Source of the DNA: a virus | Virus record (IMG/VR): IMGVR_UViG_3300012012_000763 | Location: 4,490-51,436 of that record | Reading direction: 5' to 3' (one strand) | DNA: 46,947 nt | In this document: positions 1-46,947 of the stretch, piece after piece | How positions within the stretch are numbered: position 1 is the stretch's first letter | Layout: every line of letters starts with the position of its first letter | Notes under the pieces: model-generated | The model's database searches: none | Told to the model about the DNA's origin: nothing | The model's input: the letters and a program-made list of their open reading frames with translations, nothing else | Position numbers and translations under genes: made by a program

Positions 1-1
1 G

Positions 2-1093
2 TCTTGGGGTGGTAATGCATTTGGTAATTTAGGATTTAATGATACAACAAACCGTTCAAGTCCAGTACAAGTTGGAACTTTAAGTAATTGGAAAGAAGTG
101 AGTTCTGGATATCTCCATTCTCATGCTGTTAAAACAGATGGAACACTTTGGGGTTGGGGATATAATGCACTTGGGGGTTTAGGATTGGGTGATGCTGTAA
201 ATAGATCTAGTCCAGTGCAAGTTGGAACACTTACTAATTGGTCAAAAGTTGGATCTATATTTGCGACTGCATTTGGATTAAAAACAGATGGAACGCTTTG
301 GAGTTGGGGTAGGGGGGGTGAAGGACAACGCGGTTCTAACAATGCATTGAGCACATCGTCACCAGTACAAATAGGCACTAGAACATGGTCTTTTATTGCT
401 GATGGTGGAGGTGGTCTTCCTTCTATGCAAACATATCATATGCTTGCAGTTAGATCCGATGGAACTCTTTGGACATGGGGTAAAAATGATGCTGGTCAAT
501 TAGGATTAAATGACCTTGTATCACGTTCTAGTCCAGTTCAGATTGGAACTGAAACAAATTGGGCATCTGGTGAGGTTGGTGGTAGTTCAACTATGGCAAT
601 CAAAACTAATGGAACTCTTTGGGCATGGGGATTGAATACATCTGCTATGCTTGGATTGGGTAATACAATAAATCGTTCTAGTCCAGTACAAGTTGGCACG
701 TTATCATCATGGGTATCAGCCAGTATCGGTGAACAACATACAGTATTACTTCAAAATAATGGATATGTATTAACTACCGGTGCAAGTAATCAAAGTGGTG
801 AACCTGGATTTGAAACCAACCGTGCAATCAATCGTTCTAATCCAGTACAAATTGGTATAGATACAAATTGGCAAAAAGTTAATATCGGTAATACTTCTAT
901 ATTAGGATCAGCTCCGCCTCAAATACTTGCACAAAAAACAGATGGCACACTATGGACTTGGGGTGGAAATACCGTAGGTAATTTGGGTGATGGAACTCTT
1001 ACAACTAAATCTTCACCAGTTCAACTTGGTAACGAAACAACTTGGGTTAATTTTGATGCAGAACAACATTTTGTTGGTATAAAACAATACTAA
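2..1093 (+). CDS. RCC1-repeat beta-propeller protein (5' end outside window)
   Basis: The reading frame is open from the first bases of the window, so this is the C-terminal part of a longer protein; the GTG at 98 is an internal valine. Seven repeats of roughly 45-55 residues carry the RCC1 signatures KTDGTLW-WG and RSSPVQ(V/I)G followed by a Trp. RCC1 repeats fold as a seven-bladed propeller. In phages such propellers are found in tail-fibre or other virion surface proteins. The neighbours (sugar-modifying enzymes and a fibre-assembly-like chaperone) fit a host-recognition region. The fold is secure; the receptor-binding role is inferred from context only. Confidence 0.75.
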   Translation, partial: SWGGNAFGNLGFNDTTNRSSPVQVGTLSNWKEVSSGYLHSHAVKTDGTLWGWGYNALGGLGLGDAVNRSSPVQVGTLTNWSKVGSIFATAFGLKTDGTLWSWGRGGEGQRGSNNALSTSSPVQIGTRTWSFIADGGGGLPSMQTYHMLAVRSDGTLWTWGKNDAGQLGLNDLVSRSSPVQIGTETNWASGEVGGSSTMAIKTNGTLWAWGLNTSAMLGLGNTINRSSPVQVGTLSSWVSASIGEQHTVLLQNNGYVLTTGASNQSGEPGFETNRAINRSNPVQIGIDTNWQKVNIGNTSILGSAPPQILAQKTDGTLWTWGGNTVGNLGDGTLTTKSSPVQLGNETTWVNFDAEQHFVGIKQY

Positions 1094-1105
1094 TACAAAA
1101 TAAAG

Positions 1106-1137
1106 TTTGCTTATATTGTAAATTATTCGTATATTTG
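1106..1137 (+). promoter_or_regulatory. Bacteroidota-type housekeeping promoter
   Basis: TTTG at 1106-1109 and TATATTTG at 1130-1137 are separated by 20 bases. This matches the Bacteroidota -33/-7 consensus TTTG-N19-21-TANNTTTG exactly. Transcription would start near 1142-1146, about 25-30 bases before the ATG at 1171. It probably drives the sugar-modification cassette with the unmodified host polymerase, hence early or constitutively. Confidence 0.7.
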
Positions 1138-1170
1138 TTATATTTTTGAAGAATAAAAAGGTTATATGTT

Positions 1171-2175
1171 ATGGAAAAAAAAATTCATCCACTTGATGAA
1201 GCACTTTCCTATGCCATAAATGGTGCACCGGAAAGAAGTGAGGAGATATTGCGTGATCAACCACAAAATGATTACCGTGTTCTCTTTAATTTAGGGTGGC
1301 ATGAAATGCGAAATGGTAATATGAAAAAAGCATTCGAGCATTTCAATTATGGTCGTTTCATTGATGTCTTTGGTCTTCCTGCACTACCAGGAAAGATATG
1401 GAAAGATGAACCACTTGAAGGCAAAACACTTCTTTTCCGATGTGAAGGTGGCTATGGGGATCAAATTCTTAATTTTCGTTTTGCCAAAAGATTTGAGGAG
1501 ATGGGTGCAAGGGTTTTAGTTTCATGTGCACCTGAATTAAAGGCATTATTCTCTCGCCATGGATTTATTTGTGTTGATAATGAAGTTATTATGTGTGCAC
1601 ACTATGATTATTGGGTGCCTGCTATGTCTGCCGCTTATGTTTTGGATATGGAATATACGGATCTAGACGGTTCACCGTTTATTTTTCCAACAGAACCAAG
1701 AAAATTGTTTTCAAAACCAGGAACACTTAAAGTTGGTATTCGTTGGAGTGGTTCTCCTGAGTTTGAAGATGAACAACATCGTAGATTTCCACCAGAATTG
1801 ATGATAAACCTCCATGATATTCCAAACACAACATTTTATTCACTTCAGCGTGACGAAAATCTTGTTGATGGTCTTCCGTTTGGTGATATGCGTGAACAAA
1901 TGAAGACTTGGGATGAAACTGCCAACATAATTGCAGGTTGTGATGTGATAATTACATCATGCACATCAGTCGCTCACTTATCAGCTGCTATGGGTAAACC
2001 AACTTGGATAGTAACGCCTATCATGCCATACTACACTTGGGTTGTTCCTGGTAATACTTCTCGTTGGTATGATAGTGTTAGATTGTTTAGACAAGAAAAA
2101 TATGGTGAATGGGAAGCTCCTTTCCAAAAAATCCGCGAGGAACTGACTAAATTAGCAGAAGGGCATTCAAAATGA
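1171..2175 (+). CDS. TPR-linked glycosyltransferase (GT9/GT41-like)
   Basis: 334 residues. The N-terminal ~70 residues look like TPR helices (VLFNLGWHEMRNGNMKKAFEHF). The rest has GT-B features: a Gly-rich FRCEGGYGDQILNFRFAKRF stretch, VGIRWSGSPEF, and near the C-terminus ITSCTSVAHLSAAMGKPTWI, the acceptor/nucleotide-binding type segment of heptosyltransferase-like TPR proteins. It should transfer a sugar from a nucleotide-sugar to a protein or glycan. The start follows AAAAGG about 10 bases upstream. The stop overlaps the next ATG (ATGA at 2172), so it is co-translated with the methyltransferase. Its target could be virion proteins or host surface glycan. Confidence 0.7.
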   Translation: MEKKIHPLDEALSYAINGAPERSEEILRDQPQNDYRVLFNLGWHEMRNGNMKKAFEHFNYGRFIDVFGLPALPGKIWKDEPLEGKTLLFRCEGGYGDQILNFRFAKRFEEMGARVLVSCAPELKALFSRHGFICVDNEVIMCAHYDYWVPAMSAAYVLDMEYTDLDGSPFIFPTEPRKLFSKPGTLKVGIRWSGSPEFEDEQHRRFPPELMINLHDIPNTTFYSLQRDENLVDGLPFGDMREQMKTWDETANIIAGCDVIITSCTSVAHLSAAMGKPTWIVTPIMPYYTWVVPGNTSRWYDSVRLFRQEKYGEWEAPFQKIREELTKLAEGHSK

Positions 2176-2771
2176 TAGACCATTACTACTATAAAATTCA
2201 TGGTTGGTTTGTTCAAGAAAATTTATTTACACAAATGGTATTATCATGTAATGATGTAGACGAATATCACTTTGTAGAGATAGGCAGTTGGAAGGGGAAG
2301 TCATCAACATATATGGGTGTTGAGATAATCAACAGCGGAAAGCGTATAAAATTTGATTGTGTTGATACATGGGAAGGTTCAAAAGAACATTTAGATCCTC
2401 AAAATGTTTCATACGAACCATTACTAAAAGTTCCAAACGGACTTTACAATGAGTTTATTAAAAACATAGAACCTGTAAAGTCTGTTATCAATCCTATTCG
2501 TATGACATCAATTGAAGCATCAAAATTATACAAAGACAACAGTTTAGATTTTGTGTTTATTGATGGTGCACATGATTACTTTAATGTAAAACAAGACATT
2601 GAACATTGGCTACCAAAAGTTAAGAGTGGTGGTTATATTGCTGGTGACGATTATGTATGGCCACCAATCAATATGGCAGTAAAAGAAATCTTTAATGAAA
2701 AACAAATAACAAGTATTCGGTCAGCCGCTTATCAAGGAGCAGAGCAAACATGGTTAGTTCAAAAAAGTTAA
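2172..2771 (+). CDS. SAM-dependent class I methyltransferase
   Basis: 199 residues, of the Methyltransf_24 type. Motif I is VEIGSWKGKSSTYMG (SAM-binding Gly loop), followed by an acidic FDCVDTWEGS strand and DFVFIDGAHDYFNVKQDIEHW, then GGYIAGDDY. These are hallmarks of small methyltransferases found in polysaccharide and sugar-modification clusters. It begins inside the stop of the upstream glycosyltransferase, and its 3' end overlaps the next gene by 22 bases. This tight coupling suggests the three enzymes act on one glycan or glycoprotein. The substrate cannot be read from the sequence. Confidence 0.75.
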   Translation: MIDHYYYKIHGWFVQENLFTQMVLSCNDVDEYHFVEIGSWKGKSSTYMGVEIINSGKRIKFDCVDTWEGSKEHLDPQNVSYEPLLKVPNGLYNEFIKNIEPVKSVINPIRMTSIEASKLYKDNSLDFVFIDGAHDYFNVKQDIEHWLPKVKSGGYIAGDDYVWPPINMAVKEIFNEKQITSIRSAAYQGAEQTWLVQKS

Positions 2772-3538
2772 GTATAGATATTGTTTTACGAACACACAGT
2801 TTCATAGACATTCATGCAAATCCAACACCGAGATATTGCGGGGTTGATAAAACTACCTTGATATTCAAATGTGTTAAGTCATTGGTTCAATCTGCGGAAC
2901 ATTATGATGGCAAAATACACTTTGTTTGGTTTGATGATCATTCATCACAAACATTGATTGATGGATTACATGAAATTTTCAAAACATCAAAACACACTTA
3001 TGAATTTAATGCATTAGAATTGCGTGGATGGAATGCATCTGGTCATGCACAATTTGATAGAGGTCGTTCATCAGACGCAGACTTGGTTTATTTTGTGGAA
3101 GATGATTACTTACACTATCCTAATGCAATTGTTGATATGGTAGATAGCTATGAGAGGTTCAAAACAAATTTAGGAACAGAAGTTGCAATTCATCCGTATG
3201 ATGATCCAGATAATTATTTACCAAAGTTTATTGATGAAACCCGTGTTGTTCTCGGTAGAGATAGACATTGGAGAACAAACAAGTATTCCACATTTACTTT
3301 CATGTGTAATCCTGAAATAGTAAGAAAGTTTTGGAGTAGATTTTATACTTGTGCAACCGAATACATGACTGAATGGGGTGAGGCAAATGAAATACAAGAA
3401 GGAACTACTATCAATCATATTTGGCGTTGGGAAGTGAAATTATTTACACCGATACCGTCACTTGCTCTTCACATGGGGTATGAAAGACAATTAGATCCGT
3501 ATATTGATTGGAAGAAATTGTGGGATTTAATTCAGTAA
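2750..3538 (+). CDS. GT-A-type glycosyltransferase
   Basis: 262 residues. It begins with the beta-strand SIDIVLRTHSF typical of GT-A nucleotide-binding domains. FVWFDDHSS and LVYFVEDDYLHYPNAI follow; the EDD is a plausible DXD-like metal/nucleotide-sugar site. The start ATG lies within the 3' end of the methyltransferase, implying translational coupling. It is the last gene of the host-promoter-driven cassette and is followed by two late-promoter motifs. The family assignment is by motif only; donor and acceptor are unknown. Confidence 0.6.
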   Translation: MVSSKKLSIDIVLRTHSFIDIHANPTPRYCGVDKTTLIFKCVKSLVQSAEHYDGKIHFVWFDDHSSQTLIDGLHEIFKTSKHTYEFNALELRGWNASGHAQFDRGRSSDADLVYFVEDDYLHYPNAIVDMVDSYERFKTNLGTEVAIHPYDDPDNYLPKFIDETRVVLGRDRHWRTNKYSTFTFMCNPEIVRKFWSRFYTCATEYMTEWGEANEIQEGTTINHIWRWEVKLFTPIPSLALHMGYERQLDPYIDWKKLWDLIQ

Positions 3539-3539
3539 T

Positions 3540-3564
3540 CATATTTATTGATATGATATTTATT
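3540..3564 (+). promoter_or_regulatory. tandem late-promoter motifs
   Basis: CATATTTATT at 3540-3549 and GATATTTATT at 3555-3564, 15 bases apart, both ahead of the ATG at 3582. This is the only place in the window with two copies of the recurring YATATTTATW element side by side. Confidence 0.55.
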
Positions 3565-3581
3565 GAACAACGGAATTTCTA

Positions 3582-4097
3582 ATGAGATATGCATTTGTAG
3601 AAGACGGTATAGTAAAACAAAGTAACAGACCATTACCTAATGTTTGGGCAAATGTTTCAAACTTTGATTTATTTGATATATCAACATTAAAGAATTATGG
3701 GTGGTACCCGTATAGGTTTGTTGAGGCACAGAAGGATGTATATGATATTGTAGATGGTTCATATTTTTCTATTGAAGAAGACGAAGTTGTTGAATATCAA
3801 ACAACAAGAAAAAAAACAGATGAAGATTTACAAAATGAAATAATAAATCAATGGGGAAATGTTCGTGCTCGTAGAAATATAGAATTGATGGAAAGTGATT
3901 GGACACAAATTCTCGATAGTCCTTTTACAGAAGAACAAAAGGAATTGTGGAGAATTTACCGTCAGCAATTACGTGATATAACTTTACAAACGGATCCTTT
4001 TAATATAACTTGGCCAAATAAACCACAACCGGGCGAAACTATAATAGAAGAAGTTGTGTCCGATGTTGAACCAGAACCAGGAATTACAAATGAATAA
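3582..4097 (+). CDS. tail-fibre-assembly / phage tail APC-like protein
   Basis: 171 residues. The C-terminal half has the pattern RARRNIELMESDWTQI, then EEQKELWRIYRQQLRDI and a Pro-rich TWPNKPQPGE end. This pattern is characteristic of the Phage_tail_APC family and of many fibre-assembly chaperones. The N-terminal half (FDLFDISTLKNYGWYPYRFV) is also typical of these proteins. The product probably helps fold or attach a fibre such as the RCC1 protein upstream. Its last 8 bases overlap the start of the next gene. Family recognition is fairly good; whether it is a chaperone or a structural piece is not settled. Confidence 0.6.
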   Translation: MRYAFVEDGIVKQSNRPLPNVWANVSNFDLFDISTLKNYGWYPYRFVEAQKDVYDIVDGSYFSIEEDEVVEYQTTRKKTDEDLQNEIINQWGNVRARRNIELMESDWTQILDSPFTEEQKELWRIYRQQLRDITLQTDPFNITWPNKPQPGETIIEEVVSDVEPEPGITNE

Positions 4098-4833
4098 TCC
4101 AATTACTAAATTGATAAAAGAAATGAACCTTGCCATATTCAATGAAAATGATTTGGTAGATAAGGATGTTCTTGTTATTTATCCTGGTAAATTTCAACCC
4201 ATGGCAATGTATCACAAAGAAGAATACGATAGAATTTGCCGTAAATTTGATAAACAAGATGTTTTTATTGTTACCGATGATATTACAGATCCAATAGAGA
4301 AACCATTAACATTTGATGAAAAATCTGCAATTATGAAAAGACACAATGTTAAAAATGTCATGCAATCAAATACCCCATTTCATGCAACAAATGTAATTGA
4401 AAAGTTTGATAGTGATAGCACTATTGTAATTTACGCGGTAGATAAAGATGATGTATCTAAATTAAAAGATTACAAAAGATTGATGCGTTGGAATGGAAGT
4501 AGTCAATTACCATATAAAGATATTCAAAATCCGTATGTGTATTATATGATAGTCAATCATGTTCGATATGATATTCCAAGTTTTGGCGAAATGACATCAA
4601 AAAGTATTTTTGCTGCTTTGGGTGATAGAAGTGCTAAATTGGCAGAATTGAAGTCTCGTTTTATTTCTATATTTGGATGGTTTGATGTTGATATATTCAA
4701 TATGATTGTTTCCAAGTTCAATACAAAACGTGGAAAGTTAAAAGAAGTTGAAAAGAAAAAAGGTGAATTGAGACCACTTCACATGATAACAAGAAAATTT
4801 TGGAACAAAGTTTACAACGAAATAATAAAATAA
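4090..4833 (+). CDS. nucleotidyltransferase-fold (cytidylyltransferase-like) protein
   Basis: I chose ATG 4090 rather than the upstream in-frame ATG at 4054 because CCAGGA lies at correct spacing and the overlap with the previous gene is then only 8 bases; the product has 247 residues. VLVIYPGKFQPMAMYHKEEY matches the G-(R/K)-F-Q-P..H strand-loop of HIGH-superfamily nucleotidyltransferases. VFIVTDD and KPLTFDEKSAIMKRHNV correspond to the second conserved block. Similar proteins recur in marine and freshwater T4-like phages near structural genes. The substrate is unknown; nicotinamide-nucleotide adenylyltransferase is one possibility. Confidence 0.6.
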   Translation: MNNPITKLIKEMNLAIFNENDLVDKDVLVIYPGKFQPMAMYHKEEYDRICRKFDKQDVFIVTDDITDPIEKPLTFDEKSAIMKRHNVKNVMQSNTPFHATNVIEKFDSDSTIVIYAVDKDDVSKLKDYKRLMRWNGSSQLPYKDIQNPYVYYMIVNHVRYDIPSFGEMTSKSIFAALGDRSAKLAELKSRFISIFGWFDVDIFNMIVSKFNTKRGKLKEVEKKKGELRPLHMITRKFWNKVYNEIIK

Positions 4834-4847
4834 TAAAAGGTTATGTT

Positions 4848-5465
4848 ATGGACATTAAAATTGATAGTATACAAGATGTAAAAAAACTTCTTGATGGAAA
4901 ACATGAAAGTCAAAATAAAATTGCCGTAGGTTATATTGGTGAAAAAACTGAAAACGATAAAGACCGTAAAATTGGTGATAAGTGGTTTGATGAAGATGGA
5001 AATGAGTGGGAACAAAAAAATGGATATAAAGTAAAATTAGGAAAAGAGTGGCAACAAGAATTACACAATTACTTAAATACTTTTCAAAACTGTCCAAAAG
5101 AAACATGCACATGTGGTATGCCAAAAAGACTTGATCAAAAAATGAAGGCAATACATGGAATGTGTTTTGACTGTGTTGTTGATATGGAACATAAAATTCG
5201 TCTTGAGGGCAGATGGGATGAATATGAAAAAACAAAGTTAAAACAAAATGCTCTTGCTTGGCTGGAAGATGCAGAAAAAGACAAGGATGCCATTGCAAGT
5301 GAATTATCACGAATGGAATTTACAAATGATTTTGGTGATAACGAGAAATGGAAAACACCTTTGAACAAAGAAGAATTGTTAGAAAAAATAGAGAATGAAT
5401 TTGTTGAGTTCAGAAAGAACTTTATTGAACAATTAGAAAAAGATTTAGGAGAAAGAGTTGAATAA
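4848..5465 (+). CDS. conserved Cys-rich (zinc-binding-like) protein
   Basis: The start is ATG 4848, preceded by AAAAGG; an in-frame ATG at 4800 would run deep into the previous gene. 205 residues. A central cluster C-x4-C-x-C followed about 20 residues later by C-x2-C (NCPKETCTCG ... HGMCFDC) looks like a treble or zinc-ribbon knuckle. A charged, mostly helical C-terminus (ENEFVEFRKNFIEQLEKDL) follows. I do not recognise the family with certainty. Its position between a nucleotidyltransferase and small membrane proteins gives no clear role. Confidence 0.55.
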   Translation: MDIKIDSIQDVKKLLDGKHESQNKIAVGYIGEKTENDKDRKIGDKWFDEDGNEWEQKNGYKVKLGKEWQQELHNYLNTFQNCPKETCTCGMPKRLDQKMKAIHGMCFDCVVDMEHKIRLEGRWDEYEKTKLKQNALAWLEDAEKDKDAIASELSRMEFTNDFGDNEKWKTPLNKEELLEKIENEFVEFRKNFIEQLEKDLGERVE

Positions 5466-5724
5466 ACTTAATCCAGTTGCTCAAACTTTTAGTGGTTTAA
5501 GTGGTCGAATATCATCAAAAAGAGTAATGATGTTTTTTTCTTTTGGTGTTATGATATTTATGGCAATAGTATCAACCTTCTATGAAAGAAAAGTTGAACA
5601 ATTTATTTTTGATGGTTTTCTTTACATAGTAGTCGGTAGTCTTTTTTCAGTAGCATCAGAACAATTTGCAAACAAATTTACAAAGATAGAAAATGGAGAA
5701 ACGGATGAAATCAATAATAATTGA
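5458..5724 (+). CDS. small two-TM membrane protein (holin candidate)
   Basis: 88 residues, starting at TTG 5458 behind a good Shine-Dalgarno (AGGAGAAAG), overlapping the previous stop by 8 bases. It has two hydrophobic segments, MMFFSFGVMIFMAIVSTFY and FIFDGFLYIVVGSLFSVA, and short polar ends. Size and topology fit a class II holin or another small phage membrane protein. No endolysin is visible in this window, so the lysis assignment rests on topology and on the coiled-coil membrane pair 1.5 kb downstream. Confidence 0.5.
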   Translation: MNKLNPVAQTFSGLSGRISSKRVMMFFSFGVMIFMAIVSTFYERKVEQFIFDGFLYIVVGSLFSVASEQFANKFTKIENGETDEINNN

Positions 5725-6280
5725 AAGGGCAGTTCCCACAAATAAAAAACTTTATTCAAGAATAAAATCACGAATTAAAAGTAAATATAAAGTATGGCCA
5801 AGTGCTTACGCATCTGGTGCTTTAGTGAAGGCATACAAAGCTGCTGGTGGTGGATTCCGTAATGTTAAAGAAACTATTGTAAATCCAGGATATCAACTTG
5901 AAGGATATGCTACAAATCCTTGTGGTGAGATTACTGAATTGCATTTTCGTCTCCAAGAAAACGAACCAAATATGATGAATGAGGCGGAATATCGTGGAAG
6001 AAAAGTTAGTTTAGGTAGACCATTTAGAACACCAGGTGGTCCTAAAAAGTTTTCTGTTTATGTTAAAAAACCAAATGGTAATGTTGTAAAAGTAAATTTT
6101 GGCCATAAGGGAGAGGGTGGAAAAAAAACTATGCGTATTAAAAAAAGTAACGCAGCTCGTAGAAAATCATTCCGTGCTCGTCATAATTGTCAATCACCCG
6201 GACCAAGACATAAGGCAAGATATTGGTCATGCCGTTTTGGATGGCCTTCAAGTGGCAAGGGTGCAATAGATAAAACATAA
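5705..6280 (+). CDS. conserved basic T4-like phage protein (ARRKSFRARHNC type)
   Basis: I chose ATG 5705 (GGAG 6 bases upstream) over ATG 5693; 191 residues. The N-terminal domain has YKVWPSAYASGALVKAYKAA, a block seen in many T4-like and large-phage proteins. The C-terminus carries VKVNFGHKGEGG, then ARRKSFRARHNCQSPGPRHK and ARYWSCRFGW, with two Cys and several His/Arg suggesting metal or nucleic-acid binding. The protein is strongly basic. The C-terminal module recurs in marine T4-like phages, but its function is not known to me. Confidence 0.55.
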   Translation: MKSIIIERAVPTNKKLYSRIKSRIKSKYKVWPSAYASGALVKAYKAAGGGFRNVKETIVNPGYQLEGYATNPCGEITELHFRLQENEPNMMNEAEYRGRKVSLGRPFRTPGGPKKFSVYVKKPNGNVVKVNFGHKGEGGKKTMRIKKSNAARRKSFRARHNCQSPGPRHKARYWSCRFGWPSSGKGAIDKT

Positions 6281-6283
6281 TGT

Positions 6284-6817
6284 ATGAACATTAGTGTATT
6301 CAAATCAGTAATGCGTCCAATTTTGGATGCAAATAATGTTGCAAATAGGTCTGTTTTTGCTGGTATAATGGCAAAAGCATATGAAGTTTCAACGGTTGGT
6401 TTTGCAGGAACTACATTTGGTGCTAGGTTAGTAAAAGGTGATACTGCATTTTTGGAAAAATGTATAAATGATGCATTAGATGCAAATTTTGCAGATACAA
6501 CTCGTGGTTCAAATAGAGCCGCATATACATTGATGGCAGTTGGTTTTATGGGATATTGGGCATCTGCAAAATTTACACCAACACCTTTTTTACCGGCTAT
6601 GACCACAACTATAAGAGGTCCTGTTGTTAAAATTCCCGGAACACTCGAACCGCTTGCTTCAAATATATTTTATTCGTTTGTTCTTGGGTATTCCGAGAAA
6701 CATTTGGATGCATTGACAACTGCTTTGAAGGCATTTCAAAGAACAATTCAGGGTAGTGTAGACGGCACAACTTCTACCGGAGCTGCTATTATTCTTCCAT
6801 GGATTAGTATAATTTGA
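6284..6817 (+). CDS. hypothetical protein, possible virion component
   Basis: 177 residues, beginning 3 bases after the previous stop. It is rich in Ala, Gly and Thr and has no charged coiled coil. Two blocks look structured: MRPILDANNVANRSVFAGIM and SNRAAYTLMAVGFMGYWASA. The C-terminus is hydrophobic (GAAIILPWISII). Composition resembles small virion structural or decoration proteins. I do not recognise the family, and no catalytic motif is visible. Confidence 0.45.
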   Translation: MNISVFKSVMRPILDANNVANRSVFAGIMAKAYEVSTVGFAGTTFGARLVKGDTAFLEKCINDALDANFADTTRGSNRAAYTLMAVGFMGYWASAKFTPTPFLPAMTTTIRGPVVKIPGTLEPLASNIFYSFVLGYSEKHLDALTTALKAFQRTIQGSVDGTTSTGAAIILPWISII

Positions 6818-6825
6818 ACTTAATT

Positions 6826-6834
6826 TATATTTAT
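6826..6834 (+). promoter_or_regulatory. late-promoter-like motif (doubtful, very close to start)
   Basis: TATATTTAT ends only 4 bases before the ATG at 6839. If it works like the other copies, the transcript would begin inside the gene, so it may be chance or may serve genes further downstream. Confidence 0.25.
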
Positions 6835-6838
6835 CAGT

Positions 6839-7183
6839 ATGAACAACACAACTGAAAATATAGTTAAAGAAATAATACGAGAATATATTGCACAATATGT
6901 TCGTGAAGGAAAAAAGCCAAGTGGTGGTCTTACTGGTTGGTTTAGAGAAAAGTGGGTAGATATTTCTCGTAAGAAAAAAAGTGGTGGACACCCGCCATGT
7001 GGCGCTTCTGCTGGAAGTAGAGCCAGAAAAGGTGGAAAGAGGGCATATCCCAAATGTGTTCCGGCAGCAAAAGCCGCTTCAATGTCTTCAAAACAAAAGC
7101 GTAGTGCTGTAACGAGAAAGAGAAAACACGGTGCAACTGCTCGTGGTAAAGCAAAAATGGTTTCAACTTATACAAAAGGTTAA
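6839..7183 (+). CDS. small basic DUF5872-like protein
   Basis: 114 residues, very Lys/Arg/Gly-rich. An amphipathic N-terminal helix (NIVKEIIREYIAQYVREG) is followed by GGLTGWFREKWVDISRKKK, then GGHPPCG and RAYPKCVPAAKA, then a basic tail. This block (W..EKWVDI-R, CG, Y-KC-P) recurs in T4-like phages and a few giant viruses and resembles the family annotated DUF5872; the two Cys and one His could bind metal. The helix resembles N-terminal helices of other proteins in this window and may be a packaging signal. The role is unknown, possibly DNA-associated. Confidence 0.5.
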   Translation: MNNTTENIVKEIIREYIAQYVREGKKPSGGLTGWFREKWVDISRKKKSGGHPPCGASAGSRARKGGKRAYPKCVPAAKAASMSSKQKRSAVTRKRKHGATARGKAKMVSTYTKG

Positions 7184-7185
7184 TT

Positions 7186-7524
7186 ATGGAAGATGTTTTG
7201 ACACAAAAGATTGGCAATTACATAAAAATGATTGCCATAGGTATCTTTACAATACTATTCATCTATGTTGTTTATGACAATAATAGTTCAAAAGAACAAC
7301 TAATACATTCAAAAAAAACTGCAGATAGTTTGGAAGCTCTCATAAACAAGTATGAATTTGATTATACTAATTTGAAAAAAAGAGCAGATGAATTAGACTC
7401 ACTGATTACGATTCGTAAGGATAGTATTCTTATCATTAGAAAGAAATTCTACATTTATCGTGATAAAGAAATAAAAAATCCCGATGAAGCCACAAAATAT
7501 ATTATCAACTTTTTGAAAGACTAA
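7186..7524 (+). CDS. N-terminally anchored coiled-coil protein (i-spanin-like)
   Basis: 112 residues. One transmembrane helix lies near the N-terminus (IAIGIFTILFIYVVY). A long charged coiled coil follows (KKTADSLEALINKYEFDYTN and onward) with a basic C-terminus. This is the topology of Rz-type inner-membrane spanins, and the next gene is a second membrane-anchored coiled-coil protein 3 bases downstream. Against a classical spanin pair, the partner has no evident lipobox. The gene lies directly upstream of the terminase operon. Confidence 0.45.
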   Translation: MEDVLTQKIGNYIKMIAIGIFTILFIYVVYDNNSSKEQLIHSKKTADSLEALINKYEFDYTNLKKRADELDSLITIRKDSILIIRKKFYIYRDKEIKNPDEATKYIINFLKD

Positions 7525-7527
7525 TCT

Positions 7528-7899
7528 ATGAAGTATTTGGTTGCCCTATTATTTTCAGTAACAACAATGTTTGCTACTGAAAAAGACTCAATTATATGTT
7601 TTAAGAAATCCGAAGTAGTAACTTTGGCAAATAAAATTCAACTCATTCGTGATTCGGTAGAATATCTTACCGCAGTTGTAAATGCACAAGATACTTTGAT
7701 AGAGTTCCATCAAACAAGATTTGACTTGTATCATCAACAATTGAGAAACCGTGAACAAGTTATTGATGCTTGTCAAAAAAGAACGGTGGAATTAGAAAAA
7801 ATAATACAAGAACTTCAACCTCGTTGGTATGATAATAAATTACTTTGGTTTTTTGGTGGGGTAGGAACAGTTCTTGGGATAATGTTTGCGGTGCAATGA
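7528..7899 (+). CDS. exported coiled-coil protein with C-terminal TM
   Basis: 123 residues. The N-terminus MKYLVALLFSVTTMFA is a plausible signal peptide. A coiled coil fills the middle (residues ~30-95), and the C-terminus ends in one hydrophobic helix (WFFGGVGTVLGIMFAV). The Cys at about residue 24 is not in a lipobox context. Together with the preceding protein it could span the periplasm for lysis, but the double anchoring is unlike known o-spanins. The stop overlaps the terminase start (ATGA at 7896). Confidence 0.45.
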   Translation: MKYLVALLFSVTTMFATEKDSIICFKKSEVVTLANKIQLIRDSVEYLTAVVNAQDTLIEFHQTRFDLYHQQLRNREQVIDACQKRTVELEKIIQELQPRWYDNKLLWFFGGVGTVLGIMFAVQ

Positions 7900-9479
7900 G
7901 TAAGAACTTAAAAGATATTATTAAAGAAGAATACGCAAAGTGTGCCTCAAATCCGGTATACTTTATGAAAAGGTATGCCAAAATTCAACACCCAACCCGT
8001 GGCAAAATTCTATTTGACCTATACCCATTTCAGGAAGATGTTCTTCATAAATTTAATACTAACCGATGGAACATTGTATTAAAGTCTCGTCAGTTGGGTA
8101 TATCCACTGTTATTGCGGGTTATTCGCTTTGGTTAATGTTATTCAATCAAGATAAAAACATTCTTGTTATTGCAACTAAACAAGAAACTGCAAAAAACTT
8201 GGTAACAAAAGTTCGTGTTATGTATGACAATATGCCAAGTTGGTTGAAGACTGGTGTTCAAGAGGACAATAAACTTTCACTTCGATTTAAGAACGGTTCA
8301 CAAATTAAAGCCGTTTCTGCTGCCGCCGACTCTGCTCGTTCTGAAGCACTTTCACTTCTTATCATAGACGAGGCCGCCTTTATTGATGACATAGATAAGA
8401 TATGGGCATCCGCACAACAAACACTCGCTACAGGTGGAACTGCCATTATCAACTCTACCCCAAACGGTGTTGGTAACTTTTATCACAAACAATGGGTAAA
8501 GGCGATAAACAAAGAGAGTGCATTTAATCCAATAGAATTATTATGGCAAGTTCATCCAGACCGTGACCAAAAATGGCGCGATGAACAAGATATACTATTG
8601 GGTCCTGATATGGCAAAACAAGAGTGTGATGGAAACTTTCTTGCGTCTGGTCGTGCAGTTATTGATGGGGAACTTGTCCAATGGTATGAACAAACTTATG
8701 TGTGTGAACCAAAAGAAAAACGTGGTGCAGAAGACGCTTATTGGATTTGGGATTATCCAGAACCAAATAAAACATATATGGTTATTGCTGACGTTGCTCG
8801 TGGTGATGGAAACGATAACTCAGCATTTCATGTCATAGATGTTGAAAATATGGAACAAGTTGCAGAATACAAAGGTAAACTTGATACAAAAACTTATGGT
8901 AATATGTTGGTATCAGTTGCAACAGAATATAATGATGCTCTTCTTGTAGTTGAAAATGCTAACATTGGTTGGGCAGTAATTCAACAAATTATTGATAGAG
9001 GTTATCCAAATCTTTATTATACATATAAAGAAGATGGTTATACCGATCCTTCTGTTCATATTCCGAGAGGGTATGACTTAAAAGACAAATCACAAATGGT
9101 TCCTGGTTTCACTACAAGTGCAAAAACAAGACCACTTCTTATTTCAAAGTTGGAAACATATTTCCGTGAAAGATTACCAATAATAAAATCATCAAGATTA
9201 GTTCAAGAACTGTATGTGTTTGTTTGGAATGGTGCAAAGGCAGAAGCACAACAAGGATATAATGACGATTTGGTTATGTCATTCTCTATCGGACTTTGGG
9301 TTAGAGATACTGCACTAAAACTTCGTCAAGAAGGTTTATTGAAAACAAGAATGAGTTTGGATTATATGGGCAAGGCATCTGTCCCACATAAACCATCATA
9401 TAATTTTGGTGACGATAGTAATGGTTGGAATATGAAAATAAATGGACAAGACGAAGATTTAACATGGTTGATAAAATAA
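7896..9479 (+). CDS. terminase large subunit (T4 gp17-like)
   Basis: 527 residues from ATG 7896, which overlaps the preceding TGA. The N-terminal ATPase has a Walker A-like SRQLGIST (residues 64-71), Walker B LLIIDEAAF (154-162, D158/E159) and coupling motif STPNG (187-191). The C-terminal RNase H-like nuclease has IADVARG (D299), VVEN (E353) and NDDLVMS (D457/D458), the three acidic metal ligands. It pumps DNA into the prohead through the portal and cuts the concatemer. No small terminase subunit is recognisable in the window. Confidence 0.93.
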   Translation: MSKNLKDIIKEEYAKCASNPVYFMKRYAKIQHPTRGKILFDLYPFQEDVLHKFNTNRWNIVLKSRQLGISTVIAGYSLWLMLFNQDKNILVIATKQETAKNLVTKVRVMYDNMPSWLKTGVQEDNKLSLRFKNGSQIKAVSAAADSARSEALSLLIIDEAAFIDDIDKIWASAQQTLATGGTAIINSTPNGVGNFYHKQWVKAINKESAFNPIELLWQVHPDRDQKWRDEQDILLGPDMAKQECDGNFLASGRAVIDGELVQWYEQTYVCEPKEKRGAEDAYWIWDYPEPNKTYMVIADVARGDGNDNSAFHVIDVENMEQVAEYKGKLDTKTYGNMLVSVATEYNDALLVVENANIGWAVIQQIIDRGYPNLYYTYKEDGYTDPSVHIPRGYDLKDKSQMVPGFTTSAKTRPLLISKLETYFRERLPIIKSSRLVQELYVFVWNGAKAEAQQGYNDDLVMSFSIGLWVRDTALKLRQEGLLKTRMSLDYMGKASVPHKPSYNFGDDSNGWNMKINGQDEDLTWLIK

Positions 9480-9497
9480 GTTTTACATTTTTTCCTA

Positions 9498-9506
9498 CAT
9501 ATTTAT
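9498..9506 (+). promoter_or_regulatory. late-promoter motif
   Basis: CATATTTAT, 32 bases before the portal ATG at 9539, in a 59-base gap after the terminase gene. No -35 or -33 partner is apparent. Confidence 0.6.
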
Positions 9507-9538
9507 ATTAAGTTTATATTACATAAAATAGGTGACAA

Positions 9539-9856
9539 ATGGCACAAAATAAATCATTATTTGATAGGTTGAAAACACTTTTTTCTACAAACGTTGTTGT
9601 TCGTAATGTTGGTGGTAAAAAATTGAAGGTTGTAGATACAGCCCGTTATCAAGGTGATGGAAACCCACACACATCAAAAGTTATTGATAGATATGGTAGA
9701 TTACACGGGACAAAGGGAACGCCAATATCAGTATACAATCAATACAACTCATTCTCAGCAACAAAAATAGACCTTTACATACTGATTATGAGGCAATGGA
9801 CACCGATGCCATTATATCATCAGCACTTGACATATATGCAGATGAAAGCACTCTAA
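9539..9856 (+). CDS. portal protein, N-terminal part (before frame break)
   Basis: The ATG is preceded by AGGTG. The first ~80 codons read as a typical T4-type portal N-terminus: SLFDRLKTLFSTNVVVRNVG, KKLKVVDTARYQ, VIDRYGRLH and YNSFSATKIDLY. After about 9777 the frame becomes non-homologous and stops at 9856. The expected continuation (TDYEAMDTDAIISSALDIYA) is in the -1 relative frame, open from 9700. Either one or two bases differ from an intact gene, the sequence has an error here, or ribosomes shift frame. As printed, this frame alone cannot give a working portal. Confidence 0.7.
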   Translation: MAQNKSLFDRLKTLFSTNVVVRNVGGKKLKVVDTARYQGDGNPHTSKVIDRYGRLHGTKGTPISVYNQYNSFSATKIDLYILIMRQWTPMPLYHQHLTYMQMKAL

Positions 9857-11406
9857 AAAATGATACCGGTGACGTTTTAACTATAAAAACCGATAATGAT
9901 AATATCCGTAAGATATTACGAAACCTTTTTTATGATGTTCTCAATATAGAATATAATCTTTGGCCTTGGATTCGTAATCTTTGTAAGTATGGTGACTTTT
10001 ATTTGTATCTGGATGTAAAAGATGAATTGGGTGTAACAAATGTTGTTCCCTTTTCACCATACGAAATGCAAAGAGAAGAAGGAACTGATCCAGAACATAT
10101 CTATATGACAAAATTTATCTACGAAGGACCTCTTGGTAAAGGGGAATTTCAAAATTATGAACTAGCACATTTTCGTCTTTTAGGTGACACTAACTTTCTA
10201 CCCTACGGTAAATCAATGTTGGAAGGTGCTCGTAAACTTTACAAACAACTCGTTCTTATGGAAGATGCGATGTTGATACATCGTATCATGCGTGCTCCTG
10301 AAAAACGTATATTCAAAGTTGATATTGGAAACATACCACCATCCGAAGTTGATCAATATATGAATAATCTTATGAACCGAATGAAAAAGACACCAGTTAT
10401 CAATGAACAGACTGGTGACTACAATCTTCGTTTTAATATGCAAAACTTATTAGAAGACTTTTACCTTCCTGTTCGTGGTGGTCAATCTGGAACAGAAATT
10501 GAAACGCTTGCAGGATTACAGTATCAGGCAATTGAAGACATTGAATATCTAAAAAGTAAAATCTTTGCTGCTCTAAAAGTTCCAAAACCATATTTGGGCT
10601 ATGACGAAAGCATCGAAGGTAAGGCAACACTTGCCGCTCTCGATATTCGTTTTGCCAGAACAATTGAAAGAGTCCAAAGAATTGTTGTTTCTGAATTAAC
10701 CAAAATTGCAATTGTTCATTTGTATGCACAAGGTTATGAAAATGCAGATTTAGTAAATTTTGAACTTGGTTTGACCGGACCTTCAATCATATATGAACAA
10801 GAGAAAGTTGCGCTTATGAAAGAAAAAGTGGACTTGGCGGGAACACTAATAGAAAAGAAATTACTTTCAATGAAATATATTTATTCCAATATCTTTAATC
10901 TTTCAGAAGACCAGGCCGAATTTGAAAAGAATGAAGTTCTTGAAGATATTAAACACGCCTTCCGTCAAAAACAAATTGAAAACGAAGGTAATGATCCGGC
11001 TATAACAAAAGAATCATTTGGAACTCCACATGATATTGCAAGTATGCAGATTCGTGGTGGTGGGAAGATGATAACTGATAATGAAGTTCCAGAGGGTGGT
11101 TGGCCAGGTGCAGGTAGACCTGCTAAAAACCTTGATTATGGAACAGATAATAGTCCTTTTGGTAGAGATCCACTTGGAAAGAAAGATATTGGAAACACTC
11201 TCAAAGTAAATAATTCACCAAAAGTAAATTACAAAGGAAATTCTCCTCTTTCTCTTGAAAATCGTGATATAGGTAAATTGATAGATAGTATGTCTGGTAT
11301 AAAGGTTAAGACCAAAAGTATAATATCCGAAAGTCTTAAACCCTCCATTAAACAAGAAAATGAATCAAATTTACTGAATGAGGACAATTTATTAGATGAA
11401 TTGTAA
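9796..11406 (+). CDS. portal protein, main part (T4 gp20-like)
   Basis: 536 residues from the first ATG in this frame, but homology reaches back to about 9778 (HTDYEA before the Met), so this is the body of the portal begun at 9539. Diagnostic blocks are IISSALDIYADEST, LFYDVLNIEYNLWPWIRNL, RAPEKRIFKVDIGN, and SKIFAALKVPKPYLGYDE with GKATLAALDIRFARTIERVQ. The portal is the dodecameric gateway at the capsid vertex that nucleates prohead assembly and docks the terminase. GAGG lies just 2 bases before this ATG, so independent initiation cannot be excluded. The C-terminal 120 residues are low-complexity and polar. Confidence 0.88.
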   Translation: MDTDAIISSALDIYADESTLKNDTGDVLTIKTDNDNIRKILRNLFYDVLNIEYNLWPWIRNLCKYGDFYLYLDVKDELGVTNVVPFSPYEMQREEGTDPEHIYMTKFIYEGPLGKGEFQNYELAHFRLLGDTNFLPYGKSMLEGARKLYKQLVLMEDAMLIHRIMRAPEKRIFKVDIGNIPPSEVDQYMNNLMNRMKKTPVINEQTGDYNLRFNMQNLLEDFYLPVRGGQSGTEIETLAGLQYQAIEDIEYLKSKIFAALKVPKPYLGYDESIEGKATLAALDIRFARTIERVQRIVVSELTKIAIVHLYAQGYENADLVNFELGLTGPSIIYEQEKVALMKEKVDLAGTLIEKKLLSMKYIYSNIFNLSEDQAEFEKNEVLEDIKHAFRQKQIENEGNDPAITKESFGTPHDIASMQIRGGGKMITDNEVPEGGWPGAGRPAKNLDYGTDNSPFGRDPLGKKDIGNTLKVNNSPKVNYKGNSPLSLENRDIGKLIDSMSGIKVKTKSIISESLKPSIKQENESNLLNEDNLLDEL

Positions 11407-11413
11407 AATTGCC

Positions 11414-11423
11414 TATATTTATT
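11414..11423 (+). promoter_or_regulatory. late-promoter motif
   Basis: TATATTTATT, 34 bases before the ATG at 11458 and just after the portal stop. The downstream start has its own AAGGA. Confidence 0.6.
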
Positions 11424-11457
11424 CTATGAAAGTGCACATAAACAGGTATAAGGAACA

Positions 11458-12300
11458 ATGAAGAAAATTAAACATTCAAAATTCAAAAATACTGCAATGT
11501 TGTTTGAGTTATTGACTCGCCAAATAACATCAGACATAATTTCCTCTAATGAATCGGTAGCAATACAGATTCTTAAAAAATACTTTAATAAGAATACAGA
11601 ACTTATTAAAGAGTATAAACTCTATAAAACCCTTTGTGACGAAAAATTAAAGTCAGAAACAAAGGCAAATATGTTAATAGAGGCAGTATTAAAGGCAAGA
11701 CGAGGATTGAATAAAAATAAATTACAAAAAGAAAAGTATGAATTGATAAAAGCAATCAAAGAAAATTTTGATATTGATTCATTTTTTCAAACAAAAGTTC
11801 AAAACTATAAACTTCTTGCTTCTGTTTACAAAGTTTTTGAATATAATGAATTAGAAAATCCTGTTGAGATAACAAAATCTCGTATAACAATACTTGAAAA
11901 TATAACATCAAGACAAAAAAATTCTGTAATAACAGAAGACGTTGCTATTGCACAAGAACCAAAAGAAGTTCGTTTATTGGCATACAAGTATTTGGTTGAA
12001 AAATTTAATACCAAATACAGTAACTTGTCCGAATCACAGAAGGTTCTATTGAGAGAATATATTGAAAATGTAAGCAACACTAATAACTTAAAGTCTCTCG
12101 TTCAAACAGAAGCGGTAACTCTGAAAAGATTATTTACAAAAAATATGCATAGAGTAAAAGATAAATCTTTGAAAATAAAATTACAAGAAGTTGCTGGTCT
12201 TTTAGATGAATACGTTGATATAAAGAAGGTAGAAGAAAATCATATATCTGCACTCCTTCGTTATTATAGTTTAATAGAAGATTTATCATGGAGTAAATAA
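11458..12300 (+). CDS. conserved head-module protein, unknown function
   Basis: 280 residues, almost entirely helical and charged. The N-terminal block KHSKFKNTAMLFELLTRQIT resembles a family seen next to portal and prohead protease genes in marine T4-like phages. I know of no assigned activity. It starts with AAGGA spaced about 5 bases and ends in a TAATG overlap with the next gene. Location suggests a prohead core or assembly role; no catalytic motif is visible. Confidence 0.5.
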   Translation: MKKIKHSKFKNTAMLFELLTRQITSDIISSNESVAIQILKKYFNKNTELIKEYKLYKTLCDEKLKSETKANMLIEAVLKARRGLNKNKLQKEKYELIKAIKENFDIDSFFQTKVQNYKLLASVYKVFEYNELENPVEITKSRITILENITSRQKNSVITEDVAIAQEPKEVRLLAYKYLVEKFNTKYSNLSESQKVLLREYIENVSNTNNLKSLVQTEAVTLKRLFTKNMHRVKDKSLKIKLQEVAGLLDEYVDIKKVEENHISALLRYYSLIEDLSWSK

Positions 12301-12608
12301 TGTCAGTTAATGAAGTCCACCCATATAATTTTCCTGCATCGCAGGCAAATGAATTTGAAAGAAAAGGTCATCCTGGAAAATGGTTAAAGACAATCACAGT
12401 TAGTGGAACAGTTTGGTTTACTGGTTCAAATTATGGTGCTGGTGCAATAATTCCGTTTAGTAGTGCTGCCGGAACTGCTTACCTTACTGGTGGTGGAAGT
12501 ATTAACATCGGTAATTTGGCAAAAACTTATATCCATGAATTATCTATTGAAAGGATAGAGGGTGGTGCAGATTGCTATGTGTTAATTCGTAATCAAATGA
12601 TTAGGTAA
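12300..12608 (+). CDS. small beta-rich hypothetical protein
   Basis: 102 residues, start overlapping the previous stop (TAATG). Alternating hydrophobic strands rich in Gly/Ser/Thr (TITVSGTVWFTGSNYGAGAI, GTAYLTGGGSINIG) and a C-terminal ELSIERIEGGADCYVLIRNQ suggest a compact beta-sandwich. This could be a capsid decoration or head-tail accessory protein. The family is not recognised. Confidence 0.45.
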   Translation: MSVNEVHPYNFPASQANEFERKGHPGKWLKTITVSGTVWFTGSNYGAGAIIPFSSAAGTAYLTGGGSINIGNLAKTYIHELSIERIEGGADCYVLIRNQMIR

Positions 12609-12611
12609 TAT

Positions 12612-13115
12612 ATGAACGTTGAATCTTTCATAAAAAAACTTAAAGAGTCCGAAGAATACCGTGAGTTTACCGAAGAATTATCTTTGGATGAAATGAGCAC
12701 GACTGCTTCTGTTCCTGGATATCAAACTCCTAACGCTTTTGCCAAAAGTGAAGAAGATTTTGAAGAACACAATAAAGAAACTGCTGAAGTTTATGGATAT
12801 AAAATTGTTCCAAAAACAAAAAAGAAAAATTATGAGTCTGTATACAAACAGGCGATGGGCGTGATAAATGAAGGAACGTATAAAGAGTTTAGAACTGACG
12901 AAACCCGAAGCTCAAATAGAAAAATAAATGATTCTATTAAGAACATAAACAGAACAATTTACGAAGTTGAAAGAGTTGTTGAACATGCATTAAGACTAAA
13001 AACAGAAATGAATGTTGATCAAAGAACTCTTTGGGGTGAATCAATGAGTAGATTGCGTAAAATATCAGAAAGAATAAACAGAATTACAAAAAAAATACAC
13101 GAATTAGGTGCTTAA
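12612..13115 (+). CDS. conserved head-module protein with TTASVPGYQTPNAF motif
   Basis: 167 residues. The motif EMSTTASVPGYQTPNAF at residues ~27-43 recurs in T4-like phage proteins encoded near the prohead protease. The C-terminal half is a long charged helix. It contains INE-G at residues 85-88, a candidate prohead protease cleavage site of the (I/L)xE type. It could be a core protein processed during head maturation. Only 1 base separates it from the protease ATG. Confidence 0.5.
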   Translation: MNVESFIKKLKESEEYREFTEELSLDEMSTTASVPGYQTPNAFAKSEEDFEEHNKETAEVYGYKIVPKTKKKNYESVYKQAMGVINEGTYKEFRTDETRSSNRKINDSIKNINRTIYEVERVVEHALRLKTEMNVDQRTLWGESMSRLRKISERINRITKKIHELGA

Positions 13116-13116
13116 A

Positions 13117-13788
13117 ATGAAAGAACTACTCGTAGATACTATACTTTTTAATGTAAACCCAAAGATGATTACCGAATCTGAAAAGAAAAACGGTGGTAAA
13201 GTTATAGTTTCAGGAGTATTACAGAGAGCTGAGGCAAAGAATCAGAATGGTAGAGTATACCCCAAAAAGATTTTGATGCGTGAAGTTAAAAAATATGCGG
13301 AAAATAATATAAAAGAAAATCGTGCGCTTGGTGAGTTGGATCATCCAGATTCATCTGTAATAAATCTTCGTAATGTTTCTCATAATGTTCTTGGTGTAGA
13401 TTGGAAAGGAAATGATGTTGTTGGTAGAGTAGAAATACTACCAACACCATCCGGAAATATACTAAAACAACTTCTTGGTGCAGGTATTCGTCTTGGAATA
13501 TCATCAAGAGGATTAGGTTCAGTGGAAGAAATATCAGAAGGAACCGTGGAGGTTCAAGATGATTTTGAATTGATTGGATGGGATTTTGTATCTAATCCAT
13601 CAACTCATGGTGCTTTCATGTATCCGCAAGGAATGGGTGAAGGTTTACATGAAGGGTTAATAACCGAAGGAATATCAACATCAACTATTGCAAAAATTGA
13701 TCCTAAATTAAATCGTATTCATAGTAACATAACAAATATAATATGTGAAATTGGTAATGTTTGTGAATGTATATTTGAGGGTAGATAA
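13117..13788 (+). CDS. prohead core protease (T4 gp21-like)
   Basis: 223 residues from ATG 13117; the in-frame GTG at 13108 would overlap the preceding gene. GRVYPKKILMREV, ALGELDHP (H76), GISSRGLGSV (S129/S130) and WDFVSNPST (D156) match the serine-protease core of the gp21/prohead-protease family, with His and Ser of the triad visible. It cleaves scaffold, capsid and internal proteins before DNA packaging. Two candidate self-cleavage sites, LHE-G (177-180) and ITE-G (182-185), sit in its own C-terminal region, as expected for a protease that inactivates itself. Confidence 0.9.
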   Translation: MKELLVDTILFNVNPKMITESEKKNGGKVIVSGVLQRAEAKNQNGRVYPKKILMREVKKYAENNIKENRALGELDHPDSSVINLRNVSHNVLGVDWKGNDVVGRVEILPTPSGNILKQLLGAGIRLGISSRGLGSVEEISEGTVEVQDDFELIGWDFVSNPSTHGAFMYPQGMGEGLHEGLITEGISTSTIAKIDPKLNRIHSNITNIICEIGNVCECIFEGR

Positions 13789-13790
13789 CC

Positions 13791-14387
13791 ATGCCGGCAC
13801 TTTCGCAACAACAACAAAAAATCATGGGATTGGCTCTTGCATATAAAAGAGGAAAAGTTCCTTCATCCGATGTAAGTAAGTCTGTAAAAGATTTGGCATC
13901 ATCTATGTCTGAAAAAGAATTAGAAAAGTTTGCAAGCACAAAACATGCTGGTCTTCCTAAAAAAGTTGGTGAAACAAAAACAACAATGAAAAAAGAGGAT
14001 ATACAAAAATTAGTTGCAGATGCCGTTCAAGAAGTAATGAATGAAAAATTCAGCACAAAAGTTCTTACGTCAGAACAAAAACAACAGTATATTGAGGCAA
14101 TTTCAAGATACAACGAATACCGTTCAGTTGTTCATCGTTCAAATGCACTTCCAGAAATAGTTTCAGAGATAAAAAGACTTGTTGAATTTGCAAGTAAAAA
14201 TATGGTAGAAGAATCTGGAGATTGGTTTGAAGGCGTATCACACCGAAGAAACTCAAAAAGATTGAAAGAAACTGTGAATGAATTTCAAAAAATATCTGAA
14301 AAAATAGTTAAGTTACAAAGAAACTTGGAGTCTATCTACGAAAATATAGGTAAACAACTCGGTTCATTTTATGAAATAAAAAAATAA
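13791..14387 (+). CDS. DUF3008-like N-terminus fused to helical domain
   Basis: 198 residues. Residues 1-60 (SQQQQKIMGLALAYKRGK, SMSEKELEKFASTKHAGLP) match the short DUF3008 module otherwise found as a free-standing ~60-residue protein in bacteria and phages. The rest is helical and charged (residues ~65-198), probably coiled coil. It follows the protease by 2 bases and precedes the bS21 gene. The role is unknown; being in the prohead block, it may be a core component. The fusion is the notable feature. Confidence 0.55.
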   Translation: MPALSQQQQKIMGLALAYKRGKVPSSDVSKSVKDLASSMSEKELEKFASTKHAGLPKKVGETKTTMKKEDIQKLVADAVQEVMNEKFSTKVLTSEQKQQYIEAISRYNEYRSVVHRSNALPEIVSEIKRLVEFASKNMVEESGDWFEGVSHRRNSKRLKETVNEFQKISEKIVKLQRNLESIYENIGKQLGSFYEIKK

Positions 14388-14398
14388 GGAAAAATGTT

Positions 14399-14626
14399 AT
14401 GTCAGACAGAGTTTATACCAGTTCAAAACCTGCTCATGTAAAAGTAAAGGCAGGTGGAATGAATGTAGATACAATGATTAAGGTTTTTAAGCGTAAAGTT
14501 AAAGAAGCCGGTATTCTTGAAGAATATAAAAATCGTATGGAATATATTAAACCATCGAAGAAAAAATCTGAAAAACGAAATGCTGCTATAAGAAGACAAC
14601 GTAAAATTGACGTTGAAAACATTTAA
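14399..14626 (+). CDS. rpsU: ribosomal protein bS21 homologue
   Basis: 75 residues. HVKVKAGGMNVDTMIKVFKR, then KVKEAGILEEYKNRMEYIKP and a Lys/Arg-rich tail, align without gaps to bacterial S21 (pattern ...FKR..KEAG.L.E...R..Y.KPS...K). The Shine-Dalgarno TAAGGA overlaps the previous stop 8 bases before the ATG. bS21 sits at the 30S platform near the 3' end of 16S rRNA. Phage-encoded bS21 is known from several uncultivated and pelagic phages. Here it lies between prohead genes and 10 bases before an ADP-ribosyltransferase-like gene, so it should be made late. Replacing or competing with host bS21 is the likely role. Confidence 0.85.
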   Translation: MSDRVYTSSKPAHVKVKAGGMNVDTMIKVFKRKVKEAGILEEYKNRMEYIKPSKKKSEKRNAAIRRQRKIDVENI

Positions 14627-14636
14627 TGGAGATAAA

Positions 14637-15821
14637 ATGGACTTTTCTAGTCTTACAAAACTAATCCGCAAAGAAAAACGGAAAGTTAATGAAAATCTGG
14701 AATGGTCTTTTTTATTATATGAAGATGAAGAAAAACCAGCAAGTGAAGATCCAGATAAAATGCTTGTGGTAAATAAGGAAAGTGGAAAATCCTATTACAT
14801 AAGTAAAAAGAGTTTTGATCCAGCAAAGCATCAAAAATCTGCACCCAAAGAAAAGGCGCCAAAAAAAGAAGAAGAAGAACCTGCAGCAGAAACTCCAACA
14901 GAGACACCAGCGGAAACTCCTGCTGAACCTGCAGCTGAAACTCCGGCAGAAACGCCAGCTGAACCTGCAACTACAACTGAACCTGCAGCTGAAACTCCTA
15001 CTACTGCAACACCAACGGAAACACCAAAAGAACCAAATGAAGAAAAAACTGGATTAAAAACTGTTGGTTTCTTAAAACCAATAGAAGTAGAGAAGCTGGA
15101 TAAAAAAACAAGAAACTTATATCCAAATACAAGACAAAATTTATTGCAATATGATTTTGAAGATGCATTGAATATGTATGACGATAATCTTGACAAAAAG
15201 AAAGATTACAAAAAATTATACAAGAGAATTGAAACTATTGCATTGGCAAAACATAGTTTAATAAGTAAAATGGAATTAGATGCAGAAACTATATTTGCAC
15301 TAAAACATTTTTATATCAATAGTTTACGGATAAACAATATATTAAATTATGGACAACTAATGCCGTATTATGAGATAATGAAACAAATAAAGTTGGGAAA
15401 ACCAAAAGAAGGCGATAAACGAGAAAAAGAATATAATAGTGCAAAAAATTCGGTAACTATAATAAATTTAGATAGTGCCTTCGATGAAGGATTGCAGAGA
15501 TTAGACTATCCAATCGTTTCTTATCGTTCAGTAGAAAACAAAGATGTATTAGAATACTTTATTAACGAGAGAACATGGATAGATAAATCATTTGTAACAA
15601 CATCACTCAACCCGTTGATTGCAGAGAAAGGAAAAAAACGTATGCCATTATTTGAGTATTACATTCCAAGTAATACATCTATTTTAACTTTACCTTGTCA
15701 TTCAAATGATTATTGCCACGAAACAGAAGTTACACTTCCAAGAAATTGTAGATATACAATAGAAGGTTTTAATGAAGAAAGAAACATTTACAAAGTATTA
15801 GTGGAACAAAACTATGCCTGA
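14637..15821 (+). CDS. ADP-ribosyltransferase-fold protein, Alt-like candidate
   Basis: 394 residues from ATG 14637 (GGAG 6 bases upstream); the TTG at 14607 is not a likely start. Residues ~1-75 form a charged N-terminus, ~76-135 an Ala/Pro/Glu/Thr repeat linker (PAETPAE, PAAETP), ~140-285 a helical domain and ~290-394 the catalytic fold. That fold shows the R-S-E signature: YRSV (R297), VTTSLNP (T321-S323) and HETEVTLP (E362, E364, an ExE loop). These features match C3/VIP2/Alt-type mono-ADP-ribosyltransferases. In T4, Alt is packaged in the head and injected to modify host polymerase. Being in the prohead operon, this may be the counterpart. LYE-D (27-30) could be a head-protease site. The target is unknown. 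Confidence 0.7.
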   Translation: MDFSSLTKLIRKEKRKVNENLEWSFLLYEDEEKPASEDPDKMLVVNKESGKSYYISKKSFDPAKHQKSAPKEKAPKKEEEEPAAETPTETPAETPAEPAAETPAETPAEPATTTEPAAETPTTATPTETPKEPNEEKTGLKTVGFLKPIEVEKLDKKTRNLYPNTRQNLLQYDFEDALNMYDDNLDKKKDYKKLYKRIETIALAKHSLISKMELDAETIFALKHFYINSLRINNILNYGQLMPYYEIMKQIKLGKPKEGDKREKEYNSAKNSVTIINLDSAFDEGLQRLDYPIVSYRSVENKDVLEYFINERTWIDKSFVTTSLNPLIAEKGKKRMPLFEYYIPSNTSILTLPCHSNDYCHETEVTLPRNCRYTIEGFNEERNIYKVLVEQNYA

Positions 15822-15942
15822 TGAAAAGAAAATAGATACGAATGATAGGGATAAGAGATATACCTACACCGAATCAGACATAAAAAGGATATTTTCATAC
15901 GGTCCAAAAGAAAAAACCGTAAAAAAAATTGAAAAAAAATAA
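15814..15942 (+). CDS. 42-residue highly charged small protein
   Basis: Short gene whose ATG at 15814 overlaps the stop of the ADP-ribosyltransferase-like gene by 8 bases. It encodes 42 residues, mostly Lys, Asp and Glu, with the pattern YTYTESDIKRIFSYGPKEK and a poly-Lys tail. The overlap, frame and absence of internal stops suggest a real coupled gene, but length makes this uncertain. No function can be assigned. Confidence 0.4.
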   Translation: MPDEKKIDTNDRDKRYTYTESDIKRIFSYGPKEKTVKKIEKK

Positions 15943-16050
15943 CTTGCCTCATACTTATACTTACATAATACTCTATCCGTTATAGAGTCCGATATTATTT
16001 TTTATTGCAATTAGTGTTTCAAATAACACTAAAAATAGTTGGAGATTTTT
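15943..16050 (+). promoter_or_regulatory. leader of scaffold gene with two hairpins
   Basis: This 108-base gap has no clear copy of the late motif. It holds a 6-bp hairpin (CTCTAT 15971-15976 with ATAGAG 15982-15987) and a perfect 8-bp hairpin (TTAGTGTT 16011-16018 with AACACTAA 16025-16032, 6-base loop) ending 8 bases before GGAG of the scaffold start. No T-run follows, so neither is a terminator. They may stabilise or regulate the scaffold/capsid mRNA. TATTATTTTTTATT at about 15993-16006 could be a degenerate promoter. Confidence 0.4.
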
Positions 16051-17121
16051 ATGAATGATTTATTGAAAGAAGCGATTGCAGATGCTAAAGCCGTTAAGGA
16101 AGTTGCATTAGCAAACGCTAAACTCGCATTGGAAGAGGCATTCACTCCGCGTTTGCAGTCTATGCTTTCCCAAAAGTTGGCAGAGGAGGCAGAAGCCGAG
16201 GAGCCAGTTGAGGAAGGCGAGGGTGAAGAAGAAGCACCCGTAGAAGAATACGGATTCTATAGCGAAGGTGAAGATGAAGAACCTGCTATGGAAGAAGGCG
16301 AAGGCGAAGAAGAAAAGGTTGAAGAAGCCGAAGAAGAAGAAGCTCCCGTTGAGGAAGCTGAAGAAGAAGAAGCACCTGTTGAAGAAGGTGAAGATGAAGA
16401 AGAACCAATGGATGAAGAATTGATGGAAATTATCCGTCAATTAGAAGAAGACATTGATTCATCTGAAATTGGAACCGGTGACAATAAGAAACCATCAGCA
16501 GTAGCGTCTGATGACAGCACAGAAGATAAGGGTGAAAAACTTGTTCAACTTGTTGAAGAAGAAGATGAAGACTCCGAAGAAGTTGCTGAAATCAAAGAAA
16601 TCCTCCGTGCTCTTCGTGAAGAAGAAGAAGGTGAAAAAGCTGAAGAAAAAGTTGAAGAAGGTGAAGACGAAGAAGAAGTAGACATCAAAGAAGTTTTGCG
16701 TGCTCTTCGCGAGGAAGAAGAAGAAGAAAAAGTTGAAGAAGCCGAAGACGATAAGGAAAAAGAAATGGCAGAAGCAAAACTACGTGAAGCTTATGCTGTT
16801 ATCAAATTCTTGCGTTCTAAAATCAATGAAGTCAATCTTTTGAACTCAAAATTGCTCTTCTCTAACAAGTTATTCCGTAAGCATTCACTCAATGAAAAAC
16901 AAAAAATGACTGTTATCGAAAACTTTGATCGTGCATCAAGTCTTCGTGAAGTCAAATTAGTTTATGCTACACTTTGCGAATCGTTAAGAACAACAAAGAT
17001 TAAACAAATTAAAGAATCTTTTGCGTCTAAACCAACCGCAAGCACACGCCCATCAAAACCCATTTTGAATGAAGGTGATGATATGGCAAATCGTTTACGT
17101 AAATTAGCAGGTTTGAAATAA
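16051..17121 (+). CDS. prohead scaffold / core protein (T4 gp22-like)
   Basis: 356 residues from ATG 16051 (GGAG 6 bases upstream). The conserved N-terminus LLKEAIADAKAVKEVALANA and ALEEAFTPRLQSMLSQKL are typical of gp22-type scaffolds. A very acidic Glu-rich middle (residues ~50-245) contains repeated APVEEAEEEE units and two copies of IKE(I/V)LRALREEEE. The conserved C-terminal domain follows (INEVNLLNSKLLFSNKLF, SLREVKLVYATLCESL). LNE-G at 339-342 is a candidate cleavage site near the C-terminus. It forms the internal core around which the capsid assembles and is degraded by the gp21-like protease. The gene sits immediately before the capsid gene, as in T4. Confidence 0.88.
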   Translation: MNDLLKEAIADAKAVKEVALANAKLALEEAFTPRLQSMLSQKLAEEAEAEEPVEEGEGEEEAPVEEYGFYSEGEDEEPAMEEGEGEEEKVEEAEEEEAPVEEAEEEEAPVEEGEDEEEPMDEELMEIIRQLEEDIDSSEIGTGDNKKPSAVASDDSTEDKGEKLVQLVEEEDEDSEEVAEIKEILRALREEEEGEKAEEKVEEGEDEEEVDIKEVLRALREEEEEEKVEEAEDDKEKEMAEAKLREAYAVIKFLRSKINEVNLLNSKLLFSNKLFRKHSLNEKQKMTVIENFDRASSLREVKLVYATLCESLRTTKIKQIKESFASKPTASTRPSKPILNEGDDMANRLRKLAGLK

Positions 17122-17139
17122 TTTTTTAAGGAAAAAACA

Positions 17140-18783
17140 ATGAGTATACAAAATTTATTAAATACTTCGGGTAATCCCCATAAGCAACTTATCAAAGAAA
17201 ACAAGCAGATTGTCAATAAATGGGCAAAAACTGGTCTTCTTGATAATTTGAAAAACGAATATGAAAAGAACTCTATCGCAGTTCTTCTCGAAAATCAAGC
17301 AAAACAACTTATCGAAGAATCAAACAGAACAGGAACAGCAGCTGGTTCAGAAGAATGGGCTGGCGTTGCACTTCCATTGGTTCGCCGTATTTTCTCTGAA
17401 ATTGCTGCGAAAGACTTTGTTTCAGTTCAACCAATGAACTTGCCTTCTGGTCTTGTGTTCTTCTTGGATTTCAAATATGGAACAGCACAACCTGGCTTTA
17501 CAGCAAATGCAGGTAAAGATTCGCAAGCTGATTCAGTATTTGGTGTAACTGGTAAAGATGCAAAAGACGCTGATCCTTCAGGCGGTCTTTATGGTGCAGG
17601 TCGTTTTGGTTATTCAATCAATGAGGCAACAACTGCTGCATTGTCTGTAACTGCTGCTACAGTTGATTCAACAAACTGTGCAACTGGTTCAGTATCACAC
17701 TCTACACCATCTGTATATCAGCATGACACAGAGTTCCAAAATGCTTACTCCGCATCACTTGCTAGTGGTAAAATCTTTACAGTTACAGTTTCTTCCGCAT
17801 CTATGACAAACCATGATGCTGAGGCAATCCGTGCTTTCAAGATTTCTGGTTCAAACATTTTGGGTTATTTCCCACAATACACAACAACAAATACAACAAA
17901 CACTCAAATTACATTCGTTGTTTCTGCTTCTGCAGTTCCTGGTAATGCAGTTGTTTCTTATGAAAAACAACCAACTGCTACAAGCCGTGGTGACTTTGAA
18001 GATGGTTTGGCTGGTGGAAGTCTTGACATTCCTGAAATCAACCTTGAATTGCGTTCAGAATCCATTGTTGCTAAAACACGTAAGTTGAAGGCAGTATGGA
18101 CACCTGAATTTGCACAAGATTTGAATGCATATCACTCAATCGATGCTGAAGCTGAATTGACATCTATGTTGTCTGAATACATTTCACAAGAAATTGATTT
18201 GGAAATTCTTGATATGTTGATTAAGAATGCACAAACAACAGAAAGATGGTCAGCTCGCATCGGTCGCACATATGATGCTGCTACAAGCACATTCGGTGAC
18301 TATGCTACAAACCAAGCTGCTGCATCTGCTTTCAATCAACAAACTTGGTTCCAAACACTTGGCACAAAGATTCAAAAAGTATCAAACACAATTCATCAGA
18401 AAACACTTCGTGGTGGTGCAAACTTCCTCGTATGTTCTCCACAAGTTGCTACAATACTTGAATCAATGCCTGGCTATGCAGTTGATGGTGAAGGTATGAA
18501 ATTCGCAATGGGTGTTCAAAAAGTTGGTCAATTGAATGGCCGTATCACAGTTTACAAGAATCCTTACATGCTTGAAAACCAAGTTCTTGTAGGTTTCCGT
18601 GGAACACAATTCCTCGAAACTGGTGCTGTGTATGCTCCATACATTCCACTCGTAATGACACCGTTGGTATACGATCCAACGAACTTCACACCAAGAAAAG
18701 GCGTGATGACTCGTTATGCGAAGAAGATTGTTCGTCCAGAGTTCTATGGTCTTATCCAAATTGATTCTCTCGGTGACATCTAA
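17140..18783 (+). CDS. major capsid protein (T4 gp23-like)
   Basis: 547 residues, start preceded by AAGGA. Recognisable gp23 blocks: NKWAKTGLLDNL, LLENQAKQLIEE, GSEEWAGVALPLVRRIFSEI, LVFFLDFKYGTA, then SESIVAKTRKLKAVWTPEFA with QDLNAYHSIDAEAELTSMLS, and VLVGFRGTQFLETGAVYAPY with ITRYAKK-like ending RYAKKIVRPEFYG. Processing probably removes about 59 residues at LIE-E (57-60), comparable to the 65 removed in T4. Residues ~115-270 contain a Ser/Thr/Ala-rich insertion, probably a surface domain. Codon use is richer in preferred codons than that of neighbours, as expected for a very abundant protein. The gene ends at a strong terminator. Confidence 0.93.
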   Translation: MSIQNLLNTSGNPHKQLIKENKQIVNKWAKTGLLDNLKNEYEKNSIAVLLENQAKQLIEESNRTGTAAGSEEWAGVALPLVRRIFSEIAAKDFVSVQPMNLPSGLVFFLDFKYGTAQPGFTANAGKDSQADSVFGVTGKDAKDADPSGGLYGAGRFGYSINEATTAALSVTAATVDSTNCATGSVSHSTPSVYQHDTEFQNAYSASLASGKIFTVTVSSASMTNHDAEAIRAFKISGSNILGYFPQYTTTNTTNTQITFVVSASAVPGNAVVSYEKQPTATSRGDFEDGLAGGSLDIPEINLELRSESIVAKTRKLKAVWTPEFAQDLNAYHSIDAEAELTSMLSEYISQEIDLEILDMLIKNAQTTERWSARIGRTYDAATSTFGDYATNQAAASAFNQQTWFQTLGTKIQKVSNTIHQKTLRGGANFLVCSPQVATILESMPGYAVDGEGMKFAMGVQKVGQLNGRITVYKNPYMLENQVLVGFRGTQFLETGAVYAPYIPLVMTPLVYDPTNFTPRKGVMTRYAKKIVRPEFYGLIQIDSLGDI

Positions 18784-18805
18784 ACCATATTGGATTCGTG
18801 AAAAT

Positions 18806-18840
18806 AAAGGAGTGAGATTTTCTCACTCCTTTTTTATTTT
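18806..18840 (+). terminator. rho-independent terminator after capsid gene
   Basis: AAAGGAGTGAGA (18806-18817) pairs perfectly with TCTCACTCCTTT (18821-18832) around a TTT loop, followed by TTTATTTT. This 12-bp stem isolates capsid expression from the next unit. Confidence 0.85.
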
Positions 18841-18845
18841 TAGGA

Positions 18846-18855
18846 TATATTTATT
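18846..18855 (+). promoter_or_regulatory. late-promoter motif
   Basis: TATATTTATT directly after the capsid terminator and 27 bases before the ATG at 18883. Confidence 0.65.
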
Positions 18856-18882
18856 TGATATAATCAAACAATAGAGAATGGT

Positions 18883-19869
18883 ATGAAAAAGAAAAAACTA
18901 TTTGAAGATGATGAAATTTTTGGAACTACAAGTGCTATGCCTCTAAGCACAGTTCCTGGAGATGCTGCAAAGGCGGCATACAAAGGTGGAAAAAAAGACG
19001 GTGACGATACTGATGATGCGATTCCATCATCGAAAGTATCAGTTGCTGCTGCTAAATTGAAACCTTCACAAAAAGAGGTAGTTCCACAAAAAGCAGTAGA
19101 ATTTGCTTTTTCTGCAATAATGAAAATTAAACCGATGGAAAGTGGACCTGGTGGAGATTTACAGGCGATTATTTCAAATGACAATTATATCATGGATGGA
19201 CACCATAGATGGGCAGCAACGTTTCTTGTTGATCCGTCTGCCGCTCTTCAAGCAACACAAATTGACCTACCAGGTGCAGCTCTTGTAACTGCTTTGAATG
19301 TTGTAACAAAAGGTTTAGGTCGTGGTGGAAATACTGGTAAAGGTGATATATCAAAGTTTGGTGGCAAACCAATTGAAGATGCAATTGATGCAGTTTTGGC
19401 AAATGGATATTGGGCACAGTCGGATGCAGAAACTTGTAAAAAGGCATTTGAAGAATGGGGTGGTGGTTCTGTTGAAGACGCTAAAAAGAAGATGGTTGCA
19501 AATGCAGAAAAAATGCCAAAGGCAATTCCAGGATGGGCACCAAATCGTGTAGATATGCCAGTAATCAATGCTCCGGAAGTTGCAACTATTGCTAAGGCAA
19601 TTGCAGCTGGTGCAGTTGATATTAAGAAACCATATAGTCCTGATGTAAAGGATAAAATGGAATCATATTATCAAATGAGAATTGGCAAAAAACCACTAAC
19701 AGAACTTACAATAAAAATTCTCAAAGAATATAATAAAAGAAATCAAAAGAGATTACAAGAATCTTATATTAAGAAAGTTAAAAAGCAAAAATTACAAGAA
19801 AAATTATTCAATTTAATAAAACCAATAGTTGCTGAAGTATTAAAAACTAATATAAAAAAGAAACGATAA
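18883..19869 (+). CDS. ParB/DGHHR-domain protein
   Basis: 328 residues. LQAIISNDNYIMDGHHRWAA near residues 90-110 is the nucleotide-binding loop of the ParB/sulfiredoxin-like fold (the DGHHR motif also occurs in free-serine kinases and DUF1015 proteins). It is followed by an Ala/Gly-rich middle and a basic helical C-terminus with LFNLIKPIVAEVL. Proteins with this motif occur among head-proximal genes of marine T4-like phages. Activity could be nucleotide hydrolysis, kinase or nuclease; the sequence does not decide. Bracketed by a late motif and terminators, it is a single-gene transcription unit. Confidence 0.55.
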   Translation: MKKKKLFEDDEIFGTTSAMPLSTVPGDAAKAAYKGGKKDGDDTDDAIPSSKVSVAAAKLKPSQKEVVPQKAVEFAFSAIMKIKPMESGPGGDLQAIISNDNYIMDGHHRWAATFLVDPSAALQATQIDLPGAALVTALNVVTKGLGRGGNTGKGDISKFGGKPIEDAIDAVLANGYWAQSDAETCKKAFEEWGGGSVEDAKKKMVANAEKMPKAIPGWAPNRVDMPVINAPEVATIAKAIAAGAVDIKKPYSPDVKDKMESYYQMRIGKKPLTELTIKILKEYNKRNQKRLQESYIKKVKKQKLQEKLFNLIKPIVAEVLKTNIKKKR

Positions 19870-19872
19870 CAC

Positions 19873-19905
19873 AAACCCCACATTATTATGTGGGGTTTTT
19901 TATTT
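19873..19905 (+). terminator. rho-independent terminator
   Basis: AAACCCCACA (19873-19882) pairs with TGTGGGGTTT (19889-19898) around a TTATTA loop, followed by TTTATTTT. It starts a few bases after the stop of the ParB-domain gene. Confidence 0.85.
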
Positions 19906-19911
19906 TAACAA

Positions 19912-19921
19912 CATATTTATT
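19912..19921 (+). promoter_or_regulatory. late-promoter motif
   Basis: CATATTTATT immediately downstream of a terminator and 41 bases before the ATG at 19963. Confidence 0.65.
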
Positions 19922-19962
19922 GTAAAACTATATCAACAATTTTGAAGTATTATGGAGTCACT

Positions 19963-21309
19963 ATGGCAAACAGTCGTAAACAACTAAACTCTTTGAAATA
20001 CCTTATGAACGAGGTAATGTCAGAAAAGAGATTGAATCAGAGAATTAACTCGAACACTATTAAATTTACAACCCTTGACGAATCTGCAATAAATTCATTA
20101 TTGGAATCCGATATATTTACACAGAATGAAGCGGCTGCCATGCGTATTTTGTTTTCAAAGACAAAAACAAAAACATTGAGTGAGTCTGTAATTAAGAAAT
20201 TAGATAAAAGTGTAAAGACAATAGTTGAATCCAAAGAAGGTGATGCCGTATTAACCGAAGGATTTTTTAGTGATATATGGGATGGTATTAAAGGTCTTGG
20301 TGACAAAGCAAAAGAAGTTCTTTCAGGTGGTTGGGGTAAAGTTAAGGCAGTATGGGGTGAGTTTACAGAACTTGTAACAGAAGTTGCTGCTGCTTGTAAA
20401 GACGGATTGACAAAGGCATTTGGTTCTTTTGCAGAAAAGGCAAAAGGTGCTTCTGCTAAAGTTGCAGATGCAGCAAAAGACTTGGGTAGTAAAATTACGG
20501 ACAAAAATGCTTTTGCTAAAGAAGTAAAAGAATTGTCTGATAGTGTAACATATGTAACAAAAACATTCTTTGATAAATGGATTGCAAAACCAACATGGGA
20601 AAAAGACATGATTGCCGGTAGTGTTGCTCCAACAGAAGAGGTTAAAGTTGATGCTGCAAAGGCAGAAGATGGTTTAGAAGATTTGAAAACAATGGAATCA
20701 TTCAATAAGATGAAATTAAATCTTATTAAAGAAAGAAACAATATCCTTTCTAATGCTGATGTCATAAAAGAATTATTCAGAAGTTCCGATGCTCGTGCAT
20801 TTCTTATGGAAGGTGGTGGATTTGCTCACCTTGAAGGTTCAATTAAAAACCCTTTCTTAAAAGGTATAGTTGAATGGTCTGTAAAAATTCTTCAGGCAAT
20901 TTTTATCCCATTGGCAAAGATTGCTCAAGTAGTTGCCGGTTTAGTTGGTAAAGAATTGCTTAAAAAGTTTTCGGAAGGTGTTAAACTTTTAGGTGGACCC
21001 GGCGTATTCGCATTTGTTGTTATTGGTGGACTTATATCGGAAGTGTTAGAAGTTGCAGTTAAATCTGTTACACCAAATGGTCCTGCTATTGCTGCCATGT
21101 TTATACCTGGACTTGCTCCAATTGTTCTTGCAGCTCAAGGATTGATTACTACCGTTAAAGGTGCACTTACAATTTATACAGTTGCAACTATAATAATAAA
21201 CATTGTTCCTATTCTACAAAAATCTGGAACTGCTGCTCCTGCTGCGGAATCATATAACCCACGTGGTGAGTTCAAAATCCAAGACGGTAATTTGTTATAC
21301 GTAAAATAA
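19963..21309 (+). CDS. probable internal virion protein with membrane-active C-terminus
   Basis: 448 residues from ATG 19963 (GGAG 5 bases upstream); the TTG at 19942 is less likely. Residues 1-99 form a Ser/Lys/Asn-rich helical leader ending in LTE-G (97-100), a good prohead-protease site. Residues ~100-260 are Ala/Lys-rich amphipathic helices. The C-terminal half has three long hydrophobic stretches (LQAIFIPLAKIAQVVAGLVG, PGVFAFVVIGGLISEVLEVA, AIAAMFIPGLAPIVLAAQGL). A second site, LME-G (281-284), precedes them. This layout recalls injected or internal head proteins that interact with membranes. I do not recognise the family. Confidence 0.5.
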   Translation: MANSRKQLNSLKYLMNEVMSEKRLNQRINSNTIKFTTLDESAINSLLESDIFTQNEAAAMRILFSKTKTKTLSESVIKKLDKSVKTIVESKEGDAVLTEGFFSDIWDGIKGLGDKAKEVLSGGWGKVKAVWGEFTELVTEVAAACKDGLTKAFGSFAEKAKGASAKVADAAKDLGSKITDKNAFAKEVKELSDSVTYVTKTFFDKWIAKPTWEKDMIAGSVAPTEEVKVDAAKAEDGLEDLKTMESFNKMKLNLIKERNNILSNADVIKELFRSSDARAFLMEGGGFAHLEGSIKNPFLKGIVEWSVKILQAIFIPLAKIAQVVAGLVGKELLKKFSEGVKLLGGPGVFAFVVIGGLISEVLEVAVKSVTPNGPAIAAMFIPGLAPIVLAAQGLITTVKGALTIYTVATIIINIVPILQKSGTAAPAAESYNPRGEFKIQDGNLLYVK

Positions 21310-21321
21310 ATTGGAACAAAA

Positions 21322-22074
21322 ATGAAAAAACGTAAATCAAATACAACTATAACTGAATCGGAATTAAAACGTATCATTAGAAATGAAGTTCTACGTTATC
21401 TTAAAGAAGAAGAAGAAGAAGTTGATAAAGAATTTGAAAAAGAATTTGAAGATGCAATGAATGCTGCATCTGGTCAAATAACTTCAAAGTTAGGTAAAGT
21501 TGCGGGTGAAGTTCAAAAGGTAGAAACTGATAAAGAAAAAGCTGCTGATATTTTGAAAAAAGAACCTGAATTAGCAAAACTTGCTACCGAAGCAATTCGT
21601 AGAAGAAAAAAAGCATTGCGTGAAGGTAAGCAGAAACAGGCATTAAATGAATTAGGACCTCTTTTCTTTGTAGGTTTTGCATTGGCAATTCCTGCACTCA
21701 TGGAAATAATTGGTAATGTATCATCATCTATTTCAAAAAAATTAGGTTTAACCGGTGAAACTGGTGAAAAAATTGCTCATATAGGTCACGACTTGCATAA
21801 AAAAATGATAGGTTTAATTAGAACTGGTTTAGATAAAACTGTTTTCAAAATACCACAGCTTTCTAAACTTGATGATTCCAAAAAAGATAAAATAGCAAAA
21901 GGTATTCATGTCTTAATAGTTGCATCTCTTGCTGTAAATTCTGGAGTAGAAGCAGTAAACGCTTTGAAAGCTGGTCAAGTCGGATTGAGTGGTCTTGAAT
22001 CTGCATTGGCTGCAGTTAAAGGTGGTGAAGTTAAGGCATTTTTAATAGATTTGATTAAAACAGTTTCTGCATAA
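21322..22074 (+). CDS. second probable internal virion protein with hydrophobic helices
   Basis: 250 residues. The N-terminal helix TESELKRIIRNEVLRYLKEE is a type common at the front of virion proteins in T4-like phages of marine and Bacteroidota hosts. A charged segment leads to LRE-G (99-102), a candidate prohead-protease site. Hydrophobic helices follow (LGPLFFVGFALAIPALMEII and IHVLIVASLAVNSGVEAVNA) with an amphipathic C-terminus. It is coupled 12 bases behind the similar-looking 19963 gene and ends at a terminator, so the two form a bicistronic late unit. Confidence 0.5.
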   Translation: MKKRKSNTTITESELKRIIRNEVLRYLKEEEEEVDKEFEKEFEDAMNAASGQITSKLGKVAGEVQKVETDKEKAADILKKEPELAKLATEAIRRRKKALREGKQKQALNELGPLFFVGFALAIPALMEIIGNVSSSISKKLGLTGETGEKIAHIGHDLHKKMIGLIRTGLDKTVFKIPQLSKLDDSKKDKIAKGIHVLIVASLAVNSGVEAVNALKAGQVGLSGLESALAAVKGGEVKAFLIDLIKTVSA

Positions 22075-22097
22075 GATACATAAAAATAAATTTTAAT

Positions 22098-22128
22098 AAG
22101 GGTGACATTTGTCACCCTTTTTTATTTT
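22098..22128 (+). terminator. rho-independent terminator
   Basis: AAGGGTGAC (22098-22106) pairs with GTCACCCTT (22111-22119), loop ATTT, followed by TTTTTATTTT. Confidence 0.85.
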
Positions 22129-22136
22129 CACTTTGC

Positions 22137-22145
22137 TATTTATTA
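22137..22145 (+). promoter_or_regulatory. weak late-promoter-like motif
   Basis: CTATTTATTA follows the terminator directly but lacks the usual YATA at its 5' end and ends 3 bases before the ATG at 22149. Given the terminator just upstream, some promoter must lie here. A transcript from it would be leaderless or would use the ATG at 22170. Confidence 0.35.
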
Positions 22146-22148
22146 CAA

Positions 22149-22748
22149 ATGGAAACTCAAATTCAATACATGGACATCATTTCTTTGGCGGTATCAAGTA
22201 TGGCTACACTTCTTGGTGTGTTTCTATCTTGGTTCCTCAAATACAAATACGGTGAATACAAACAAAAAAAGATTGACCGAGAGATTTCTCATTCCAAACT
22301 AATCCAAACCATATTAGACCAACTGTTAGAGGAATATAAATGTCAGCGTGCATTCATTCTTCAAAGACATAACGGTGGTAAATACAACACAGGCAAATCC
22401 ATGACCAAACTCTCAACCTCATTTGAATCACTCGAAGAGGGGGTTAGCACGGAGTTTAAGCAATATCAGAACTTACCGATGTCTCTTTACTCAAACTTCG
22501 TTGAAGATGTAGTAAATCATAAGGCGGTATATCCTGTTGTAGATAATATAGAGGACTTAATTACGAAAGCATTTTTTTCACAGAGAGGGTCTAAATCAGC
22601 AGTGGTTTATCCGATACGAAAAGGATCGGAATTTATCGCTATTGTAGGTTTTGAATGGACCCATAAAGTTGAGAAATTGGATAATATATTATCTGAAATT
22701 GAAGCTGACGTAAAATCAATGGGAGACACCCTTTCTAAATTATTATAG
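22149..22748 (+). CDS. membrane-anchored GAF-like protein
   Basis: 199 residues. One N-terminal transmembrane helix (LAVSSMATLLGVFLSWFL) is followed by a basic linker and a cytoplasmic alpha/beta domain. That domain, from CQRAFILQRHNGGKYNTGKS to SAVVYPIRKGSEFIAIVGFE, has the strand order and RHNGG loop of GAF-like sensor domains. ATG 22170 is an alternative start leaving the helix intact. Membrane-tethered GAF-type proteins of this size are seen in other T4-like phages without known function. It could sense a small ligand or act at the infected cell membrane. Confidence 0.5.
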   Translation: METQIQYMDIISLAVSSMATLLGVFLSWFLKYKYGEYKQKKIDREISHSKLIQTILDQLLEEYKCQRAFILQRHNGGKYNTGKSMTKLSTSFESLEEGVSTEFKQYQNLPMSLYSNFVEDVVNHKAVYPVVDNIEDLITKAFFSQRGSKSAVVYPIRKGSEFIAIVGFEWTHKVEKLDNILSEIEADVKSMGDTLSKLL

Positions 22749-22756
22749 GAGCCATT

Positions 22757-23506
22757 ATGTGTTCTGAACATAACGAGGAAAACAATAACAACGAACATTT
22801 GTTAAGTGAAGAAGAAGTATCAAGTCTTAATACAACTGGAATAAAAAAAGGAAGAAAAACAATAAAAAATAAAATACAATTTCAACTTACTCTTAATGAG
22901 GAACAAAAAAGAATAAAAGCGGATGCTCTCCGTGATGATATTTCAGTTTTTGTTGGTAAAGCTGGCTCCGGTAAAACACTTTTAGCAACACAAATTGCAC
23001 TTGAATGTTTTTTTTATCGTGAAGTTGAAAAAATAATAATTACAAGACCAACAGTATCTAATGAAGATTTAGGATTTCTTCCTGGAAATATAAAAGAAAA
23101 AATGGATCCTTGGTTATCTCCTATACAGGCAAATATGTTTCAACTTTATCATAAAGAAAAGATTGAAAAGTTGATGGTAGAGGATAAAATAGAGATTGCT
23201 CCCATATCCTTTCTTCGTGGTAGAACATTTGTTAATTCTTGTGTAATAGTGGATGAATCACAGAATGTAACCAAAGCACAAATGGAAATGATATTGTCTC
23301 GTCTTGGTATCAATTCAAAGATGATTTTAACTGGTGACATATCACAAATTGACTTAAAACAGAAAAAAGATTCAGGACTTCCATATTTATTTAATATGAA
23401 AGATAAAATAAACGGATTGGGGGTTTATGAATTAAAAACAAACCACCGTCATCCTATTGTTGATGATATATTGAAGTATTTTGAAGAAACAAAAACCGAG
23501 AAGTAA
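22757..23506 (+). CDS. phoH: PhoH-like ATPase
   Basis: 249 residues, start behind AGGAG. Walker A GKAGSGKT (67-74), ITRPTVSNEDLGFLPG, Walker B VIVDESQN (D166/E167) and sensor LTGDISQIDL (191-200) are the complete PhoH/RhlB-type ATPase core. PhoH genes are widespread in marine phages; the biochemical role (RNA-linked ATPase or helicase) is unsettled. The N-terminal ~40 residues are charged and non-conserved. It ends in TAAATG, with the neck gene beginning on the next base, so it is transcribed with the neck genes. Confidence 0.85.
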   Translation: MCSEHNEENNNNEHLLSEEEVSSLNTTGIKKGRKTIKNKIQFQLTLNEEQKRIKADALRDDISVFVGKAGSGKTLLATQIALECFFYREVEKIIITRPTVSNEDLGFLPGNIKEKMDPWLSPIQANMFQLYHKEKIEKLMVEDKIEIAPISFLRGRTFVNSCVIVDESQNVTKAQMEMILSRLGINSKMILTGDISQIDLKQKKDSGLPYLFNMKDKINGLGVYELKTNHRHPIVDDILKYFEETKTEK

Positions 23507-24637
23507 ATGACAGATATTCCTATATGGCCTGGCAGTTCCAGTTTTACAACTGGTAGCACACCATTTGGTTTTTATGATTCTGAATCTAGTTTTCAATTAG
23601 ATGCAGATAATGTGGCAGATTGGTGTGCCAGAAGACTTGGTTATCCACTTATGGATGTTGAACTTCAAGCAACAAACTTTTATGCTTGTTTTGAAGAAGC
23701 AATATCAGAATACTCCAACCATGTTAATCAATATAACATCCAACAGAATATGTTAAGTATAATGGGAACACCAACTGGTTCCAATTTAACTCATAGAAAC
23801 ATATCAACAAATATGGGTGGATTGATACAACTTGCAACTGAATATGGTAGTGAAACATTTACTAACGGTAATGTTAAATTTTATTCTTCATCTATTGATA
23901 TACAAAGTGGAAAACAACGATATGATTTGGACACACTTATCCGTGATGTAAAATTTCCAACTGGTTCAATAGAAATTAAAAAAGTTCATCACTATGGACC
24001 ACCGGCATCCATTCGTTTTTATGATCCATACTTGGGTAATCAAGCAATGCTTGATACATTTGGATTTGGTGCTTATTCAACCGGTGTATCTTTTATGCTT
24101 ATGCCAATGTATGCAGATTTACTTCGTATTCAAGCAATAGAATTTAATGACTTAATGCGTAAATCTGCTTTTACATTTGAATTGATAGATAATGAACTTC
24201 GTATGTTTCCAATTCCAACAAAAGATTTCAAACTATGGATTGAATATATTGTAAAAGAGGAAAGAAGTAATCCACTGAAATATCCAAACGGAACCGTGTC
24301 CGATATGTCTAATGCACCATATCAACACATGAAATATCAACATATAAATTCTGTTGGTAGAAGATGGATATTCAAATATACACTGGCACTTGTTAAAGAA
24401 AACCTTGGATATATCCGTGGTAAGTATGGTAGTATTCCAATACCAAACGGTGAAACATCATTAAATGCTGCGGATTTACTTTCTGCAGCCGGAACAGAGA
24501 AACAGGCATTGGTTGATGAATTGAGAACAATGTTAGATACTATGACACGTGCTAAATTACTTGAAGCAAAACGTGCTGAAACAGAACATCTAAATGTTAG
24601 TTTGAATGGAACACCACTATCAATTTACATAGGATAA
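23507..24637 (+). CDS. neck protein (gp13-like, tentative)
   Basis: 376 residues. Key blocks: SSFTTGSTPFGFYDSESSFQ, VADWCARRLGYPLMDVELQA, FEEAISEYSNHVNQYNIQQN, then FTFELIDNELRMFPIPTKDF and KLWIEYIVKEERS. The early block (ARRLGYP...L....Y.CFEEAI.EY) is the pattern of head-to-tail neck/connector proteins of T4-like phages. The position directly before a gp14-like gene supports gp13. It would join portal to tail terminator. The start codon abuts the PhoH stop. Confidence 0.6.
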   Translation: MTDIPIWPGSSSFTTGSTPFGFYDSESSFQLDADNVADWCARRLGYPLMDVELQATNFYACFEEAISEYSNHVNQYNIQQNMLSIMGTPTGSNLTHRNISTNMGGLIQLATEYGSETFTNGNVKFYSSSIDIQSGKQRYDLDTLIRDVKFPTGSIEIKKVHHYGPPASIRFYDPYLGNQAMLDTFGFGAYSTGVSFMLMPMYADLLRIQAIEFNDLMRKSAFTFELIDNELRMFPIPTKDFKLWIEYIVKEERSNPLKYPNGTVSDMSNAPYQHMKYQHINSVGRRWIFKYTLALVKENLGYIRGKYGSIPIPNGETSLNAADLLSAAGTEKQALVDELRTMLDTMTRAKLLEAKRAETEHLNVSLNGTPLSIYIG

Positions 24638-24641
24638 AAAA

Positions 24642-25166
24642 ATGCCATTATTTCATGGAACCAGAGATGCAGGACTTGTTCACAAGTTTAATATGGAATT
24701 GGTCAATGATATAATTGATACAGAAGTTGCTGTTTACAAACTTTCTTTGGAAAATACAAAAACAAATTTGTATAATGAATCTGATAAAAAGGTATATCAT
24801 AGTCCGGTAAAAATTGCCGCTCTTATTGCAAGAGAGGCACAGGCATATGAAGGAACTGAATTTGGTCAAGATTACCAACAATCTGCAACATTTTCGTTTA
24901 TACGAGAAAACTTAAAAGATGCAGATTTGTTTGTTGAAGTTGGTGATGTAATTGAATACAATGGAGAGTGGTGGGAAATTGATCAAGTTCAAGAAAACCA
25001 ATACTTTGGTGGTAAGAATCCAGATTATTCTTTTGCAACAGAAAAATGGGGACACAATGTTTCCATAATTGCGAGCACACACTTGACAAGACGTTCAAGA
25101 ATACATATAGAAGAATTTAGACCGGCAATAACAACAGATCATAATGATATTCCGAGTAACATATAA
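24642..25166 (+). CDS. neck protein (gp14-like)
   Basis: 174 residues. Matching blocks are TNLYNESDKKVYHSPVKIAA, FGQDYQQSATFSFIRENLKD, ADLFVEVGDVIEYNGEWWEI, and ENQYFGGKNPDYSF with SIIASTHLTRRSRI. These are characteristic of the gp14 neck protein of T4-like phages (VQQS..F.FLR..L, EVGDII.YN...+E+). It closes the filled head and docks the tail with gp13. AGGAT precedes the start; the stop shares its last base with the next ATG. Confidence 0.75.
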   Translation: MPLFHGTRDAGLVHKFNMELVNDIIDTEVAVYKLSLENTKTNLYNESDKKVYHSPVKIAALIAREAQAYEGTEFGQDYQQSATFSFIRENLKDADLFVEVGDVIEYNGEWWEIDQVQENQYFGGKNPDYSFATEKWGHNVSIIASTHLTRRSRIHIEEFRPAITTDHNDIPSNI

Positions 25167-26230
25167 TGGTTAATTCTGCAAAATATAGAAAACCCCCAAT
25201 ACGAAGAACCAGAGATTCTTTTATTGATGATGTCCGTTCTGAACAAAATCAAAGACAAGATTTGGGTAAAGGGCGGTCATTACAATTTCGTAGAGATAAA
25301 GATAAGACAAGAAGCGTATCAATAACATTGTATGATATAGACTTTTCTGTTAAATCATTTCTTGACCAAAAAATGATGTTAAGAGTTGAGGACAACGGCG
25401 AATCACTAATGGTTCCCGTTATCTATGCTAATTCTGAAAAATGGGCATCTATACAAAAAGACGGTTTTCTCAAAGACAAAAAAGGAAAGACAATAGTTCC
25501 ACTAATAACTTTCAGAAGATCTAGTGTTGCTATAAATCAAGGATTGAAACGTAACAAAGTTGCAACAACAAAACAAATTGCCTATGTAATGCAACATCGT
25601 TACAATAAGATGACGCCATACGATAGATTTAGCACTCAATATGAAAGGAAACCATCATACGAGTATTACATGACTCCTATGCCTGATTTTGTTGATATTA
25701 CATATGACTTCATTATTTGGTGTGAATATCAAAATCAATTAAATCATATACTTGAACAATTTGTTCATTTTAGTGGACAAGCATTTGGTGATAAGAATTA
25801 CTATAAATTTTCAACAAATATGGATTCCATGAATATAGAGGACAATAATACAACTGGTCAAGACCGTGTTGTTCGTTCTACTTTTCAACTAATGGTTCAT
25901 GGTTATCTTATACCAAAAGATGTTGGTGCGGATACAACTACAAAGAGAGTTATTAGTGCAAATAAAATCAGATTTGTTTCTGAAATGTTTGGTGACATCA
26001 ACTCAATGATGAATCCTGATAATGTAAATTACTATGGAACAACAAATGAATTGAATGCTAGATTAAGAGGATCAGGACAAGCTGATTCTGAAAGGGGTAG
26101 ATTCGGTAATGTAAATGGTGAAGGTGATGAATCACTAGCGGCATTTAGACGCCGAGTTGCTCAAATGGTTGATATTTCACTATCTAGATCACCAGATGTT
26201 TACACATTTGAGATAGATGACACCGATTAA
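25166..26230 (+). CDS. tail completion / sheath terminator-type protein
   Basis: 354 residues. Diagnostic blocks: VPVIYANSEKWASIQKDGFL, KDKKGKTIVPLITFRRSSVA, MPDFVDITYDFIIWCEYQNQ and the late RVVRSTFQLMVHGYLIP. These occur in marine T4-like phages in the position of the gp15/gp3 tail terminator and sheath stabiliser. Location between the gp14-like neck gene and the sheath fits. The C-terminus (~260-354) is variable and polar. The exact T4 counterpart is uncertain. Confidence 0.55.
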   Translation: MVNSAKYRKPPIRRTRDSFIDDVRSEQNQRQDLGKGRSLQFRRDKDKTRSVSITLYDIDFSVKSFLDQKMMLRVEDNGESLMVPVIYANSEKWASIQKDGFLKDKKGKTIVPLITFRRSSVAINQGLKRNKVATTKQIAYVMQHRYNKMTPYDRFSTQYERKPSYEYYMTPMPDFVDITYDFIIWCEYQNQLNHILEQFVHFSGQAFGDKNYYKFSTNMDSMNIEDNNTTGQDRVVRSTFQLMVHGYLIPKDVGADTTTKRVISANKIRFVSEMFGDINSMMNPDNVNYYGTTNELNARLRGSGQADSERGRFGNVNGEGDESLAAFRRRVAQMVDISLSRSPDVYTFEIDDTD

Positions 26231-26243
26231 CAAAAATTTGAAA

Positions 26244-26253
26244 CATATTTATT
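26244..26253 (+). promoter_or_regulatory. late-promoter motif
   Basis: CATATTTATT, 36 bases before the ATG at 26290, in the 59-base gap after the tail-completion gene. Confidence 0.65.
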
Positions 26254-26289
26254 AGTGTTATATTTTACAATTTTTAAGAGAGGTTTTAT

Positions 26290-26589
26290 ATGGCAGAGAA
26301 TGCTGAAAACACAGTTACAGAAAAAGATTTTGAACAAGAAGATATTGATACCGTAAAAGGTTTACAATCAAGTTATGCTAGGACAACTGCACAAATTGGC
26401 CAAGTAGAAATTGAGTTACATCTTCTAAACAAAAGATTGGAACAAATGAAAGAATTAAGAGAAAGACTTTTCACCGATTATTCCAATTTACAAACAGATG
26501 AAAGTGAATTGGTAAAAAAATTGAATGAGAAATACGGTGACGGTGTATTGGATTTAGATTCTGGTAAATTTATTCCATCAAAATCATAA
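26290..26589 (+). CDS. small coiled-coil protein upstream of sheath
   Basis: 99 residues, start behind AGAGAGG. A central coiled coil (residues ~20-80, QIGQVEIELHLLNKRLEQMK) ends in ELVKKLNEKYGDGVLDLDSG. Small coiled-coil proteins with a YG-G-L-L-G-F-P tail are found just before the tail sheath gene in related phages. It may be an assembly factor. It has its own late motif, and another follows before the sheath. Confidence 0.5.
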   Translation: MAENAENTVTEKDFEQEDIDTVKGLQSSYARTTAQIGQVEIELHLLNKRLEQMKELRERLFTDYSNLQTDESELVKKLNEKYGDGVLDLDSGKFIPSKS

Positions 26590-26605
26590 TTTGGATTTTT
26601 TGTTT

Positions 26606-26614
26606 CATATTTAT
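26606..26614 (+). promoter_or_regulatory. late-promoter motif
   Basis: CATATTTAT, 42 bases before the GTG start of the sheath gene at 26657. Confidence 0.6.
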
Positions 26615-26656
26615 ATGCAGAATACAATACATTCTATAATTTTATGGAGATAATAA

Positions 26657-29095
26657 GTGGCTAATGAAAGAATTGTAAGTCCTGGAGTGTTTACTAATGA
26701 AATGGACCTGTCATTCCTTCCACAAGGAATAGGTAACATTGGTGCGGCTCTCATTGGACCCACGCTTAAGGGACCTGCATTTGTCCCAACGGTAGTTAAT
26801 AGTTTTGGTGATTTCGTCACCCATTTCGGTAACACATATGAACAATCATATTTGCCTTATACAGCAAAGAACTATCTTAATAATGCTGGTAGTGCAACAA
26901 TAGTTCGTGTTCTCGGATCAGGTGGATATTCTCTTAAACATCCTATTGCACTTGTTGCTACTGGTTCTTGGGGCAAGAAATTGATTTCTTTCTTGCATCC
27001 TACATTTGTTGTAACTAATTCTGATGCAACATCATTGTTTGAAAAAACTACAATAGCTTCAAACAATAGTGGTAGTTTTGTTATTACTGTATCTGGTTCA
27101 TTTACAACAGATTCATCAGCATTTACAAACGCTACTAGTGAAAACGGAACTGCTTTCAGTTCTTCTATAAATCCAGAATCTACTGCATATATCGGTGATT
27201 TGTATGGATATAACCCATACGGAACTCATGCTGTATACAACTATGTAAACTTTAAGAAACAAGCATCTGCTTCTATGGCATCCGATGCTGCAACTACTAT
27301 ATTGATTGAAACTGGTTCTGCCGGTTCACCATGGGATTTCACAACAGATTATCTTGAAGCTTCTACACCTTGGATAACATCACAAAAGGTAGGTGCACAA
27401 ACAACTAATCTCTTCAAATTCCATACATTATCACATGGTATTCATTCAAACTATGAAGTAAAAGTTGGTATTGCAAACATTCGTCCTGCTGGAACAATAG
27501 CCGGTTCAGAATACGGTGACTTTGATGTTGTTGTTAGATTTGTTGATCAATCTAAATTACCAACAACACCATTCAACTATGAAGATGAAGATTTGCGTCC
27601 AAATGTGATTGAATCATTTAAGTGTAACTTGGATCCAAATTCACCCAAGTTTATTTCTCGCGTAGTTGGTGATAGATATATCACAATTACAGACGAAGGT
27701 AAAGTTGTTGTGAATGGTGATTATTCAAACAAGTCAAAATATATTCGTGTTGAAGTAACAGAGGCAGTAACAAATGGTGGTGTATCGCCTAATTTAGTTC
27801 CTTTTGGATTCCGTGCTTTACAATCACCAATACCATCTGCATTTACTCAACCTCCTGCTGCTACATTTGTATCAGACCAAACAGCTGGTGGTGCTTACAA
27901 TAGAAGAGTATATTGGGGATTCTCATATGACTTCACAAATACTGATAACTTTAATTACTTGCGTCCACTTCCAATTACAGCAAATCAAACAACAGGAAGT
28001 AACGTAGACTTCTATCTCGGTGATTATCAACAAAATCCTGGTGCAAGTTTCCCAACAAGTGCAGCTGCTTATAGCTCATCTATCGATTTGTCTACAAACA
28101 CTGCATTGGATTCTCGTAAATTTATGGTGCCACTTCAAGGTGGATTTGACGGTCATAAGCCAAATCTTCAAAAGAAGTTAGGAACTTATATTGAAGCCGG
28201 TAATACACAAGGATTTGACATATCAAATTCAACTGCTGCTGGATATGATTCCTACAAGAAGGCACTTGACACAATTTCAAATGCTGACGAATTTGACATC
28301 AACATGATTGTAACTCCTGGTGTTCTTCATTCATTACACTCTGCTATAACAAATTATGGTAAAGATGTTTGTGAAGACCGTGGTGATGCTTTCTATGTAA
28401 TGGATTGCGCCGGTATAAGTGATAACATTTCAACTGCAGTATCAACAACCGAAGGATTTGACAGTAACTATGCGGCTACTTATTATCCTTGGGTTAAGAT
28501 TCTTGACTTTGATAGAAACAAACCGATTTGGGTTCCACCTTCTGTTGTTCTTCCTGGCGTCATTGCATTCAATGACCGTGTTGCAGCTGAATGGTTTGCG
28601 CCTGCCGGTTTGAATCGTGGTGGTCTCACAGAAGTTGTTGAGGTTAAATCACGTTTAACTCATGCTGAACGTGACACACTCTACGAGGCAAGAATCAATC
28701 CTATTGCAGTGTTCCCATCGACTGGCGTTTGTGTTTGGGGTCAAAAGACATTGCAAGGTAGACCTTCTGCTCTTGACCGTATCAATGTTCGCCGTCTCTT
28801 GATTGCTGCTAAGAAGTTTATTGCTTCTTCCACAAGATACCTTGTGTTTGAACAAAATACTTCACAGACACGCTCAAGATTCTTGAACATCGTGACACCT
28901 TACTTGGAGTCAATTCAACAACGTCAAGGTTTGTATGCTTTCCGTGTCATCATGGATGAAAGTAACAATACTCCTGAAATCATTGACCGCAACATCTTAT
29001 ACGGACAGTTGTTCTTACAACCGGCCAAGACTGCTGAATTTATCATTCTTGATTTCAACATTCAGTCTACTGGTGCTGCTTTCCCTGGTGCTTAA
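26657..29095 (+). CDS. tail sheath protein (T4 gp18-like)
   Basis: 812 residues from GTG 26657, with GGAG upstream; the N-terminus ANERIVSPGVFTNEMDLSFL and GIGNIGAALIGPTLKGPAFV is nearly canonical. The C-terminal core (LTHAERDTLYEARINPIAVF, VCVWGQKTLQGRPSALDRIN, VRRLLIAAKKF) is the polymerising domain that wraps the tube and contracts. It is longer than T4 gp18 (659 aa); the extra residues lie in the central protruding domains (~110-430), probably surface exposed. It is a monocistronic unit ending in a terminator. Confidence 0.93.
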   Translation: MANERIVSPGVFTNEMDLSFLPQGIGNIGAALIGPTLKGPAFVPTVVNSFGDFVTHFGNTYEQSYLPYTAKNYLNNAGSATIVRVLGSGGYSLKHPIALVATGSWGKKLISFLHPTFVVTNSDATSLFEKTTIASNNSGSFVITVSGSFTTDSSAFTNATSENGTAFSSSINPESTAYIGDLYGYNPYGTHAVYNYVNFKKQASASMASDAATTILIETGSAGSPWDFTTDYLEASTPWITSQKVGAQTTNLFKFHTLSHGIHSNYEVKVGIANIRPAGTIAGSEYGDFDVVVRFVDQSKLPTTPFNYEDEDLRPNVIESFKCNLDPNSPKFISRVVGDRYITITDEGKVVVNGDYSNKSKYIRVEVTEAVTNGGVSPNLVPFGFRALQSPIPSAFTQPPAATFVSDQTAGGAYNRRVYWGFSYDFTNTDNFNYLRPLPITANQTTGSNVDFYLGDYQQNPGASFPTSAAAYSSSIDLSTNTALDSRKFMVPLQGGFDGHKPNLQKKLGTYIEAGNTQGFDISNSTAAGYDSYKKALDTISNADEFDINMIVTPGVLHSLHSAITNYGKDVCEDRGDAFYVMDCAGISDNISTAVSTTEGFDSNYAATYYPWVKILDFDRNKPIWVPPSVVLPGVIAFNDRVAAEWFAPAGLNRGGLTEVVEVKSRLTHAERDTLYEARINPIAVFPSTGVCVWGQKTLQGRPSALDRINVRRLLIAAKKFIASSTRYLVFEQNTSQTRSRFLNIVTPYLESIQQRQGLYAFRVIMDESNNTPEIIDRNILYGQLFLQPAKTAEFIILDFNIQSTGAAFPGA

Positions 29096-29105
29096 TTGAT
29101 ATAAG

Positions 29106-29138
29106 TGGGGAGATGAAATACTCTCCCCATAATTTTTT
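29106..29138 (+). terminator. rho-independent terminator after sheath gene
   Basis: TGGGGAGA (29106-29113) pairs with TCTCCCCA (29122-29129) around an 8-base loop, then TAATTTTTTG. Confidence 0.75.
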
Positions 29139-29146
29139 GAAAGTTG

Positions 29147-29156
29147 TATATTTATT
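29147..29156 (+). promoter_or_regulatory. late-promoter motif
   Basis: TATATTTATT just after the sheath terminator, 30 bases before the tube ATG at 29187. Confidence 0.65.
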
Positions 29157-29186
29157 TACGAAGATATTTTTAATTTGGAGATATAA

Positions 29187-29675
29187 ATGGCTGAATTACT
29201 CGATCCCAATGAAATTTTTTTCACACCGTTTGAGCCAAAATTACAGAACCGATTTATCATGTATATTGAGGGAGTTCCTGCATATTTGGTTAAAGGTGCT
29301 GGTAGACCAAACATCAGTTTTAATCCGATCACACTTGACCACATCAACGTCAAACGTAAGGTGAAGGGAAAGGGTGAATGGCAAGATATTACAATCAAGT
29401 TATACGACCCAATAGTTCCATCTGCTGCTCAGGCAACAATGGAATGGGTGCGTCTTTCACACGAATCCGTAACAGGTCGTGATGGTTATTCTGACTTCTA
29501 CAAGAAAGACATAACACTTCATGTTCTCGGTCCTGTTGGCGATAAAGTTGAAGAATGGACACTTAAAGGTGCTTTCATTACTGCAACAACATTCGGTGAA
29601 ATGGATTGGGCAAACGATGCGTTTGTTGAGATTTCTCTCACACTCGCATATGATTATGCTATCCTCCAATACTAA
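29187..29675 (+). CDS. tail tube protein (T4 gp19-like)
   Basis: 162 residues, the usual length. GGAG lies 7 bases upstream. LQNRFIMYIEGVPAYLVKGA, GRPNISFNPITLDHINVKRK, WQDITIKLYDPIVPSAAQAT and FGEMDWANDAFVEISLTLAY are standard gp19 blocks. It stacks as hexameric rings to form the DNA-conducting tube inside the sheath. Order sheath then tube is as in T4. Confidence 0.93.
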   Translation: MAELLDPNEIFFTPFEPKLQNRFIMYIEGVPAYLVKGAGRPNISFNPITLDHINVKRKVKGKGEWQDITIKLYDPIVPSAAQATMEWVRLSHESVTGRDGYSDFYKKDITLHVLGPVGDKVEEWTLKGAFITATTFGEMDWANDAFVEISLTLAYDYAILQY

Positions 29676-29714
29676 TACTATTTGTATTATCATATTGAAA
29701 TTGAATTAAAATAC

Positions 29715-29741
29715 GGGTATACTGATTTTTTCGGTATACCC
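29715..29741 (+). other. hairpin abutting a late-promoter motif
   Basis: GGGTATAC (29715-29722) pairs with GTATACCC (29734-29741), 11-base T-rich loop. No T-run follows the stem, so it is not a classical terminator. Its last C is also the first base of the late motif CATATTTATT. Confidence 0.6.
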
Positions 29742-29750
29742 ATATTTATT
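29741..29750 (+). promoter_or_regulatory. late-promoter motif
   Basis: CATATTTATT, 49 bases before the ATG at 29800; shares its first base with the 3' arm of the preceding hairpin. Confidence 0.65.
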
Positions 29751-29799
29751 TACGTATATTAAAACGTTTTATTTTACACAATGTTATAGGATTTAAGTT

Positions 29800-30561
29800 A
29801 TGTCAAAAATTCCAACCGGCTATAATGTAGCCAATGAAGAAGGATTATTGTATTCCGAAGGCCATCCTCTTGCAGAAGGTGTAATTGAAATGAAATACAT
29901 GACTGCAAAAGAAGAAGATATATTAACATCACAGAACTTGATTAAACAAGGTGTGGTATTAGACAAATTGTTTGAGTCTTTGATTGTAACTCCAATCAAC
30001 TATTCGGACTTGTATACGGGCGATAAGAACGCAATTATGGTTGCTGCTAGAATTTTGGGTTATGGTAAAGATTATACCGTTCAGATTGATGATCCATTTT
30101 CTCCAGGAAACAAACAACAAGTTACAATAGATTTAACTGAAATTGAGCACAAGGAGGTCGATTACAGCTTGTTTCAGAATGGAAAGAAAGAGTTTGATTA
30201 TGAGTTGCCAATATCAAAAAGAGTGGTTACATTTAGGTTAATGACACATGGAATGGAGAAAGAAGTTCAAAGTGAAATAAAATCTATGAATAAAACTCTT
30301 GTAAAGACCGGTATTGATAGGGAACTTACAACAAGACTCAAACATATTATTACATCAGTTGATGGTGAAACTGGAAGAGCTACTATAAATAATTTTGTTG
30401 ATAACGAATTATTTGCAGCTGATTCAAGGGCGTTAAGGTCATACATAAAAGAAATCTCACCCGATTTGGATATGACGTTTACGTTTGTTTCGGATATAAC
30501 AGGTGAGGTAAAGGAGATAGACATACCCGTTGAGGTATCATTTTTTTGGCCTGGAACCTGA
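29800..30561 (+). CDS. tail assembly chaperone / T4 gp26-like baseplate protein
   Basis: 253 residues, start behind AGGA. VIEMKYMTAKEEDILTSQNL, IKQGVVLDKLFESLIV and YTGDKNAIMVAARILGYGKD match the T4_baseplate (gp26) family. Its position between tube and tape measure is that of the gpG-type tail assembly chaperone in other phages. The end of the frame contains seven T at 30541-30547 and a second open frame overlaps there, suggesting a long frameshifted product. It probably coats the tape measure during tail assembly. Confidence 0.75.
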   Translation: MSKIPTGYNVANEEGLLYSEGHPLAEGVIEMKYMTAKEEDILTSQNLIKQGVVLDKLFESLIVTPINYSDLYTGDKNAIMVAARILGYGKDYTVQIDDPFSPGNKQQVTIDLTEIEHKEVDYSLFQNGKKEFDYELPISKRVVTFRLMTHGMEKEVQSEIKSMNKTLVKTGIDRELTTRLKHIITSVDGETGRATINNFVDNELFAADSRALRSYIKEISPDLDMTFTFVSDITGEVKEIDIPVEVSFFWPGT

Positions 30562-30784
30562 TTACCGATTAGGATTACATGAAGAAATTTTTTCTCTATG
30601 CTATTATGGTAGAGGTGGTTTTAGTTGGGATGAAGTTTACAATCTTCCAATACATTTGAGACGATTTTATATCAATCAAGTTAAAAAAGTATTAGAGGAA
30701 AAGAATAAGGCAGAACAAGCAGAAGTTTCAAAACACAAAGTTGCTATGCCTACATTCAGTAAACCATCAACACCGAGACGATAA
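30530..30784 (+). CDS. frameshift extension of tail assembly chaperone (gpGT-like / gp51 position)
   Basis: This frame is open from 30521 to 30784 in the +1 (equivalently -2) frame relative to the gp26-like gene, overlapping it by about 40 bases. It has no ATG or GTG near its start; the only candidate is TTG 30530, with GGAG 14 bases away. The coding content is clearly conserved-looking (GLEPDYRLGLHEEIFSLCYY, FSWDEVYNLPIHLRRFYINQ, then a Lys/Glu helix). The T7 run 30541-30547 lies inside the overlap and lets ribosomes pass from TCA-TTT-TTT to GGC-CTG. I infer a fusion protein of about 328 residues; independent TTG initiation is the alternative. Confidence 0.65.
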   Translation: MRYHFFGLEPDYRLGLHEEIFSLCYYGRGGFSWDEVYNLPIHLRRFYINQVKKVLEEKNKAEQAEVSKHKVAMPTFSKPSTPRR

Positions 30785-30789
30785 ATTTG

Positions 30790-30831
30790 CGGTTTACATA
30801 TTTATAGAAGATATGTAAACCGTTTTTTATT
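30790..30831 (+). terminator. terminator containing a late promoter
   Basis: CGGTTTACATAT (30790-30801) pairs perfectly with ATATGTAAACCG (30811-30822), 9-base loop, followed by TTTTTTATTATTATT. The late motif CATATTTAT (30797-30805) occupies the end of the 5' arm and the loop. It ends the tail-chaperone unit and probably starts the tape-measure unit. Confidence 0.75.
30797..30805 (+). promoter_or_regulatory. late-promoter motif inside terminator hairpin
   Basis: CATATTTAT, 43 bases before the GTG of the tape measure gene. Initiation ~10 bases downstream would fall in the 3' arm of the hairpin, so transcripts from it would not form the terminator. Confidence 0.55.
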
Positions 30832-30848
30832 ATTATTCGTAGAAATAA

Positions 30849-33800
30849 GTGGCGAAAGAAAACGAAGTAAAACTTGAAGCAGAACTTAAAAAACTGATGG
30901 AACAACGAGTTCAATTAGAAAAACAACTTGTTGAACAGAAAGCTAAAATGGATTCTGCTGAAAAAAAATCAATAGAAAACATAAAGAAACTTATATCATT
31001 AGAAGCAGTTCTCATGGATTCCGTAGAGAAAGAAGAAGAAGTGCGCAAAAAAATAGAGAAGATAGAAAAGGACTCCGAAGATAGAACTAAAAAAGCCGAG
31101 AAGTTTCAAAAAGAAACAAAAACCAGAACAGAAGAAAACTACAAAACACAACAAAAATCAAAAAAAACAGACGAAGAACGCGAAGAAATTGCAGATAAAA
31201 CTCTCAAACTTGCCAATGAACAAAAACAAGCAACCGTAGATATTGGCGCTCGACTTGGTATTATGAGCGATAAATCAAAAAAATATGCAGAAACGCTAGA
31301 AAAGGGTAAGGGAACAAATAGTGAAATAGCAGATTATTGGGATAAAATTGGAGACTCTATAAAAGAGGGATATAACACAAGCGGTGCATTTAAGACAAAT
31401 CTTGATGATATGAGAAGTATAAATAGTGATGTTTCACAACTGTATCAAGATTCAGTTGCACAAACTGGTTTAATAGAAAAAGGTCAAGCAAAAATAGTAG
31501 AAACTGATAAGGCAAGAGAAGCACTTGCTATCAAACGATATAATGTTGAAAATAATTTGTTAGGTTTGAGTGCAGCAGATCAAGCAACATTGATGAAGGG
31601 TATTAAATTAGAAGAACAAAGACTTGATACAATAGATGCTCAAAATAAAGTAATTGAAAAACAAAATGCAAGTCTTCAACTGATTGAGGGGACTGGATCT
31701 AAGATTGGAACCGCCATGGGTGGTTGGGTTAAAAATCTTCCAGGTGGTGAGCAGATTACAAAAATTCTTGGCATAGATAAAACAGCAGATAATATGAATA
31801 AGTCATTTACTGCTGCTATCCAAAATGGACTCAAAGGTAATTTCAAAGATGCTTTCAAAGAAGGTGCTAAAGGTCTTGGTAGTATGATTGCAATGGGTCC
31901 AAAGTTAGTTGCTGGTATGGGACTTGGTGCATTAACAGGTGGTGTTGGGTTATTAGTTGGGGGACTAAAAAAGGCATTCGGTGTATTGATGGAAGTGGAT
32001 GGGCAAATATCACAAATGGGTAAAGACTTTGCTATGAGTAAAAACGAAGCCCGTGAGTTGTATAAAAATACAGCAAGAATATCAAATGAAATGAAAATTA
32101 CTGGAATAAATTCCAAAGAAATTGCAGTTGGTATAGAAGCAGCTCAACAGGCATTCAATGGGATGGATGTTGCTGGTATGGTAAATGCTGGTAATAAAGA
32201 AATGACAAATTTTGTAAAACAAGCATCTATTCTAACTAAACAATTTGGATTATCCGGTGAAGAAGTTGCAAAAATAAAAGACTTATCCATTATTACCGGA
32301 ACGTCAATGGACAATCTTGTAAAAGATGCCGTTGGTGTTGGTAAAGGGGTAATGAATGCTAAAGAAGCAATGAAAACACTTGCAAGTGTTCCAAAAGAAG
32401 TTGCAGTTGCATTTAAGGGTTCAACCAAAGAACTTGCTGCTGCCGCTATGAAGGCAAAAATGTTGGGTATGGATCTTAAGAAAGTTAAAGATATTGGTCG
32501 TGGTATGCTTGATTTGGAATCATCTCTTACTGCAGAAATGGAAGCACAAGCATTGACTGGTAAAAACTTACAATTAGATGCCGCTAGAAGATATGCAATG
32601 GAAGGTGACATATACAATCTTCAAGAAGAATTATTAAATCAAGCCGGTTCTTTGGAGGAATTTCAAGGAATGAATGCTATTCAACAGGAGGCAATGGCAA
32701 AGGCAATGGGTATGTCTGTTGAAGAAATGACAGATATGCTTACTAACGCTGAAAAACTCAAAGAAGCAAAAATAGATGCCACTATGGCTGAAAATCTTTC
32801 AAAGATGAATGCAAAAGAACTTGCGGAGGCATCAAAGAGTGCGGCAAATGATCAACAAAAGGCATACATAGAAAAACTTGCAGCTGAAAAACGTTCCGCC
32901 AGTTTACAAGAAGCGATGGCTGATGCTGTTGAAAAATTGAAACAAAAGTTTGCTCCTGTTATTGATGCAGTTCTCGAAATAGTTGGTGGATTGGAAGATG
33001 GAGGTGAAGGTGTTTCAGTTTTCCAAAAAATGATAGATGAAATTGATATGGATGCTATTGCTGCTGGTGTAAAGGAGGCACTTCCAAAATTGATGGAAGC
33101 GGTTCAAACTTTAATGAAAAGATTACCACAAATAATAGAATTTGTTAGTAAATTAGTTGGTGGTTTCGCGGATGCAGGTGGAGCAGTCGGTGGACTAATG
33201 GGATTCATAAACCCATCAGTTGCAGGTATAGGTGCAATGGCACTTAAAGTTGCTGGACCAGGTGGTGTAGCGGCTGGTTTCAAATTAGCCGGTAAAGGAG
33301 CAATGGGTCTGTTCGATATGGTGAAGGGTCCACTAATGGATGGTATTAAAGGTTTAGCGGGTGGAGTTACTGGTAAATTGGGTGGAGCATTCGGAAAAGT
33401 TACTGAAAAGGCGGGTGCGTTTGGTTCAAAAATGAAAGATATGGTTGCAGATAAAGCAGGTGGAATGGGTGGTTCAAAAAAGGCAAAAATGCCAAAGGCT
33501 GGAAAGAAGGGTGGTGGATTCATGGATGGTATAGTTGATGCTGTAAATAAAATGGACACTAAAAAAATGATGCAAGGTGCAGCTGCTATACTAATTCTTG
33601 CTGCAGCTCTTTATGTAACTGCTAAAGCAGTTCAAGAATTTATGAAAGTTGATTGGGCTGCAATGGCAAAAGCTGGTGTTGCTCTTCTCGGACTTGCAGG
33701 TATTGCGTATTTGATGGGTAAGGCAAGTAAAGAAATGATTATAGGTGCAGCTGCTATGTTGATATTAGGTGCAGCTCTTTATGTAATAGGTCTTGCATTA

Positions 33801-35069
33801 CAATTCTTTGTTGGAATAAAATGGGAAGATATGGCAAAAGCAGGTGTTGCACTACTTGGTTTGGTTGCAGTTGCTGCATTATTAGGTGCAGCTGCTCCGT
33901 TATTCCTTGCTGGTGCAGCAGTATTGGCTGTATTATCCGGTGCTCTTCTTATATTTGGCGCCGCACTTTATGTAATAGGTGCCGCCGCTGGTTCTGTTGG
34001 ACCATTATTACAAACATTCTTTGAAGGACTAAATACAGTAATTAGCACAGTTGGTGGTGCAATCGTTGATGTCATAAATGCGATTGCTGGGGCAATATAT
34101 GGATTTATAGATAGATTACTTGCTCTTGGTGAAATGGATCCAGGACAATTATTTGGAATCGCAGGTGGTATAACAGCACTTGCTGGTGCTCTCGCTGCAT
34201 TTGGTGGTGGTAGTGGTATAGGTGCCGCATTAGAAGGTTTGGGAAGTTTATTTGGTGGTGATAGTCCATTTGATATGTTGATGACACTTGTTAGAGAAGT
34301 TGATCCATCAGGATTATTAGGAATTGCCGCGGGTGTAACTATGTTATCTGCCGGTCTGGCAATGATTGGAACAAGTCTACAAACAATAGATACAACAAAA
34401 CTTGATCAATTCAAAGAATCACTAGGTAACTTAATGCAAAGTTTAGGTGGTGGTGCAATCATGGAAGGGATTGGAAGTCTTCTTGGAGGCGAAAGTCCAC
34501 TATCAACAATGCAAAAATTGATTGCATCATTAGAACCTGAAAAACTTTCTGCTGTTGCTAAAAGTTTGTTGGAAATTTCAACATCACTTAAAACTCTTGC
34601 AGATACTATTGCTGGTATGGATGTTGAAAAACTTGGACAAGTTTTTGAAAAAATAAATCAAACTTCTACTGAATCTAAGGCATCGAAAGTAATGGATTCA
34701 ATAGTTGGCGGAATATCATCAATTTTTGGTGGTGGTGAAAAAGAAGAAGAAGGAAAGAAGGGTGCAGAATCAAATATATCAACCCCCGCAGCAACTGCAG
34801 TATCTCCGATTGGAATGCAATCTGTTTCTGCATCACCAAGTGCTATGGGAGCCGCTGCTGGTGGTGGTGTAGCCGGTCCTGCTGCTGGTGGAGTAAACAT
34901 GAGTGGAGTTGAAGGTAAGTTGGATCAACTTATTGGGTTGTTCAGTAGTATTGCAGGTCAACCAACAATTATTAAATTTGGTGATAGGTTTGTTGAAGAA
35001 ATACGTTCAACATTAGACATTAAGAAATCATATAATGTTCAAAACACATTTGGTCGTCAGGCACAATAA
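30849..35069 (+). CDS. tape measure protein (T4 gp29-like)
   Basis: 1406 residues from GTG 30849. Residues 1-140 and 200-280 are charged coiled coils. About 330-700 is a structured helical region (TGINSKEIAVGIEAAQQAFN, MSVEEMTDMLTNAEKL). Then comes a Gly/Ala-rich hydrophobic segment (~860-1100) with three related units ending in ALYV. The C-terminus is Gly-rich and then conserved (IIKFGDRFVEEIRSTLDIKK). At about 1.5 angstrom per residue this implies a tail near 200 nm. It sets tail length and is ejected before DNA; hydrophobic helices may enter the host membrane. The start lacks a Shine-Dalgarno. Confidence 0.88.
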   Translation: MAKENEVKLEAELKKLMEQRVQLEKQLVEQKAKMDSAEKKSIENIKKLISLEAVLMDSVEKEEEVRKKIEKIEKDSEDRTKKAEKFQKETKTRTEENYKTQQKSKKTDEEREEIADKTLKLANEQKQATVDIGARLGIMSDKSKKYAETLEKGKGTNSEIADYWDKIGDSIKEGYNTSGAFKTNLDDMRSINSDVSQLYQDSVAQTGLIEKGQAKIVETDKAREALAIKRYNVENNLLGLSAADQATLMKGIKLEEQRLDTIDAQNKVIEKQNASLQLIEGTGSKIGTAMGGWVKNLPGGEQITKILGIDKTADNMNKSFTAAIQNGLKGNFKDAFKEGAKGLGSMIAMGPKLVAGMGLGALTGGVGLLVGGLKKAFGVLMEVDGQISQMGKDFAMSKNEARELYKNTARISNEMKITGINSKEIAVGIEAAQQAFNGMDVAGMVNAGNKEMTNFVKQASILTKQFGLSGEEVAKIKDLSIITGTSMDNLVKDAVGVGKGVMNAKEAMKTLASVPKEVAVAFKGSTKELAAAAMKAKMLGMDLKKVKDIGRGMLDLESSLTAEMEAQALTGKNLQLDAARRYAMEGDIYNLQEELLNQAGSLEEFQGMNAIQQEAMAKAMGMSVEEMTDMLTNAEKLKEAKIDATMAENLSKMNAKELAEASKSAANDQQKAYIEKLAAEKRSASLQEAMADAVEKLKQKFAPVIDAVLEIVGGLEDGGEGVSVFQKMIDEIDMDAIAAGVKEALPKLMEAVQTLMKRLPQIIEFVSKLVGGFADAGGAVGGLMGFINPSVAGIGAMALKVAGPGGVAAGFKLAGKGAMGLFDMVKGPLMDGIKGLAGGVTGKLGGAFGKVTEKAGAFGSKMKDMVADKAGGMGGSKKAKMPKAGKKGGGFMDGIVDAVNKMDTKKMMQGAAAILILAAALYVTAKAVQEFMKVDWAAMAKAGVALLGLAGIAYLMGKASKEMIIGAAAMLILGAALYVIGLALQFFVGIKWEDMAKAGVALLGLVAVAALLGAAAPLFLAGAAVLAVLSGALLIFGAALYVIGAAAGSVGPLLQTFFEGLNTVISTVGGAIVDVINAIAGAIYGFIDRLLALGEMDPGQLFGIAGGITALAGALAAFGGGSGIGAALEGLGSLFGGDSPFDMLMTLVREVDPSGLLGIAAGVTMLSAGLAMIGTSLQTIDTTKLDQFKESLGNLMQSLGGGAIMEGIGSLLGGESPLSTMQKLIASLEPEKLSAVAKSLLEISTSLKTLADTIAGMDVEKLGQVFEKINQTSTESKASKVMDSIVGGISSIFGGGEKEEEGKKGAESNISTPAATAVSPIGMQSVSASPSAMGAAAGGGVAGPAAGGVNMSGVEGKLDQLIGLFSSIAGQPTIIKFGDRFVEEIRSTLDIKKSYNVQNTFGRQAQ

Positions 35070-35082
35070 AACAACACACTTT

Positions 35083-35092
35083 CATATTTATT
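35083..35092 (+). promoter_or_regulatory. late-promoter motif
   Basis: CATATTTATT, 26 bases before the ATG at 35119. Confidence 0.65.
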
Positions 35093-35118
35093 ACTGAATT
35101 AAACAGGATATGTAAATA

Positions 35119-38100
35119 ATGGCATTAGTAGACTTAAAATCGGATTTGGCTAAATACAGGTCAGAGGTTTCAAAAGAGGGCAAGAGTTCTCCAGAAGCAT
35201 CATCTGCTACTAGTGACAAAAATTTTGCAACTAACCAACCAATTACAGATAGTTTATACAAAGAAGTTCCTAATATAAAAAAACCAAAAGTTGTAAACTT
35301 AACAAGTCAATTGGGAAAAACAAAACTCGATGAAATAAAAAAACCAAAACCAAGTGATGTTACTAAAAAATTAGGCACAACAGAATTAGATAATACAAAA
35401 AAACCAAACAAAGTTGATTTGGTTGGTAAATTGGAATCATCAAAATTTGATGATATAGTTATACCATCAGATAAAAGAGTCGAACTTCAAGATAGACTTT
35501 CATCTACAAAACTAGACGATATAGTTCAAACTCCTGTTGAAAATTTATTGATAAACAGTGTATCTGCATTATCGCCATCAGTTAGTGATTCAAGACTACC
35601 TCTTGCATCCGGAATTGGTTTGGATCAAATAGAGTCTAAATTTTCAAAAATATCACAAACAAGATTTCAAAGTAGATTAAGTGAATCGGAAGTTGAAGTA
35701 AGTAGAACAACACCGGGTCAAAACAATAATAGATCTGATATTGAACTCAATAGACCTGCACAAACATTTGAGAGAGAAGATAGTTCCCCAAATATATCAA
35801 GAAATATAAATGATGCATCCAATAATATAACAAATCCAGGAACAGTAATAAACGTTCCGCAACAATCATTTGATAGAACGGACCAGGCAGTTGTAATCAA
35901 TACTGATATATTATCACCTATTGGTAATATAATAAACCCATTGATTCAAATAACAAGACCACCACAGTTTTTTGATAGAACAGAAAATACAGTTGAAATA
36001 ACAAAGAATGTAAATGATGCGGTTGATAATATAATAATACCAGAAATAGAACCTATAATTCCTCCGTTGAGTTTTAGTAGACAAGAACAATCGCCAAATA
36101 TAATAACAGATACTATAAAGGAAGGTCTTGTTGTAAATCCAGATGTTACTGTGTTAAGACTTAATCAAGGAACTATCCACACTAACGATGGTAGTGAGTT
36201 TAATATAGACGGCACACCAATAAAATTTATTGGAACATCGGAACTTGAAAAAATGATAGAGACCGATGATAAGAGTCCAATTAGATATTCAGGAACAACA
36301 ATCCATGATACCGATAGAAGTCAATTAAATTTAGATGGAATAACACCAACATTTCCAGGCGGAAGATATGAGAAATCGATAAATTCATTGTATTCTATTT
36401 TAGGATTACAAGAAGTAAACTTTTTCTCAAATCAGTTTGCAATAGGATTTAATCAAAGACAACAAATTGGTGATAGTAAGTATATTGGTTTTTCACAATT
36501 TGTATGGACAGGTGGATCAGATGATGGTCCGTTTACAAATGCATTTGCTGATACAAATGGTAGAGGATTTCAAACATTTGTTAATCCAGCAGAATCTCTT
36601 TACCAACCAAATTCTTCTCAATATGATTTTACAAAAATAACTGGTGTAAATTACTTTGATGGTAATAATAACAATACTCTTGGTGGATTTACTATATTTG
36701 CACAACCGCAAATAACAGAATATAAAACTGAAACATCATTTTTAGGATGGCAAGGAAATAGGTTAGGTGCTCCAACTGTAAACTACTTTGATAATATATT
36801 CTTGAATACATCAGATGGATTTACAAAATTTGCTTTACAAGGTCAATCTGATTATATTCCAGATTCATCTATATTTGATTGGGATGGAAACAAACAACAA
36901 TCGCCAACTGTAAACTATTTCGATCAAGCTGGTGTAAATTCTAATATGGGATTCCATAACTTTGCGGGGTTTATGGATTCAAAATATGTTCAAGATTCTT
37001 CCACATTTGTGTGGGTAGGAAATTCCACACAAAATGCACCTGCAGTTAATTATTTGGATCAATTCAAACAATTTACATCAACTGGTTTTCACGTATTTGC
37101 TCAAAAGTATGATTCCAAATATCTAAAAAACATATCAGAATTTATTTGGGATGGAAACAGACAAGATGCACCAGCAGTAAATTATTTTGATTTAACGGCG
37201 GGAAAAACTACTGATGGGTTCACAACATTTGCTCAACCATACGAATCTTTGTATGTTCCAGATTCATCAAGATTTACTTGGGTTGGAACAAGAGATGATG
37301 CTCCTTTTGTAAACTACTTGGATATACCAGTAAAAAATGCAACTTCTGGATTTGATATATTTATTCCATTTTTAGAAACAAAATACATAAATGAATCTTC
37401 AATACATACATGGAATGCAAATAGACAAGATGCACCTGTTGTTAATTATTTTGATATACAGAACCAATATGCTAATAGTGGATTTGATAAATTTCATGGA
37501 CTGTATGATACACGATATGTAAAAGATTCTTCACAGTTTGATTTTGATGGAACGAAACAAAATGCTCCCGCAGTTAATTATTTTGATTTGTTGGGTAGAT
37601 TTACAAGTGTTGGATTTCATACATTCCCTTCATTCAAGGAATCAAAATATATTAAGGATTCTTCTGAATTTGATTGGAATGGTTTAAGAAATGATGCACC
37701 TGCAATAAACTATTTTGATTTACAATCAACTCATACAAATGCAGGATTTTATACATTTGCCAAAGAATATGAATCCAAATACATAAAAGAATCATCACGG
37801 TTTGATTGGGATGGAAATAGGTCTGCCGCACCCGCAGTTAATTATTTTGACTTGCCTGATAAATTTACAAAAACAGGTTTTCATATACTTGCACAAAAGT
37901 ATGATTCAAAGTATATTAAAGAATCTTCTGAATTTGATTGGGATGGAAGTCGTAGTGATTCTCCAGAAGTAAACTTTTTTGATATTCGCAAAAGAGTTAC
38001 TACTGCCGGTTTTCATAGACTTGCGGAAATATATGACACGAAATATGTTCCAGAAATATCTATATTTGATTGGAACGGTAGTCGTGATGAAGCTCCACAA

Positions 38101-41100
38101 GTAAATTATTTTGATTTGAAAGGTAAGTTTACAACCATAGGTTTTCATAGACTTCCCGAATTATACGATAGTAAGTATGTAAAAGATTCTTCTGAATTTA
38201 CATTTACTGGAAAGTTTCCAAAAGCTGGCACAGATTACTTTGATAAAGAGAAAATAAATCAAACAGGATTTACTCTAAACATACAACCAAAGGGGAAAAG
38301 TAAACCAACTGGAACAGAGTATTTCCATGAGAGTTCATTCTATACATTTAAGGGTGGAAGACCAGGTAATCCATTAGAATCGGTAATTGATTTCTTTGCC
38401 AATACAAATCAATCCGGTTTCACTATGGATATTAAGAGAAACGAAGGTTTACCTCCAACAGAATATGTTGCTGATTCTTCAAGGTTTGATTTTGACGGTA
38501 GTAGACCAAAACCACAAAGTTTCTTTCCAGATAGTAACCAAACTGGATTTACTCTTGATATTATGGCAAAAGGTAGTAGTAGACCTGGAACAGAATACAA
38601 GACAGAATCTTCTATATTTGATTTTGACGGTGGTAGGCCTGCTAAACAAAGTTTCTTTCCAGATGATAACCAAGGTGGTTTCACTATTGATATTATGCCA
38701 AAGGGCGCAGGTAATCCAGATACGGAATACATAAATGAATCTTCAAGATTTGGTTTTGCAGGTTTAAGACCGACTGGTATAAATTATTTTCCAGATAATA
38801 ACCAAAGTGGTTTCTCAATAGATATAATGCGAAAAGGTAGTGGAAGACCACTAACAGAATACTCAACTGAATCATCTGAATTTGCTTGGAAAGGATCCAG
38901 GACCGGTGCACCAAGTAATAATTACTTTGGGTTATACAGAACACCAACTGGTAAACAATATATTGATGTTCAGCAAAAAAACAATACAACACAAGCCGGT
39001 AGAGGTTTCCAAACATTCTACACGGATAAAACAAAAACAAATTATCAATCTGGATATTCAATACACTCAACCGAAAGCGGACCTAACAAAATTAAATTTG
39101 GTGGGTTAGATACTCCAGTTACAAACTTCTTTGGTTTTTCTCCGGTAAAACGAGACGGTTTCTTACCGAAGATGTCAACAAATGATGGAACTCTTTATCC
39201 AATAATCAATCCAACATTAACATATAATTTAGATGATGGTGGAAGACTTGCGGTTTCTAATGCTCGTGCTTCCGGAGGAGTAACAACTGTTAAAGGTGAA
39301 GAATTTGCACCGTTATCTTTGGGTAAACGTCCTTGGACACAACCAGGAACTCTTGCTTCTTTGGAGAATCAAGTTCCAAATATAACAATAAATGATTCAA
39401 CACATCCGTATTATGTATCAAGTAGAACAGTATTACCAAAAACTGCAGGTGCTTACAATAAGAAGTATGAAAGAACCATGCGAGATAATAGACAAATTAA
39501 CGGAAGTTATTTGTATGGATATTCTGAAAATGGTGGGCAATTAAATTTACAATACAGAAAGTTTCAATTAGATACGGATTCATATAATTCAAGTGGGTTT
39601 AGACAGGATCCTTATGTTCTTCGTGGTATTCAAATAAAAGATGTTGTTAAGAACGAAAGATGGGGTAATTCAAGATTTCCTAGCGGATCTGTAGATTTTG
39701 TTTCAAAAGGTGGGTATTCGGATCAATTTAGTGATATAAATGCGTTAGATGTAAAACGAATTGATTTGTGGTTGAAAAGTCCTCGCGGTCAAAAATGGGA
39801 AACATTACAAACACAATTATATGACAATAATCCATTCGTTGATACACTCAATGATTGGGATAATCCTGGCACTTTGTCTTCTCCAACGGCAAAGACAAGA
39901 ATGTATAATTCAGACTCATTACTTAATGCAATACGTGATAATACATTAAGGGGTCGTGCTATTCGTATTCGTCATGGCGATAAACCAAGTTCTAATAATC
40001 TTGATGACTTCGATTATTATGAAAGAGTTGTTAAGAAAATGAATCCTTCTGCAGATAATCAATTTGGTAATAAAATAGATGTTATGAAATTCCCAAGAGA
40101 GTCATCAAATGGTGGAACTATATTATCATCTGCAATACAAAAGACAAGTAATGTATATTCTGTTTACAAATATAATAGATTGATTGCTCTTTTATCCGAA
40201 TTGATACCATCTGCATTTGTTCCTATAAATTCAAAACTTCCGGCTGCAATATCAAGTGCACAAAAAGAAAGGGGCTCTAAAATTTATAGATTGAGTGGTT
40301 TAGGTGGACCTAATTCTGGAACTGATCCAAATGGTGAAACCATAATAAATAGAGCCAGTCATCCATTTATGATTCATTATGATACGTCTGGAATTTTACC
40401 AGAATCATATCCATCAACAGCAAAAAGAGAAACTTGGTTTGGTCCTAAAACAAAAACCGGTGATTCTGCAGAAGACGAAGCCGGAACAAATAATACCTAT
40501 TCGGGACGATTAGAAAAACAATATAGAGAATCATCAAATACCTTTGATGGTTTAATGACTGCTCTATCATATTTGGTTAGTGGTTCAACTTTGTCTGGAA
40601 AAGAAAGTCAAGAATATCCTGGTGGTAAAACTAATCCTGATAATTCTGCTTTTATTCAACCAAGTGCATATAAGTTAATTCAACAAAAAGATCCGTTTAC
40701 ACCAAGACCTATTGCTTATATTGATAGAACCCGTGCAAACATTGCAGGTGATACCGATATTCAATCAACAATGCCAATACAATTACCAGATGTATTAAAA
40801 CAAATACCAACTGGACAAACACAAGCAGATGCACCGATTAAACAGTATGCTGCGGTTGCTTACGGAAAACTTAAAAAGATTCCACGTGGAGATGCAAACC
40901 GTTCACATGACTATAATGATTTTAGACATGATATTGAATGGGGTGACAAAAAGAAAACATTTTCTACTGATCCTGCTGTAATAGATTACAAGACAAATAA
41001 TTTGGAAGATAAGTTTGGTTTTGGTAATCCTGGTAAAGTTGGTGCAGATAGAAGTAAACCATTCAGAAGTAATATAAAATACAATGGTGGTAAAGTTGTA

Positions 41101-42288
41101 AAAAAACAAGGTGATGGGTATGAGTTTAGAGGAGACCGTATAAACATAATAGATTTCAAAAAATGGAGAGATCCTGTCAAACTAATGAATGATGCAGACG
41201 TATATGAACTTAATGATACAGAAATTCCAGGTAAAAAAGATTTAATAACATTTTATTTTACAAGCACACAATTATCGGGTAAAGGAGCAACCGGCAAAGC
41301 GGCTGAAGCAATAGTTTTTAGAGCAGCATTTGATAGCATAACTGACAATCACAAACCAAGTTGGAGTCCTCAAATGTATATGGGTAGAGGGGATCCAATT
41401 TACTTATACGGTTCTTATGAAAGAGATGTTAGTTTTGGATTTACTGTTCACATTGGATCTCGCGATGAACAGGCGGCAACGTGGCGTAAATTGAATTATC
41501 TTGCATCATGGACTGCTCCAGATTATAGTAGTGGAAAATTTAGATCCCCAATATGCCGTTTGAACATAGGGCATCTATTCAGAAAGACGCCTGGATTCAT
41601 AAATTCGTTATCATATACATTTGATAATGTTGGTGGAACTTGGGAAACTGGACACTTGAAAGAAGATAAGAACTATAATAATGAAGAAGCAAAACCAGGC
41701 GTATTACAACTACCAAAAACAATACAGGTTGCAGTTGGATTTACTGTCATAGGTAATTATCGTCCTGAATGGGGTGGTGTCATGTATTCATTGTATGATG
41801 ATATTAACGGTGATGGTTTAATGCCAGCAATATCGTCAAATGATGAAAGAATAAACTTCTTCCGAACAAATGATGGTGATGCTAAACCACCAGCAGATGA
41901 AGATCCAACAAGAGAAGCAGACTTAAAACCATTTGAGGACATTAAAGACGGCGATGGATTATCAGATGAAGACTATAAGAAAATGGGATATGTTAAAGTT
42001 CCTGTTAAACAAAAAGTTAGAATAGAAAAACCAGGTGGTAAAGACGATGAATTTGAAGAAAAGGAAGAAACTGTGTACACCTGGCTGCCTGCAAGTCAGC
42101 AAGAATCATTTGAAAAGAATAGAGCTAGAGACGAGGCGTTAGACGCTGCGGACGCGGAAGAACAGAAGAAATATGCAGCAGATACCAAAGCTTATGAAGA
42201 AGCTGAAGCAAAGAGAATCGCAGATGAAACTGCTAAGAAAGCTGCTCAAGATGCTGCTAAACAAGCATCAAATAAAAATCCCCCTTAA
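35119..42288 (+). CDS. giant repeat-rich baseplate/tail protein
   Basis: 2389 residues, largest gene in the window; AGGAT precedes the ATG. N-terminus (residues ~55-140) has four ~22-26-residue repeats of the form KKP...L...LD.I. Residues ~210-340 hold four ~45-residue repeats around (R/V)PPQ.FDR.(D/E). Residues ~450-1280 contain about 19 repeats of 44 residues (SS.FDWDG.R..AP.VNYFDL, then GFH.FA and Y.SKYIK). The C-terminal ~400 residues before an acidic/Ala-rich tail look like a conserved baseplate domain (SWSPQMYMGRGDPIYLYGSY, FGFTVHIGSRDEQAATWRKL). Position after the tape measure matches T4 gp48/gp54, the tube-initiating baseplate proteins. The repeats probably form a long fibrous or stacked-beta extension. 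Confidence 0.65.
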   Translation: MALVDLKSDLAKYRSEVSKEGKSSPEASSATSDKNFATNQPITDSLYKEVPNIKKPKVVNLTSQLGKTKLDEIKKPKPSDVTKKLGTTELDNTKKPNKVDLVGKLESSKFDDIVIPSDKRVELQDRLSSTKLDDIVQTPVENLLINSVSALSPSVSDSRLPLASGIGLDQIESKFSKISQTRFQSRLSESEVEVSRTTPGQNNNRSDIELNRPAQTFEREDSSPNISRNINDASNNITNPGTVINVPQQSFDRTDQAVVINTDILSPIGNIINPLIQITRPPQFFDRTENTVEITKNVNDAVDNIIIPEIEPIIPPLSFSRQEQSPNIITDTIKEGLVVNPDVTVLRLNQGTIHTNDGSEFNIDGTPIKFIGTSELEKMIETDDKSPIRYSGTTIHDTDRSQLNLDGITPTFPGGRYEKSINSLYSILGLQEVNFFSNQFAIGFNQRQQIGDSKYIGFSQFVWTGGSDDGPFTNAFADTNGRGFQTFVNPAESLYQPNSSQYDFTKITGVNYFDGNNNNTLGGFTIFAQPQITEYKTETSFLGWQGNRLGAPTVNYFDNIFLNTSDGFTKFALQGQSDYIPDSSIFDWDGNKQQSPTVNYFDQAGVNSNMGFHNFAGFMDSKYVQDSSTFVWVGNSTQNAPAVNYLDQFKQFTSTGFHVFAQKYDSKYLKNISEFIWDGNRQDAPAVNYFDLTAGKTTDGFTTFAQPYESLYVPDSSRFTWVGTRDDAPFVNYLDIPVKNATSGFDIFIPFLETKYINESSIHTWNANRQDAPVVNYFDIQNQYANSGFDKFHGLYDTRYVKDSSQFDFDGTKQNAPAVNYFDLLGRFTSVGFHTFPSFKESKYIKDSSEFDWNGLRNDAPAINYFDLQSTHTNAGFYTFAKEYESKYIKESSRFDWDGNRSAAPAVNYFDLPDKFTKTGFHILAQKYDSKYIKESSEFDWDGSRSDSPEVNFFDIRKRVTTAGFHRLAEIYDTKYVPEISIFDWNGSRDEAPQVNYFDLKGKFTTIGFHRLPELYDSKYVKDSSEFTFTGKFPKAGTDYFDKEKINQTGFTLNIQPKGKSKPTGTEYFHESSFYTFKGGRPGNPLESVIDFFANTNQSGFTMDIKRNEGLPPTEYVADSSRFDFDGSRPKPQSFFPDSNQTGFTLDIMAKGSSRPGTEYKTESSIFDFDGGRPAKQSFFPDDNQGGFTIDIMPKGAGNPDTEYINESSRFGFAGLRPTGINYFPDNNQSGFSIDIMRKGSGRPLTEYSTESSEFAWKGSRTGAPSNNYFGLYRTPTGKQYIDVQQKNNTTQAGRGFQTFYTDKTKTNYQSGYSIHSTESGPNKIKFGGLDTPVTNFFGFSPVKRDGFLPKMSTNDGTLYPIINPTLTYNLDDGGRLAVSNARASGGVTTVKGEEFAPLSLGKRPWTQPGTLASLENQVPNITINDSTHPYYVSSRTVLPKTAGAYNKKYERTMRDNRQINGSYLYGYSENGGQLNLQYRKFQLDTDSYNSSGFRQDPYVLRGIQIKDVVKNERWGNSRFPSGSVDFVSKGGYSDQFSDINALDVKRIDLWLKSPRGQKWETLQTQLYDNNPFVDTLNDWDNPGTLSSPTAKTRMYNSDSLLNAIRDNTLRGRAIRIRHGDKPSSNNLDDFDYYERVVKKMNPSADNQFGNKIDVMKFPRESSNGGTILSSAIQKTSNVYSVYKYNRLIALLSELIPSAFVPINSKLPAAISSAQKERGSKIYRLSGLGGPNSGTDPNGETIINRASHPFMIHYDTSGILPESYPSTAKRETWFGPKTKTGDSAEDEAGTNNTYSGRLEKQYRESSNTFDGLMTALSYLVSGSTLSGKESQEYPGGKTNPDNSAFIQPSAYKLIQQKDPFTPRPIAYIDRTRANIAGDTDIQSTMPIQLPDVLKQIPTGQTQADAPIKQYAAVAYGKLKKIPRGDANRSHDYNDFRHDIEWGDKKKTFSTDPAVIDYKTNNLEDKFGFGNPGKVGADRSKPFRSNIKYNGGKVVKKQGDGYEFRGDRINIIDFKKWRDPVKLMNDADVYELNDTEIPGKKDLITFYFTSTQLSGKGATGKAAEAIVFRAAFDSITDNHKPSWSPQMYMGRGDPIYLYGSYERDVSFGFTVHIGSRDEQAATWRKLNYLASWTAPDYSSGKFRSPICRLNIGHLFRKTPGFINSLSYTFDNVGGTWETGHLKEDKNYNNEEAKPGVLQLPKTIQVAVGFTVIGNYRPEWGGVMYSLYDDINGDGLMPAISSNDERINFFRTNDGDAKPPADEDPTREADLKPFEDIKDGDGLSDEDYKKMGYVKVPVKQKVRIEKPGGKDDEFEEKEETVYTWLPASQQESFEKNRARDEALDAADAEEQKKYAADTKAYEEAEAKRIADETAKKAAQDAAKQASNKNPP
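36470..38950 (+). repeat. about 19 tandem 132-bp (44-residue) coding repeats
   Basis: Divergent tandem repeats within the giant baseplate gene. Units 3-13 share (F/W)DWDG-R--AP-VNYFD; units 14-19 are a variant with FDFDG-RP---SFFPD and GFT-DIM-KG. The period is 44 residues in both classes. DNA identity between units is modest, so the array is old and under protein-level selection. Confidence 0.75.
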
Positions 42289-42311
42289 TATATTGTAATT
42301 TTATTTTACGG

Positions 42312-42321
42312 TATATTTATT
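42312..42321 (+). promoter_or_regulatory. late-promoter motif
   Basis: TATATTTATT, 33 bases before the ATG at 42355; the start has AAGGA. Confidence 0.65.
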
Positions 42322-42354
42322 AGTATGTTGTATATTTTATAGCAAAAGGATACT

Positions 42355-42690
42355 ATGCCCAATAGATATGAAGAATGTAATACTATAACTGGAATAAATA
42401 AAACTAACCCAGATGGCACACAAAAAAGAGTTAGTAGATTATCTAGCATTTTTTATCCCGGTTTTTCTAATAATGAAGATATTTTCATAGTTTCACATTT
42501 AGGGGATAGATTAGATAATCTCGCGTTTGATTATTATGGGGATGCATCTTATTGGTTTGTTCTTGCTTCCGTTAATAATTTAGGTAGAGGAAGTTTAGTA
42601 ATACCTCCTGGATTAGTAATACGAATACCATACTATGATAAAATAACAGGTATAGGTGCTCTGTTTCAACAGTATAATTTTATGAGGTAA
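42355..42690 (+). CDS. baseplate wedge protein, gp53/LysM-like
   Basis: 111 residues. IFIVSHLGDRLDNLAFDYYG, DASYWFVLASVNNLGRGSLV and IPPGLVIRIPYY form a LysM-like domain of the type in T4 gp53 (DRLD.LA..YYGD..YW..LA..N...). In T4 this protein belongs to the baseplate wedge. It is shorter than T4 gp53 (196 aa) and is essentially just the domain. It is separated by 2 bases from the hub gene. Confidence 0.7.
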   Translation: MPNRYEECNTITGINKTNPDGTQKRVSRLSSIFYPGFSNNEDIFIVSHLGDRLDNLAFDYYGDASYWFVLASVNNLGRGSLVIPPGLVIRIPYYDKITGIGALFQQYNFMR

Positions 42691-42692
42691 TT

Positions 42693-44714
42693 ATGGCATG
42701 GAGTATAGGTGTAACAAACCCGTTTCTTCGGCCGCCAGGTCCAGGCGCTGGTGAAGTTAATGCTCGTGGTATTGTTTACGGTAAAAAAATTCGTGGTGGT
42801 GCAGATCCATCTGCTGCTGGTATTTATTGGGCATACGGTAGAAAAACTTGGGCAAATGCTGGTGGTTTAACTTTTCCAAAAGGGAAAGAACATATAACAA
42901 AGGGTGGTGATATTTCATTGTATAAACCCAAGTCACACACACCAACTCTACCAATTTTAACCGGTGTTGATACATCAAATGAAGGTGCAATGGGATCGGT
43001 AATAAAGGCATCAATCAGTTTTACAATTTATCCTGCACTAACTGCTAGTGGTCTTGATATAGGATTTGGTGGTTCATTTTTCAAACCAGGTGCAAACATA
43101 GGTGTTTCTTTTGGATGGACAACGTGGGCAAGTTCGCAGTGTGCTTCGAAATTTGGTTTTAGTGGTATGGTTATGGATTTTAGTTGGTCTGTAAATACCG
43201 ATGTTTCTATCAATGCATCCACATCACTTCTTGCTCAAGGTGTTATTGCAACCGGAGTAACTGGTAATCTTTCAAAGCCAAACGCAGAAACTACACCTTC
43301 CAGCACTTCAACCGGTCCATCTGGTGCAGCAGGAGCATCAACAACTGCTACCCCAAATGATCCTCCGTTTGCTCCACTTGATGCTAAGCAACTTAAAGCT
43401 GTTGGTGCAGATTTGGGAACTTCTATAGATCAAGCAATGGCTCAATTAAATCCATTGCCATCTGCCGGAAGCGGTGGAGCAGCAGGTTCAGTAATGGGAG
43501 CATTGACACCTGGCACTGGTGCTCCAGAACAAATATATGGTATTAAAGCATGGGAGGTACAAGGAGCAACAACAATTGGCAGTTTAAGATATATTGCAGT
43601 TGGTATACCATGGCAACCCGATCCACCAGAAACAGATGAAGTTAATAAATTTGATGAAGCTGCTGTTGGTGCTGCCGGTAGTCAGGGAAGTCAAGGTTCG
43701 TCTGGAACACCACCGCCTTCTGGTGGCAGTGCAGGTAGTGCCGGCCAAATAACAAAACCAATTGTTAAAAAGTTTTGGTATGTTAATTTTGGAAGTATGG
43801 AGGATTACCTAAAACCACTAATTGTTTCAGCAACAAAGGGAGCAGTTAAGGGGGTTGATATTGCGAATAAAACAAAGGCAGGTGGTCCTGGATCAGATGG
43901 GTTTATGAGTTCATATCCTATGGAAGTTTTATGGCCACAATGCACATATAAGGGTGGAAGTCCTGCTATGCCAACAAACCGAAGTCCAATAGGTAGTATA
44001 TGGTTTAATTGTGATTATGTTAAAGAAACTTGGAGACAATTTTTTAATGATAATAACGATGGTAATGCTAATCAAAAGAATTTAACAAGTTTTTTGAATG
44101 AACTATGTAAGAGAGCCAATGAAGCATCTGGTGATTGGTGGCAGTTAGCAACACAAGTTATTGAGAAATTTCCAAGTTGTGGCGGTGTTGGTAAATCACT
44201 ATCAGTCCTTTCAGTAGAAGATATGAGTTATTGTGATCCCCAAAGTGGGTTCGGTTTCAATGCAAGTTTCGGTAAACCCATGCTTAAAAATGTTAGTATA
44301 TCATGTAAAACAAGTTCAACAATGGGTGCTGCAATAATGGGTGGCGGTAATGTTGATACACCTGCTAAACCAGGTGCAACACATGGTTCAAATCCAGGAT
44401 CAGCAATTCAAGATTTATTAAATCAAGCCGATCAAAATGGAATAAATACTACATGGGGCGATTCGATGAAAGGTTGTTTGAAGTTGAAGAAAAAAGCTAT
44501 GGGTGGACATCATTCAAAAAAGAGGGTATTGTTTCCAATAGATTTTGGTGTAACGATAGATGGGTGTTCCGGATGGGGCTTCAATGAGGCAATAAATACA
44601 AATCTTAAACCACCAGGATATGGCGGTTCTGTATTTGCAATCAATGGTATCAATAATAAAATAGATGTTAATACTTGGGAAACAAGTTTGAAAGGAATTA
44701 TGAGGTTAGGATAA
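42693..44714 (+). CDS. baseplate hub protein
   Basis: 673 residues. The C-terminus (PIDFGVTIDGCSGWGFNEAI, PPGYGGSVFAINGINNKI, DVNTWETSLKGIMRL) is the signature end of hub proteins in marine T4-like phages (gp27-type or hub-associated). A conserved middle block contains FWYVNFGSMEDYLKPLIVSA, GSIWFNCDYVKETWRQFFND and DLLNQADQNGI. Two low-complexity linkers (Ser/Thr/Ala/Gly-rich near residue 200-225 and Gly/Ser/Pro near 330-350) separate the domains. No lysozyme motif is seen. It would form the central spike-bearing hub. Confidence 0.65.
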   Translation: MAWSIGVTNPFLRPPGPGAGEVNARGIVYGKKIRGGADPSAAGIYWAYGRKTWANAGGLTFPKGKEHITKGGDISLYKPKSHTPTLPILTGVDTSNEGAMGSVIKASISFTIYPALTASGLDIGFGGSFFKPGANIGVSFGWTTWASSQCASKFGFSGMVMDFSWSVNTDVSINASTSLLAQGVIATGVTGNLSKPNAETTPSSTSTGPSGAAGASTTATPNDPPFAPLDAKQLKAVGADLGTSIDQAMAQLNPLPSAGSGGAAGSVMGALTPGTGAPEQIYGIKAWEVQGATTIGSLRYIAVGIPWQPDPPETDEVNKFDEAAVGAAGSQGSQGSSGTPPPSGGSAGSAGQITKPIVKKFWYVNFGSMEDYLKPLIVSATKGAVKGVDIANKTKAGGPGSDGFMSSYPMEVLWPQCTYKGGSPAMPTNRSPIGSIWFNCDYVKETWRQFFNDNNDGNANQKNLTSFLNELCKRANEASGDWWQLATQVIEKFPSCGGVGKSLSVLSVEDMSYCDPQSGFGFNASFGKPMLKNVSISCKTSSTMGAAIMGGGNVDTPAKPGATHGSNPGSAIQDLLNQADQNGINTTWGDSMKGCLKLKKKAMGGHHSKKRVLFPIDFGVTIDGCSGWGFNEAINTNLKPPGYGGSVFAINGINNKIDVNTWETSLKGIMRLG

Positions 44715-45535
44715 TGAATATAAAAGATTATAGACAAAAAATTTATTATCCTGAAAGTCAAATAGTAAAAAATCTATTTACTAATGGCCGCGAATTTATG
44801 TTGCTTAGAGACTTTACAGATTATGTTGGTTTTTATCACAGATATACAACTGGTGAAGTCTTTACCGAACATGAATGGAACCCATTGAAATCAGAAAGAC
44901 TAATAAGGTTTAGAAATTTATCAGAGCCAAAAAAGAAGTATTATGACCTAAAACATTTTTACAAAACAGGAACAAATAATCCAGGCATTCGTAGAAAGAA
45001 AAGAAACAATACAGATGAATACTATAAATTCACATCACCTAGACCTGTAAAAAGACAACTGACACAAAAAGAGATTGACGCGGGATCAACATATAGATAT
45101 TTTGTTACAAAAAGAAATGAGAGAGAACGGGTATTTTTTGAAATATCTCCAGAACAATCACAGGAGTATGGTGATAGCACCATTGGTATAAACCAATATC
45201 TATATGAAATGATTTCAATGCCTTGGAAAGTTGACGGTCCTGAATATGATATTCACGATGGATACTTATTAAAAATGCCAGGTGTTATAGATACTAATTT
45301 AAGAATTATAGATAGATATTCAAAAAAGTTTCGTTTGATTAAACAACTAGTTCGCAATCCAAGAGAATTGACTGTGTATGAGAATGTTCCAGCTGTAAAA
45401 CCAAGAGTTGAAACAAAAGAACCTATATCTAATACGCCAATCTCTATCGAAACATCTATACCGAATGTAAGTCGAGAAAACGTTTCAGATACAGCAGAGG
45501 ATAAAATTCCCGGATTTGGATTGAATAATCTATAA
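44714..45535 (+). CDS. conserved structural protein, baseplate-associated
   Basis: 273 residues from ATG 44714, overlapping the hub stop (TAATG). NLFTNGREFMLLRDFTDYVG, FYHRYTTGEVFTEHEWNPLK and YLKMPGV-like LLKMPGVIDTNLRIIDRYSK are recognisable blocks; short YVG-YH---TGE-FT segments recur in tail structural proteins of T4-like phages. The C-terminal 50 residues are Pro/Thr/Ser-rich and disordered. Function beyond virion structure is not known. It is the last gene of the baseplate unit. Confidence 0.45.
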   Translation: MNIKDYRQKIYYPESQIVKNLFTNGREFMLLRDFTDYVGFYHRYTTGEVFTEHEWNPLKSERLIRFRNLSEPKKKYYDLKHFYKTGTNNPGIRRKKRNNTDEYYKFTSPRPVKRQLTQKEIDAGSTYRYFVTKRNERERVFFEISPEQSQEYGDSTIGINQYLYEMISMPWKVDGPEYDIHDGYLLKMPGVIDTNLRIIDRYSKKFRLIKQLVRNPRELTVYENVPAVKPRVETKEPISNTPISIETSIPNVSRENVSDTAEDKIPGFGLNNL

Positions 45536-45543
45536 ATTTTTAT

Positions 45544-45574
45544 TTTGAATTTACAAAAAAAATGATTATATTTG
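45544..45574 (+). promoter_or_regulatory. Bacteroidota-type housekeeping promoter
   Basis: TTTG at 45544-45547 and TATATTTG at 45567-45574 with 19 bases between, an exact match to TTTG-N19-TANNTTTG. Start of transcription would be near 45580, about 25 bases before the ATG at 45605. It drives the polymerase gene. Confidence 0.7.
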
Positions 45575-45604
45575 GGTTATGTTACAATCAATCCAAATTA
45601 GTAT

Positions 45605-46819
45605 ATGATATTTCAAGAAAAACCTTCGGTTTGCATTCCAATCACAAGCAATCCAAACAAACATCAATCTATTGTTAGTATCGTTGGTATGTATTTTCTT
45701 TTTACGGATGGCGAAGAACAATACCTAAACTTTACACATCCAGATGAAATTGATAGTGATATTAGTTTACATGATATTCGTTTGCATCCCAAAACCCTTG
45801 TGTTCAATAAAAAGACGTTAGTGTATAACAATATAACCGATGGTATTGATATAAATTCATATCTTCATTACTACATATCAGACAGCATAAACCCACATGA
45901 ATTTTACCCGAAAGGAATGGAAATACTTGCAAACAAATTTTACAAGATAGAAGATTTAGGTCAAGTCATACCACTTTCAAAACAATTGGAATGGGCAAGA
46001 AGAATTGCAAGATATGTTATGAAGATTTATGAAGATAATCCAATTACTCAAAATTGCATAGACTATTGTAATGATTTCATAAATGTATTCCATGAGATTG
46101 AAAAAAATGATATTCTTGTTGGTGACGAATGGAAGAAACAAAATTATATGTGGTATACGGCAACAGGCAGACCAAGTAATGCTTGGGGTGGATTTAACTT
46201 CTCTGCAATGAATAAGAAAGACGGTAGTAGAGATAAAATTCGTTCACGGTTTGATGGAGGAAAGATTGTTCAGTTTGACTACGATGCTTTCCATATAAAA
46301 TTATTGGCAAAGATATTAGATTATAGATTTGAATATCATCCTTACGAACAAATACAAAATGATTTGGGAATAGATATGGACTATGACCAATTCAAAGGTA
46401 AAGTATTCCAGAACATATATGGGATGATAACTCCAGAGTTTATGAATCATACCTTCTTTCGTTCCGTTCAAGCACTCATAGATGAATTGTATTATCGGTA
46501 TCAAATTGATGGTGTGGTGAAGTCTTGGTTTTACGGAAAACTTTTCAGAGATATTCAAGATGCAACACCGAATAAAGTATTTAATTATGTTCTACAATCG
46601 TTGGAAACGGAATACAATGTCCGTAAAATAAAAAGTATCTTACCACATTTAGTAGATAAGAAATCAGTTTTTATGATGTATCTTTATGATGCATTTATTT
46701 TCGATATTCATCCAGATGAAAAACATTTAATTGATGTGTTAAAGACTGCATTTGAAACTGATAATATGACCATAAAAATTTACTCGGGAGAAGATTTTGG
46801 ACACATTAAACAAATTTAA
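45605..46819 (+). CDS. family-A DNA polymerase core, no evident exonuclease
   Basis: 404 residues. Polymerase I motifs in order: TGR (187-189), motif A FDYDAFHIKLLAK (224-236, D225), motif B KGKVFQNIYG (264-273, K264/K266, Y272 G273), the N-x3-Q-S helix (FNYVLQSLETE) and motif C YDAFIFDI (D362). The 5'-3' exonuclease is absent and the N-terminal 180 residues show no clear ExoI/II/III motifs of a proofreading domain. T4 uses a family-B enzyme, whereas Rhodothermus phage RM378 uses a family-A polymerase with the exonuclease on a separate protein. No Shine-Dalgarno precedes the ATG, unlike late genes, in keeping with its host-type promoter. It probably replicates the phage genome. Confidence 0.75.
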   Translation: MIFQEKPSVCIPITSNPNKHQSIVSIVGMYFLFTDGEEQYLNFTHPDEIDSDISLHDIRLHPKTLVFNKKTLVYNNITDGIDINSYLHYYISDSINPHEFYPKGMEILANKFYKIEDLGQVIPLSKQLEWARRIARYVMKIYEDNPITQNCIDYCNDFINVFHEIEKNDILVGDEWKKQNYMWYTATGRPSNAWGGFNFSAMNKKDGSRDKIRSRFDGGKIVQFDYDAFHIKLLAKILDYRFEYHPYEQIQNDLGIDMDYDQFKGKVFQNIYGMITPEFMNHTFFRSVQALIDELYYRYQIDGVVKSWFYGKLFRDIQDATPNKVFNYVLQSLETEYNVRKIKSILPHLVDKKSVFMMYLYDAFIFDIHPDEKHLIDVLKTAFETDNMTIKIYSGEDFGHIKQI

Positions 46820-46822
46820 GAA

Positions 46823-46831
46823 CATATTTAT
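46823..46831 (+). promoter_or_regulatory. late-promoter motif
   Basis: CATATTTAT just after the polymerase gene and 43 bases before the ATG at 46875. Confidence 0.55.
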
Positions 46832-46874
46832 ATGAAGTATGTATGTATTGTAAAATTAACAAATATGGTTTTGT

Positions 46875-46947
46875 ATGGATTTTAATGAGATTGCAAAAGA
46901 ATTGATTGAAAAAATAAACACCGATAGATTCAATGTCTACAATGAGG
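46875..46947 (+). CDS. start of an unidentified gene (cut by window end)
   Basis: The frame opens at ATG 46875 and runs off the window after 24 codons (MDFNEIAKELIEKINTDRF and onward). It follows a late-promoter motif but has no Shine-Dalgarno. Too short to identify. Confidence 0.45.
   Translation, partial: MDFNEIAKELIEKINTDRFNVYNE

Follow-up and report, generated by a model that had tools for sequence, protein, structure and literature searches.

A gene for ribosomal protein bS21 lies in the head gene cluster of a T4-like myovirus represented by the window (the whole stretch of DNA analysed, 46,947 nucleotides, which is a portion of a 51-kb IMG/VR virus record). Directly supported are its membership of the bS21 family, its conserved slot, purifying selection, vertical inheritance, and the genome-wide use of Shine-Dalgarno (SD) motifs by the window's phage family. 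The explanation that we favour, and consider reasonably probable, is that this is a functional bS21, long resident in the T4-like head cluster, which would be made late, enter the 30S subunits of an SD-using host and help most ribosomes to initiate efficiently on phage mRNA.

Identity and surroundings of the bS21 gene

The features of the head region are the following:

9796..11406, + strand: portal protein gp20 (phrog_213, 1.6e-62)
13117..13788, + strand: prohead core serine protease, Peptidase_S77 / T4 gp21-like (PF03420, 5e-31; phrog_207, 6e-54)
13791..14387, + strand: DUF3008-family protein in the protease-bS21 interval (PF11450, 5e-16)
14386..14390, + strand: AAGGA SD-like motif of bS21, 8 nt before the ATG and overlapping the stop codon of the upstream gene
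14399..14626, + strand: bS21 (rpsU-like) gene, 75 aa, ATG start (Pfam, NCBIfam, PHROG and PDB matches; dN/dS ~0.08; three-helix model)
14637..15821, + strand: Alt-like ADP-ribosyltransferase, 10 nt after bS21 (phrog_802, 7e-6; Foldseek; YR(S), VTTS and HETE motifs)
15944..16050, + strand: conserved noncoding region recognised by alignment, with two hairpins and a T-run, then AGTTGGAG, the SD motif of the scaffold-like gene
16051..17121, + strand: acidic scaffold-like protein, assigned from its position directly before the capsid gene and its acidic composition
17140..18783, + strand: major capsid protein gp23 (PF07068, 2.5e-79)

The ORF at 14399-14626 was compared with the bS21 family using PF01165 (Ribosomal_S21), in which residues 19-68 match positions 6-55 of the 55-position profile (E 1.2e-13, 51 bits for a cut-off of 27), and TIGR00030 (S21p; 46.4 bits for a cut-off of 28.95), both scores exceeding the curated cut-offs. 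PHROG 21469 («ribosomal protein S21») also matches (4e-8), as do solved bS21 chains, with E-values down to 1.3e-6, and the phage-encoded bS21 that the earlier note had recognised here is thus borne out. Its description of the alignment as full-length is slightly generous: the quoted motifs are present, but residues 1-18 lie outside the Pfam profile and constitute a phage-specific leader. This leader and the tail are both conserved across the window's phage family, in which the FKR...G.L...Y.KP core is invariant. The protein is small and basic, and is predicted to be helical (residues 23-37, 39-50 and 54-73) in an AlphaFold model of modest confidence (mean pLDDT 70, pTM 0.32). The AGGA-type core upstream of the gene is preserved in nearly all relatives.

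The locus is the head region of a T4-like myovirus, with the genes in the order portal, three small genes, S77 prohead protease (for which an alternative GTG start is possible at 13108), DUF3008, bS21, Alt-like ADP-ribosyltransferase, noncoding region, scaffold-like gene and gp23. bS21 is the second gene past the protease, with flanking gaps of 11 nt upstream and 10 nt downstream. It had been placed between protease and scaffold; the head context stands, with the protease upstream and gp23 downstream, but the scaffold-like gene is not adjacent, since a DUF3008 gene (between protease and bS21) and the Alt-like gene (between bS21 and the scaffold-like gene), both absent from the earlier note, are also present. 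Searches of Pfam and PHROG gave no family match for the scaffold-like protein, homologues of which occupy the same place in relatives. The ADP-ribosyltransferase model is matched by Foldseek to ADP-ribosyltransferase structures (best E 6e-9, for a mean pLDDT of only 61), and the product probably either resides inside the head or contributes to host takeover. Within it are a tract of proline/glutamate/threonine repeats and a short helical leader at the N-terminus; some clades lack the protein or have another in its place. A small ORF of ~42 codons (about 15815-15943) overlaps the 3' end of its gene and has a C-terminal part that is apparently conserved in relatives.

In the noncoding region, the consensus fold of 15944..16050 contains 4 pairs with two-sided changes, and AGTTGGAG is invariant before the scaffold-like gene; the region could be a terminator, a processing site or a translational control element. 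Because it separates bS21 from the scaffold-like and capsid genes, the proposed co-production of bS21 with the capsid proteins may not be strict; co-expression with head genes is plausible given the gaps of 10-11 nt, the kept slot and the late co-expression measured in other phages by Chen 2022 (PMC9723584). The T4-type late promoter TATAAATA was discarded as a candidate, with 6 occurrences for 5.8 expected and zero in the head region, which is no excess; sigma-70-like sites occurred at chance level.

Conservation and inheritance

About 60 related IMG/VR loci have the same gene order, as does Microcystis phage Mel-JY01. When the gp23 lineage was sampled more widely by capsid-protein search, 80 loci were obtained, and bS21 is present in 52 of them. 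Considering these together with a few from other scans, the bS21 gene lies upstream of the capsid gene and on the same strand in all cases (57/57). The protease-capsid interval is without bS21 in nine loci of the wider lineage, and no bS21 was found between the protease and capsid genes of Flavobacterium phage immuto; the gene is therefore dispensable in some phages.

Distance matrices of bS21 and of the capsid protein match closely (Mantel r 0.88, and 0.69 outside the window family), which argues for inheritance with the capsid gene and not for frequent re-acquisition. The median dN/dS of bS21 in the window family is ~0.08, and as judged from these comparisons of sequences the gene is under purifying selection and has long been carried in the head cluster of the T4-like lineage. 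One candidate bS21 (L065) was rejected as an apparent chance match, and at least one «phage» record with a bS21 match (Acinetobacter MD-2021a) looks bacterial and was excluded.

Proposed role and comparison with known systems

According to the favoured explanation, bS21 would most likely be made late, together with the structural proteins, and would join the 30S subunits of a host presumed to use SD motifs, replacing or adding to the host bS21. Most ribosomes might then initiate efficiently on phage mRNA during the mass production of head and tail proteins. Such a benefit is not a given, since the bS21 of phage HTVC008M enters E. coli ribosomes and leaves them nearly inactive in vitro (PMC6375957); the hairpin region before the scaffold-like and capsid genes, and the lack of bS21 from the protease-capsid interval of the nine loci and of immuto, also count against the explanation.

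It is possible, with a lower probability, that the phage protein merely makes up for bS21 that disappears or ceases to be synthesised once the host is shut off, so that ribosomes stay fully active with no selection of mRNA. bS21 is an exchangeable ribosomal protein, of the type that viruses tend to encode (PMC6375957), and the phage copy retains the conserved core; the family-conserved leader (residues 1-18) and tail, however, suggest more than a plain spare part.

We regard as doubtful an extra-ribosomal or virion role, in which bS21 would be packaged in the head or bind RNA or other proteins, hence its location in the head cluster. T4 Alt is packaged in the virion, and the window's bS21 gene is situated between head genes and adjoins the Alt-like ADP-ribosyltransferase gene. 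Packaging was also considered by Chen 2022 (PMC9723584). However, the N-terminus of bS21 fails a leader pattern (a crude one) derived from its neighbours and matched by the ADP-ribosyltransferase, and bS21 persists in clades that have lost the ADP-ribosyltransferase (L043, L050, L051, L056-L058 and L063).

That phage bS21 genes are known, as had been stated, is correct (Mizuno 2019, PMC6375957), and their head-gene neighbours have likewise been published: bS21 lies beside prohead protease and capsid genes in predicted Bacteroidetes phages, is expressed late with structural genes, and has a prohead protease gene nearby in 310 of 900 published genomes, a late ribosome take-over being proposed and packaging raised as an option (Chen 2022, PMC9723584). 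The phages of that study resemble the window in the proximity of bS21 to the genes for terminase, portal, prohead protease and capsid. In them, bS21 and the structural genes are on opposite strands, whereas bS21 is co-directional in the window and its relatives; their bS21 is also Flavobacteriia-like with an aromatic residue at position 54, whereas the window protein has no aromatic residue there and the phage uses SD motifs. HTVC008M is, like the window phage, T4-like, SD-using and endowed with bS21, but its gene has CobS and Hsp20 genes as neighbours and is ~16 kb away from that of the capsid, and a search with the window protein does not reach its product, which is too distant. The RpsU of Mel-JY01 (PP395634, WWT39311.1) is 52% identical to the window's bS21 and has the same slot, order and strand, in a head region that is also SD-rich; the reported host of this phage, Microcystis elabens, may not apply to the window phage. 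Most of the earlier note's idea has already appeared in print, and the host that it assumes fits the window phage poorly; new here are the co-directional slot, the long vertical history and the occurrence in SD-using phages.

Shine-Dalgarno use and the host

SD cores were searched using one procedure throughout (ATG ORFs of at least 70 aa; AGGA, GGAG or GAGG at -20 to -4), frequencies upstream of starts being compared with those inside genes. A core precedes 49% of genes in the window (5% inside genes), 41% in relative G001 (4%) and 46% in relative G002 (6%), the range for the window's phage family being 41-51% vs 4-7%. Comparison phages gave 57% vs 9% (T4) and 41% vs 6% (HTVC008M), and the tested Bacteroidota phages gave 3% vs 6% (FCL-2), 6% vs 23% (immuto), 0% vs 4% (phiST) and 20% vs 18% (crAss001), which corresponds to no enrichment or a deficit. 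In G001 (177 kb), the motif is present in all nine stretches of ~20 kb (18-52%), the first of which encode RecA, DnaB-like helicase and DNA polymerase B families (scanned as one set).

These data bear on the claim that the host is a member of the Bacteroidota in which phage bS21 acts on the sequestered anti-Shine-Dalgarno and so alters initiation: the anti-Shine-Dalgarno would either stay hidden or, as the aromatic residue is absent, be released. bS21 has been tied to mRNA choice in F. johnsoniae, with a mention of phages (McNutt et al. 2023), and the Y54A change in its bS21 raises the output of an SD reporter, Tyr54 helping to hide the anti-Shine-Dalgarno (PMC9976891). For the window phage we consider this claim improbable. 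The main argument against it is the presence of SD motifs in genes needed early: the motif is found in the replication region of G001 and is therefore not waiting for a late bS21, as it should otherwise be missing from earlier genes. Genome-wide use of SD motifs also separates the window family from the tested Bacteroidota phages, and the window bS21 scores higher with gammaproteobacterial chains (31.7 bits) than with that of F. johnsoniae (22.6 bits). In its narrowest form, an SD-blind Bacteroidota host whose hidden anti-Shine-Dalgarno is opened by a non-aromatic phage bS21, the scenario is very improbable; if true, SD-rich phage mRNAs would gain a private translation system and SD-less host mRNAs would lose out.

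The residue equivalent to Tyr54, determined using the F. johnsoniae bS21 sequence of 7JIL as a reference, is Arg in 112 of the 121 window-family loci and Lys in the other 9, with no aromatic residue. Among three bS21 families, an aromatic residue at this position accompanied an SD frequency of 3%, vs 51-52% in its absence. This trend is absent in the wider gp23 lineage (13 loci with an aromatic residue, median SD 45%; 41 without, 48%; p = 0.47) and is misleading because it is confounded by relatedness; residue 54 was accordingly dropped as a predictor of SD use or host, and the lack of an aromatic residue in the window protein is undiagnostic.

Some clues do point towards Bacteroidota. After Mel-JY01, the nearest capsid and portal proteins are those of Flavobacterium phage immuto (55% and 54%), and a Fib_succ_major protein is encoded in G001 (C1:132267-132827), G002, G006 and Mel-JY01 (155528-156169), a family whose sole occurrence in 14 control genomes was in Bacteroides, and in the phages collection in Mel-JY01. 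This protein is possibly a host clue or a tail adhesin, and a Bacteroidota host for the window phage is on the whole unlikely. Mel-JY01 was deposited as a Microcystis phage; neither psbA nor Chloroa_b-bind was found in 9 and 12 records including Mel-JY01, which is uninformative on a cyanobacterial host as cyanophages can lack both. A scan of bacterial genomes with bS21 gave no match, and one with the capsid protein gave two phage contigs in MAGs (Woesebacteria and Maricaulis), set aside as too weak a host clue because binning errors are common.

Head-cluster bS21 is thus probably not confined to phages of Bacteroidetes: it occupies one slot throughout much of a large gp23 lineage, in which most sampled loci are SD-using, and is passed on there together with the capsid gene. 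Explanations of phage bS21 should therefore hold in ordinary SD-using hosts, and hiding of the anti-Shine-Dalgarno is unlikely to be the general reason for which phages retain the gene, a useful correction of where the published bS21 model applies.

Three other observations were made on relatives. The phage contig in the Woesebacteria MAG carries a divergent bS21 (L252:1952-2188) at the equivalent place among the head genes, and this protein has Phe where F. johnsoniae has Tyr54. G001 (L072-L080) encodes S-adenosylmethionine synthetase, a SAM-lyase family member, GroEL, ClpP, glutamine synthetase and UvdE. In L147 (LR756508), many adjacent small ORFs (~3589-22784) share an N-terminal motif resembling MKxxExxLRxxIREEI, possibly a capsid-targeting leader, and the portal and protease ORFs (5764-9924 and 16481-18205) are unusually long and matched piecewise by the window proteins, which suggests insertions.

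Follow-up and report, generated by a model that had tools for sequence, protein, structure and literature searches.

Genes and Features of the Locus

The window, i.e., the whole stretch of 46,947 nucleotides under study, harbors on its plus strand a tail tube gene of the T4 gp19 family (29187..29675; Pfam PF06841, 1.2e-6; phrog_4542, 8e-28), an open reading frame of 253 aa (ORF1, 29800..30561), a second frame that overlaps its end and stays open to 30784 (ORF2), and a gene for a tail tape measure protein of 1406 aa (30849..35069). The latter was assigned from a match to phrog_4372 (7.6e-6) and from its position, which is as in Microcystis phage Mel-JY01, the Flavobacterium immuto phages, and phage SP-15. 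With sheath and tail tube genes upstream and the tape measure gene downstream, ORF1 occupies the place between tail tube and tape measure that is characteristic of frameshifted chaperones of the G/GT type. It starts with ATG, ends with TGA, and is present in a single copy on the 51-kb virus fragment containing the window.

An earlier sequence-only reading had described a gp26-like frame ending at 30561, an overlapping, conserved-looking second frame to 30784 without ATG or GTG, and a run TTTTTTT at 30541-30547 in the codon phase TTT-TTT-TGG. All of these coordinates proved exact. ORF1 matches PF12322, the T4 base-plate family, with 30.3 bits and thus above the gathering score of 24.5, and phrog_150 with 1.8e-9; PF12322 is found at E ≤ 0.01 in 25 of the 35 members of the ORF1 family. 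We annotate ORF1 as a putative short tail assembly chaperone (TAC-N, 'G'-like) of the T4 gp26/gp51 family.

The T run forms the first part of the proposed shift site TTT TTT TGG CCT (30541..30552), and the base 5' of it (30540) is A. Relative to ORF1, ORF2 is the +1 frame, which is accessible by a +1 or a −2 slip. Its post-shift part (30548..30784; 78 aa, GLEPDYRLG...) is the candidate C-terminal extension (TAC-C, 'T'-like, gp51 C-terminus), an assignment drawn from the homologous +1 frame, hhalign, and an AF2 model. Translation through a +1 shift gives a proposed fusion, TAC-NC, of 327 aa (29800..30784). Before the conserved part of ORF2 there is no ATG or GTG in the window; a TTG at 30530 offers the sole potential start there, without a visible Shine-Dalgarno-like sequence. 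Rfam and tRNA scans of the window gave no matches.

The structures of ORF1 and ORF2 were modelled apart (AF2). For the ORF1 model (pLDDT 87.5), the best match in BFVD is the hub subunit of SP-15 (TM 0.82), and among viral models the hub subunits of T4-like phages are closest. In the PDB, the two top-ranking matches are both to 2OB9, the tail assembly chaperone of HK97, though they are weak (E 0.59 and 0.98); a PDB sequence search with the fusion protein gave no match. ORF2 is modelled as three helices (pLDDT 81), and a fold search of this model in the PDB gave no meaningful match.

Relatives and Conservation of the Proposed Shift Site

Both frames were found by tblastn, in one copy each, in Mel-JY01, the immuto phages, and the huge phage LR756508, and in all of them the ORF2 match is +1 with respect to ORF1. 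Mel-JY01 and immuto are complete relatives, and each part is single-copy there. Scans of viral contigs gave about 180 loci, and the related loci, about 190, were grouped at 80% amino acid identity into 54 clusters; statistics refer to the 47 core +1 clusters. Two phages at a greater distance, the Bacillus phage SP-15 and GXN1 (labelled as Streptococcus agalactiae), also have versions of the +1 type. The GXN1 record, PQ819873.1, lists S. agalactiae as host and pond water as source and is sparsely annotated; its chaperone is closest to those of Bacillus phage SP-15 and Listeria phage LIS04. CxxC pairs, which are absent from the window protein, occur in ORF1 of GXN1 and of locus L173 and its relatives, and suggest a zinc ribbon inserted in the chaperone.

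Across the about 190 related loci, no other stretch is as strongly constrained as the shift site: conservation averages 1.83 bits over its positions 0-11, compared with 0.44 upstream and 0.70 downstream. The predominant variants are TTT TTT TGG CCT (117 loci), TTT CTT TGG CCT (35), and TTC TTT TGG CCT (14), followed by TTT CTA TGG CCT (4) and a few singles. Where the second codon of the site encodes Phe, it is TTT in 38 of 38 cases. The proline codon of the site is CCT in all 47 clusters, whereas CCT accounts for 33% of prolines at other places (p=2e-23, an overstated value, as are all p-values here, since clusters were counted as independent). This constraint bears on translation of the new frame more than on slipperiness, because part of it stems from the Leu codon (CTN) there. 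Conservation of the T run in relatives, which the sequence-only reading had proposed as a check, is borne out: within 35 kb of ORF1 homologues, 35 of 37 T7 runs lie exactly at the site. A stop in the 0 frame follows two or four codons past CCT in 46/47 clusters.

Signals that might stimulate the slip are less apparent. A downstream stem-loop gave no signal above control (mean z −0.78 vs −0.70), and among the clusters examined there is no clear Shine-Dalgarno stimulator just upstream of the site; Shine-Dalgarno matches of three bases exceed the expected number (32 vs 18.9), whereas longer matches do not. Given that neither a conserved downstream RNA structure nor a clear Shine-Dalgarno stimulator was seen, slip efficiency could be low.

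Selection on the Second Frame

Nearly all relatives have a homologous +1 frame, with tblastn E-values down to 1e-52 among the fetched loci, and its reading frame appears conserved far beyond chance. Changes in ORF2 are in excess at third positions (1228 vs 514 and 316), the pattern of a frame under purifying selection. Protein similarity in this frame starts at FFGL, at the T run, and in several clusters a +1-frame stop lies three to five codons 5' of the site. Moreover, nine of the 47 clusters have no ATG, GTG, or TTG upstream of ORF2 or in its first 20 codons. A conserved second frame that overlaps the first and has no start of its own is a hallmark of chaperones of the G/GT type.

The sequence-only reading had named relatives with an ATG for the second frame as the case that would speak against it. 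Such relatives exist: in loci L184 and L188, the ORF2 homologue lies in another frame, with an ATG 2-5 bases past the ORF1 stop. Here the sites have decayed to TTC TTG TAT CCT and TTC CTT TGG CCA, and in the tree both loci are nested within the immuto-like +1 group. By this placement they are derived, having gained an ATG for ORF2 and lost the shift site, and they favor the frameshift reading precisely because the site was lost where the ATG appeared.

Direction of the Proposed Slip and Alternative Explanations

For every site variant, re-pairing was tabulated for slips of +1 and −2. A +1 re-pairing is possible at one of two codons in each variant (UUU_U; CUU_U; UUC_UUU_U; UUC_UUU_CGU), the CTA variants (TTT CTA TGG, 4 loci) needing a slip one codon earlier, on UUU_C. 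The set is in good agreement with established or proposed +1 signals: CUU_U is the shift site of RF2, and UUU_U takes this role in a minority of RF2 genes (PMC5009743). A further +1 motif, UUU_CGN, has been reported and was proposed for haloarchaeal virus chaperones (PMC7230728). The window site carries a shift codon of the RF2 type, with UGG rather than a stop codon in the A site.

A slip of −1 finds no slippery heptamer X XXY YYZ in the window, where A precedes the run. Among the clusters, T stands at this position in 1/47, where the encoded amino acids would lead one to expect 25.3; for a complete lack of T, the calculated probability is about 6e-18. Since T there would create T TTT TTT, its avoidance excludes the −1 heptamer T TTT TTN.

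The sequence-only reading had left open a slip of +1 or −2. The fused frame stands, while of the two directions the site variants favor +1. A −2 ribosomal frameshift, known for phage Mu (PMC5009743), would reach the same frame with one extra Phe, and TTT TTT T permits perfect re-pairing for it in 34 of 48 cluster representatives. A slip of the Mu type, however, would require that the P-site tRNA can re-pair two bases back in all homologues, which is not the case here: in TTC TTT TGG (2 clusters, 14 loci) and in TTC TTT CGT of GXN1, a −2 slip is ruled out because tRNA-Phe would land on UCU. It would also leave the RF2-like CUU_U and the UUU_CGU variants unexplained as a set. We therefore regard −2 as improbable and +1 as the most likely direction from the site alleles.

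Two further explanations dispense with a ribosomal slip altogether. ORF2 might be a separate gene, read from a non-AUG start or through coupling of its translation to the stop of ORF1. The TTG at 30530 would allow this in the window, and an ATG at or just past the stop is found in L184, L188, and the Vibrio phages D506 and 207E48.1. Yet the clusters without any such codon, the onset of +1-frame conservation right at the T run, and the loss of the site where an ATG appears make this very unlikely. RNA polymerase slippage on the homopolymer of seven could in turn yield mixed mRNAs; against it, the same frame layout is kept with broken runs (TTTCTTTGG in 35 loci, TTCTTTTGG in 14, TTTCTATGG in 4), and selection prevents growth of the run to T8. 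Because of these interrupted runs in homologues, transcriptional slippage was rejected, and we give it next to no credence.

The comparison thus reveals how the frames are laid out, that they have homologues, that selection acts on either frame as well as on the site, that site and recoding were lost together, and that every variant is compatible with +1. We consider it very probable that a programmed +1 frameshift at UUU_UGG yields a short and a 327-aa tail assembly chaperone from one start, and comparative evidence strongly supports the frameshift that the sequence-only reading had placed in a gp26-like chaperone, located between the genes for tail tube and tape measure. In cells, most ribosomes would read ORF1 to its stop and produce the short form. 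With UGG (Trp), presumably decoded slowly, waiting in the A site, a minority would slip, the peptidyl-tRNA-Phe moving one base forward on UUU_U. These ribosomes would continue with GGC CUN in the +1 frame and add the helical C-terminal domain of 78 residues, giving the fusion. If the roles are as in lambda gpG/gpGT, the short form would coat the tape measure protein and the long form would recruit tail tube subunits.

Relation to T4 gp26 and gp51

The sequence-only reading had noted that T4 uses separate genes for gp26 and gp51. This holds true and can be refined. T4 gp26 spans positions 14-235 of phrog_150 and T4 gp51 positions 13-280; gp51 has a further match to phrog_634, which is the short 'gp51' found in KVP40 and cyanophages. 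By these matches, T4 gp26 and gp51 are paralogues, gp51 being the 'long' form, composed of a gp26-like domain and an in-frame C-terminal part; T4 appears to have replaced recoding by gene duplication. The window-type ORF2 family aligns to gp51-type C-termini at 94.9% in hhalign, with 20 shuffled decoys reaching at most 2.1%. The Mel-JY01 fusion matches phrog_150 through position 274 of 282, the window fusion alone only to 234. Profile comparison thus indicates that window-type ORF2 is homologous, if remotely, to the C-terminus of T4 gp51.

A group of homologues that includes those of KVP40, cyanophages, pf16, and Aeromonas 65 has ORF2 in the −1 frame, preceded by T TTT TTY, and −1 recoding is our prediction for this KVP40/cyanophage type. 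Some of these −1-type homologues also carry an ATG near the ORF1 stop, and in the Vibrio phages D506 and 207E48.1 the ORF2 ATG overlaps that stop. T TTT TTY at the gp26 end was located at 4800-4830 in L088 (KVP40), at 4670-4700 in L091 (Bellamy), and in L193-L200 and L203, where it is a probable −1 heptamer; the short 'gp51' (phrog_634) in the −1 frame of these loci is annotated as a separate gene or was missed. The chaperone tree, in which T4 and L172 sit on long branches, separates the −1/T4 side from the +1 side with 4 mode changes versus a shuffled mean of 17.0.

Taken together, these observations point, tentatively and with slightly less than even confidence, to gp26/gp51 as one homologous gene pair with four ways to short and long forms: +1 on UUU_UGG in the window clade, −1 on U UUU UUY in KVP40 and cyanophages, stop-start ORFs, and duplication in T4. 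The base before the shared Phe-Phe T run would act as a selected switch of direction, being T in −1 lineages and a base other than T in those +1 lineages whose run is intact. The +1 site would function while a sense codon occupies the A site, and without an obvious stimulator.

Comparison with Known Systems

The window shares with lambda gpG/gpGT the location between tail tube and tape measure, a short and a frameshifted long form, and a slip near the end of ORF1. In contrast, lambda slips by −1 and the window by a proposed +1, on a protein of the T4 gp26 family. Xu, Hendrix, and Duda reportedly described tail assembly chaperone frameshifting of the lambda type in 2004 (cited in PMC10885494). 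With T4, the window shares the protein family, and gp51 is built of two parts in the way of the proposed fusion; T4, however, has two separate genes, short and fused, the window one gene with recoding. KVP40 and cyanophages resemble it in a homologous ORF1, a homologous C-terminal part, and a T-rich Phe-Phe junction, but their ORF2 follows in the −1 frame behind T TTT TTY, whereas the window clade is of the +1 type and avoids that first T. Bacterial RF2 (prfB) shifts by +1 on CUU_U, or on UUU_U in a minority of species, as at the sites of the window clade; it differs in having UGA instead of the sense codon UGG in the A site, a strong Shine-Dalgarno stimulator, and an autoregulatory role. For chaperones of HF1-like haloarchaeal viruses, a +1 slip on UUU was likewise proposed (PMC7230728), there at TTT-CGC and in archaeal viruses as against UUU_UGG_CCU in the window; GXN1 has UUU_CGU.

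T4-like tail chaperones are said to have been identified by Vladimirov, Gautam, and Davidson in 2022 (Virology 566:9; cited in PMC10885494 and PMC12846349). The link between T4-like phages and frameshifted chaperones that the sequence-only reading had drawn is supported, yet for this reason not entirely new. Frameshifting in tail chaperones is classical, −1, −2, and +1 all being known, and a 2016 review names T4 as an exception to G-T frameshifting, which is widely conserved in other cases (PMC5009743). A passage of PMC10885494 describes separate short and fused chaperone copies in some T4-like phages, and one of PMC12846349 poly-T −1 signals in other T4-like phages. Frameshifted chaperones, also in T4-like phages, are already known, and it is the +1 variant on the gp26/gp51 type that appears to be new: no description of UUU_UGG_CCU or of a +1 chaperone in the window clade was found in the papers searched, while Vladimirov et al. 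2022 may mention +1 cases.

Our findings offer an explanation for the two similar hub-assembly genes of T4, which appear to be unlinked equivalents of a frameshifted short/long pair that a large clade of T4-like phages has retained. The 54 clusters, with several shift-site alleles and one lineage of recoding loss, constitute a natural data set on +1 versus −1 slippage on a T run. They also correct annotation: in Mel-JY01, immuto, and SP-15, ORF2 is either overlooked or listed as a gene of its own.

Further Observations in the Window

In the gap that separates ORF2 from the tape measure gene, a repeat resembling a hairpin, CGGTTTACATAT...ATATGTAAACCG, with a T run behind it (30789-30831), looks like a terminator; a similar hairpin lies 3' of ORF2 in Mel-JY01 (L001, 6985-7022). 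An inverted repeat GGGTATAC...GTATACCC with an internal T run is located between the tail tube and chaperone genes (29714-29750), and SP-15 has an annotated terminator at the matching position. Downstream of the tape measure gene, an ORF of 2389 aa (35119-42288) has no Pfam match. Among the virion genes, 14607-15821 reveals weak similarity to Alt-like RNA polymerase ADP-ribosyltransferases (phrog_802, 6.5e-6).
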